From positions 75,364,261 to 75,428,260 of the forward strand of contig OY740769.1 in assembly GCA_963513935.1 (NCBI GenBank): a DNA stretch of 64,000 nt. The letters are read 5' to 3'. The stretch comes from Aphrophora alni. Its lineage: Eukaryota; Arthropoda; Insecta; Hemiptera; Aphrophoridae. The notes below the pieces were generated by a model. It saw only the letters and a list, made by a program, of their open reading frames with translations. It did not search any database and had not been told where the DNA came from. The translations under genes and the position numbers were made by a program. Within the stretch, counting starts at the first letter, position 1. Each line of letters opens with the position of its first letter. Shown here one piece after another: positions 1-64,000 of this stretch.

Positions 1-190
1 TTCTATACGTTACCAACAGAAAGAATCGGATTATTCGTAAAAATAAAAGTTATTTGTTTTCAGTAAGGTCCTTAATATAAAGTGTCGTATCATTATTAAA
101 AAAAAAACAATAATAATATGTTTTATTTTGAGTTATTTACAAACTCAGAAAGAGTCGTAACATTAATAAAAATTACAGTAATTCAATATA
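1..190. repeat. Diverged tandem repeat, left block
   Basis: Imperfect units begin with an A-rich AGAAAG/AAAGTG stretch followed by TCGT and an AT-rich tail with ATTA and GTAAAA words. Starts are visible near 19, 79 and 149, at irregular spacing of about 45-65 bp. The same kind of unit returns at 2820-3190. The array probably continues left of the window. Confidence 0.4.
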
Positions 191-299
191 AGTGCAGCTT
201 TCAAACAAATTTCTTCGGAAGCAGTACAATTTTGAGAAAGTACGAGACCTGGTTTTTCAATATTTCACCAACTATATAGTAGCTGGGTCCAACAGACCA

Positions 300-537
300 A
301 CTTCCTCCTCAAGCCTCCATTTTTCATTTACCAATCTATCGCGTTCAATCTCTCTTCGTTCTTATCACTATGAGCCTGATTCTAGCTGCCATATCCATTA
401 CTCGATTCTTTGGGCATTCTTCCTTCAAAAGCTCTATTATTAGTGTTCGGCTGCCACAAATACCCCTTCCAGGCATCCTCTAATTCTTCAAGTTTTTCCT
501 GAAAATCGCTGATACTTTCATTGGGAATAAAATAACA

Positions 538-577
<40 letters not shown>

Positions 578-2330
578 GTGTAGCACATTTTCACCCAATC
601 GAATCCTCGTCCAGCACTATGGGCAAGCGATAGGAACTTTACATATGTCCGTAATCCAAATAGCTGGAGTGCCCAAATCGTCTGCAAACCACCGAGTGGT
701 ATCTTGATCACCTGTACTGTTAACTTTTAATGATAATATCTTCCAACACCTGTCGTTTTATCTACGAGAGCAAAACGTCCGCAATCCTACTCCTATGAAG
801 GTTTCCCTAAAGTATCTTCACCAGGTTATTTTAAGCTTTCTCCAGATGGTACAACTTGCAGACACTGTTCCTGGGACAGCTTCCATTTATCTGGGTATAA
901 TTTCCGTCTAGTGCACAGACGGATTTAAATAATTTTACAATATTCCCTGCCTCACAATATAATTATATTATTCTTATAGCCTCCTTCACAACATTGTATG
1001 TATAGGCTAGCAACTCTTCTGTCCGGGCCATTGCAGTCTTTCTGCTGATTGGCAGAACCAGAACATCAGAAACACCGTGTAAAAATCGCTCTACGATGGT
1101 CTCTACAATTAACTCACTCTATTTAGTAGGGTTTCAAAAACTCATTGAGCTCAGCTATTGCTATTGGTTTTATGCTTTTCGCCTTTGAACCGAGACATTA
1201 AGGCTAACCACTAATTTTTCAAAATTCCTTTTTGATTGCATTCAGCATTTTCTCTTCTGATGTAAAGCTATCCAGGTCTCTTATTTTCATAGCAAGTTTG
1301 GCTCCAGCCTACGTACCGTAAATTTAAAATATAAGATGTTGCTCAAAACTTTCCTTAACTTTGATCTTCTTACCTTACTCCAAAAGAACATCACCAGATC
1401 GGTTTTGATGCATGGACCTAAATTCAGTATACATCTCTGCAGATTTGACGTTTTGAGTAATCACCAAGTAATTAAGCATACGTTTCGCTGTTCTCACATT
1501 TAATAAGAACAGCTTCAGTTCGTGTGCTGAACGTTTTATCCTTTCTTCGACTGGAGGCTATCATTTTCCTAGTCCTCAATTTCCTGGTTAACATTCCTCT
1601 CTGTTTCTTTCGAACGAGTTTTTCCTTGTCTTTTTCATTTTATCAACGTCCAATCATCTGTAGATACCAGTTTAGGCCTCTTTGTTGACCTCTATTCAAT
1701 TGTATTTGATGTAAGCTCGTTTTACTTCATTTACCATATCCTGAGATGTATTTACTTCTCCCGTCGTTTGCGTCCTATGATTCATTCTATTTCGCTCAAC
1801 ATACGGCCATGATTTCTGAAGTGTGGCTAAGACTTCTAGTGATTTCTCTAAAATATAAATACCCGTTTTTAGATCTTTGCTAATATTAAGCTGCATATCA
1901 GTTGTAATCTTTATAAACTAGATAACTCTCCCACTGTTCCTCCTCTTCCTGTTTTCTCGCCATGGCAAAGTGGTCGTAATTGGTAGAATCCATTATATCT
2001 ATTGTACTATTATATTCTCATTCCTGTGATCTTTGGGTTGCTCTTAATAATTTATATCTACTTATTAGTCCCCTTGCTTATTTCTTTGGACACATTAGAC
2101 GGAACAAATGAAGCTCCTAACTTTATTTCCTTTAAAACGCCGTTGTGTTATTTTCACTTTCTTCCTTCCACTTCTTGTCTTCTGTTATTGCCTCATTTGA
2201 GCTACTCAGATCCAATGAGCTCTTTCTCAATTCTCTCTTCTGTGCTACTGCTCCTCATTTCTGGGAAGGAATGTCTTCTTTCCCCTGTATTATAACTTTG
2301 CGTCTTCTTACTCCTCTTAGAGGTAGAATT
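300..2330 (-). pseudogene. Decayed retroelement-like (possibly gag-like) coding region
   Basis: This stretch is less AT-rich than its surroundings and carries consecutive coding-like segments on the minus strand in shifting frames. A start-like MDSTNYDHFAM segment lies near 1990. A 66-codon segment spans 1896-1696. A segment near 1110-960 reads ETIVERFLHGVSDV then TAMARTEELLAY. A last segment at 711-382 ends with a DAWKGYLWQPNTNN stretch. Stops and frame changes separate the pieces, and a TA microsatellite (542-576) interrupts the last. The layout resembles a dead gag-type polyprotein, but no zinc knuckle, protease or RT motif was found, so the assignment is inference from composition and layout. 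Confidence 0.3.
542..576. repeat. (TA)n microsatellite
   Basis: About 17 uninterrupted TA units. The tract lies inside the decayed minus-strand coding-like region, so it expanded after that region lost function or marks the point of disruption. Confidence 0.95.
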
Positions 2331-2819
2331 GTAAATTATGATGTATACGGTACACTTGTAACGTCAGCCGGACTAAGTGTTCACGCCAAATGTGAGTGTG
2401 ATTGGTTGTCCCCAACAGTTCATGCTAACAACAGCCACCAGGGGTTTCAACCATTAGAACCCATAGTGGGATTCACCCTTACAGGTTTATAATTTCATCA
2501 CACAATTTCATTAGTCATTGCAGTGTTTCAAATCGGGGTTAACCCCTATACACTCACCCACCTTCCCTGTATAATTCGCATCACAGTTAACCTCAGAACA
2601 CGTTAGTATGGGAAGGAAGAAGACAATATAGAATAAATAAATAACTCTAGCCCATGAATACGCTAGTCTCAGGTTTGGTGGAGAAAGACCTGATAGGAAT
2701 GGTATAAGAGAGAGAGATCTAACCCAAGACTACATGAAGAAAGGTTTAGATCAAACTGGGTACCCTTATGATTGCAGTGTCATCCCGATGATAAGTAAAA
2801 TTCCCTGTAGAAAGTCTTC
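2331..2819. other. Non-coding stretch of moderate GC
   Basis: No gene is supported. Composition resembles the decayed element to its left rather than the AT-rich DNA to its right. It may be the 5' non-coding part of that element, since the decayed coding region reads leftward. Confidence 0.3.
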
Positions 2820-3190
2820 ATTAGTAAAATGTTACGTTACTAAATAATATAATTAAGGTTCCAACTGATGGAGTCGTACTATTTGTAAAATAATGGTTAT
2901 TCAGTTTAAGTATGCTGCGTAGTATTCGTAAGAACCTTTGAATCTAGGTTAGTTCTTATGTATTTTGATCTTCAACAGAAAGTGTCGTTTTATTTGCAAG
3001 ACTTAAGATTAATACATTTTGGTAACGTTGGACTATCAGTAAAAACGTTATACTTAGTATTTAAAATCTTTAACAAAAAACTTCGTACCGTTAATCAAAA
3101 ATCAGGTTATTATTTTTAAGTAAGTGTCGCTTCATTAGTCAATAGTAATGCTATTAATAGAATTAGGTTATAATTTTAATTTCTTTTCTG
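2820..3190. repeat. Diverged tandem repeat, right block
   Basis: Units related to those at 1-190: GGAGTCGTACTATTTGTAAAA near 2872, AGAAAGTGTCGTTTTATTTG near 2979, ACTTCGTACCGTTAATC near 3080 and AAGTGTCGCTTCATTAGTC near 3122. Both blocks are in the same orientation and bracket the decayed coding-like region. They could be remnants of long terminal repeats or two parts of one satellite interrupted by an insertion. Confidence 0.4.
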
Positions 3191-6100
3191 TGTATTTTTC
3201 AATATAATAATTAATTATTACGTTTAATTCCTTTAATATTATAATAGTAATACTATTCACACAACTATGTTGTGGAATTGTTTAGTAGTAATAATTTTTT
3301 GAATTCAGACGTATTATTGAATTTTTGAAGTTAAGATAATTAAATTAATATTTGTTGAAATTTAAAATACCAAATGGATATAAAAGCAAAAGTTTTCACA
3401 ACAAACACTTTGTTTGAAACCAGATGAATTATGAATATATTCACTTGTAGCATGTACACAATCCTTTTTAGTTTGTTTTAAATATTTAATTTGTTATTAT
3501 TATTCTATATGATACGTGTTTCATTTTTCGGATTTTTTCTTTATCTTTGTTATTTAATCTCTTTATCCATGACTTTCAAATCACGGTTTTGTTTTAGTGT
3601 ACTTTGAACTAAAACAACGTACTTTGAACGTTGCATTTTGAATTTACAGTGAATTAAACTTGGTTACTTCATATTTTGTTAAAGCAGGTAATATTGCTCT
3701 TCGGTTTAGGATGCGTTTGGTTGTGAAAATTTCGTTGTTTACGACCAGTTTTGTTTTAAAGTAGTATTTAAATAAATTAGGAAACATGTTAGTGTTTAAC
3801 CGAAAAAGTCATCGGATGTATTGTAATGGATAAAAAGCTACATTTTACTATTTATATCGTTATTGCGTAAAATTTGGAGGTGTATTTCACTACCTTCATG
3901 AAGGTTGACATAAAGTTTGTGTACACTCACGTATTAAAATTGTGGAATCATAGTTTTATTAGAAATAAAGTTTTTTATGTAGACATTCTGTGTTTTCTTT
4001 CAATTAGTGATTAAAATTTCTACAAGTGATGATCATATAAATTGAATTAACTTCTTTTATCATTGTGGTAACATTATTTACTTATTACACTGACGAATTC
4101 CGTTATACTATTTAGGCTACTAACTTTACGTCATAATATTATTTAGTTGGTTATGTTCATAGATTGTGTTGACTTATACTTATTTAACATAATAATAATA
4201 TTATCAACTTATATTGCTCTGTTCTGTAACAGTATCTACTTATTTTACGTAGTATTTTAACTCTGTTGTAAAATATACTTAATTTAGTAAATTACGAACG
4301 GATTACATTTATGAATTCCATAATAGTTTTTACTCTCTTTACTTTTTAATATTGTTTTCTTTTAAGTTTAATGAAATCTGTAGCTATCTTTATTTTACTT
4401 GACATACTGTAATTAATATTAATTATATTTACAATCTATTTGGACATTCTCAGGTACTGTTTGGATCAAAAATGGGATCAGTGAAGATTCAAAATCTAAT
4501 TCATTTCCCACCGATGAGCTCGAATACACGATGTCTGATAAATAGGAGAAATATACCTTGGCCAGTAAAATAGAAGTGTTCTGAAAAGTAGATAAAGGTA
4601 ATGTGAAATCATATTATGAGTAGTTTAAAGTAACAGAAAGTTTGTAATTTAATTTTACATTATAAACAGTTAAGTAAGTGTAAAAAAAGAAAAAAACCAT
4701 TAATTGTTGTGGATTAAATTTGCTCTAATGGATAGGTTAATATACCATTGAAGTTTTCAGTTACAAAATTGAAAACATTTGCAGTCCCAACGGTTCGTGG
4801 TACCAACTGACTATAACCATAAACAAATTAAATTAATCGATAAATAGCTTTATAGGGGGAAGGGTATAAAACAAACTTATAAATATTGTGATATAGACGA
4901 ATGGTCCTACATTAATAGGGCGTTTAAGAACCTTTTTAGGATATTTGCACTGAGCAGTTACAAAATAAAATATTACACAGACATAAAACACTTATTGAAA
5001 CTAAGCAATGTAGTTACTCTGCAATTAGTAAAATATCTGAAGATTTGCCATTGAAGGATAAGGGAGTTCTTGGGATTGAATAAAACATAATTTGACTTCG
5101 GTAGAGTAGGGTGTGGAAAGAAATGGTGGTAATTACTCCCAGGCATCGTGCTAGTGCTTTGCATGCCGGTGTCGCCAAACCGAATTTGCATAACAAGTTT
5201 ACCGGTATTGCTGACGTTTACAGAATACTCTGCAGTATGCAATGAAATCTATCAATTAACGTTTTTTAATTTTTTTAATAACTCAAACAAGAGCGGGATT
5301 TATTATAATCAATATATTTAACAAAATTGAGATACATAATATTATCAACTATATAACGACTGATACAAGCATTGGTACTTGTATATATAGAGACCTAGAT
5401 GTTCAAATAGACTGAATAGAGATGAAATAATAAATGCATTATGATATTGATGACATTAGGGTTCAATAAAAAATATTAAAAAATATTGAGATGGTGTTCC
5501 AGTGGATGTTGGTTGGTTATCTGTAAAGGTGTAAGTAAGATGAGGAGGTTGGTGAATGAAAAATTAAAGCTTTAGATTATTGGTCGTATAATTGTTCCAT
5601 GACATCGGCTATATATAGATAGGTGGTTGGGTATAATTATATTTAAAAATCAGAAAATAGAAATTAAAAAATAAAATAAAGTCTATTGCCGAATAGAAAA
5701 GAAATTACCCAATAACCACCAACGAAAGCCACTACATTGTCTCCTGCATGGTGAGCTTCAGTTGCAGTAAAATGATAAAAAAAGGAATGTTGACGGGATC
5801 CCCATTGGTCGTCCAGTTTACAGCGATACTTCCCACAAGAAGAACCACCCTACCACGGTCCATGGGCATAATTTTTTGATTATAAACAATGGGAAATAGC
5901 AAACGAACGTGTGCACTAATGAACGATGAAAAAGTATAGGGTAAAGAAAATAAAAACTTATATCTAATATCCCCAAGTGTTCTATCAGGTCGTGGGTGGA
6001 GACAATAGCTCTGATACCAGACTTGCTGTCCAATAAATCTTATCGTTTATATAATATAGGTCGTTGTTGGGTTTACAATTAAGTAAGTAGGATGTTACTT

Positions 6101-6655
6101 TTTTTATTGAAGGATCTGTTTCTTATTCAGAAGAACCTGGAATAAGTTAACCAAGTTATGGTTAAAATCTTCATCGTGGTTGCCAGGTTAAATAGCATGT
6201 GGCAGGTTAACTTGAGTTACTATTAACATTTAAGGAAAAATAAACTGCATATTTAATTATTAAACCCATACTGATATAATACAATGGAAGAAAATATGAA
6301 AATATAAGACCATGTATAATATCTTAGTTTCTCTATAATTATTAAATAAGATTCCAACCTTGAAGTAATTTTATCTTGCTTCTATAAATATATAAAATCG
6401 ACAAAAATTATATTTTATGATGTAGAAGTCCAATAACAAAATGTTTTTACCCTCTCTGCTTAGCCGCTCTGATAAGAGGCAATAACCGTCATCAGAGAAT
6501 AATTATACATATAAAAATATAGAGAATAAATTTATTGTGATTTATATTATTTAACCAATAATAATTTCTGGGGGGGGGGGTAGTTGTCGAGGTAATGGTA
6601 GGTATAACATATGCGGACAACCCGTAAGTCGTTAGATCCGTCTAAAGGAGCTTAA
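3191..6655. other. AT-rich intergenic DNA
   Basis: No gene, RNA or mobile element could be supported. Two minus-strand open stretches (5242-4973 and 6033-5818) are short, have no recognisable motif and look like chance frames. A G10 run lies near 6571. Confidence 0.5.
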
Positions 6656-6660
6656 CCAAG
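6656..6660. repeat. Target-site duplication, left (CCAAG)
   Basis: CCAAG abuts the left LTR and is repeated exactly at 11443-11447 beyond the right LTR. A 5-bp duplication is typical of Ty3/Gypsy integrases. Confidence 0.85.
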
Positions 6661-6909
6661 TGTTATAACTTCAGAAATATGTATTATGATTTTGGTAGCA
6701 CTGATATCCGGTGCAGATTTATTCGTGTAACATGGTGGGACCAGATTGTCCTTACATTATGTGATAGTTAAGTTCTTTATAATTTATGTTTAAATGTATA
6801 GTGTTAGACCTATACAAGAGGTATTGATATTATTATTATTATGTGGTTTACATTAAATAGTTACACCAGACTGTGTATCTTATTTATTGTAGTATGCAAA
6901 AACCCAACA
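6661..6909 (+). repeat. 5' LTR (249 bp)
   Basis: Begins TGTTATAACTTC and ends AAAACCCAACA. I compared it with 11194-11442 base by base by eye and saw no difference. A TATAAT-like word lies near 6779 and an ATTAAA word near 6855; either could serve transcription or polyadenylation, but this is only suggestive. Confidence 0.95.
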
Positions 6910-6910
6910 G

Positions 6911-6922
6911 TGGCGACGAGGA
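6911..6922 (+). promoter_or_regulatory. Primer-binding site, tRNA-Ser(GCT)-type
   Basis: TGGCGACGAGGA lies one base after the left LTR. Its complement ends in TCCTCGTCGCCA, which fits the CCA-tailed acceptor end of eukaryotic tRNA-Ser(GCT) for 12 bases. Serine tRNA priming is known in the Mag lineage. Confidence 0.75.
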
Positions 6923-6954
6923 AAATATTAGGTTATGAAAAAAAGTGAGCCACG

Positions 6955-8937
6955 ATGTCTCAAATTGGACTCCTACATTTTGATCACCTCAACACAGACT
7001 TTTTTGTTTTTAAAACAAAGTTATCGAATCATTTTATAGTGAATGATATTACAGATGATACGAAGAAAAAAGCTATATTAATAACGTCACTAGCTGATGT
7101 AACTTATCAACTTTTGTTCAGTTTGTGTGTACCGAAAGATCCGGATAATGAAAAATATGTCGACCTAATTCAAGTTTTACAAAAATATTTTTCACCTGTA
7201 AAATCATTTTTTGTGGCAAGGAAGACATTTTATCAATCTGTGCAAGAGAATGGAGAAACTGTACGGGAGTTTGCTGCAAGGTTAAGGAGTTTGGCTGCAA
7301 GTTGCAGTTTTGGAAATGAATTAAATATACTACTTCGTGATATTTTCATCATTGGTTTGTCTTCAAGACGTGTACAAGAGAGACTTCAAGAAGAAGATGC
7401 AACGAGAAAAGAGACTACATTCGACATGGTGGTCAACTTGGCTGCATCTAGAGAGGCTACAATTAAGGATCATGACCAGCCTAACCTAAATGGAAGGATG
7501 TCAAAGTTCAACATTAAAGCAGAATCAGCAGACTTACACCATGTTAAGGGTAGGCCTAGCAATAACAAGAGGTATGTTCAAATTAATAAATATAATCCAA
7601 GTTGTAAAATTAAATGTGAACATTGTGGAAGATTAAATCATACTAGTGAAAAGTGCTACTTTAAAAATAAGACATGCCACAACTGTGGAAAAAAGGGACA
7701 TTTGGCTCCTATTTGTAATAAAAAATTTCAAAGCAGTAATTATAAGCCTAAATCAAAAAATAAATACTTAGGCCTAGGTGATATGACTGAAATTTGTGAC
7801 ATTAATGACAGTTCGGATAGGTTAGGTGATAAGTATCCTAGGGATGAACAGGCTATTGTAAATTTAAGTGATACCTTCTTTAATATGGTTACAAAGGATG
7901 ATGGAAATGACAATAAGTCTTTAAAGATGTTTAAAAAAGTTCAGTCTATAAAATTAAAGTTAATTTTAAATGATGTACCTCTCCAGGTTGAAATTGATAC
8001 AGGTTCATTGTATAATGTTATGTCAAAGGCTTGTTTTGAGAAATATTTTTCTCAAGAATTATTAATTGAAAATGATGTTAAATTAATTGATTATGTTGGT
8101 CATGTCATTGAACCAATAGGCAAAATATCTTTATCCAGTAGGCTCAAACGTAAAGATCCTGAAAACAAATTATTTTTTTATGTGATATTGAAAGGAGGTC
8201 CGCCCTTACTGGGTAGAGAGGGTCTCAAAGAGTTAAGGTTGTTAAATGAAAAAGGTTTACATCTAGATTTTCAAGATAAAAATATTATGCCTATTGGTCA
8301 GCAAAGTTGTAATAGTTTAAGTAGGTTACCAACCAAATCTATAAATATGCCAAATGAAGTAGAGAACATTTTAAATAAATACCCAGATGTTTTTAGTGAA
8401 AGTCTAGGAACTTTCAATAAATATAAAGTAGAACTAAGGGTTAAAGAAAATTCATGTCCTAAATTTTTCAAAGCTCGTACTTTACCCTTAGCCTTGAAAG
8501 AACCTGTTGAAAGGGAACTAAATAGACTAATTAGCTTAGGTATATTAAAGAAATTAGATTACAGTGAATGGGCTACACCCATAGTGCCTGTCCTAAAATC
8601 TGACGGATCAGTCCGCATTTGTGGAGATTTTAGATTAACTTTAAATCCAGTACTAGAAGGTACCGAGTACCCATTACCAAGAATAGACCATATTTATTCT
8701 AAATTCAGTAATGCTAAACTATTTTCTAAAATAGATCTAAAGGATGCATATCAACAATTATTACTCTCTGAAAAGTCAAGACACTTGACTACCATAAATA
8801 CCCACATAGGATTGTTATCTTATTCTAGGTTATGTTTTGACATTAAAAGTGCTCCTGCTGAATTTCAGCGGGTAATCGATAATTTACTGTGTAATATTGA
8901 GGGAGTAGGTGCATTATTAGACGATATATATATATAA
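6955..8937 (+). CDS. Gag-protease-reverse transcriptase polyprotein, frame ends inside RT
   Basis: A 660-codon frame starting at ATG (MSQIGLLHF) 32 bases after the primer site. Residues 1-200 are a retroelement capsid-like region with an REFAARLRSLA stretch. Two CCHC knuckles, which bind the element RNA, occupy about 221-234 and 241-254. The protease active site is D-T-G-S at 348-351. RT begins near 490, with a KSDGSVRICGDFR stretch, an LFSKIDLKDAYQQL catalytic motif and the paired catalytic aspartates at 656-657. The frame stops three codons after the aspartate pair, within a run of TA dinucleotides (about 8924-8936), and homology continues in another frame from about 8940. As it stands the product would carry no RT thumb, RNase H or integrase. 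Confidence 0.9.
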   Translation: MSQIGLLHFDHLNTDFFVFKTKLSNHFIVNDITDDTKKKAILITSLADVTYQLLFSLCVPKDPDNEKYVDLIQVLQKYFSPVKSFFVARKTFYQSVQENGETVREFAARLRSLAASCSFGNELNILLRDIFIIGLSSRRVQERLQEEDATRKETTFDMVVNLAASREATIKDHDQPNLNGRMSKFNIKAESADLHHVKGRPSNNKRYVQINKYNPSCKIKCEHCGRLNHTSEKCYFKNKTCHNCGKKGHLAPICNKKFQSSNYKPKSKNKYLGLGDMTEICDINDSSDRLGDKYPRDEQAIVNLSDTFFNMVTKDDGNDNKSLKMFKKVQSIKLKLILNDVPLQVEIDTGSLYNVMSKACFEKYFSQELLIENDVKLIDYVGHVIEPIGKISLSSRLKRKDPENKLFFYVILKGGPPLLGREGLKELRLLNEKGLHLDFQDKNIMPIGQQSCNSLSRLPTKSINMPNEVENILNKYPDVFSESLGTFNKYKVELRVKENSCPKFFKARTLPLALKEPVERELNRLISLGILKKLDYSEWATPIVPVLKSDGSVRICGDFRLTLNPVLEGTEYPLPRIDHIYSKFSNAKLFSKIDLKDAYQQLLLSEKSRHLTTINTHIGLLSYSRLCFDIKSAPAEFQRVIDNLLCNIEGVGALLDDIYI

Positions 8938-8939
8938 CA

Positions 8940-11093
8940 GGTCGTAATCAGAAAGAACATAACATTAGGCTCAATTTAGTTTTAAAAATTCTGCAAGATT
9001 GTGGACTTAGAGTTAAAATAGAAAAATGTTCATTTGCTCAAAAATCAATCGAATACTTAGGACATAAGATTGATAAAGATGGTCTACATACCACAGATAA
9101 ACATGTAAAAGCTATTCTATCAGCTCCCAAACCTGATAATGTGACAATGCTTAAATCTTATCTGGGTATGGTGACATTTTACTTAAAGTTTATACCTAAA
9201 GCAGCTAAAATACTGCAACCATTGTATGAATTGTTAAAAAAGGATGTCAAATGGGTGTGGTCGGATCAGTGTAACAAAGCTATTGAACAAATTAACACCA
9301 TTTTAACCTCAAAACCAGTTCTGGCTCATTTTGATCCAAAATTACCGGTGAAACTTACGGTGGATGCCAGTGCAAAAGCAATTGGCGCCATTTTGTCTCA
9401 TGTTTATGAAGATAAATCAGAAAAAGCGATAGCATTTGCATCTAGGAAACTCTCAATAGCGGAATCAAAATATTCCCAAATAGAACGAGAAGCATTAGGC
9501 ATTATATATGGCATAAAAAAATTTAATGACTTTTTATTTTGTAAAAAATTTACTCTTGTATCAGACCACAAACCTTTGTCATACATTTTTGGAGATAAGA
9601 AAGGTATACCAATTTTTGCTGCTAATCGTTTGCAACGATGGGCATATTTACTATCTAATTATGATTTTAAAATAGAATTTGTCAAATCAGAGAAAAATGT
9701 TGCAGATTTTCTTTCTAGGGTTGAAATTCCGCAAGATATTGATCAAAAGTGTAACTATGATGATAGTTTAGGTTATTTACATTATGTACATGAATATTGT
9801 CCATTTGTCGTAGATTGGAAAAAGATAAGGAAAGAAACCCGTGTTGATCCTGTATTATCTAAAGTAGTGGATATGGTAATTAGTGGTTTTAAGACACCTG
9901 AAGATCCTAAATTTAAACCTTATTGTAAAATATCACATGAATTAACTGTTGATCATGGATGTCTAATGTGGGGTTACAGAGTCATAATACCTCAAAAATA
10001 CAGACAATCCCTATTAGATGAATTACATGTAAATCATTTAGGAATAAATAAAATGAAAAGTCTGGCCCGATCATATTTCTGGTGGCCTAAGCTAGATGCA
10101 AATATTGAACTTATGTCTAAAATGTGTAATGTATGTTATAAATATAGAAGTTTACCCACAAAGTCAATATTGAAACCATGGCCATGGCCAAAAAGAGCAT
10201 GGACACGTTTACATATTGATTTTTTGGGACCATTAAACAATAACAAATATTGTTTTGTTATCATGGATTCTAATTCTAAGTGGATAGAAAATTTTATTGT
10301 TAATTCTACCACAACTGATGTGGTAATAGAGAAATTGTCAGAAACGTTTGCACGATTTGGTTTGCCAAGATTTGTAACTTCTGATGGAGCCACTTGCTTT
10401 ATGAGTAGCTTATTCCAAAAATATTTACAAAGTATGGGAATACAACATTTAGTTGGTGCTCCATTTCACCCTCAAACTAACGGGGAAGCAGAAAGTGCAG
10501 TAAAAATTATTAAAACGTTCATTAAGAAAAATCAAACCAAACCAAGTGGTGCATCACTTGCTGTACAAATAAATAAATTCCTTTTACAATATCGTAATTC
10601 AATACATTCAACTACTGGAATTTCTCCAGCTCAAGCTCTATTCAATCGAGGTTTAAGAAATATATTTGATTTACTAAAACCAATGACAGAAGAAATAGTT
10701 GAAAATAACCAATCTAAACAAATTAGAAATTACAAAGGTAAACGTAAGTTGGAGTTGGAAGTAGGACATAATGTTCTCGTAAGAGATTACCGAGCTCGCC
10801 ATCATAAATGGCAGCCATGTGTGATCACAGGAAAACTTGGTTCACAAACTTTTGAAGTCAAAACTCCAGAAGGCTTAACTTGGAGGCGACACCTTGATCA
10901 GATGTTGTGTGGTGAAAATGTTCAAGCTAGAACGTCTGAAAATTTTAGTAATCCTAGTTTTCCTAGTATTGACACTCAGACATCGGAAAACACTGATGTG
11001 GAAACAGATAACACAACACCCACCAGAGTGTCGGTTCCAAAATTAAGACCTAGAACATTAATAAAAAAACCAGACAGATATTCACCTACATAA
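8940..11093 (+). CDS. Pol continuation: RT C-terminus, RNase H, integrase
   Basis: This frame has no start of its own at the homology boundary; the first ATG is 9141 (650 codons). RT homology is evident from about 8940 with GRNQKEHN and a KIEKCSFAQKSIEYLGH stretch. RNase H follows, with an LTVDAS first acidic residue at 75 (counted from 9141), a YSQIEREALGI motif and SDHKPL. The integrase zinc domain has its histidines at 296 and 299 and its cysteines at 329 and 332. The catalytic triad is D360, D415 and E451; 35 residues separate the last two (DD35E). The tail is basic and proline/threonine-rich. It is in the -1 frame relative to the first frame, so it is either a dead pol or needs a frameshift. 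It ends 100 bp before the right LTR. Confidence 0.9.
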   Translation, partial: GRNQKEHNIRLNLVLKILQDCGLRVKIEKCSFAQKSIEYLGHKIDKDGLHTTDKHVKAILSAPKPDNVTMLKSYLGMVTFYLKFIPKAAKILQPLYELLKKDVKWVWSDQCNKAIEQINTILTSKPVLAHFDPKLPVKLTVDASAKAIGAILSHVYEDKSEKAIAFASRKLSIAESKYSQIEREALGIIYGIKKFNDFLFCKKFTLVSDHKPLSYIFGDKKGIPIFAANRLQRWAYLLSNYDFKIEFVKSEKNVADFLSRVEIPQDIDQKCNYDDSLGYLHYVHEYCPFVVDWKKIRKETRVDPVLSKVVDMVISGFKTPEDPKFKPYCKISHELTVDHGCLMWGYRVIIPQKYRQSLLDELHVNHLGINKMKSLARSYFWWPKLDANIELMSKMCNVCYKYRSLPTKSILKPWPWPKRAWTRLHIDFLGPLNNNKYCFVIMDSNSKWIENFIVNSTTTDVVIEKLSETFARFGLPRFVTSDGATCFMSSLFQKYLQSMGIQHLVGAPFHPQTNGEAESAVKIIKTFIKKNQTKPSGASLAVQINKFLLQYRNSIHSTTGISPAQALFNRGLRNIFDLLKPMTEEIVENNQSKQIRNYKGKRKLELEVGHNVLVRDYRARHHKWQPCVITGKLGSQTFEVKTPEGLTWRRHLDQMLCGENVQARTSENFSNPSFPSIDTQTSENTDVETDNTTPTRVSVPKLRPRTLIKKPDRYSPT

Positions 11094-11182
11094 ATAAATG
11101 GATAAATTGTTTTTATAATTTCATTGTAATTTGTATAGAAGATGTTAATTTTATTTTATCAATTAGTTGTAATTTTCATGTA

Positions 11183-11193
11183 GGGGGAAGGAA
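11183..11193 (+). promoter_or_regulatory. Polypurine tract of the LTR element
   Basis: GGGGGAAGGAA directly touches the TG of the right LTR, the expected primer for plus-strand DNA synthesis. Confidence 0.85.
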
Positions 11194-11442
11194 TGTTATA
11201 ACTTCAGAAATATGTATTATGATTTTGGTAGCACTGATATCCGGTGCAGATTTATTCGTGTAACATGGTGGGACCAGATTGTCCTTACATTATGTGATAG
11301 TTAAGTTCTTTATAATTTATGTTTAAATGTATAGTGTTAGACCTATACAAGAGGTATTGATATTATTATTATTATGTGGTTTACATTAAATAGTTACACC
11401 AGACTGTGTATCTTATTTATTGTAGTATGCAAAAACCCAACA
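11194..11442 (+). repeat. 3' LTR (249 bp)
   Basis: Same length and, by eye, same sequence as 6661-6909. It is followed by the second CCAAG copy at 11443-11447. Confidence 0.95.
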
Positions 11443-11447
11443 CCAAG
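11443..11447. repeat. Target-site duplication, right (CCAAG)
   Basis: Matches 6656-6660 exactly. Confidence 0.85.
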
Positions 11448-13440
11448 CATTTTGTAGCAACAGCGAAAACTGAAGAAAACACGAACACACTAAAATTACA
11501 ACTAGTTTGTTCAATTCAGGAGACACAACTGAGCACCAGCTCAAGATAAGAGAGAGGGAAAACATACAGGCGCTTGGATTTAATGTGGGAATATACCACA
11601 ATTTAATCACCAATTGTTCGACAATATAATTTTCTCTTCCATGAAACGCGTAGGTTGTTTTTAGGTTTTTAACAATTAATTACTGAAATTTAGAGAACTG
11701 GACGAGAGAAAAGGAATTATTGCAATTATTCGAGAGATGGCGAATAAAACATCTGTTTTACGTCTAAAGACTGCGTTTAAGAAAAATGTGAACACTGTCT
11801 AATTTTTGAAATTAAACATGGGTTGACAAGCGTCTCCACTTCCCTCCCCCAAGAGGATATAGTTGGGATAGTATCTATATGTTACAGACCCACATATTTC
11901 ATTCCCGAATCCAATAGTTTATGTAAGATAACTTCATACCTGTTTTCAAATAATCCTCAGTTTCACAAATATAATAAACGCATTTTACATCTCTAGAAAG
12001 AAAACGAAGCTACTTATCAAAATATTTCAAATAATAAAATACTTAAAAAATTAGTTGATCCATAGAAATAGTTATTTATTTCAATGAAACATGATTCATT
12101 TTATGAAAACGGATTCTTACTTTCTAAATTCAAAATCTTTACAATGATTTAGTTTCATTAATTTCATAAATAACAAATATATAGCAATTTGATTTTCTAC
12201 ATTAATTCCTCCCCTATTATTGTAAAGCTGCAAACTGTGGAACCCTCCAACGTTTGCATATTTTATGGAATTTCTATAACGAATAACCTGGTCTTTGATT
12301 TTGATTCAGTTTGGTAGATACTAGAGTTGTAAAAAGTTACAGTTGTAAACTTCTATACCTTCCTTCAATTCGGGTTGGTGAAGTTATGTTTTATGTCAAA
12401 ACAGTCATTCTTTGAAATAAAAAATACTCTATTGACTCTCAAAAGTTATTAAGTCTTACCAGTACTTTTGGATGATGTGTATAAAATATAAGTATAAAAA
12501 ATATGGTCTAGACGTACGTATAAGCCAGTTAATAAGAAATATTGAATGTTTATTTATAAAAGTTTGTGTACAGTTTTTCATATAGAAAAGTAATTACACG
12601 CAATTTCAACCGATATAACTTTATAACCTACAAAAGTAAAGGACATTTCATTTCCTCGAAATTGGCTTCATTTCACTACTGTGTGTAAATTAAAACTGAG
12701 TGCTTCAATTGTGACTTCAGTAATAATTTCCTTAAATTTGACAACATTTCTTTGTAATCAAAATACAAACGAAATAAATAATTTTTCAGAATTTACTATA
12801 TTTAACATTTATAAAATTTTAACGAAAACTTGTAGAACGTGGAGAAAGTTATGAAATATCTTCACCGATCCCCGTCTAATCTTAAACACTTAAAATTGAG
12901 AAGAGCTTGATGTGGTGGGGACAACGGATATAAATAAAATACTAGGTTATGATACGTTGTTTTAGTTTTGAAACGCAATTCAAAATTATTTTCACAAAAC
13001 ATGGACCTGGTTTAGTTTTACCTGACATAATATTATTAAGGAAATACTCTCTAAGAAATACAGTTTTTTATTAATTTCCTTTAAAAAAATACCCAAAAGT
13101 GTAAGACAACCTTTTGGGAGGCCAAATGCTTTCAACAGAGATAATTTGGTTACTATCTACAACTTAAAGTTGAAAGTTTATTTTGTCATCTAAAGCGATT
13201 CACTGCAATAAAACGTTTAGTGAATTTCAATGACAACTTACTCCAGCCTTTCAGTGCTGAATTACTTGTACTCTTGATCAAAAATGCATACTCATTAACA
13301 TTCTTCGTGAAGACGACATGAAAGGCGCCTGACTTTCTAAAATAAAATATCATTCCAATTCAGACACTTCTTCTGTTTTAAGAACAACAAAATTAAAATT
13401 AAACTCGAACGCAATTTCTTACAGATAGAGTAATTAAATC
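11448..13440. other. AT-rich intergenic DNA
   Basis: No gene or clear element found. The first 150 bp (GAGCACCAGCTCAAGATAAG and similar) are slightly richer in GC and may be what remains of the transcribed or repeat sequence into which the LTR element inserted. Confidence 0.4.
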
Positions 13441-13475
13441 AAACGCGTTTCAACTGATAATGCCGCCATTTTCAG
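13441..13475 (-). ncRNA. Hammerhead-like motif, degenerate (PLE terminal-repeat fragment)
   Basis: On the minus strand CTGAAAA is followed by a GGCGGC region, a short loop and GAAACGCGTTTGATT. The conserved G of CTGANGA is A here, so the ribozyme core is broken. The flanks (AATCAAACGCG on one side, GCTACAATAA with CTATAACTCA on the other) match the right arm of the palindrome at 42.0 kb, so this is another copy of that family. Confidence 0.45.
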
Positions 13476-16423
13476 TGACAGATCTGCTACAATAATCAAA
13501 CTATAACTCACTGTATTTATTGATTTAGTTTCCTTTTTAGAAATATAATATTTAACGATTCAAGAGTTGTGTACTAGCTAGCTCCCTAATCAGTCTGGAT
13601 GTATGATGTCACATACAAATAAAACATTTGACAACCATAACTATCCACTTTAGACGTAAATACCTAGTACCACAGAACGGGTATTTGTTACTACACATGG
13701 AATTATCCCTCATAGATAATTGTTGGTAATATTAATTAAACTAAATATAACGTTTTAGATTGACAAACGCCAAAATCCTTCTTTTTTATTAATACCTAAA
13801 ATCTCAAAATCAATCGTGTTAAGAATAAGCTTCTTTTCTACATTATAGCATTAAATTAGTTTCATTCCTTTGTTTATATTATTGAGTTATTACATAAGAA
13901 AATTGTTAGAGAAAGGAACAAATTATATACAGCCTATTTGCAAAATATTTTAGAAGATATAATATTTTATTATTAATAATAAAAGGACTAAGACTTACTA
14001 CAATGATTTTTAAATTAAGACTGATTTAACTGACATATAAAAACAGTTATTTTACAACATTACCAAGGAAATATAAAATAATATAGTTTTGGAAAAATAT
14101 GCTATTTATTCACATTTTAAACAATACCCTAAAAATATATTGAATAATAAATTTAATTTTGGATTCAACTGGATGTATGATACAATGATAACATTATCAA
14201 AAACAAGCAGTAGTATGATCTATTCTCTACTTCAACCAACCGGCCATTAGTAAAACAAATATAGCCACAAACAGATATATCCTGGAATAAAAAAGAAATA
14301 TAAATAAAACAATTCTATTGATTTAAATTTAAGTTTTAACGTTTGACATGTACATTGTTGTACATAATTTATTATGATAGTATGTGTTGTAACAGTGTGA
14401 TGTGACTAAATGTAATGTGATTCAAGCTTAATAATGGCACCGGCAAGTGGCGAAACAGATATCGCAAGAAAATAACAAGGCCTGCAGTAGACTTATAAGA
14501 TAAGTAAATGAAAACTAAAGATATTGTTAAGATGAAGTGAAAATACCATTTTCAGATGTGAGAAAGTGATTTAGCTAGGTTTCGATTTAGTTTGGTCATT
14601 AAAAAAGTTAAGGAACCAGATTTAATTTTGAGAGATAATAATAAAATAAAAATGAGGATCATACTTACTAACAAAAAGCGATATACGAAGCACCAATACA
14701 AGAATAAATCTATGGTAATAGATTGCAATTTCGTATTGTGTAGGCCACCTCGCAAATGAAATGACAAATTTGCCCATACAAATTACCTGTACGATTAGCG
14801 TCATCACTCCATAACTGAAGGCTGTGTTATATTGAAATTGAAAATATCAGACTTTAAAGAATTATAAATAAATAATTAGTTGTTGCTTTACCAATAATTT
14901 AATTATAAAATAAATTAGAATTATGAATAATTTATATAATTAAAAAATAATATAAGGATACAGGTAATGCACGTTTGATTGATGTTTTCAAACGGGTATT
15001 TAGAATCTCTCGCTAAATTAAAAAAAAAAAATCTAAATTATTTGTTGAAATATTCGCTCTCACCGTCCTACCTAATCTGTTATTTGCGAAAAAAAAAATG
15101 AAAAGTTTAAAATAAACTATTTTTTCATTACACACACTAGTTGACGATGGGCGTTAAGAATTGAAGAAATCTTTACAGCCATCTTAGCGACAGATAAATT
15201 ATTATTCTTAATTAATTCCTGTACTGTGATATTATTCATGTAATTAAATACTATTAATAAAACTAATATTATTAAAGAAACAGTTCTTGAATTTTTGTAA
15301 TTATTATTTTGAAAATGGACCAAGGGATTTAGTTAAAATGTGATCAGTTTAGAATTTTACGGTGAAAAAGTAGATATTAACAAAGTCCTCACGTTGGGAA
15401 AACTCATTTAAATAACTACTAGGTTAAGAACTTTACACAATCGACCATATTGAGAGCCAACAAAACTTTTCTCATTCGGTATTCCATTCACTTTATTCTT
15501 TTGACAATAAAACAATGTCACTTAGATTAGTTACGCTCAGAATAATCTTGAAAAATGAAGGTAAATATTTGTCTGTGTGCTAAATATCTACATATTAAAG
15601 GCTTAAAATCTGTTCTGTAGCTTTTTTAAGTGAAATAAAACAATATTTTTTCAACTTTTCTTATCGTACCGTGATATATTACGGCCGTATTAATCATCAA
15701 CATTATGTTAAGTGTTCTATATTTAGGATTATTAAAATTTTGTTGCAACATTTTGTATTATATTGCAAACAAAAAACTAATGTTTGTCTTAGTGGGTCAT
15801 CTTAATTATTAATCTTGATGATTTGACTTAATATTATAATCTAACACTTAACACACCAAATTACACATTTTGTTTGCCGTCAATCCTCCTTTACCGAGCA
15901 ATGATTGGTCTTTCGGGTACTATTAGTAATAAAACAAACATTCAATCAAATTTACAATATTTCACCATGATTAATGAATCGTCCTTGCCAGAGAGTAAAG
16001 GATTGAAAATAGATTCCTTGAAGTTAATATTGCGAGATTCACGATTTACCGACTTTACGAAGACAACATTTAGCACTTTATTTTATTATGAATTATATAT
16101 TTATGTAAACACATTAAGACATATACTAAACTTGTTTCAGTAAATGTTTGCCTTAGGTAATATCTCTTTTAAAGGGTTCTTTTTTGGGACACGTGATATG
16201 GTACGAATAAGATATGAAGTATCAATAGGTGGTATCTCAAAAACAAATATATTTAAGAGAAATTATTTAATTTGCAAGTAAGAGAACTAGATTCCCAAGA
16301 ATGTACATATATTGAACATGATGTTATTAGCTTCAAAGAATGCAATATTATAATAAATGGGTAGTACAGTAATTACATTTTTTCTCACCGTCAAGCACAA
16401 TAAATATAGCCTGTCGGATTATC
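13476..16423. other. AT-rich intergenic DNA
   Basis: No gene supported. Short minus-strand frames near 14.6-14.8 and 15.1-15.3 kb lack motifs and follow AT-rich composition. Confidence 0.4.
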
Positions 16424-16453
16424 GGTTTCGGTGGTTCATGCCACCATCATCAG
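16424..16453 (-). ncRNA. Hammerhead-like motif with intact CTGATGA core
   Basis: Minus strand reads CTGATGA, one T, a GGTGG stem, a six-base loop, CCACC, then GAAACC. The core bases CUGANGA and GAAA are complete and the stem is perfect apart from the single extra T shared with other copies. The flanking CGCG palindrome seen elsewhere is absent. Confidence 0.5.
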
Positions 16454-19400
16454 ATCAACCTCAAAAGATGTATTTCATTCCACTGTTGAGGAACACGTCG
16501 TTAAAACTACAAAAAACTAACACATAAAACATTAAACATAATCAATTTAGATTTTGAATAGTAATAAAATTGTTACTGACCTATAGTTTCAACAAATTGA
16601 CAATCTATTTTAGTTGATTTCTTTAACATTTCTTCGTGCTATATATTTGCTTCTGTCAGTGGATGTGTTAATTCACTTTCACATTTAATAATAATGTCGT
16701 TAGATAAACCATATAAACTAGCTGATCTCTTTTTCTCCAAACTGTTCGTGCTGTTTCACCGTTTATACTCAGTGAAATACTGTTCAGCCTTTGATGAAGA
16801 GATTTCAATAAACATTCCTTCTCAACCCTTTGATTGTAAACCACGAAACATTCTGCGGTTTCCAAGTTTAAGTCAAATTTACAACATTCCTTTTCTGTAA
16901 TATAGTTCAAATAAAATAAATAAAGAAGCCCATTAGCGAAATTAAATTACTAATGTAAAAACATATTTGATGAAAACTGCTCAAAGAATTATGTAGCTCT
17001 AAACTTAGTCGTTAATATAAGTTTTGAGGTAGTTTGATCAGACCTGTTCACCATAAAGAGAGAAGAATTTTATGTAGTTCGATGCATTACAAATTAAGTT
17101 ATTTAATAATTTTATAAAATGAGGTACCCAACTAAATATATCTTTAGATAAAAATTTACGGTACTTTTTAAATATGATACCAATAAAGACCGTATCATTA
17201 GTATGGATTATAGATTCAGTAAATATAGTATTATAGAAATAAAGTGTTTTAAAGAAAATGATTGTATATTTCAAAACTACAAAATTGATTAATGTAATGT
17301 TTTCAGATTCTTCTTGCACTTATTTATATGCTTAACAAATAAGGATGTTTATTTTACGTGTTTAAAAAGTTTATAATTAGGAAACTGTTACAATTAAAAG
17401 AAGAAATCAAAGCATTATTCAAAAATGTTGTGTATTATTGAATTATGATATTATAATCGTAATAAGAAGTAAAATATTTTAACAAATAGACATATTTATG
17501 AAATATTTGTTTTCTGTTATTAACTTCTTATTATATTTAAAGTACATGTGAAGATTAATAGATATCTTATATATTGTGTTTCGTCGCAGACAGAAATACA
17601 AATTGTCTGTCATTAGACATAAGTAATTATTTTAATGGCTAATTTATGACAATCCCTCATTAAATCTGGGTTTGCAATCACTGTAAATACTGTAATTTGT
17701 GCAGCTGTGGCAATACATTCATTCAAAATAACGGAGCCACAAATAACAAGTAAAATTCACTCTTTTCGTAACAACATCCTCCGGACTAGTTATGTGCAAT
17801 TTAAATGTATGATAAACATTTGTTTTGTGTTTATTTACGAGACGAAAGTTAAGCACAGGCTTCGAGAAAGCTTATTTTAAGCTCTTATTACAAAAGCTGA
17901 AAGTTAAGTAATTTATTGCATTAAACACAAATAGTTGAAGAGGTTGTGCATTGTTCTAGAAGGAGAACTGCATTAAGTCAAAGGGGGTGGTTTGTTGTAT
18001 TCTAAGGAAACACTGACATTCAAACGGAACTCTTGTTAAATAAATTACGAATTTAAATATATGTATAAATACAGTACCTACATTCTAGGTTAATATTGTA
18101 ATTATTTTAATCTGCTGAGACTTATTCAGTGTTTTAAATTTGAAAACTCAAATATATAAGAGGTCCACACATATCATGATAAAAGATATGAAAAACATTT
18201 TTGAAATATATATTCGCTTTTAAAATCGAGTAATGTTATTTAATATTATTGCATGACCAACTCAATCTTAATATTTTCATTCCTATGTGTTTTATAACAG
18301 GTTTACATTTACACTAGTAAAACATGTTTAAACAAAATCATATAAATATTTTAATTTCTACACAGTTGTCAAAGTAAATGAAATTTATAAATATTTTCAA
18401 TGTTTATACTGTTGTTCTAATAACTGGAATTTAAAATGATAACAAAATAACACATAATTAAAACTATAAAATTGTGTATGAAAGTTTTTTAGTTCTATGC
18501 TTATTAAGAGATTTAATTCTCAATAGTTTTAATGTTACTTTCATTGAAGTGTTATTTGAAAAGGTATGTCATTACACCAGGTGTACAAAAGTCTCGGGAA
18601 GGTTTGAAAGCTCAAAATTAAAAAAAATATTTTGGGTATTAAAATATTAATTTTGGTTTTATAAGTAAATTCATCCTCACTTAAAAATAGGGTTTTTGGG
18701 AGAGCTACTAACATTTTTCAAATGTAAAGCTCCATAATTTTATCTCGTGTGTAATAGAAAATAACTGCGCAAACTAAAGGTTCCTCTTACTCCAATACAA
18801 AATGGCGGCCAGTTATTCAAAAAATTCAATACCGTGAAAATTTTACTCTATACTCTAAAAACAAACCAAAGCAGCTAATTAATATTTTATAATGATATAT
18901 ATTTTTTAATTAAGGGGAGCGGAGTTGACAGAACGCGTGCTTATCTGGCCACAGTTGAGATTAGTGAGCCGTCAAAGGTTACGCAGTTTTCAGCCCAGCT
19001 GAAAGCATTGCATGTATCTGTGTCTGGCCTACCTCCCCTTCTTTATTAGTCTAACATCATAAAGCAGAAACATTGCGTAAAACATTACGTAAAACAAATA
19101 AAGCCGGCAGATGGAAGATGTTTATTTATTATGGATAAGTATATTAATAAGTATATAATCTTTCTATGATTCAGAGATGTTCTGAAACAAGTGCAGATTG
19201 TAAAGTATGGTATATTACAAAAATTGTCGTATTTAATAATTCTACTAATGTATCTATATTTTTTACCAGGATTGAAAATCACGAGAAAGTTAGTGCTACA
19301 TAATTGTTCGAAGTTTCAATAACTATGGAAATCTTAGAGTAACATTTTCAATTTCTATAATTACCATTAAAAAAGTAAAAGTATTTACGGAAAAGTAAAC

Positions 19401-20029
19401 TTTTATTTTTTATGGATGAAAAACTAAAACTAAAAATAATCAAGCTACAAAGTGCAAAACTAAATCACTGAAGGAAGATAGTAGTGAAAAAAACATGAAA
19501 TCAATCCAGTTTTTAGGGATAGGACATTTTCTGATTTTTGTATGTATTAGGTAAATAGGTATATCCGAATAAACAGTTATCATATTTTTATTATTTTATA
19601 AATTATACATGGAGTCTGTTAACTTTGAAAATCAAGACTTTAAGATGTCAGAATTCTCTATGAAACAGTCTCACCTAATAAAACGGTTTTTAGGAAATTA
19701 TTTTTATGTGTATTTTATTCATCAACCATAATTAATTATCTCATTCTTATTACAATATTTTATTAATTTGATATAAAAGGAAACATATTTTAAATAAATT
19801 ATTTTAGAAATATATTTATAAACTAATTTGTATAATGTATACTATAAAGGTTAAACAGTAATGTAAAAAGGGGAAAAAAATCCTTTTATAGACTCTAAGA
19901 AAAGTGTACTTAATTAAGATTAATTATATAGAACACTATCTCTCTAGCTCCTAAAAACACCCCCTTTCACTTGTAATAAATAAATAGTAAAATATTCGCT
20001 ATGAGTTACTGATTTGAAAAACTGAGTAA
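16454..20029. other. AT-rich intergenic DNA upstream of the LRR gene
   Basis: No coding exon is supported. Any non-coding first exon of the LRR gene should lie here, but I cannot place it. An 80-codon minus-strand frame (16910-16668) lies about 215 bp upstream, in sense, of the motif at 16424-16453. That spacing resembles the PLE remnant near 43.6 kb, but its sequence shows no PLE motif. Confidence 0.4.
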
Positions 20030-20045
20030 ATTTTGTTTGTTATAG
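20030..20045 (+). promoter_or_regulatory. Probable splice acceptor before the LRR gene start codon
   Basis: AATTTTGTTTGTTATAG is T-rich, ends in AG and sits one base before the ATG at 20047. This suggests a non-coding upstream exon; no donor could be assigned. Confidence 0.5.
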
Positions 20046-20046
20046 G

Positions 20047-20643
20047 ATGCTGCAGGCCTCCGTACTACTCTTCTTAGTCAACGCTGTCCTGTGTGTTTGT
20101 CCGCCCGACTGTCTTTGTATTGTTGATGATAAAAACCGTCGACAGATCTTATGTACTAAAGGCGCTATGATGGATCCAATCCCCACTGCGTACATGGATC
20201 CCCAGCTTCAAGTTATACACATATCAGCACCTTCGAAAAATAAAAATCACTTGACCATTGGACCGGTTTTCCAAAATTTCTCCCGCCTAGAACAGCTTCA
20301 AATCACTTACTCCAATATTCCAACGATAGGAAGACATTCTTTCTGGGGCGTCCCTACATTGAGAAAACTTAACTTGTCACATAATAATATAACACAACTT
20401 CTAGAAAACAATTTTCGAGGATTGATAAACCTTCTGGAGCTTTATTTGGATTATAACAGGATAGAATCTATGACCAGCGGGACTTTTAGACATCTTCCAG
20501 AACTCATGGTCTTGTCTCTGACAAGAAACAGAATATCCGAATTAGCTCCTAGACTGTTCCTTGGCCTTGGAAAACTACATCAATTTTATCTATCTGGTAA
20601 CGCTGTCGAAGAGTTAAACACCGATGTCTTTAAGGATGTACAG
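20047..20643 (+). CDS. LRR single-pass membrane protein, coding exon 1 (residues 1-199)
   Basis: The whole gene encodes 575 residues from two coding exons (20047-20643 and 23997-25127). Exon 1 starts MLQASVLLFLVNAVLC, a signal peptide, directly followed by an LRR N-terminal cap with cysteines 18, 22, 24 and 36. Six LRRs of the xLxxLxLxxNxI type follow, most of exactly 24 residues, the sixth ending at the exon junction. The family acts at the cell surface in adhesion, guidance or receptor roles; which of these applies here cannot be told. I do not recognise a specific orthologue. The exon ends with CAG at 20641-20643, followed by GCAAGA. A GT donor six bases earlier (GAT|GTACAG) would keep frame but shorten one LRR to 22 residues. 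The frame runs on only to 20715. Confidence 0.9.
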
Positions 20644-20780
20644 GCAAGAAAATGGGGATATCTTATTTTAAGGATTATTGTAAATATTTTGGGGTTAAAT
20701 AGAAGCCCATTTTGAGACACAAAAATAGTTCAATTTAAGGGTCCAGAGAGAGGAAAATGTTAGGTAATAGGGAAAACTAG

Positions 20781-20870
20781 TATAACCTAAGCTAATCTAA
20801 CCTACCCAACCTAAACTAATCTAACCTACCCTGACCTAATCTAGTCTAATGTGTCGTAATCTAACATAGT
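20781..20870. repeat. Degenerate CCTAA-type pentamer run
   Basis: Repeated words TAACCTAA, CTAATCTAACC, TACCCAACC and CTAACC. The underlying unit is CCTAA, the complement of the insect telomere repeat TTAGG, but the phase drifts and no long perfect array exists. Confidence 0.5.
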
Positions 20871-21019
20871 TTCTTCTTTACCTAAGCTAAGTTGGAATCT
20901 TTACTAGCCAACACCAGGAATCGATAATGTGGGTTTCTTAACCACTTTAACCTCTACTTTGCTATTGAGACTACACCGGAGACGGTTTCCTCCATAAACA
21001 CAGTCTAAGTATCTATAGT

Positions 21020-21900
21020 CTGCCTTTACTTTGGTCTATTGATGATCTTACTTCTTTTAAACTCGTCGTATTGTTCCTCTTCCTGAATTAGAACGGAGAT
21101 AATAAAACTATCACATACTGGCCAAAACGTTCTAAAATAAGTTGATTGGTTGCGTCCACCGAGCACAACTATTCCTTGTTCGCTTGCCATTTCACACAGT
21201 AGAAAAACTTGTAAACAACTGATAATATCTAAGATAATGTCTAAACTCACTGTGCCTAGTGAGCAATTTAATAGTTGGGTGTTATATTAATTTACTTCTC
21301 CCAACTTACGAAAAATTCATATCCTCAGGTCCCGTATCGATCTTTAAGTCCAGTTAATCGTTCCATAGTCGACAATATCACATTTGTTGCCATATTTATA
21401 TCTATTGTCTCATTTCTGATGCCAACGATGACTACTGTACAAGTCATGATCAAATTTGTATAGTAAACTATTTCCAGAAATCTTATAGATTTTATCGTAG
21501 TGATATGCAGATCCCCTTCAATATTTCTACATCCTGGTATCTCAGTTTTCTGAGATGCGAGGTTCAGTATATTTATATCTAGCCATTCGCTTATTATCGC
21601 TACTGATCTCAGTCAAGGATGTCTCGGTCACAGGGATTATTCACCATGTCCGCCACAGTAGTATTCTCCGCGAATTATACCAGTTCATTTAGAGCATCTC
21701 GCTCTCCCCTATCAGCACTTTTCAGGTAACTTGTAACGATACTGATTAATTCGAAACTCTTCAATCCTACAGTTCCTTTATGATGCCATCTTTATTAAGA
21801 ACATGTTTACAGCCACTATTTTAAGACCAATATTTTGCCAGTTTCTACCTCATGCTAGTTTAACTCAACCGTCTCTGCTTCATAAACAATTGCCTTGCAG
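21020..21900 (-). other. Intronic minus-strand coding-like stretch, origin unknown
   Basis: Composition is more balanced than the rest of the intron. Successive minus-strand segments look coding: one near 21790-21690 (SFELISIVTSYLKSADRGE, then RDALNELV) and one at 21250-21026 (CEMASEQGIVVLGGRNQSTY, then a WPVCDSF stretch). Stops and frame changes separate them. This is compatible with a decayed insertion, such as a transposon or endogenous viral element, but I recognise no family. Confidence 0.25.
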
Positions 21901-22054
21901 TCTTTAAGGGATGCGGAACACACACCAGCAAGAGAGCTCTCAGCTTGCCGCAGATAATTTTATATGTCTGTCAGTCCCCAGACATATTATTTATCTAGAT
22001 TCGCCCACAACCGCCTCCAGTCTCTGTACTTAGAGATAACTTAATAAAATTCAA

Positions 22055-22460
22055 CGTAACTTAACCTACTTAAACCTAGCCTAGCTTAACGTAATTTAAT
22101 GAAAATAAATTGACCGAACCTAGTTTATCTCGTCTTAACTTAAAATAAATTCTTTTAGGAACTTTACTGTGTTTAATCTAACTATAATTAACATAGCACA
22201 GCCAATCTAACCTAACATAACATAGCCTGTTATTCTGTTTAGCCTAATCTAACCTACCCTAGAAAAACCTTACCTAACTTATTCTATATAGCCTAGCCTT
22301 TTTTAGGTTTTTCAATCACACCTGGTCATTTTAAAGTCCATGGGGAAATATTCCACGAGTAACATCTCTTAAGCATATTCAATTTTTCTCATAGTCTACG
22401 TTTGTCTAATCTAACTTAGCTAAACATAATCTAGCCTAATCTAACCTAACAAAATGGTCG
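22055..22460. repeat. Degenerate CCTAA-type pentamer run, second block
   Basis: TTAACCTACTTAAACCTAGCC, CTAACCTAACATAACATAGCC and TAATCTAACCTAAC words recur over 400 bp, mixed with unrelated sequence. The two blocks bracket the coding-like stretch at 21020-21900. Confidence 0.45.
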
Positions 22461-23996
22461 GTTAAAATATTGACTGAATCTGGATGTGTACTGTGATGTT
22501 TGATAAAACAGTAAACTCTGCTTCTAACTATTTTATGGTTAAAGCTTTGAACTTAAATTACAATTTAATTTTCTGAAAAGGTCCAAAACCATTGTTATTG
22601 TGTTTCTTCATGTCGGGTTGTTTTTAATAAACAATGATGGAACGAAAACAAAATGTAAGTGTGTAACATCGATGAGTAAAAAGGAAAGTACCAAACATAC
22701 AGAATAAAACACACGAATACCCCAGCTGATTAAATTAGTTAAATATGGTATAGGATAAGGATTTTAGAAGTAATTTTAAGTTTTATATTTACAAAACAAC
22801 TTTACTACAAAGTATAATTTACAAATATATTATATTACATATATACTTTGATAATATTTTTTTTGGTCAAGTGAAGCCAAAATATGAACTAACACAAGAA
22901 GAACATATGGCAAACTAGCAGGTCTGCTGATTTCTCTAAGACTAAATTTAACTGATTTGTAGGATAATTAGGTTTTAACTTAATCAATAGGATCTCACAG
23001 AAGACAAATTTAATAATTATGAGCTTATTTATAACTATTTTTTAGTTATTATTAAACATTAATAATGTATGCCAAATTCGAGTCCTCCGCCTCATAGCTA
23101 AAGATATATGTTAACACGAATGTATGGTTCAATACAAAACTAGATAATCGGTAAAGAATAGACGGCAATAACAACTTTTAAAACTAATAAAAGCGCATGT
23201 TTTCGTGGATAGATGAAAATTATGAAATCATGTTTTTTACTGGTACTACTATAGTATAATACCTTTCTTAAGTTTTTGATACCGTTGTTAAACGTTGGTT
23301 GAAAAGTAAGTTATTGATTGACTTTTCAAAATGCCTCCGTTATTTTTAAGATGGGGGGGGAGGGGGACATACATCGTGCTATACGATATCTTAGCCTTAC
23401 AAAGATTACAAAGGAAAAGCAAATTAAAAAGGAAAATATTAAAATCATTTTTTTTTACATTTAAAATTGCTAATCAAACTGTTTGTAAAACAGTAGATTT
23501 TTATGAACTTTGGTTTTTACAGCGAGATTTTTCAAGATTTCAATCTCAATTAGATATGGCATGAAGTCTAATATTCATTCTATGTTAAAAATGTCTCTTT
23601 TAATAATACATCAATAAATGTGACTATAAAGTGATAATAGAGGAAGGCAAAATACGTTGTATTTTTGAACTAGAATATGCTGCTTAAAATGTTTGTACAA
23701 TTTTAGAAGCTGAAATATTTAAAAATAAAGTATAATTTTTATTAAACTGAATGACCAGCCTGTAAGAAATGTTTGCATTGCAACGTACACGATTTTTAAA
23801 TATGATTAATATTACAATTTAGTGATCATCAAAAGTCTGTTCCAAGTGAATGAAAAAAGAAATCTAAAGTTAGGATAATAGGAACAACGCCCTAGGAAAC
23901 TCGTTATGATCCAACAATAACACACTTTATATATATAAAAAAAAATCAATTATATAAATCGACAAAAATAACTTTAAGGTTTATTTTTGATTTCAG

Positions 23997-25127
23997 GAAT
24001 TGCTTGTATTCAAATGTCGAGATTGTGGTTTAAAGAATATCAACTCTCATCTCTACAGCTTGCTGACGTCACTCATCCATCTAGATCTTGGTGAAAACAA
24101 GTTCAAGTACATCTCTTCAGACGAGTTCCGAGGTCTTCGGAGGCTAAAAGTCCTCCACCTGGATGGCAACCAACTTCCGGTGATCCTTGAAGGAACATTT
24201 AGTGGTCAAAGTACTCCAAACTTGCAGACCCTTATTCTGTCTAGGAACAGACTAGCTAAAGTTACCGCAGCTGCTTTTATAAATCTCACAACATTAGTTG
24301 AACTCAATCTAAGTTATAATAAATTGGACATAATTGAAACATCAACATGTATACCACTGGCTGAATCACTGAGAAGTTTAGACATTAGTGGTAATAATAT
24401 ACCCGTAGTAGAGTTCAAATACGTTCTTCAGGTGTTAGTGAATTTGAAGAATTTATCAATAGCCGATATGTCCCTAGGAAGGAGTGATATACCGTGGGGA
24501 ATTTTTATATATTTAGAAAATTTAGCGTTTCTTAATTTGTCGGGAAATCATTTTATGTCTGTTCCCGAACAGCTTTTAGTTCCTCTTCCAAATTTAAAAG
24601 AACTCGATTTATCTCGAAATAACTTGCAAGGTTTGAGTGAACGGTTGTTGAGAAGACTAGAACGAGTGCCGATGTTACATCTGGAGAAGAACCCTTGGAC
24701 GTGTGTTCATTGCCACATTGATTGGATGTTAAGTGTTGTTAAACAAAACTTTTATATAAGGAACGTGGTATGTGCCATGCCGTACTCTATTCGAGGAAGG
24801 ACTTTAGGTTCTCTCGGTAAAACTCCAATAGAATGGTGCAGTAACGGGTTAGACTACGGCGACGAAGGTGTTGCTGGACTCACTTCTGCTGAAGAGTCTC
24901 AGTTTGGTATCATAACTGGTAGTGCTATTACCGCTATAGTTATTGTATCAGTTACTGTTATTATATTTTGTGTTATATATGCTCGTAATAAGGGAGGAAC
25001 GGAACGTATACCGACACAAGAACTGCAGACCCGAGGTTGTGAAACTGAAATCACAAAAAAAGTAACAGTGTCCACTATAGATGAACTTGCCAGTCAACAA
25101 GAAATTTCAGGAGAAACATCTAGTTGA
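23997..25127 (+). CDS. LRR single-pass membrane protein, coding exon 2 (residues 200-575)
   Basis: Opens with GAA TTG CTT, completing the LRR begun in exon 1. About nine more LRRs follow, several with the NLS/DLS-x-N signature (LNLSYNKL, LNLSGNHF, LDLSRNNL). The LRR C-terminal cap starts at NPWTC (residues 431-435) and carries the C-x2-C-H-x-DW pattern typical of LRRCT. A membrane segment spans about 504-527 (IITGSAITAIVIVSVTVIIF), followed by the stop-transfer residues RNK and a cytoplasmic tail of about 45 residues with no recognised kinase, TIR or Ig domain. The absence of Ig domains separates it from Kekkon-type proteins. The stop is TGA at 25125-25127. Confidence 0.92.
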   Translation, partial: ELLVFKCRDCGLKNINSHLYSLLTSLIHLDLGENKFKYISSDEFRGLRRLKVLHLDGNQLPVILEGTFSGQSTPNLQTLILSRNRLAKVTAAAFINLTTLVELNLSYNKLDIIETSTCIPLAESLRSLDISGNNIPVVEFKYVLQVLVNLKNLSIADMSLGRSDIPWGIFIYLENLAFLNLSGNHFMSVPEQLLVPLPNLKELDLSRNNLQGLSERLLRRLERVPMLHLEKNPWTCVHCHIDWMLSVVKQNFYIRNVVCAMPYSIRGRTLGSLGKTPIEWCSNGLDYGDEGVAGLTSAEESQFGIITGSAITAIVIVSVTVIIFCVIYARNKGGTERIPTQELQTRGCETEITKKVTVSTIDELASQQEISGETSS

Positions 25128-25301
25128 GTGAAATGTTAGGGATGAACGATGGGGCCAAATTTATTTAAAATTAACTTTTAAAATTATTTTATTATATAAT
25201 AGTAACTAATTTTCAGTAAGTGGAAATTATATTTCTTAACAGCGCTTCCTTTTGTTTCTTTCGATACTTACAACGAGTATAAACCCTCTAGGTTGATATG
25301 A

Positions 25302-25307
25302 AATAAA
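25302..25307 (+). terminator. Candidate polyadenylation signal of the LRR gene
   Basis: The first AATAAA after the LRR stop codon is 175 bp downstream; another AATAAA-like word follows near 25320. Confidence 0.4.
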
Positions 25308-25309
25308 AA

Positions 25310-27460
25310 TCAAAGATGTAATAAAAAACAATGACTTTGAAACGTAACAATTATATGTCACTACAGGTTAAAGGTTTTTCAAAAATTAACCGATAATGTT
25401 TAAAAATGTGCCCACAATTGAAAATTTGGGTTTCAAATATAGAACAATTTTAGGACATTAATTGTACCCAAAATTCCTAAAAATATTTTCTTAAATATCG
25501 AATTTATATTGTAAAATGGAGTAAAATTACCCCCTTAAGCTCTGTTAAATGTGACTCTCTGCTTCGAACAGCACTATTTCGATAACAAAATAAAAAAATA
25601 ATAAACAGTAAAAATTGTACGTATAGTATGTATATATAGTGTAAATTTACTTTATACTAGGCCATAAACCAAATTTTCAATAGGCAACCATCAAACCCAT
25701 TTCAAATCCAGAAACTGAGAGTGGTACAAATCAAATCAGTAATAAGCTAGAAGCGATAAATTTACTTTAAACAGCAGCTTTTAGTAATACTAATTGAACG
25801 AAATCGTATTTACAGTACTGTTTTCTAATTTAAATGTCTTTCCAAAAACATTTTATAAGACATATTTTCCATTTTAACTTTCCAAACTTCCGATAACTAT
25901 TTCACTGTTTATCACTAGTCTCAGTAGTATTGTGGTAGTAAGTCTATGTGGATAATGGTTGTTCCTAAATGTAGCTGCCTCTTTGAGTTATACTCCTTTC
26001 AGTCTAAGGTAAAACATATTGGTGCATAGGTTTATTTTAAATTTCTAATGTCTGCCGTTTTAGGTAGAGGTTACATAGTTTTTTCAACTCGTTATTACTA
26101 TTGAAGGGACGTATGGGTTACAATTTTTTTGTTTTGTCTTCCACTCTCAGTAACCAGTTTTGGAGGTAATGTAAAATTATCATATATGCTAAAAATGAGT
26201 CTCTATAGTCCTCTAAATATAATCAAAAGAGCGTTTTTGTAAACATTTTTCAAAATTTAAAAGAGGAGGCGGAGAAACGTAATTTTGTTTAGCAATTGTT
26301 ACAACTAAGGATATTTTTGTATTTCAATATTGTAAGAATATATTGTACAGAATTTGTGTTCTTTTTACTTCAAATACTTTTTAAATCATATATAAAGCAA
26401 TTAAATCTATTGCTTTTGTAAACAACCCAAGTAAAATGTTTTTGTTCTGTAGCCTAAGTGAAAGTGCTACGTCTGCTCGCTATTAATTATTTTATTTTTA
26501 CAAAATGTATTTTAATCACGTGAAATTGAAACTTTCTAAAATGAAAAATTTAAAAATAATACACTTTAAACATTTATTTAAAGGTACAGTGTGCATTTAA
26601 TAAGACTATCATGAGATGAAACCCAGTGTTTATAATATGTAACCAGATTTTAAACATTTTTAATGAATTTTGAAGTTGTTAATATTTCTTTATTGTCATC
26701 CAAAATCATTTATTTAGAATGAATAGCTGTGAGTTTTTAAGTTGCTATTGTTTTCAGTCTTTTATTGAGAACAAAACACAATTCCATGATGGATTTAACT
26801 GAAGCGATGATAATTTGTTATTAAATATCATATCTTATACTTTCAGTTGGAAGTAAAGCCATCGCCATGATAACATAAACACCGTAGGCTATGTCGAAAT
26901 TTGAAAAGATCATGTAACTTAGAACACATTAAATGGGAAATTTATAAAATAAAAATGTATACTTTGTGGAAAGCTCGGAACTTTTAAATGGTAATTTCAA
27001 TTGAGTGATCCATTGTTTTAATCTCAATAAAGAATAATCCGACAAATAAGAGAGTCCCTATCAAAGATGGGAATTGTACATTTGTTTACAATTTGATTGT
27101 TAAATAATACAAAGTCATAATATTGTGTACAAGATACAGTGCAGTCAATATTAGACGATTTTGATGAAATTTAGTTTGTGGGATATCTCAAGACGTTTTG
27201 TTTATTATTTTGGGTTATCTGCCTTGACAAACACTTAAAAATCCGCACAAACTATTTTGACTCAATTTTGCTAAAATATTGCTTCTGAAAGTAGTGAACT
27301 ACAGTAAATTAAAAAAAAAATGCCTAACCCTTATGATATCTAAATTAAGATAATTTTAAATTTGATTACAGTTTTGGAGATGTTTACTAGTACAGTAAAA
27401 AAAATTCTATATATTTTCGAAAAGTAAAATATTAAAGGGCATATGGTGCTTCTAAAATAC
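25310..27460. other. Non-coding DNA between two convergent genes, left part
   Basis: AT-rich. Short stretches around 25.35-25.75 and 26.0-26.25 kb resemble the old dispersed repeat sequence seen at 27.5, 28.5 and 52.6 kb, but no boundaries can be drawn. Confidence 0.35.
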
Positions 27461-27780
27461 TTCCTTTTTAAGAAATGGCGAGTTCAAAGTTCTCCCAAGA
27501 ATCGCTTTCTAAGGAGTGGGGTCAAGTAAATGTTCTTATGATAATCTCGTAACGGATACATTTTAAGTAATCATGTTTCATTTAATTTTTAGAGACAATT
27601 ATTAAATTCAGTATATTTTATATTTTTGTCATTTCGATCCGATTAAAATTGACCGATTTATGGTCGTTTATGGACTGAAACTGGCTCATATCTTATGCAT
27701 GATTTTTAAGCGCTTTAATTGTTAATAACTGGTATTTTTAACGTCATATACAATACCGAAAGTTTTAGATAATTTATTTG
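27461..27780 (+). repeat. Diverged inverted repeat, left arm
   Basis: Shared landmarks with the reverse complement of 28405-28712, in order: CCTTTTTAAGAAAT, AAGTTCTCC, GGAGTGGG, ATATTTTTGTC, TTTCGATCCGATTAAAAT, CTTTAATTGTTAA and TTTTAGATAATTTA. The arms differ at many sites, so the structure is old. Confidence 0.6.
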
Positions 27781-28404
27781 CCTTTATTTTCATGAAAATT
27801 GAAAAAAGTTGGGATTGAAATTTAAAAATGAGATGCGTTAATCAAAAATTAAAATCTATCAATTTTAGAATAAAAATGGTATTTGGCTCAAATAACGATT
27901 GAAACACTGTTTTCAATAGAATTCAATGCAAACTAGTATATTTCTTGTTATTTGGTATTTTATATATTTAAACATAGTCCCAGAACACAGTTTCTTTTTC
28001 TTATTAAATCGGTAGGCCTACTTATCGTTAAAACGGCTAGAAATTTTAATGGCAACAAGTTTAGAGAGGGGAGTGAAGCCATTTAACGAAAACTAGCAAA
28101 ATAACGAAATAATTATGATTGTGGAAAACCTATATTTTAAGATTTCCGTGTTCTGTTTAATAAATACTTCATAGAATGTTAGGTTTATATGTACAAATAT
28201 GGAAGTCATTTTTGTTGATTTCCATAACACATAAAATTATAATTGTTTATAAAAGTCACGTTTTTTTAATATTTCTGCAAATGCAAAGGGAGCTGAAAAA
28301 TATCTAATCGTTTAATTCAAATGTACTTCACGGAATTTTGAGGTGTGAATTTTATTAATTTTAATCATAACTTGGTCAATTTTCCTCAAACACCAAAAAT
28401 TAAG

Positions 28405-28712
28405 ACCTTACTAAATTATCTAAAACAGAAAATTTTAGAATTTTCGATATGTACTGTGGTTTTCGAGGTCTTAACAATTAAAGTTTAAAATCGAGCACGT
28501 GAGTTGCAGTGTAACCTTTTATTTTAATCGGATCGAAACGAGCAAAAGACAAAAATATAGGGAATTTTATTGTCTTTAAAAGTTGTGTGCAACATTGTTT
28601 TGTAAATTTCGTACTATAAAAGTTAATTGTTCACCCTTTCACCCACTCCTACTATTTTTTAAAAAGCAACATTTCGGAGAACTTGTGACTCATGGATTTC
28701 TTATAAAGGAAT
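28405..28712 (-). repeat. Diverged inverted repeat, right arm
   Basis: Partner of 27461-27780. Contains ATTTTAATCGGATCGAAA, the complement of the best-conserved block. The arms enclose about 620 bp without coding potential. They may be long terminal inverted repeats of a dead DNA transposon or two opposed copies of one family. Confidence 0.6.
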
Positions 28713-30595
28713 TATTTTAAAGTGAATTCCCATAATTTTTTAACATTTATATATATTTTTTTAAATCTATTGATTGGGATTAATATATACGATTTGTAAC
28801 TTTAGAATTTCACTTTCATAAGTTTTCATTTCATTCGGATATACAAGGATAATTAAATTTTAAAAAGCAATAATATTTCCACCACTACACAACTAGAAAC
28901 ATCTTAAGATAAACACCTTAATATTGTACTAATTTGTTACTCTTTATGTTAACATTGGATGACACATAGAAACTTTTTTTGCATTTTTGAAATATCAAAT
29001 ATATAAAATATAAAAAGACAAACTGTAACAACAAAATACACTACTTAATTATAATAATATTAAAAATAATAATTTGAAATCATAACATACTATACTATAT
29101 TATGGTAACGAAAAACAATTCAAATAAAACAAAAATATGAATAATTTCATTATACCTATCTAACTAAAATATTATTACAGCAAATTACAAATAAATTTAA
29201 ATAAAACAATCCATCGTAATTAATTTCAAATATTTTTTTACTCGTTAAAACAAGAAAAAAAGAGATTGTTAGATAAGTAAAAACTATCAAGAGGCTTTAC
29301 GAATTGATTACAAAAACACTCTTTCTTTATAAACTTGTATAGTATCAATATGAATTCAAGATGGATTCATCAGTTTGTAGAAAATCACAATTTGTTTACA
29401 TTTTATGAAACATTTGAAATCAGCGTGTAATATTTAAGTTCAAAATATTTAATGACACTATTCTGAATGGCAACTAGCTCATGACATCCTAATTGGTTTA
29501 ATGAAGGTATTAAAAATTAAACATTTTGATTTTGCTTCACAAAATTTAATATTAATAATAGGACTTAATTCTTGTATTTGATAGTAAAGTTGTGGATGTT
29601 TTTATTGAATGCACTATTATCATAAAAAACAAGAAAGTGTTTTGCATGATCCGTTTCATCTGAGTAATAGACATCGGGACAAATCTCTCAATGCTGCCCA
29701 GATTGTATGTTTTTAAAACTCAAAGGATATGTGTAAATAAGTCTTAAATGTATTCATGGAGCACTTGAAGATATCACATAAAAACAGCAGGATTCATGGA
29801 TATGACACAGATTACTTCAGATGAGTTAGGATTTTTAAAAACCAGTGTTGTCATTCGATGAATTTAATTACGTATACTTGTATATAAAAAATAATAAAAA
29901 TAAAATTTTCTATAACAAACTTAAAATAGTTTATATTTTTGTAAAACTAATAACTAATTAAAAAAAAAAACATTAAGGAATCAACTTTATAGTGGTTAAA
30001 AATTGAGAAAAAATGTGTAAAAACATTCCATAAATAATAACTAATCAGTAAAACGTATGTCATATTTCATGAAATTAATTATTAATCCTTATATATCCTT
30101 GATAATTAATTAGCAATACAATTCTCCCTGGAAAGGTCGATGGGTTACGATTATAATTTCTATTAATAGGAATAAGAACATTTTTTAATATGTCTGTTTT
30201 TTCCATCTCGATATATTTTAATTGATAAAACTAAAATATTACTCGTTCAAAAAGCCCAAAGCTGAAGTTACATATACTATTGTGAATGAATCTACATTTG
30301 TTGGTTCCGTAATTTCGTTTAAGAATTGACAGATACCACCCGAATACAAGTTTCGTAACTGTCACACACCGACGCCAAATCCAATTTTTATCTTTGATGT
30401 TATTGTTTCATATTTAATTTCCTGTATTTGTGTTGTTTCCCCATTTCCCCCATAGAGTTTTGAATAGTTGTATTTTTGAGGTTAATATTTTTATATATCG
30501 ATGATTTTTATACATCTGTTGGTTTTTGTATGTTATAAGTTCATGTTCATTTTGCTATCCTTGTTACTGTAATTTCTTTAATTTTCCACTTCTCT
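28713..30595. other. Non-coding DNA 3' of the minus-strand gene
   Basis: AT-rich, no gene seen on either strand. Confidence 0.4.
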
Positions 30596-30630
30596 TATCT
30601 ATCTATCTATCCATCTATCTATCAATCTAT
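30596..30630. repeat. (ATCT)n microsatellite
   Basis: TATCTATCTATCTATCCATC and similar units, about eight copies with two substitutions. Confidence 0.9.
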
Positions 30631-30748
30631 ATTATTTCATTCAAGAAATTTTGTGTTTTTATTCTTTTGGTTCTATTAATTTAAAGATATACATTTTGAG
30701 AAATAATATTAAATAAAGTAATAATAAAATGAGTTATACTAATCACAT

Positions 30749-30754
30749 TTTATT
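30749..30754 (-). terminator. Candidate polyadenylation signal of the secreted-protein gene
   Basis: TTTATT on the plus strand is AATAAA on the minus strand, 28 bases after the stop codon. This would give a very short 3' UTR. Confidence 0.45.
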
Positions 30755-30781
30755 TGCAAAACATTTACTTATCTATGAAGT

Positions 30782-32059
30782 CTAAATATTTAGAGTTTTC
30801 TCATAACAATTATTATACTCTGCAGCAAATTCGAGTTTGTTCATATACTGGTATAAATGATTAAGAGTTTGATTAGACTTTTTCAAAAGTTGTACAAAAC
30901 AATCAAACACATCCCATGCAGCTTGGCCTGCGTCTTTTATGACACTAATTCCCGGACAATATCCATTAATCACCATTTCATATAAATTATTGAACGATCT
31001 GATTATGGTAGTTAAATATTGATTTATTTCATTACGTACCTTCACAATTGGCAAAGAACTTTGTGTTTCTTTCTTACCCGCTCTAAGTACATCTTCTAAT
31101 ATTTTAATTAACATATCCACGTCTGTAATATTGTTCACAGGCCTGACGTATTTTAAAGCAAAATCTTCTAAGTCCCAAAATGGGAACCTATTATAAGGTG
31201 ACACAATTATACTTGTTACATTTAATATGTTTTTAATAACTGTCACATAATCACAATTACTTTCAATGTTTATGGGTTGTTTTATTTTGTTCAGAACATA
31301 TTGTAAAATGTTTATTATAATTTTTCCACTTTTTAATAAATTTTCAGAACGCCAATAATTGTGTTCTTTTTCTCTCACTGTTGTAACCTCCTGGTACAGA
31401 GTTACTAGTTTGGTTATGTAGTATTCTTTTACTTGTTGGACGGTCAAGGTACGGTTTAAAGTGTCAAAAGCTTCTTTTGATGCTCTACGTGCATTATTTA
31501 GAAAATCCCATCTTTTTACTTTACTGAGTGTTTCAATCTCTTCTGATAAAGTTTTGACAGTGACCTTCAGATCATCCAAGGGTGTTTTGAATAGATTTAT
31601 TTCAATTTTTAAACAAGAAGAATATTTAAGTTTATCAACACAAGGGTCGCAATTGTATGTGGAAAGCACTTTCGTCTCATTATGAGAAAAATAATTGTAA
31701 ATATTTGTAAGAATATATTTAGCTTGACGAGTGGAGTCCGAATATTTATTATAGACGTTCACTAAAGAGTCATGGTATTTACTTAATTTGCTTTTTTCGG
31801 TTGTAATAATGTTTTTAATGTCTTTTGTTTCATTAAGAATTCGCATTTTAACTTTAAATTTGTTTTCTATGTCGGCAAAGTCATTATTATATTTTTTTAT
31901 TAAATTGAAATAAGGTTCCGTGTAATCTTCATAGAAAATATTAAATATATCAATAAAATATTCAATCAAATTTTCTAATTCAGTTTTGTACTGAAGCTTC
32001 TGCTGTCGTGCATCTCGGGCTATGACGTCACACGAGTCTAGCTGCGCCTCAGTAAGCCC
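30782..32059 (-). CDS. Secreted helical glycoprotein of unknown function, coding exon 2
   Basis: Residues 19-443 of a 443-residue predicted protein. The exon begins GLTEAQLDSCD directly after the acceptor TTATTGTTACAG and ends with TAG at 30782-30784. The product is rich in K, N, I, L and E, with long predicted amphipathic or coiled-coil helices and no further membrane segment. Six N-glycosylation sequons are visible: NETK, NETK, NRTL, NVTS, NITD and NQTL. Cysteines are sparse and mostly grouped (NCDPC, SSC, NCDY, GYCPG, FDCF, NNCY), suggesting a few disulfides. I recognise no domain. With a signal peptide it should be secreted; a haemolymph, salivary or venom-type protein is possible but unproven. 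The uninterrupted 425-codon frame in AT-rich DNA makes it real. Confidence 0.85.
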   Translation of the reverse strand, partial: GLTEAQLDSCDVIARDARQQKLQYKTELENLIEYFIDIFNIFYEDYTEPYFNLIKKYNNDFADIENKFKVKMRILNETKDIKNIITTEKSKLSKYHDSLVNVYNKYSDSTRQAKYILTNIYNYFSHNETKVLSTYNCDPCVDKLKYSSCLKIEINLFKTPLDDLKVTVKTLSEEIETLSKVKRWDFLNNARRASKEAFDTLNRTLTVQQVKEYYITKLVTLYQEVTTVREKEHNYWRSENLLKSGKIIINILQYVLNKIKQPINIESNCDYVTVIKNILNVTSIIVSPYNRFPFWDLEDFALKYVRPVNNITDVDMLIKILEDVLRAGKKETQSSLPIVKVRNEINQYLTTIIRSFNNLYEMVINGYCPGISVIKDAGQAAWDVFDCFVQLLKKSNQTLNHLYQYMNKLEFAAEYNNCYEKTLNI

Positions 32060-33259
32060 CTGTAACAATAACACACAGTTAGAGATACATTTTGTTCTTA
32101 ATATTATTAGGCATATTTTTTATATCACATGTCTCCACATTTCATCGTAAAATCGTTAGAAATAACTTTTTTACGTTTTGGATTTGGCAATTTTTTGTCA
32201 ATATATAAAATTTAAATTATTTTAAAAGTAGGTTATTTACATACACTAAATAGTCATTAATTACCACCACTACAAAAATAAGTGTGTTAAATTTTTGTTT
32301 TCTGTGCTATTGAAAATAAACTATCAATTCACACAATTTTCAACCTCCATTAGTTTTTAGGTGAACCCTCAACAAACCTGCCTCAGGTTGGATGGAATTA
32401 TTCGCGTGACACTACGCTCGTATAATACCTGCTTATTAAGTTTTGTTCAAATAAAGTTTAAGTTATACATCTTGTCTGATACGCCGACATTAAAGGAAGT
32501 GAAAATATTTTGATATTTTTATGTATCTGCTAATTTTTTTGACCTCAAAATTGGTAGCGACATATGCACAGTTCCAGTTTCATTAAATGTAGGTAAGTGA
32601 AAATTAATATTGTTGCGATCACCTTTATGGAAATCCCGACACACTAGACAATAAAATGTTTACCTATTACGTTAATTTGGCTCAATTTTGGGCTTACCAT
32701 TTATTGCGTTCTAAAGGTTGAATTTGGTATCAGTTTTTATTAAAATTTTGTTTCATAAGCGCGGTTTTACAAACTTTTGAACAAGATTATTCATGCGCAA
32801 AATAATTTGGTAGATTTTAAAATGGTTGCTGATTTTCAAATTTCGCTTGGTCGGTCGCGAATAGTGGAGGGTCACTGTAAATGAACAGTTAATTGTGGTA
32901 GGTGACGTTGTTGTTAGAATGCAATTACAAAGAAGGCAAATTAAACAAATTTTATTTTTGTATTAGTGATATCTAAAACAAACATATTTATTTGTTTATA
33001 TAATGACTATTATTTAGTGTAAATAATCTGTTACTTTCCTGTAAATGACAAAAGGGTTCAGGATTGAATATATCTTATCAGCTTTATTACTATTTTGGTG
33101 GAAAACAACGCCCACATTAAAAACTGTTCAACATTGGACCACCATTTCTTCTGTGACACACTGTGAAGTCTAAAGACAGACAAATATTATTCCGAAAACA
33201 CTTTATTAGACTCTATCATAATTTAAAATTAATATAATACTAAATTAAATATAACTTAC
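32060..33259 (-). other. Intron of the secreted-protein gene
   Basis: A 1200-bp phase-0 intron with donor CTG|GTAAGT and acceptor TTGTTACAG|GGG on the minus strand. No other feature is seen inside. Confidence 0.85.
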
Positions 33260-33313
33260 CAGAATTATTACAAGAAAAAGAGCCAGACCACGCCAAAGTA
33301 ATGTTGAAGTCAT
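33260..33313 (-). CDS. Secreted-protein gene, coding exon 1 (signal peptide)
   Basis: Eighteen codons, MTSTLLWRGLALFLVIIL, from ATG at 33313-33311 to a canonical GTAAGT donor. Joined in phase 0 to exon 2, it gives a classic signal peptide: a basic start, a hydrophobic core and a likely cleavage after GLTEA, before QLDSC. Exon 2 alone has no signal sequence, so the signal peptide and the matching phase support this join. Confidence 0.85.
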
Positions 33314-33408
33314 CGTTTTTGTTTTGCTGTGTGAATTTCTGTTTAGTTTCTTAATTCCACCACAGGTTGCAAAGACAACGACTGAACATAGTGTACAGTA
33401 ATGTACGT

Positions 33409-33439
33409 AAATGATAACACGATATCAGTTTTTTAAATA
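33409..33439 (-). promoter_or_regulatory. Candidate core promoter of the secreted-protein gene
   Basis: On the minus strand TATTTAAA (33439-33432) lies about 27 bases before TCATTT (33414-33409), which fits the arthropod initiator TCAKTY. It would give a 5' UTR of about 99 bases before the ATG. Confidence 0.35.
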
Positions 33440-33781
33440 CTAGTGTAAATTCACTTTTTTGTTCATTCTTTTATCTCAACACGTCATCTTAAATATTATA
33501 CTTTTTTAATAATTTTATAGAACCAAAATCATATTTATGACTTCTAGTTTTTATTTTTTCTCAAATGCGTAGTGTACAGAAATTGTTTTGTTGAGGCTTC
33601 ATAGATGTTTTTCATAACTTGTTGTTGGTTATAGATAACCAAATGAGTTATGCTTCATATGTTTTTCAAACATATCCATTTTGAAAAACATAGACTACGT
33701 ATATATTTTTAATTCGTCTATATATCTGGCTCTTTTTACTTATCTCAAGGCCTTTTATCATTTTTGTAATTTAAAACAAAT

Positions 33782-33962
<181 letters not shown>

Positions 33963-34394
33963 CTAACTATATTAGATAAATTTAACATATATAAAGCAAT
34001 TCTCTTATTTAATTTTTATTCAAAGTAGCCTCTAAAATCTCGAATGAATCTTATAAAAAAATAACGATTCAAAAAATACGCATTGGGAATTTGCGTATTT
34101 AAAAAATACTATTGTATTTTCATATCTGAAGAATTTAACCATTAATTTTATGTTGTAGTAGTTTCTGTTTCTATTTTTCTTTATTATTACATTTATGATA
34201 TTCCCGTCTATGTTGGTTTTACTCTATTACTTACATTTAAAATGTTTTCTATTTTATTTAAAAATTAATTTCCCTGTCTTTGTTATTATTGCTCTATATA
34301 TTATTAGATGTTCTGTGTTGTTTATAAATTATTTTAAATTTTATTTTATTATATATGCTATTATTCTATATTTATATTATGTTTATCTTTTTGT
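33963..34394. other. AT-rich DNA before the assembly gap
   Basis: T-rich low-complexity sequence; no gene. Confidence 0.5.
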
Positions 34395-34594
34395 NNNNNN
34401 NNNNNNNNNNNNNNNNNNNNNNNNNNNNNNNNNNNNNNNNNNNNNNNNNNNNNNNNNNNNNNNNNNNNNNNNNNNNNNNNNNNNNNNNNNNNNNNNNNNN
34501 NNNNNNNNNNNNNNNNNNNNNNNNNNNNNNNNNNNNNNNNNNNNNNNNNNNNNNNNNNNNNNNNNNNNNNNNNNNNNNNNNNNNNNNNNNNNNN
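34395..34594. other. Assembly gap of 200 N
   Basis: Exactly 200 N, so probably a placeholder size. The bases on both sides share a TATCTTTTTGT word (34384-34394 and 34598-34608), so an unresolved tandem repeat or an unmerged overlap is possible. Confidence 0.98.
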
Positions 34595-35176
34595 GTATAT
34601 CTTTTTGTTTATAATCTGTAAAGTTCATGTCTCTGTATAATAGCCTACTATATATATCTTACATCTTTGTTACTAATATTCCGCATATATCACGTGTATG
34701 ATTTTGTTTATATAATTTACACACACAAAATTTCTCATATAATTTTACATATTTATATCTTTATAAGTATAGAGATGGTTCAAACATGGATGTTGAGGTC
34801 TTGGCGGATACATATCATTTCGACGTCCACATAAACCAAATAAGGATTTCTGGATTAACGTCTATCATTGTTTAGTCTGTATGACATCTGTAGTTTGTGC
34901 CCTGCTATACAACCCAAACTCGAGGACCAATTTTAATTAAATTTGGTATGAGGGTACATGTTAGTCATATCAAATAACATTATTTTTGTATCGATAACTC
35001 AAAATTCGGAACTGGCTGTCATAATGAGATAAATATAAACACAAAATTACTATTTTATCAATATAGTTTTAACGATTTTGGTGAATATTGCTCACGGGTA
35101 GCCTCTAATGACCCAAAGAAAACGTATTGGTTATATATCCAAAAACGCTGGTCTGTTAGTTATCGACAAAAAAACT

Positions 35177-35214
<38 letters not shown>

Positions 35215-35224
35215 ATATTATAAG

Positions 35225-35280
<56 letters not shown>

Positions 35281-35349
35281 GTTATAATATATATATATAT
35301 ATATAACTTATAGTTATATATATATATATATTATAACTTATAGTTAAAA

Positions 35350-35420
<71 letters not shown>
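35177..35420. repeat. Compound (TA)n array with TTATAAGTTATAA interruptions
   Basis: About 240 bp of TA units broken several times by TTATAAGTTATAATA or AACTTATAGTTATA words, which alternate in orientation and make the whole tract strongly self-complementary. Confidence 0.95.
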
Positions 35421-35421
<1 letters not shown>

Positions 35422-35451
35422 ATACGTATCTATGTCAGTTTAACTAACCCT

Positions 35452-35479
35452 CTGATGATGGTGTCTATGCCATCAAAAT
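35452..35479 (+). ncRNA. Hammerhead-like motif, degenerate second half
   Basis: CTGATGATGGTG, a short loop, then CCATC, but the expected GAAA reads AAAA. The left core is intact. Its position right after the TA array fits a truncated PLE terminal repeat. Confidence 0.35.
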
Positions 35480-36209
35480 GAACATTTGGGTAGTATAAAA
35501 AACAAAACTGAATTATTAAAGCAGTCTTATCCCCCCCCTTATTTTTGTGGTTTGGACAGTCTTTGTTTTCCTTATTGCTTTATAAAGCTTAAAACGTTTC
35601 TTCATCGTCCATTTCCTGACAATGTGTCTAGCAGTTTCAAACTGACCGTATTTATTAACAAAAAATAATGTAAATAATCAGTTTCAATAAAACCTGTGTC
35701 TAATCAAATCATAATTTGTTAACGGCAACTATTTAAAAATAAATTATTCACGATTATTTACTATTAATCTTCATTCTACTGAATTACATATATATTTTTT
35801 AAATTATTTAAGCCATGATAAACCATAAAGGGTGGTTGAAAATGGTAAAATCACAAAAAATCTATTAAAATAATATAGTTAAATTTATTCTAGAGGAAAA
35901 AACTAGGTTACGATCCAGTATGCGCCTTAAAAGTGAAGCTTTTTCAAAGTGTTTAAAGTACAGTCAGTAAGGCAGGCAGTTTAGTAGGCAAACAGGCGGA
36001 AAGACAGTGTTACCAGGGGACTTAAATTTAAGAAAAGGCGGAACCAAATGGTAACAATGTTTGAAAAGAGAAAATAAAAGGACAAAGACAAATTTAGTAA
36101 TTAACAAGGCTCAAATTTATTTAACAAGAAAGAAATTTCGATGGTTCAAATTTTATCATTTACAAATTAAAAAACATCCTGAGATAGATTATCATAAGCC
36201 CAGGTTATG
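35480..36209. other. Non-coding DNA
   Basis: No gene. A C8 run lies near 35531, and a slightly GC-richer patch near 35960-36020 (AGGCAGGCAG and AACAGGCGG words) is of unknown origin. Confidence 0.4.
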
Positions 36210-36545
36210 ATTAACAAGATTATAATTAATCAAAAGAAGTTATACGCCCTTAATGTAACATATAATAATTAAAAAAAAATTGATGAATAGATTCTGAAAG
36301 TTTATCCCCCCTTTTTAGTTTATATATGCAGTTACAAAATTTAACAATAAAAAAAGACAATGAGCACAGCTTAATAATTAACAGGATTATAATTAATCCT
36401 AAAAAAAAAAGGTTATACGCCCTTAATGTAAAATTAGAATATAAAAAAAAAAAGATGAAAAGATTCTGATATTTATCCCCCCTTTTTAGCTTATTAAATA
36501 ATAGTTTTTTTTAAAAACAGTTACAGAATTTAACAATGAAAAGAT
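36210..36545. repeat. Two-copy tandem duplication, 167-bp unit
   Basis: Both units carry, in order, ATTAACA(A/G)GATTATAATTAA, GTTATACGCCCTTAATGTAA, a poly-A stretch, GATTCTGA, TTATCCCCCCTTTTTAG and ACAGTTACA(A/G)AATTTAACAAT. Unit starts are 36210 and 36377. Confidence 0.8.
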
Positions 36546-39546
<3,001 letters not shown>

Positions 39547-39623
39547 AGTCCCAAAACAATACAAAGAAGTCAGTTATGAAATATATGAAAAAGTGTCGCA
39601 ATAGATGATTCTAGACAACATAC

Positions 39624-39846
39624 CTGTTTCAGTAAGCTGGCAATATTTAAACCCAATATGACGTATAATAGAAACTGACGGTGACAGCTGAGGCTCTGCT
39701 CGTCGATTAACCAAGAAAATTTGGGACAACCAACGGAAATTCATTAGAATCAACTTTGGAAACATAAAGATCAAAAACACGGTAGCTAATACTTTCAGTA
39801 ACAGGGGTGAGCAGACCAACAGTGTACTTCCAAGAAACTGAACCAC
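39624..39846 (-). CDS. Possible first coding exon of an acid-lipase-like gene (partial)
   Basis: An open minus-strand frame without ATG until 39765 (MFPKLILM). It contains a hydrophobic stretch, then RRAEPQLSPSVSIIRHIGFK followed by YCQLTET, and ends at a canonical donor CAG|GTATGT in phase 1. In lysosomal acid lipase/lipase-3 proteins the N-terminal domain carries an IIRxxGY-x(n)-TxDGY pattern, which this resembles, though the spacing seems one or two residues short. A T-rich acceptor at about 39103 begins ATGGT, which would supply an Asp-Gly pair, but a stop follows at once. No catalytic GHSxG exon was found. It could be a pseudogenic or orphan exon, or a chance match. Confidence 0.3.
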
Positions 39847-42026
39847 TGACTGCTATATTTATTTATTTTATTTAACCATTAACCCCTTTATCTTAAAAAC
39901 AAATATCTCTCATTTATAATAAATCGTACAAAATTCATTTAAACCATTTAAACCATTTATGGTTATGGTTAGGCATTAGATAAAACTTATTCCTTATAAT
40001 ATCAAATAAAATGTATTCTTGATAATGCCTTTATAATATTTGTATTTGTTTATTTTATTCTAAAGGTTCATCAATGATTAAATAGTTTTCTTCTTCTACA
40101 AAGTATGAAGCATGACCTAACATTCTCAATATAGTTCACAGTATTGAATTAATATAATAGTTTTAATATACGCAGAATTTTCAATTTGTGTATCCTTTGG
40201 TACTTAAAATCATTTTTATAAATATCTTTGAAATGGGTGTAATAGTAAATTAGAAATTGACAACTTTTAGTAGAATGAGCGTCATTCACTGAAAGTAGTG
40301 TCACAATTAAAATGTAAAAAGTTATCTTAACAAGAATATGAATATGTTTATAATTATCTTTTTTATGCATAAGCAATATTTTTAAACGCTTTTCGGTTTT
40401 ATTCCATAGTCATTAAACATAAACACAACCAATTAAAAAAATAATAAACGGCAGAAAACAAACATACACACAAATAAAACAATACAATTAATTAATATGA
40501 AAGTCACTTGCCCTACCTCGTGGACTTTCGATAAGACTCTAAAAAATATTGATGGGCCATAATAAAAATATTTATAAACCTATTTGTATAATATATCAAT
40601 CAATCAAGAATCAGAAGCGTTAGAATATATTATAACAATATATTTGTTATAATATCTGGTGAAATCACACATTTTAATTAATAATACTACAGTATGTTGT
40701 TTCAACAACACGTCTTGTTACAGATATAAAAAATTAATTAAATAATAAATTATTTATTAAACAGACGTAAATTAAATAATAAATTTTAACCAACTGTAAA
40801 GAAGGGGATACAACAAGCATATTATAAAAAAATAAAACCATCTTTAAATCTGTGGAAACAGGGCGAGTGTACTCTAAAATGGCGCGAGTTAAAATAAATT
40901 CCAATTCCCAACATTGTTATAATATTATGCTGTCGTACAACTTCAAGATTTCAAAGTGACTTTAATGTCTCGTATTTTGTAAGAAAATTGTAAATTTGTT
41001 TTTATTGTATAAATCTTATCGTTCATGTATTTGAAGTATTATTCATATTTAAAAATGTTGAATATATTTAAGAAATGTACTGTTTAAAATCATTAAAAAA
41101 ACATATCTCATTTTCCCTTAGACAATTGAAGCAACTTGATATGACCAAATGAAAGAAGACGTCTAATTTAGAAATAACAATTTTATTCTAAAATAAATTG
41201 TATAAATTACATTTTGAAGTAGATTTGAAGGATTGATGTTCTTTTAAGAAATAGAATCAAACAATACAATTGTCTAATTAATTTACTTTTATAAGTATAC
41301 AGATTAAAGAGACTTTGTAAATTTCAAAATCTATATCATTTAGAAGCTTTAAAGCCACAAATTAGTTAAAATACTTATAGTTAGCTAAATTTTAATGTTA
41401 ATTTTTATATTTTCCTACTTCATCAATTCATATTAGTTTAACAAGGTTGTAGAAAAGATGACACTCCACGTAGGAAAATCATTACAATTTATTATGTTGT
41501 ACAACCTCTTCCCCATCAAACATAAGTCTTTAGTGTTTAGGTAAATTCAATGGTTAGTGCAATCACTTTCATGTAATTAAAACTGATATACGGCAATCTT
41601 AGCTAGGTATATTTATTTAAAACAAGAAAACGTCTAACTTAAATACAAAATAAACATTAATACCAATTTTTCATTTTCTATATATTTTATGAATTGCTAT
41701 ATTTAGTCAACTCAACTGTAGCTTTAAAACGTGGGATGCACTCAAAAATTAAATACGTGGGATGCAGCTGACATTATAAGACGCAAATTCCGTTTATTAT
41801 TTTTCGTAAATCCGTACATAAAATTCGCTTGCCAATTTGTGCTAATATATGCACATCGTCAAATTTCACAAACTGATATATAATATCTTGAAGCAGATAC
41901 TAAATATTAAGCAGAAACTATGAAAACGTAACGAATTCATTTTTATATTTTGGATTTTTAAAGTAACATTATAATCACCAATTAGTAAAACCTAACATAA
42001 ATTTTAGTTTAGATATTTGTTAGATA
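39847..42026. other. AT-rich intergenic DNA
   Basis: No gene or recognisable repeat family found. Confidence 0.45.
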
Positions 42027-42080
42027 GAACAAAACTTGAATATAAGTTCTCACAAAAATTCGTTTACTTAATCAAACGCA

Positions 42081-42106
42081 TTTCAACGACAAAGTCGCCA
42101 TCCTCA
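42081..42106 (-). ncRNA. Hammerhead-like motif, left arm copy
   Basis: Minus strand CTGAGGA, T, a GGCGAC stem, TTT loop, GTCGTT, then GAAATGCG. One base change destroys the ACGCGT palindrome kept in the right arm. Confidence 0.5.
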
Positions 42107-42180
42107 GTGATACATACGCTACAATAAACTCATGACTTCATAATATGAGTTATAGTTTAGTTATTGTAGCTTATGTATCA

Positions 42181-42212
42181 CTGAGGATGGCGACTTTGTC
42201 GTTGAAACGCGT
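42181..42212 (+). ncRNA. Hammerhead-like motif, right arm copy
   Basis: CTGAGGA, T, GGCGAC, TTT, GTCGTT, GAAACGCGT. The six-pair stem includes two G-T pairs. The self-complementary ACGCGT would form a minimal helix III or a dimer interface. Confidence 0.55.
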
Positions 42213-42944
42213 TTGATTAAGTAAACGTATTTTGTGAGAACTTGTGTTCTAGTTTTATTCTATTTATTTATCCTACATGTAAAGCTTAACATTTATTTAT
42301 TGATATTTGTTGTTAACATTTTGATTTTTTATTAATACTTAACTTACCTTTTTTATCTTAGAAAACAAGTTTGAGCAACCTTAGATGGTGTTTCATATAC
42401 GAGTAACATATTTTTGTATAGTTTTGAGCTATATCTAAAACTTAATGTATGTTTTTAATACCCAACCTTTTCTACTACAGTAAAGAACCTGACACTTCAG
42501 TAATTCCGTGTAGAGGAGAATACTCGTTCTAATCCCACTGTGCCATTTTGTATGAGAATATGAATATTTACAAAGAACACAATTAATTACGTTTTGAAGG
42601 TAGTATTCAAAAAGTAACTTAAACACAAATAATTTGCTAAAGATTGTGTTAAACCAACATATACGTTATTTTTAATATTGTTTGTAAATAAAATTGTTTT
42701 ATAGCCAACTAATATTTAAAGGAAAAACAGAATGGTGACAATATTCAGAGTTTTGAAAGATTTATAAATATCTATTTCCTCAGTGAAAAAGCTGATAAAT
42801 TATTTAAACTTTCTGGCAATGTAATGTGTTAATAACTGTTATAACATATGAAAAGTCGTTACACAGGCTCACGAAGACATTATATGAGTGAGTGAAGTTA
42901 GTTTCTGTTAAGCAAATTTTTCTCGCTCATTATCAAATTTGTCT

Positions 42945-43630
42945 GTAAAACAAAAAATGGCGGCCTATAACAGTTTTGTACACCGTCTTTATCCATACCA
43001 CTCGATAAAACGGATTTCAAAGAAAAGTTAAACGTCATTAAATATATCGCCCAGGCAAATGGACATAGAAGCCAAATGGTCGACAAATTATTGGAAAGGC
43101 AAAATTAGCAAAAAAATGTAACACTATACAGACTAGCGTAGACAAAAAGAAATATGTCGCTGCTGATTACACTGAAATAATGCCCTCCATCCTAAAAAAT
43201 GCACTCCAAAAACATAACATCATTGTCACACACCGAACTAATAATAGCGTACAAAAAATACTGCTTAAAAAACAGGAAATACCAACAGAGAAGAAGTCAG
43301 GCATCTAAAAAATATCGTGTGACGACTGCGATTTGCGATTGTTTTTACATCGGACAAACAGGCAGATCGTTCATGGAGAGATACAAAGAACACTTGCCCA
43401 ATAATAGCCTGTACGCTAATAGATCAAGTTTCGCGCAACACATTATCGATAACAAACACTCGTATACAAATTTTGAATCTAACCTGACACCACTCCACAT
43501 CAGTAGAAAAGGACCAATGATGAACGCCATTGAAGAAGATGAAATATACAAAGCATTAAACAATCGCCAAATGACATTCTCAATGAAAAGTTATCGTTCC
43601 AATCAAACTCATTATTTGAGACGGCAATGA
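42945..43630 (+). pseudogene. Penelope-like retroelement remnant (linker and GIY-YIG endonuclease)
   Basis: The C-terminal part of a PLE protein. From about 42960 the plus strand reads NSFVHRLYPYHS in one frame; from 43029 NVIKYIAQANGHRSQMVDKL in another; and from about 43145 VAADYTEIMPSILKNALQKH, then IIVTHRTNNSVQKIL. The frame 43199-43630 gives the endonuclease: CDCFYIGQTGRSFMERYKEH, then SSFAQHIIDNKHSY, and an acidic IEEDEIYK helix ending near QTHYLRRQ. YIG and the downstream R and H residues fit GIY-YIG nucleases of PLEs, which nick target DNA for reverse transcription. At least two frame changes and a stop show it is dead. The RT domain upstream is missing (5' truncation). ATG 43199 is not a true start. 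Confidence 0.85.
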
Positions 43631-43827
43631 GATATATAACTAACTAATATGACCAACCCGTAATCTGATAACCTTGGCCTCACCGTGATGCCAGTAGTTC
43701 GCGGACCATGAAACTGTGTGCACGTAAGAAAGTGTTTAAATCAATGTATACGTGTATATATTTGTGTGTATAGTGTTTATGTTTTTGTTAAGTTTAATGT
43801 TTTGACGACCTCTACGGAGTTAAATTA

Positions 43828-43858
43828 CTGAAGATGGAGCTACGACTCCGAAACGCGT
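43828..43858 (+). ncRNA. Hammerhead-like motif in the PLE 3' terminal region
   Basis: CTGAAGA, T, GGAG stem, six-base loop, CTCC, GAAACGCGT. It lies 198 bp after the PLE stop codon in the same orientation, where PLE terminal repeats and their reported hammerhead ribozymes occur. The core is complete except for one unpaired T after CTGAAGA. Confidence 0.6.
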
Positions 43859-44630
43859 CTTTGTAATAAGAAAAATGCAAAGTCACATGACTGTACTATA
43901 AAGGTAATAAAAATAAAATAATTTATTACTCATTATATTATATAAAGTGACTTGAACACCAAACAATGAACATTAAATAATGTTAAAATATGAGTTAGGC
44001 TTATCAAAACCTTCCTTTTAATTATAAATTAAGAAATAAAATTTTACAAGTTAATTTTTCTTTTTTAAAATCTATAAATCTTTGAAGTAGATCTTAGATG
44101 TCTGCTAAAATATGTGTTGCATCTTAAATTTTTTCTGTAATAGGAAAAATTACTATAAAATAAGAAGGTATAATACTCACACTCTACATTAAATATCTGT
44201 TCATATAAAATAATTACGAAAGTAAATCTTTCATTAGTTGACTTTATTATAGGGAAATTACTCTCTAATTAGAATAAATATGGTATAATAATTGTAGCCA
44301 ACTAAGCTTAACATTGAAAGAGTTCATGTACTAGTGAAATAAGGATATAAATCAAATAGTGTTGGAAACAATAAAAAATAAATCAATTTATATATACTTT
44401 GTGAATTGTCTATACTGGTGTCATTTTGAGAATTAAATGTAATATGATGTCTCCCAATTACATAACATAATTTTAAAAATAATTTTCGCCAGAAACTAAA
44501 ATAATCTAAAAAGAAAATAATATTGATTTAGTAAAAATATCTTTAAAATTAATTAAATGAAAATGAAATTTTCAATCCGATATAACTGTTAAAGTTCTTT
44601 CATATATCTTCTATAATTTTCTGAGTGAGT

Positions 44631-44634
<4 letters not shown>
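43859..44634. other. AT-rich DNA
   Basis: The first 60 bp probably still belong to the PLE tail; the rest shows nothing recognisable. Confidence 0.4.

Positions 44635-44683
<49 letters not shown>
44635..44683. repeat. Poly-A tract of 49 bases
   Basis: Uninterrupted A. It could be the tail of a retroposed copy ending in GAGTGAGTATTT, but no target duplication was found. Confidence 0.95.
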
Positions 44684-44685
<2 letters not shown>

Positions 44686-44940
44686 GTATTTCAAATGACG
44701 GCCGTTTAATTAGTGTTTTAGTTCATAATTTTTTACTTGTTAGTTGTTACAACTCATTAATTTGATAATATTATTTTCTATTGGCATAGATTCTGTTAGT
44801 ATAGACAATATAAATGAAATCAGTTTTTCATTTTAAAGAATAAAAGAGTTATTATGGGTTATTGAAAGTTTCATTTTAATAATGTTCATAATAATCCTGA
44901 AAATTATTATTAACTTTTTTAATTTTTATTATTTACGGTT

Positions 44941-45275
44941 CCAGAATTGTCAATAACAACGAGACTGTCTGAAGGTATGTGATATATTTGTTACAAAAAG
45001 ATTTACTCGTACTGTTATTCATGTTTCATTGAATTTTTACCACCATTTGCTTCTTATAATGCAAGTACTGATCCACAATAATTTAACAATATGCGGAGAG
45101 AGGGGAATGTTTTCCAGTTTCCACGTAGTGTGTGATGTTTGACGAAGTGGAAAAAAAGGGATCGTCTAGCGGGAACACAATGAGAGAGCAGCAACTGGCA
45201 ACATTTTAATAGAAACTGTGACTGCTAGAGGGGAAATAACACAGGATACTGGAATAAATAAAAAATACAATAAGG
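44941..45275 (+). repeat. Dispersed repeat family R1, copy 1
   Basis: Shares with copies at 59.8 and 63.1 kb, in order, TTTGCTTCTTATAATGCAAGT, AGCAGCAACTGGCAACATT, TTAATAGAAACTGTGAC, AGAGGGGAAATAA and TGGAATAAATAAAAAA. An upstream block, GTCAATAACAACGAGACTG, is shared with copy 3. This copy has only GAGAGAGC where copy 2 carries a long GA tract. Confidence 0.75.
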
Positions 45276-45830
45276 AAAGGTAAGTAAGGAAACTGTTAAT
45301 AATGAAAGAACAATAACACTAGTGAAATATACCTTGACTTTTGTTATTTATTTAAAGAAATTGTTATGTAAATAAAAATCCTTATACATTATTATTTATG
45401 AAGCACTATCTCATAACTCTCACAATATCGGTAACAAACAGTTAATGTTAAAAATAATGTTAAAAATAATATATATATATTTGAAACAAAAAATTTCAAT
45501 TTTAGATAGTAATTAACAACATTATAAAATTGTAATTCACAAGGATTGTATTATGAATTATAAGTATTATATGTTATTACTTTTTTTAGTTCGGACTACA
45601 ATTCTATTATTGAACTTTAATTACTTGTTTCGTAAATGAAATTGTCATCATAAAATTTCTAACATAATAAGCTTCGTTTAACACGACACATGTTAAAATA
45701 AACAAAAGTTTTTCACCACGTATGACGGTGTGACGTGTTTTCTATATAGTAACGAAGCTTATTAATGATTGAAGAAATTTGATGATAATAATTTGATTGT
45801 CGAAATCTGTTATTAAATGTTTAATAATAG

Positions 45831-46012
45831 TTGGGTTATAGTGCAATGCCCATATACCAAATTGTATTTAAAAATCTATATACTCGTTGGGTTATAGTGC
45901 AATGACCACATACCAAATTGTATTTAAAAAAAACTGTCCACTCGTTTGGGTTATAGTGCAATGCCCACATAAAAAATTGTTTTAATAAACTGTCCACTCG
46001 TTGGGGCATAGT
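45831..46012. repeat. Minisatellite, 56-59-bp unit, 3.2 copies
   Basis: Units begin TTGGGTTATAGTGCAATGNCC at 45831, 45887 and 45946, with a partial TTGGGGCATAGT at 46001, and end with (T/C)ACTCG. The last full units share AAACTGTCCACTCG. Confidence 0.9.
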
Positions 46013-49000
46013 TTACTACACAAACAACAGACGTCAGACATTAATCCCCAAACAACTTTTTTGTAGTCAAGGGATTTCAAAACTGATGTATCCTTAAATA
46101 CATCGATTTTTTGACTCATAACATAACTTTTTCTATACTAGGTGAGAAAATAAAATTAAAAATAAGTTTTGTATTTGAACCAAGATAGAGTTTATGATCA
46201 CTATATTGAAAAGTATCACCATACATAAAGATAAGTATGTCTGAGGACACGATAACTTTAGGCTCCTTGTAATCGCCGTTAACAAAACTTCATAAATTCC
46301 ATTCTTGTCTAAATAAATCCCAAGGTATTTTAGGTTATCATTCCGAAGTCAATCGTGGGTGGGTTCAAAATTTGAATAATCAATATTCACCTTCATATCT
46401 GTACCCCAGCAGAAGTGTATACTTGTACAAAGAATATAGAACATGTTTCTATGTTTACTTAACAGGTTAAAGTTTAGTAATGGGAACAATTAAAAGTAAT
46501 TTCTGGTAATATTATCTTTGTTAATTACGCTCTATTTGTATATTTTATCTTTATTTTCTGTTTAACTTGTTTTTGTTTGCAAAAGTATTTTATTTTGAAT
46601 TGTAAATACTAATTTTAATTTAATAATGGTTCGTGTTTAGTTTAATAATTTGAAACAGTTTTAAACACTTCTTGGAGAACAAAATCAATTGAATAATATC
46701 CTTCTGTGTAGCCAATGTGGTAAATGATATTTTTTGTTGTCGCAAAATATCTGTGAAATATAAAAGTTTGAATGGAAACAAGTATATCCCATAAAAATTA
46801 AATTTTCCCCTATGTAGTGAAGATTACTTCGTTTAATTATACGCTTTGGGCTTGAGGCTGAAAGCAAATTTTTAAGTGAAAATGTAGTACTCTGGCTATT
46901 GTAATTCATTTTTGTTTGAAGTTATGGATTTTAATTATCTTTCTACAGCTAATTATTTCTAAATTTGTTTTTTATGTGTAATATAAATGTAGCAATAAAT
47001 GAACATTCCAAATACGTCAGCTCAATATACAAAGTATAGTGTTCGGTACAACTTTACAAGATATCTAAGTGGAAGAATCTCGGATGAATACATTACCTAT
47101 TAGGATCTGTCAATATCCAATGGTGAAATGAATGTACCTGCTTCAGGTGTTCACATTAGTATAAGTTCTATACAATCTTCACTCTTCACATGAGCTTACC
47201 TTTGCTAAATAAAAGTAGACATTTTATATCCTAGGTCTACCACTTGATAACGAGAGTTGATCTAATCTTTCGAAACGTCGTTCATAATTTGTATGTCCAG
47301 AGATGTTGGAAAATGTCCAAATGAATTATACCAACAATAGGTAGGTAATAATTTATTTTATATCTAATTTAATTTTTAAAGTATTTTATAGCTGTTAGAA
47401 AAAATGGAATGGTTCGACTTGAAGTTTATTCAAGGTCAAAACACGTAAATTAATAACCATGTATGGAAATGGACACCTAGAATTTTGACTGAGTTTAACT
47501 TTAATTGAATAACTAAATCTAAATATTTCAAATATAGCTCCAAATGATTAAAAAAGTTTAAAAAAACAGGCTTGCATTGTGTTCAAAAACTGAATTTATA
47601 AAGAAATATATTATTATTGCATAAAAAAATCGTAGTATTTATTCATAAATAGGTCTACTAGTTTGTATTACACATTGGTAGAGTGTAATTACACAAGACT
47701 AAACCGACATAAAAATATTCATTTTATAGAAAATGACTATACTCGATTATTTGTCAAATAACCAAAAAAAAAAAACCAACAGCTAATAAACAAAGATCTT
47801 TCTTTTTTAAATTACATTTATTTTGGTTAATAAATATTTTTTTTACAACTGTAAATAGTTCTAGAGTATGTAGCTAGTTTCTCTAGGTGTAGTAATATCA
47901 CTGACTATGTAGTGAAAGAATGGCCTACGTTGCACTTTACAGTACACTTACTCATTTTGATTGTGTGTAATTATTGTGGACTATTGTTAATTTCCCTAAA
48001 TCGGCAGGTTTCTTTTAACCGCGTGACTTGCATCCCATTATCGGACACTCATTACCTTGTCAATTTATGATCTTCAATAGTAATTGCTTGCTTGCAGTCA
48101 AACCTATTCATCTCATCTGTCACTGAAGATCTTTATGGATATCTGTATTGCGGACGTACCATGGTGCATTAAGAATGCGTATAGAACTAACTATGATTTA
48201 AATGTTACTTTTATTTGTGCGTCTCTAGGACACAGTTTTGAAGAGTTCATTGTATATTGACAAATTCGATATGCTTTGGATTTAATACAATAGCCTAAAC
48301 TTTAACACACGGATTCTCGTTTCTTTTCCAAATATACTTTTTACCGAAATAACAGATATTTAGCCTCGCTCGTATGTGGTTTTTTGTCACGATCGGTAAT
48401 CATAGTCATGTTGGTAAAGTTAACATGAATATTTAACACAATGCTATTTATCCAGGTAATAAGTCATTAGTAATTTAAGTCATTTCGGCAAAATGGGTTA
48501 AATATTGAAACACTTTTCCAACAATAATAATGTATTACCAGTCATAGATTTTTGTAGTTTGTAACAACAGTTGCATTTGGCTACTAAAATGTTATTTTTT
48601 CCTTATATTTAGCATGGATATAGTATACAATTTTTATAAAGTTAATTATTTCAAATAATTGCAAAATAAACATTTATAGCAACCACTTTGTTAATCCATA
48701 ATGGAGGTAACACATTTATTTAAATTTTCACAAAAAGACATATAAAACATGAATACGAACCAGAACTACAAAATTAATCACTACGTAAATGAAATGGACG
48801 TTTATTTAAAATTTAGGTCTTTATAACGCGTTTATTATTTTATTCACTTTATTAATATGTTCAATAAAACTTTGCATTACATTGGTGGATAAACACAAAT
48901 GTTACATCTGCGAATACAATGGTAACACAACTAAGTGATATCGTAAGTTACAGCTTAGTATATAATTGCTATTGTTGCATATAATAGTAATAAAACATCA

Positions 49001-52000
49001 TATATTTTAGAGAGTTAAACATTTATTAATTAATAAAATGATGACATAAATTAACCAATACAGGTTTATTGATTTATAGAAGATAAATCTCAATGGCAAA
49101 TAATAACATTATATAAAATCAAATTGTTTTGCGATTAATAATTTTGTTTTACTTTTAAAAAAATTCAAAATGATTTTCAAAAGAATATAATCCAAATCAG
49201 GAATCTCAGGTTTTCCATTCAAACAAAACGACCTCCATAAACTCTAGCCGCGAAAATTCCAAACAGATAATCCACCAAATTACCTAATTTAAATAGGGCT
49301 AGTGATAGATATGCGAACAGAAAATTAACAAATAAAATTATTACCAGGATATAATTTCATTTGATATTATTTTATATCCTAATAAAACCGACATCAAAAC
49401 TAATCCAAAAAATCCAATTAATCCAAGAAAATTATTCAAAATAAAAAAAAAAAAAAAAAAACTGTTGCAGAAAGATTTAAAACTCAGTATGGAACCACCT
49501 TTAGAAATCAGATGCGTCTACTACTTTTTCTTAAAGATTGCAAAAGAACCGAAAGCCGATAGACAAAAAGAATAATACCATTGTATTTAGCCGAATCTAA
49601 TGCACAAAGAATCCCTGTTGCATAGTTAGCTATCTCGTACAAATAACTAGTAAGAAGTAAAAAATCTACTTTATTTGTCATCTTAAACTTGGGCGATGTT
49701 TGATTTGCATCTGTCATCTAGAAAAGTCGCCCCACCCAACTACCAAATCGATCCCTGATTGGTTATTAGCTGCTAAGAAAATTTTATTGTATATCTTTAA
49801 ATGTTGCAAAAGAATAATTGTGTAAATTGTGTAGAAACTTCCAGCAAACATTTGAGAGTAACCAATCATTCTGAACTCAAACAATGTTAGTTTCTATTAA
49901 CTGTGAGCTTTTTTAAATATTTATGTTGTTATTGATTTTTTAAAGGAAATTTACATTTATACAAATTTTGTTTCTGACATTTATTATAACTGTCTATATT
50001 TAGTTTTAATTACGTTCCAAATCACATGATGGCAAAAATACTCTCATACTTCAGGGTTTCAACTGTGTTGTTTATTTAGGAGGAAATATTTTTATTACTC
50101 AAGATATTTGGTTTCCTGTTGATTTCTATTGTTTCAAATAACTTTGGTGTCTACTAATTTTATGAAAGTAAAATTATATGTCGATATAAAATAAGTATGC
50201 AAAACCCAGCTGTCATATTTGTTCATCGTTTTTTGGGTGTCCAAGTGTATTTACACAAGAGCAACATATCCAGATATTTTCATTATAATGATGTCAAAAG
50301 GTATTTTGCCAGGTTTATACTTCTATCACAAAAGGCAGGGTAAAACCACTTACACTTCCATAGTCTTTTTTATAAATTATTTTAAATTTGTTCAATGTAA
50401 AAATGAGTGAAATAGTAACTATTTGCAGAAAATCAACACTGATTGAGAGCGAGTTTAGCTTGAAATGATTAATAATCTAATAATTTGTAATCTAGCTCTA
50501 AAATTTCAAAATAAATAAATGTTTTGATAATTTAAAAAAAAACGAAATTGTAGTGATTATCGTCTAAATAAACCATATATTTAAAGAAAAATAGATGTAC
50601 TGATTTATATTAATTTGTTAAATTATGAAAGTTATATTCTAAAGACAAAACGATTTTGGTAGGTGTGAAAATTTATGTAACTATGTTTAAAAAAATATTT
50701 TTTTATCCGTTTATGATTTTAACGAAAAAAGTGTATTTACAATAAATATAACACTAATAAAATGGAGGTTTTAGTTGGACTTGAAAAAGCCGGATGAAAA
50801 CAAGATAAGCTCTGTTCGTGATGAGTTTTATACCTAATCTCCAATACAGAACTCCCAGAAAGTTAAGTCATTTATTTAGAGTTTCGGACAGGTGGTGAAC
50901 AAACTTTTAAGTCTGTGCAGATTTAGAAGGCAATAGATCACTCTAGTTCATATGTTTCTTATATGTATATAGCTGTTCTGCGTCTTTGAACTTGTCAAAA
51001 AATATTAAGCTCTATGTGAGTAATGTGTTTATTTCATTTCATGTGTTTTTGTTTTGTTTACTAAATGCTTGAAATTATCGCATTAAGAAAAGTTTGTCCA
51101 TCAGTTCTCCAACTCCTTCAAATACCCTAACCACGGGATTGCATACTTGTCGGTTATAAAAGAAAATGAAAATTTCGTAGACCTCCCAAAGCTAAATTGG
51201 CCATTAAAAAAAAAAAAAAAAAAAAAACTTATAATTTCTGTGTTTCAATTTTCACAGAGATATTCATCAACAGTTTCTGTATCTGTAAATTTAGGTGTCA
51301 TAAACGTGTGCTCAGAGTAACTAGTACTTTATCGAAATCTATCGTTTAATGACGGCGGTCATTGTTTATTTATATTTGAGACATGTTGAATAATTACATA
51401 AATTCCAAAACCAGCTATTACAAACTATCATTATTTTGAAACGGTTAGAATGTTATACAGATAAATGTTTTTTTTTATTTCTTTCTTTTTCTTTTTTCTT
51501 TTTTTTTTTTTCAAGATTTGGAAAATAAAAAGGATACAAACTTTCTTACAAATCATCACAACAAAACTAAATTTACACAAAGAGAAATTGTTAATCAAAA
51601 ATTATTTCTCATAAAAGTAATAATCATTAGAATGATTGAGTCGGCAATGAAGTAATATCTATATCATTTTGGTAATAGGGGAAAATTAAAATTGAAAGCA
51701 ATGTACCAAAATACATGGAGTTATTACTTTATAAATTAAAAAGATTCATTACAGCTCTCAAAGTGAAGTATCCATTTCCAATCTTGTTTAAAACTTCCTT
51801 TTAAAAACTTGTATAATTTAAAACTGTCGAGAACATGTAGTTAAAATTTACATTGTATAACACGAAAATAGATTTGTTATGCGAATGCATTGCACCATAA
51901 TGTAGTATACACTCCAGTGAATATAAACATTGAAAGACAACTCGTGAAGAGGGCACGATAAAAGTTTTAACAATTTGTATAATATATACATTTACTCTTT

Positions 52001-52249
52001 TATATGACTGAAATTATTTCTAATATTATTAGAAAGAAAAATGTTATCGACATATGGTTGATGTAACTGTTGGAATGGTAACACCAAAACAAATTAAAAG
52101 TACACTGATCCAATAATTATTAGTGGATTTAATATTTGGTATTTTAAATTTATTATTTAATTTTCTTTAAAAAAATAAAAAAGAAAGTATTTTATATTTC
52201 GTTTAGAATAAAATTACAACTTGAAAAATTGGTGTTTTCTGTGCAATTT
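46013..52249. other. AT-rich intergenic DNA
   Basis: No supported gene. A 69-codon minus-strand frame at 49717-49508 follows an acceptor-like GACTTTTCTAG and has a hydrophobic middle, but no homology is recognisable. Poly-A runs occur near 49443 and 51207, and a T-rich run near 51460-51512. Confidence 0.4.
47243..47280 (+). ncRNA. CTTGANAA...CGAAACG motif
   Basis: CTTGATAACGAGAG, a nine-base loop, TCTTTCGAAACGTCG. A GAGA/TCTT stem can form. It resembles the PLE-associated motif with a changed left core. Confidence 0.3.
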
Positions 52250-52458
52250 GCTTTCAAACCAATCTCGTCAACTTCCAACCGAGTCAACCACTGTTGATAT
52301 ATAGTGGGTTTCTCCCGCCACCGTACCACAGGTTGGAATGAACCAAACTGCACATAAAAAACCTTTTGTCTTAGGTGGAAATTGAACCCATAACCTTAGG
52401 TACCAATCCTTGATCAAGGGACTGACGCCTCAAGCCTCTTAACCACTAGAGTTAGTTA
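52250..52458 (-). mobile_element. tRNA-derived SINE
   Basis: On the minus strand the head has an A-box-like TAGTGGTTAAGAGG and, about 55 bp on, a B-box-like GGGTTCAATTTCC, the internal RNA polymerase III promoter of tRNAs. No cloverleaf can be completed. A tRNA-unrelated body follows (TTCCAACCTGTGGTACGGTG, then GGCGGGAGAAACCCAC). Boundaries are estimated; the head is most like a serine/leucine-type long-arm tRNA, which is uncertain. Confidence 0.6.
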
Positions 52459-54896
52459 TTTAACAACAATTGAGTGATGTTGCCACACTGCTTATCCTAC
52501 TCCTTAGTTACATTAACAACCCGTAAAAGGATCTTCGGTTCATTACTATTATCTCAGGAACTATAAGATGAATCTGATTGAAATTTTTTGTGTAATTATG
52601 AAACTTAGTTACATAACTGGAAACTCAAATATAGTTTTGAACAAATCTAGCCTATTTAAAAAAAAGTGATTTTTTCAAATTTAAAACGTGTTTTTTATAA
52701 ACATCACAATGTTTTTAAATTTGTAAAAAAAAAGAAAAAAAAGAAGATTTTCCATATATGTAAAACTGTATATATTTTCAGGAGAAAAAACACAGAAGTA
52801 TGATATCTTTATTAGTATTTGAGAAAAAGGGCCATTTGTTAACATGGTGGAAGGTAGGGCGCAGTGACCCCTTAAAAGAAATTTCCATTTGCAAATATCT
52901 CACCCTTCGTTTGGTTTCGTTAAACTGACTATATACTCGTATATTAATTTTTGGCAACAGGGAGTAGACGATGTGAATAAATTTTTATTACATATAAATA
53001 AATGTTAATACTTAAATTTTATTTGGAGATTTGTTAAAAATGTATAATTAGTGAAGTAGAGATTTATGCAGTTAAAAAATAATACACCTGAAATATGAAA
53101 TCATTAACTATTACAGTTTACATCTATGAAAACATTTAACCTTAAAAGCCCATCGTTAAGAGCAGAAAGTCTAAGCAGTACCCAAATGGATTTTTAAATT
53201 ATATAGACCTAAATAAATTAACAGATTCTCTTTATAATAAAAAGGTTCTGAGAAGTTTTAAAAATGATGTAAAATTTATAAATAAACCACCCCCAGGATT
53301 AGACAAAGTTAAAAAAACGGTGCAACACATTGCACAACGTTCTCACTCATGCATCACAAAAACTAATCAAGATTATTTGTCATCAAATATGTGAGTACGA
53401 TAGTTATCAATCAAATAGTGAACAAATATTTAAATAGTGCGTATACTTTTATTTTGCCATAGAAGTGCCCTCAGCGAAAATTGTATTTCATTAAATACGC
53501 CGGTGAAGGTGTATTTTTGTTTTTTTCCAATTATTCATAAATTGATTTTTTTTATTACTTGCGAATTTCTATAGTAGTTTGTATTTAAATCTTCACATTT
53601 CACTAAAATTTTAACAAAATTAGTGTAGCAAATTTTGAATAATTACGCCTTTTATAACAGCTACATGACCGATTTTATTAGCGATAACTCATTAACCAAT
53701 TTTGTTAAAGAGATCGTGACTAATACTCTTTGTTTGAGTCCTTAGTGGTTACATCTGAGCACAAGTTGATCACTATAATGATTAAAATCCATTTTTAGAA
53801 AACAGTAATTTTGAATTTTTCCTTGCTATAACTACCCTAAAATTTTGAGTGATCGACAAAATGAAGTAACATTCCAAAATATAACCAAAATATGCTCACA
53901 TTCCAAATTTGATCAAAATCGGTACACTAATTTGGGCTCTAAAGCACTGTATGAAGAAACATCAAAAGAAAAAAAAAACATAACATACACCATATATATT
54001 ATAATATATAGGCTATTATATTTATAGATTCAGAAGTTTTAAAGCCTTATAAAAGGCTTTTATAATTTGTTTATAATTAATTTTAAAAATAACTACAATA
54101 AACTAAATTGAAAAAAATGTGAACTAGCAGTTTAACTAGTTATAAAATATAAAATTTCGTTTGTCTTAAAATTGTAGTTAAATCTTCTATCCTTTAATAT
54201 TCATATATGGGATATCGACGTCGTCTTTCGTAAATAGGTTGAAATATAAAGAAGACAATTCAGATTTTGGTCGGTAACATGTATTTAACTTGTATAAATA
54301 CCAAAATGTCAATGAAGACAGGCATTAATCTGAGAATTACTGCTGGAAAAATTCGCCACTGAATTCAATTTTAAATAGTAAATAGTAGTTTTTTAAAATA
54401 CGTTAGTAAAAAACTGGTGATAAATATCTGTTTAATTTATCCAAAAACATCGTCTTGAAAACCGTTTTCAAAACATTTGTATACAAACATAATAGTTGAT
54501 TTTGTATGGGTGTAAATTAAAATTGTTGGATTTTTGAAAATTACCATTTAGTGGAATTTTGATGTTTTCTAAATTTAATTGACTTGCTTAAAGTGAGTAC
54601 GAGGGTAGTAATCTAAAGGGCCATACCTGGATGCACACCTATTCTCTTGTAGTCTTGGGTTAACTCCTTATTTTTCAACTATTCTATGAAGTCTCCATTG
54701 AACAACATTTGTTCTCTTCCACTCTAACGCTATTAGAGTATTCAAGCGTTAAGTGTCTGTTATTTTCTTCGTTTCCGTATAAAGCGATGATGACCGATAA
54801 TAGTTTTTAGCTTTTAAACAATAAGCAAAACGATATTCATTTAATTTATGTTAACGAAGTAAGCCAAATGCGTAACGCAAGTTAAAACCCAAGTAA

Positions 54897-54899
<3 letters not shown>
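52459..54899. other. AT-rich DNA with old dispersed-repeat traces
   Basis: 52.54-52.93 kb and 53.6-53.85 kb carry phrases such as AAAGAAATTTCCATTTGC and CCGATTTTATTAGCGATAAC, in the style of the diverged repeats at 27.5-28.7 kb. No gene. Confidence 0.35.
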
Positions 54900-54943
<44 letters not shown>

Positions 54944-54963
54944 ATATATATATATATATATAT
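54900..54963. repeat. (TA)n microsatellite with a CC interruption
   Basis: TA units, interrupted once by CC and ending in TATGTATG. Confidence 0.95.
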
Positions 54964-55243
54964 GTATGAGTTTCGTTGAATAGTGGAGTAAAAATAGACA
55001 CTAAAGAAATATATTATACCTAATTTACATATGAAAAAAAGAAGGAAAATTAAATATACCTGGACGGAATATCCCCATATTCAATTATTGTTATCTATGA
55101 TAACTAACTCTATATCACTAATTTAAGAATGAATAATACTGTTTGTCAGTTCTATATAACAGATCAGAATGAATCTTGTCTGTAGTTATAATTAAAAACC
55201 TAATATTCATTTGATTGTTAAACTTTAGTGTAAAAATCTGAAT

Positions 55244-55427
55244 TTTTAAATAAAATTAAAACAACAATTTTTTACTATCAACCACAATGTTTTAATAGAA
55301 ACTTGCCGACCATGGTTTCGCTAGTTAAAGCATTGTCAAGGACTTATACAAGAAATGATGGTCGGCAAGTTTCTATTAAAACATTGTGGTTGATACTAAA
55401 AAATTGTTGTTTTAATTTTATTTAAAA
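55244..55427. repeat. Inverted repeat, 70-bp arms, 44-bp spacer
   Basis: Arms 55244-55313 and 55358-55427 are complementary with one visible mismatch (ACTATC against GATAC). The spacer holds a CTTGANAA...GAAAC motif on the minus strand. Confidence 0.92.
55314..55340 (-). ncRNA. CTTGANAA...GCGAAAC motif in palindrome spacer
   Basis: Minus strand CTTGACAATGCT, TTAACT, AGCGAAACC. AGC/GCT can pair. It has the same layout as 47243-47280, placed at the centre of a long inverted repeat. Confidence 0.3.
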
Positions 55428-58865
<3,438 letters not shown>

Positions 58866-59398
58866 TACAGTTTATTTCAATTTCATGCATTCTTTGGTTT
58901 GATTTCGTACAATGCTGTATTTTGTTTTTCATTACATTTTCCGAGTTCGTTAACTAGCACGATTGGACAAACTGTTCAAATTAGTCTTAGAATTTTTTAA
59001 AATAGGTAGTCCCTTTTTACCACTAACAAAGAAGCATAAAAAAAAATTAAATTCTATTTTCAAACTCGGACCATAATAAATAAAAACCTAAAAGTACAAC
59101 ATCCAAATATGACTTATTGATATCTTTTTGATGGGGGAATATATTAAATCGGCCTTTAAAACTGCTATATGAGTCCAGTAAAATAGAAAAGTTGGAAACA
59201 ATTAAAACTGGACTTTAAAAATCACAATTTGTCCTAGTATTATGGTAATTTGATTTATTTAAATGATTAATCTTGTCATAATACGGGGAGAAAACGAGAT
59301 ACAGTTCTACAGCTTCTATACAGGGCCGGTTATTGTATTATTTTGAAGCTTCTATTACAAATTGTAACATCTTATAAATAAAATAAATTCCAAGAGGA

Positions 59399-59448
<50 letters not shown>

Positions 59449-59830
59449 TGACAGGAACCAAATCAATATACATTCCCTACAACTCTAACATTTGTTTTAC
59501 TACCACTTATTTCATTTTATTCATTCATGTTTTAACGCACTTCAAACAATTGTTTTTAATACCTGATTATATTTGCTATAGTTTAGAAGGGTGTATGCTA
59601 AAAAAGAGAATTAAATTGCTACTTTTTCTATTTAAAACTCCTTGAAAACAAATCTATAATTAAGTCTAATTGTCTTAACGAATAAACTAAAATATACCTA
59701 TAGAAACTGTAATTTTGGTTTGTTTTTCAGTTATACACATATTGTATGGGTACAATTTTGCTTAATATTATTGAGTTTAGAGCTTATATGTATATTGTTT
59801 TTCATCAGTAGAGGGTAACGGTATATTGTA
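58866..59830. other. AT-rich intergenic DNA
   Basis: No gene. Includes the (TA)n tract at 59402-59445. Confidence 0.45.
59402..59445. repeat. (TA)n microsatellite
   Basis: About 22 uninterrupted units. Confidence 0.97.
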
Positions 59831-60235
<405 letters not shown>

Positions 60236-61922
60236 GCAAGGATACAGAATACTAATGAACGAATCTATTCATCCAGAGAAACATACGTTAACAATGTTGT
60301 TATTAAAATAACAATGCGTGAAATAATAGTCCATTACTATGACTTTGCTGTATAAACTTTCAAAAAGCTAGAATATAAGATCATCATGTTTAATACTCTG
60401 CTCCAAGAGCTTATTATTACGCTTTAAAATTGATTACTAACTTCCAGGACTTATACGTAAAAAACTATACACTATTTTAACACAGCTCTTTGTAAAAACC
60501 ATGTGAGAATTGAATTAGTGTCCGAAAATACGTAAATAAATAATGATGTAGATAATCAATGTAGAGGTTAATTTGAGGTTTGGGCCACATTATAAACTGT
60601 AATTTCGTTGGGCGTTCAATTGTAATTTCAGATTAGCTTAAATGATCTATAAAAGTAAACCCAAACGTGAAACGCAGGGAGGAAATTGTGAATTTCAATT
60701 TAATTTGAAAATTTGAGCGATGGTTAAGATAGAAGTTCCCATTAATGGATTTGACTATTTCAATTTTATCTAATGGCTTGGGTAGGGTAATTTATGAACC
60801 GAATTTTATTCTGTTTTGATAAATATTACTTAAAAATGGGGTGTTAAACTACAAAAATAAATAAATAAAAAAAAAAAGGAAAAAATAATAACAATAACTT
60901 TGCCCCTTATTCAAACTAACATAATATTTGATAAACACTTTAATGAAGAATAGAAGTCAACTTTTGAAGCGAATTATTCTGGGTGACGAATATCTTGCAA
61001 ATAAATTAGTTTGTGCCAAGAATAATTCTAACACACTTTGAGAAATTTACAAAGAGAGACTGGTACTGTAAATTACCTTGTCATTATGACATAGAGCATA
61101 CGAGGGGATGATCAGCTACTTTTGACCCTTTTAAAACTTCTAGCATCTTCAATACATTTTTTTTTGTGTCATAATATCTAAATATCAAAGAAATCACAAA
61201 AACGACATCTAATTTCAATGTTTTTCGGTCTGAAGTACAACTTATAGTGAATTCATAATTTTATATAAAGTGTTGAATCAGTTTTAACGAACCAGCAAGA
61301 CAAGTGTTGGTGCAAATCGATAAATACGTAAGTATTTAAAAAAATGTTAAATTCACGTTAACTGTCCTTTGAAATCTTACTCAAAAGAATATAAAAATAG
61401 CAAACATTGACATAATACTAATCTTATGAGTAGGATCGGTACTTATTTCATGGTTTTAGGTCTTAGATTTTCCATAAGACGGAACTCTCCCGTTGGAATT
61501 CTTTTATTTTAAACAGAAAATGCAGATACCCAGTCTTCATACCAGAGCAGTGTTAAATAATTGGAGAATTAATGATAAACAAAACTTTTAATTTGTTTCA
61601 CTATTTAAATATTGACAGTTTCAATATATGTTTCAAAAAGATTTTCCTGTAGATGTCTAATATACAAGAACTAGTATAGTATACAGTGAAAAATAACACT
61701 GTCATTTTGAAATGGTGTTAGAGACTTTTTATTTTCATTGTACTTCATGGGACAATTATTTTACCTGTTAATACGGGAGGGTACAAATTTACATTTTTCT
61801 AATAATTATAAGTTAAATTATAAATATTAAGTTGGCATGAATTATATTTTTACTCGTGTTTAATATAATACAGTTTTAACCAATGTTTAGTGTAGAATTT
61901 ATAACTCTGTGTAGAGATTCAC
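60236..61922. other. AT-rich intergenic DNA
   Basis: No gene or repeat family recognised. Confidence 0.45.
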
Positions 61923-62123
61923 AAAACTGTACAATGTATCACTTTTACAGTGTAGTATGTTTTGTAATTTAGTACCTTATACTATGTAGAATCATGTGTA
62001 ATGAAAAACCATGAAAGACATAGAAACCTGTGCAATGCAAAACCTTGAGACGTGTAGAATCATGTGTGGTGTTTAGCCAGTATAATGAAGTACCTTGTAC
62101 AATGTAGAACTAGGTTTATCAGA
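61923..62123. repeat. Diverged minisatellite, 17-bp unit, about 12 copies
   Basis: When cut at 17-base steps, consecutive units align: GTACCTTATACTATGTA, GAATCATGTGTAATGAA, AAACCATGAAAGACATA, GAAACCTGTGCAATGCA, AAACCTTGAGACGTGTA, GAATCATGTGTGGTGTT, a 16-base unit and GTACCTTGTACAATGTA. The consensus is near GAACCTTGTACAATGTA. Confidence 0.75.
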
Positions 62124-62466
62124 GTGAACTATGTTCAGATTAAGGAGCAAAAAATCTTTTCTTTTTGGTTCCTCCAATTCAATTTTATCTTTTATATCAT
62201 ATCATTTTGTGGAATAAATATGTAATTTACAAATATTTGATTTTGCAGGTTTAAAATTGTCAGCCAAATATACCAAGATATCGTTGAGAAAATGTTAATA
62301 TTTGATAGGAAAAATAATAGATTTAATATAGCCTACTTTTTTAAGAATGTAAATTCAACTTAGTTATATTTTGATAAAAGTTGGCATTGCATCTTATATT
62401 ACTTACTGGAGAGGAGTTTTGACTTTATATATTCTGTCTGTGTGTATTAATTATTTTTAATTGATG

Positions 62467-62479
62467 AGACTACTTTCTA
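62467..62479. repeat. 13-bp direct repeat, left (possible target duplication)
   Basis: AGACTACTTTCTA, repeated exactly at 62762-62774. Confidence 0.65.
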
Positions 62480-62574
62480 TATTAAATGTTGAGCTTGACT
62501 TATGAGAAAAACTATACAGTATAACAAACACACAGAACACAATTCTCATAAAAAAAAATACGCCTAAGTATCAG

Positions 62575-62606
62575 ACGCGTTTCAACGACAAGGTCGTCCT
62601 CTTCAG
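62575..62606 (-). ncRNA. Hammerhead-like motif, left arm
   Basis: Minus strand CTGAAGA, G, a GACGAC stem, CTT loop, GTCGTT, GAAACGCGT. The core and six-pair stem are intact. Confidence 0.55.
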
Positions 62607-62668
62607 TAATACACCAGCTACACCAACCAAACCTGAGTTGTGGTTTGGTTGGTGTAGCTGGTGTATCA

Positions 62669-62700
62669 CTGAAGAGGACGACCTTGTCGTTGAAACGCGT
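62669..62700 (+). ncRNA. Hammerhead-like motif, right arm
   Basis: Same motif as the left arm, reading outward on the plus strand: CTGAAGA, G, GACGAC, CTT, GTCGTT, GAAACGCGT. Confidence 0.55.
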
Positions 62701-62761
62701 CTGATACTTAGGCGTATTTTTTTTTTTATGAGAATTGTGTTCTGTGTGTTTGTTATACTGT

Positions 62762-62774
62762 AGACTACTTTCTA
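62762..62774. repeat. 13-bp direct repeat, right
   Basis: AGACTACTTTCTA, matching 62467-62479. Confidence 0.65.
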
Positions 62775-62889
62775 ATGATGCAGAAAGGAATCGTTAACAA
62801 TTATATAGAGAGCAATCATTTCTGCAATAATTAGTTGAACCTCCTTAACTCTGTGCCTTTCTTGACGTTCCGTTGCTTTCGATAATTTA

Positions 62890-62910
62890 CAAAAAAAAAA
62901 AAAAAAAAAA
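62890..62910. repeat. Poly-A tract
   Basis: About 20 A after GATAATTTAC; another A-rich AT mixture follows at 62940-62970. Confidence 0.85.
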
Positions 62911-63079
62911 ATGCTAGTTAAAAACTAAAACTAAACAAGAATATATATATAAAAAAAAATATATATTTATTCTCAGTTCTCAGTTTAAAAAAAGAAGTAG
63001 TGATTAGGCCTCTGGCTTCCATAAGGTTTCCTCAGAAAAATACCGTCCCTCAGAATTATGGTTTGTCTTATTTTCATCT

Positions 63080-63507
63080 CTTATAATTCTGGAGTTGCCA
63101 ATAGATATGAGACTCCTTGATAGTAGTAGGTTTATTTTTGTAAAATTAAATCACATACACTATTCAAGGATAAAATAAGGCAAAAGCTTTATTTTATCCT
63201 TGAATATGGAGTTTCAACAAGAAATATCTGCTATTACAATAAAGTTTACATGCACTATTACTCCTGTTGGGTTTTAAATTTACCAACATTTGCTTCTTAT
63301 AATACAAATGATAATTTAGAATAATATAAAAGTATTAGAGGAAAAAAGGTTCAGATTCTACATACTTTAGGAAAAATACAAGTCCTTATTATTTGACGGT
63401 CTGGAAAAAAGGGCGATAAGAAGGGAGCAGCAGTTGGCGATATATTAATAGAAACTGTACCGACAGAGGAGAAAATAAACCAGGAAAGGAGAATAAATAA
63501 AAAAATA
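63080..63507 (+). repeat. Dispersed repeat family R1, copy 3
   Basis: Upstream block GGAGTTGCCAATAGATATGAG matches copy 1. The core has TTTGCTTCTTATAATACAAAT, GCAGCAGTTGGCGATATATT, AATAGAAACTGTACCGACAG and GAGAATAAATAAAAAAATA. It carries an extra hairpin at 63162-63205 absent from copy 1. Confidence 0.7.
63162..63205. repeat. Perfect 17-bp hairpin
   Basis: ATTCAAGGATAAAATAA at 63162-63178 is the exact complement of 63189-63205; the loop is 10 bases. It lies within R1 copy 3. Confidence 0.9.
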
Positions 63508-64000
63508 ACAGATGGTCGTAAAATTAAGGAAATGGTACCAATCAAACGTACGTTACAGATTTATTATTTACATAGCAACATATTGCATGTAAAACAATTA
63601 AATGACTATGTCGCTTCTGACAACATGATTAGGAAACAAAATCTATTAAATTACAAGGAATACTAAAAATAAATTTAGAAGCCCTAATTTTTTTTTTTTA
63701 CATTATTGTAAGTAAAATACACAAAAATATCATAATTAAAAAATATTTTAATTACAAATAAATTTTGATCGGAGAAAATATAGGATGTTCAACTATTACT
63801 TTAAAATATTTTCAGTTATAATGATCGGCAAACTATATTTACTATATCCAACATTTCAGTAAATAGTTTTAATGCTCCCACATTCCCGCCACCAATAAAT
63901 AACTGGACAACCGAAAGTGTTAAACGCTAAGAGATTCGTTGTAATAAGCTACATTTGTGAACATTTCAATCACTAAATGAATAAAAACCCAACTTATATT
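63508..64000. other. AT-rich DNA to the window end
   Basis: No gene or repeat recognised. Confidence 0.45.

Follow-up and report, generated by a model that had tools for sequence, protein, structure and literature searches.

A palindromic insertion with a one-sided tail

The window, that is the whole 64-kb stretch of Aphrophora alni DNA analysed here, contains a 282-bp unit (62480-62761) set between two copies of a 13-bp duplication, and this 13-mer, AGACTACTTTCTA, occurs only at these two places in the window (Table 1). The first-pass annotation had described a 282-bp palindrome with outward-facing hammerhead-like motifs in two nearly perfect arms, bracketed by a 13-bp direct repeat. The unit of this length, the bracketing repeat, the motifs (both strands carry CTGAAGA...GAAACGCGTC) and the arms, which are identical at 119/123 positions in a gapped alignment, were all recovered, but the palindrome proper covers only about 62515-62762, and 62480-62515 form an asymmetric 36-nt extension that is missing at the other end. 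This tail, the key mechanistic mark of the insertion, had been overlooked; it is homologous to the right end of a second element in the window (42022-42301).

We numbered the leader P1-P125 (from TTGAGTTGTGG to ACTGT, with P1-P5 being TTGAGTTG) and the tail P126-P161. Read on the minus strand, the window copy passes from the arm without tail through the joint into the other arm and the 36-nt tail; the joint has no filler, and the tail-bearing arm is 8 nt shorter at the centre. An inverted repeat of 106 nt (62528-62633 / 62642-62747) is 90% complementary and an outer one of 44 nt (62515-62558 / 62719-62762) 100% complementary, and folding the minus strand of the 282 nt gave z = -35.3, with 0/200 shuffles as good. 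On the minus strand of the palindrome family an open frame runs from an ATG in the arm, a putative start codon, through the tail; the older copy has GTG at this place.

Table 1. Positions of the palindromic insertions and related features in the window (dots mark features without strand)
Feature	Position	Strand	Remarks
Target-site duplication of window copy, left	62467..62479	.	AGACTACTTTCTA
36-nt tail, on one arm only (P126-P161)	62480..62515	-	sequence
Tail-bearing pLTR arm (P10-P125 of leader)	62516..62633	-	
Hammerhead-like motif, tail-bearing arm	62568..62612	-	CTGAAGA...GAAACGCGTC at 62606; predicted cleavage after 62574
Palindrome centre, joint of the two copies	62630..62642	.	near 62633/62634
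pLTR arm without tail (P2-P125)	62634..62761	+	
Hammerhead-like motif, arm without tail	62663..62707	+	CTGAAGA...GAAACGCGTC at 62669; predicted cleavage after 62701
Target-site duplication of window copy, right	62762..62774	.	AGACTACTTTCTA
Target-site duplication of second element, left (10 bp)	42012..42021	.	GATATTTGTT
Second element, older, same anatomy, 280 bp	42022..42301	+	motifs 42181 + / 42107 -; tail at right end
Target-site duplication of second element, right (10 bp)	42302..42311	.	GATATTTGTT
5'-truncated PLE remnant, family B (approximate limits)	42960..43920	+	pLTR unlike that of the palindromes
Third copy, fragment of one arm	about 13438..13510	-	hammerhead core broken (CTGAAAA)

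The second element is about 30% different from the window copy. At random places of the window, with a search area of equal size, chance repeats of at least 10 bp were found in 62/3000 cases and 13 bp was reached in 2/3000; because of these rates, the 10-bp duplication of the second element is only suggestive, and the 13-bp one of the window copy is stronger. The remnant of a Penelope-like element (PLE) of family B comprises RT-thumb remnants (by eye), a GIY-YIG frame (43196-43630), a hammerhead-like motif (43828-43859) and a pLTR, and its 3' end has 74-96% matches to PLE loci elsewhere in the genome.

The window also carries a Gypsy-like LTR retroelement (6949-11093, plus strand), which uses two overlapping frames: one has a zinc knuckle and a portion of the RT, the second the remaining RT, RNase H and integrase. 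Pieces of a leucine-rich-repeat gene lie at 20026-25127 (plus strand); the second piece shares 92% identity with an unnamed protein and 51% with its best named relative, an acid-labile-subunit-like protein of Nilaparvata. A 445-aa open frame (30782-32119, minus strand) had no Pfam match at E 0.001. A hammerhead-like string, CTGATGATGGTGG...CCACCGAAAC, at 16385-16453 (minus strand) may be the pLTR of a further PLE family, and a short inverted repeat at 55284-55387, with a sub-gathering MIR169_2 match on both strands, is probably a small foldback element.

The hammerhead-like motif

The motif occupies P31-P75, from stem I to stem I, and, as read from the sequence, combines the core CUGAAGA, GAAA and UC with a stem I and a stem II of 6 bp each. 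CUGAAGA and stem II are separated by one extra unpaired base, and helix III consists of a single A-U pair under a CGCG loop. The Rfam hammerhead models did not report the window motif at the gathering score or up to E = 1, and Rfam scans at the palindrome gave weak sub-gathering matches only, mostly to microRNA hairpins. The hammerhead is thus a putative one, identified by its core letters and the stems. PLE hammerheads are usually minimal and without helix III, according to the available part of a review (PMC6155905), so a reduced helix III and a miss by Rfam would be expected of a PLE motif. Scans of viral contigs gave 0 matches to the motif and 0 to inverted motif pairs.

The type I core (CUGANGA / GAA / UH) is intact in 76/80 arms, with 6/6 pairs in stem I in 75/80 and in stem II in 72/80. 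Substitutions are rarer in the hammerhead stems and core (29/3272) than in P92-125 (53/2709; Fisher p = 5e-4). This difference lends weak support to a constraint on the motif, since P12-30 is nearly as quiet (17/1446).

A high-copy family with one tail per two-armed insertion

The first-pass annotation had proposed a search for other copies genome-wide, and these were readily found. The arm 31-mer P54-P84 has 4306 exact occurrences in the 1.70-Gb genome, with 0 for a backwards control. A DNA search with the window copy gave 655 candidates, of which 40 (the window copy and 39 others) were scored and all 40 used; this set, chosen by similarity to the window copy, is near full-length (query 1-4 to 279-282) and 90-100% identical. 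The 36-nt tail is present on exactly one side in 40/40 copies. An exact duplication of 10-15 bp adjoins the ends in 30/40; among 800 flank pairings between different copies, repeats of at least 10 bp were found in 0.25% and of at least 8 bp in 1%. The remaining 10/40 copies have no duplication at that length, and one of them (L025) runs into N. The 30 targets with exact duplications are AT-rich and have a symmetric trend, AAC|W...W|GTT, in base counts taken without a control (C at -1 in 15/30, W as first duplicated base in 30/30, W as last in 27/30 and G thereafter in 14/30). Such symmetry is expected if one type of cut is made on each strand. Empty sites were not found among the sequences compared in this analysis, which counts against the mechanism proposed below.

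A further sample comprised 39 loci (L073-L111), the first distinct loci in list order among the first 100 of the 4306 places, all on contig C1; each locus needs one intact P54-P84 stretch, and L072, inside the sampled range, was left out. It contains 28 two-armed and 11 one-armed loci, with L084 counted as two-armed on a weak second arm of just 17 nt. Exactly one tail was found in 28/28 two-armed loci (27 by script and L076 by stricter alignment) and, by script, a tail in 2/11 one-armed loci. Duplications, with one mismatch allowed, flank 21/28 two-armed and 5/11 one-armed loci, compared with 4/585 flank pairings. Among the first 100 listed places of the arm 31-mer, neighbours were head-to-head in 13 cases, tail-to-tail in 0 and on the same strand in 2.

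Three PLE proteins compared by tblastn with L072-L111 matched nothing below E 0.5; the stretches measured about 630 bp each, except for 4.5 kb at L072. Because no RT and GIY-YIG ORF was found in the palindrome family sample (39 members, ~630-bp stretches), we refer to the palindromes as PLE-derived or PLE-mobilised and not as PLEs. Same-strand 31-mers 2.8 kb apart (at L072, and at L094 and L095) were considered as a tandem autonomous PLE, which was rejected: those of L072 belong to two further palindromes with one tail each, L094 and L095 are two-armed copies, and no PLE protein similarity was present. At L094 (G000:C1:8224397-8225027), the flank of the younger palindrome matches the older palindrome family, and apparently one was inserted beside or into the other.

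Outer ends are fixed and the centre is variable

Across the 40 copies the outer ends are nearly constant, and there are 39 different combinations of arm starts and filler. The arm without tail starts at P1-P3 in 35 copies, the tail arm anywhere from P1 to P27, and fillers measure 0-20 nt. The sole coincidence among the 40, which counts against the proposed mechanism, is a common filler and junction in L009 and L013, at different sites. The earlier suggestion that the structure was inserted as a unit does not agree with a centre that differs in nearly every copy. In the 39-locus sample, the start of the more complete arm lies at or before P5 in 36/39 loci and at or before P11 in 39/39, that of the less complete one anywhere from P2 to P116, and shortening affects the tail arm in 12 loci and the other arm in 10. 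Stretches between the arms measure 0-56 nt (27 of the 28 two-armed loci, L084 left out) and have common pieces of at most 11 nt, some of which resemble the arm's own first bases. A longer RNA reaching upstream of P1 was rejected, there being no common inter-arm sequence beyond these pieces; no resemblance was apparent by eye among the upstream flanks of the 11 one-armed loci.

Complete arms include the hammerhead, which was copied through, so the templates of such arms would have been uncleaved. Cutting of templates at the hammerhead as a rule was likewise rejected: one of 22 clearly shortened arms starts exactly at P70, and this start, in the tail arm of L108, lies directly after the predicted cleavage point and is counted against the proposed mechanism.

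Similarity is greater between the two arms of a copy than between arms taken from different copies. The mean distance within a copy is 0.0313, compared with 0.0361 for left and right arms of different copies (0/5000 permutations as low). Distances between copies are 0.0394 for left-left pairs, which is above the left-right value, and 0.0327 for right-right pairs, which is slightly below it and counts against the proposed mechanism. Since left-left and right-right distances on average are not below left-right ones, the sides do not form lineages, and no alignment column has a majority base that differs between left and right arms. Twelve variants occur in both arms of a copy: six are confined to a single copy, two variants account for four more (each in both L016 and L019), and one variant, in L013 and L021, for the remaining two. 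Arm distances, shared variants and the variable joint together suggest that both arms come from one RNA species and, so, that the palindrome is the product of the jump and not its template. Gene conversion between the arms could have contributed to the shared variants or be an alternative cause of them.

ORF-bearing PLEs of the same genome

PLEs abound in this genome: a PLE endonuclease search gave 18,560 first-look candidates, 150 of which were scored. PLE family A has ORFs of up to 840-841 aa with RT and GIY-YIG, and 2.77-kb tandem units. Among the first 100 of 272 exact matches to its pLTR, neighbours within 5 kb were head-to-head in 31 cases, tail-to-tail in 0 and on the same strand in 5. 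Head-to-head spacings range from 93 to 4574 bp, and 22/31 pairs include ORF sequence, as judged by a spacing of at least 405 bp, at which L121-L123 reach into the ORF. In 12 short pairs, picked because they were short, one end is about 40 nt longer than the other in 12/12, and a repeat of at least 11 bp lies near the ends in 11/12 (0/132 pairings). Seven of these repeats adjoin the matched end; the other 4 are 9-20 nt off, which counts against the proposed mechanism. A common arm start (reference 1222-1227), as expected of an RNA 5' end, is present in 5/12 short palindromes and absent from the other 7. Among 16 longer loci, chosen partly for showing pairs, a repeat of at least 11 bp was found in 12 (control 4/182 pairings) and one tail in 14 (by eye), the other two not being pLTR-bounded; the arms of the longer insertions are unequal. 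In family A the tail falls within the early part of the long open frame (by eye).

These patterns suggest that the ORF-bearing PLEs of this genome insert in the same way as the palindromes. Families A and B share with them head-to-head insertions, one tail of about 40 nt and duplications of 11-14 bp, and family A also has short palindromes consisting of leader only; in contrast to the palindromes, both families have RT and GIY-YIG reading frames and another pLTR, and A has tandem units. When the arms were compared with the terminal repeats of complete PLEs, as the first-pass annotation had proposed, no PLE with this pLTR appeared among 24 loci: blastn (E 0.001) with the palindrome pLTR gave no match in 23, and the 24th (L057) has an older palindrome next to its PLE. 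In one family A palindrome (L116, G000:C2:153087600-153088450), both arms start at reference 1352, with a 12-nt filler.

Bidirectional target-primed reverse transcription as the likely mode of insertion

Judged from these comparisons of sequence, the palindrome is likely to be a Penelope-like insertion without ORF, produced by bidirectional target-primed reverse transcription. In this scheme a PLE enzyme, probably dimeric, would make cuts 10-15 bp apart in the two strands of an AT-rich target, and both 3' ends would prime copies of one short PLE leader RNA, in which a pLTR of about 125 nt, including one hammerhead motif, precedes the tail. Copying would begin at the end of the pLTR on one side and 36 nt downstream of it, where the tail ends, on the other. 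One of the two copies would reach the RNA 5' end and the other be frozen wherever it stood. Joining of the two 3' ends, often with filler bases and presumably with the finished copy jumping to the unfinished one, would give the palindrome, and repair of the staggered cut would give the duplication.

The sequences themselves display fixed outer ends, one tail, duplications, head-to-head arms, a variable centre, a sharp inner limit and shared copy-private variants. We infer the order of events, the participation of two RNA molecules, the joining step and the correspondence of the inner limit to the RNA 5' end. Which PLE supplies the enzyme is likewise a conjecture, because no ORF-bearing element with the palindrome pLTR was found. 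The earlier impression of a non-autonomous insertion of two head-to-head terminal repeats, bracketed by a target-site duplication, is borne out, and PLE machinery remains the best candidate for its mobilisation.

In vitro, an Anolis PLE cuts and extends both strands, uses two internal RNA start sites whose interval is the tail, and takes uncleaved RNA as its main template (PMC11167929). The genome data fit this reaction with two additions, namely one start site per side and one copy that nearly always reaches the same inner limit. One discrepancy counts against the mechanism: start sites in vitro were no different for the two strands (PMC11167929), yet every two-armed copy examined here has unlike starts on its two sides.

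Four other origins were weighed against bidirectional synthesis. Self-priming, in which the end of a cDNA folds back and the cDNA serves as its own template, was proposed for PLEs from inverted-repeat junctions in Adineta vaga and, in the accessible part of that report (PMC3846280), is the published suggestion for inverted pLTRs. It would yield head-to-head arms with shared variants; a fold-back copy should, however, continue into the tail or end randomly, whereas the start of the second arm is fixed, 36 nt from that of the first, in 40/40 copies and directly adjoins the duplication. Moreover, the near-equal division of shortened arms (12 vs 10) means that neither arm is always the parent, and we regard self-priming as improbable. 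Perfect palindromes are unstable, and many fillers are short, as would be expected if palindrome-specific repair had shortened the centres of originally perfect palindromes after their insertion. Against such trimming, which we find distinctly improbable, stand the 39-locus sample, where losses of up to about 115 nt fall on one arm and the other almost always extends to the same few bases, and the head-to-head spacings of PLE family A, whose wide range does not amount to small revisions of one length.

Copying of the palindrome as a unit from palindromic RNA or DNA, in the manner of a foldback or MITE-like element, would account for the high copy number with fixed outer ends and for the common centre of L009 and L013. 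It is very improbable in view of the 39 arm-start and filler combinations, of left and right arms that neither differ in majority base nor are, on average, closer within a side than between sides, of the one-armed copies, some with duplications, and of the unequal arms of the longer PLE insertions. Palindromes are also a recognised hazard of assembly, and a fold-back artefact would be one way to obtain them. Thousands of exact arm matches, together with different flanks, duplications and a reproducible one-sided tail in the copies examined, already refute this for the family, and we give a fold-back artefact next to no probability.

How PLEs insert is debated, and published options include self-priming on an antisense template (PMC3846280, as far as its text was available) and extension of both strands, seen in vitro (PMC11167929). 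Thousands of minimal, mostly two-sided products provide a direct, countable record, in which each side has its own fixed start site, the inner limit is shared and the joint varies. This record argues for bidirectional target-primed synthesis. Inverted pLTRs and tails, which look optional, would then be the two ends of one reaction, and the coupling of one tail to each two-sided insertion becomes testable in the existing in vitro system.

Relation to known elements and origin of the RNA

The first-pass annotation knew of no named family with this layout, but a Penelope form of this kind has been described: in the part of the report available, Pen2a of Adineta vaga has an inverted pLTR head-to-head with a direct pLTR, a 31-bp tail and a 9-bp duplication (PMC3846280), and the available text of a curation guide mentions inverted pLTRs and 3' extensions (PMC8969392). 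Canonical PLEs have a hammerhead at the pLTR/ORF junction (PMC11167929). The palindromes resemble canonical EN-containing PLEs (Penelope/Poseidon type) in their inverted pLTRs, tail on one pLTR, duplication and hammerhead-like motif; head-to-head pLTRs were found in 28/39 loci, with a 36-nt tail on one pLTR and a duplication at AT-rich DNA. They differ from canonical PLEs in that the insert is leader only, without ORF similarity (39 members, ~630 bp), and in their thousands of copies. Our literature search, which was not exhaustive and is no proof of absence, recognised no published high-copy, ORF-less, leader-only palindromic PLE family.

Metazoan retrozymes, as described in the available part of one study (PMC7229834), carry type I hammerheads, measure 150-450 bp and have duplications of more than 4 bp, and the palindromes are similarly short, non-coding, hammerhead-bearing and mobile, with duplications of more than 4 bp. 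In contrast, retrozymes in that account are repeats (tandem in the axolotl) that give circular RNAs, whereas the palindromes have single or head-to-head arms with the motif copied through uncut. Direct tandem hammerhead repeats, which characterise retrozymes, were absent from the 39 sampled loci, each of which has one arm or two inverted ones.

The leader RNA may have one of two sources. The palindromes could be a by-product of the mRNA of an unseen autonomous PLE, or they could form a counterpart of SINEs for Penelope, that is, a self-maintaining ORF-less lineage with a borrowed PLE enzyme and two age classes in this genome (4306 exact arm matches of the younger and 4927 first-look candidates of the older family), in which the palindrome would be rebuilt from single-stranded RNA at every jump. 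On the latter reading, the strict one-tail rule would imply that a two-sided PLE insertion always engages two different RNA start sites, one per target strand, within one coupled complex. SINEs, like the palindromes, are short non-coding copies apparently reliant on the enzyme of another element; in the palindromes, as opposed to SINEs, copying starts inside the RNA and is two-sided. Minimal PLE RNA in vitro needs the first 172 nt of the ORF (PMC11167929), and the palindromes lack them, which favours the by-product reading. Most family A pairs include ORF sequence, compared with none in 39 loci of the palindrome family, and this speaks for a SINE-like lineage. On balance we hold such a lineage to be possible, if somewhat doubtful.

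For the older family, 40 of the candidates were scored, namely the second element of the window itself and 39 others at 82-87%, most of which match on both strands. At G000:C4:106842322-106842918 the inner part of the older palindrome (query 42-106 / 127-204) recurs in an array with a period of 77 bp, which looks like a tandem amplification of the palindrome centre.
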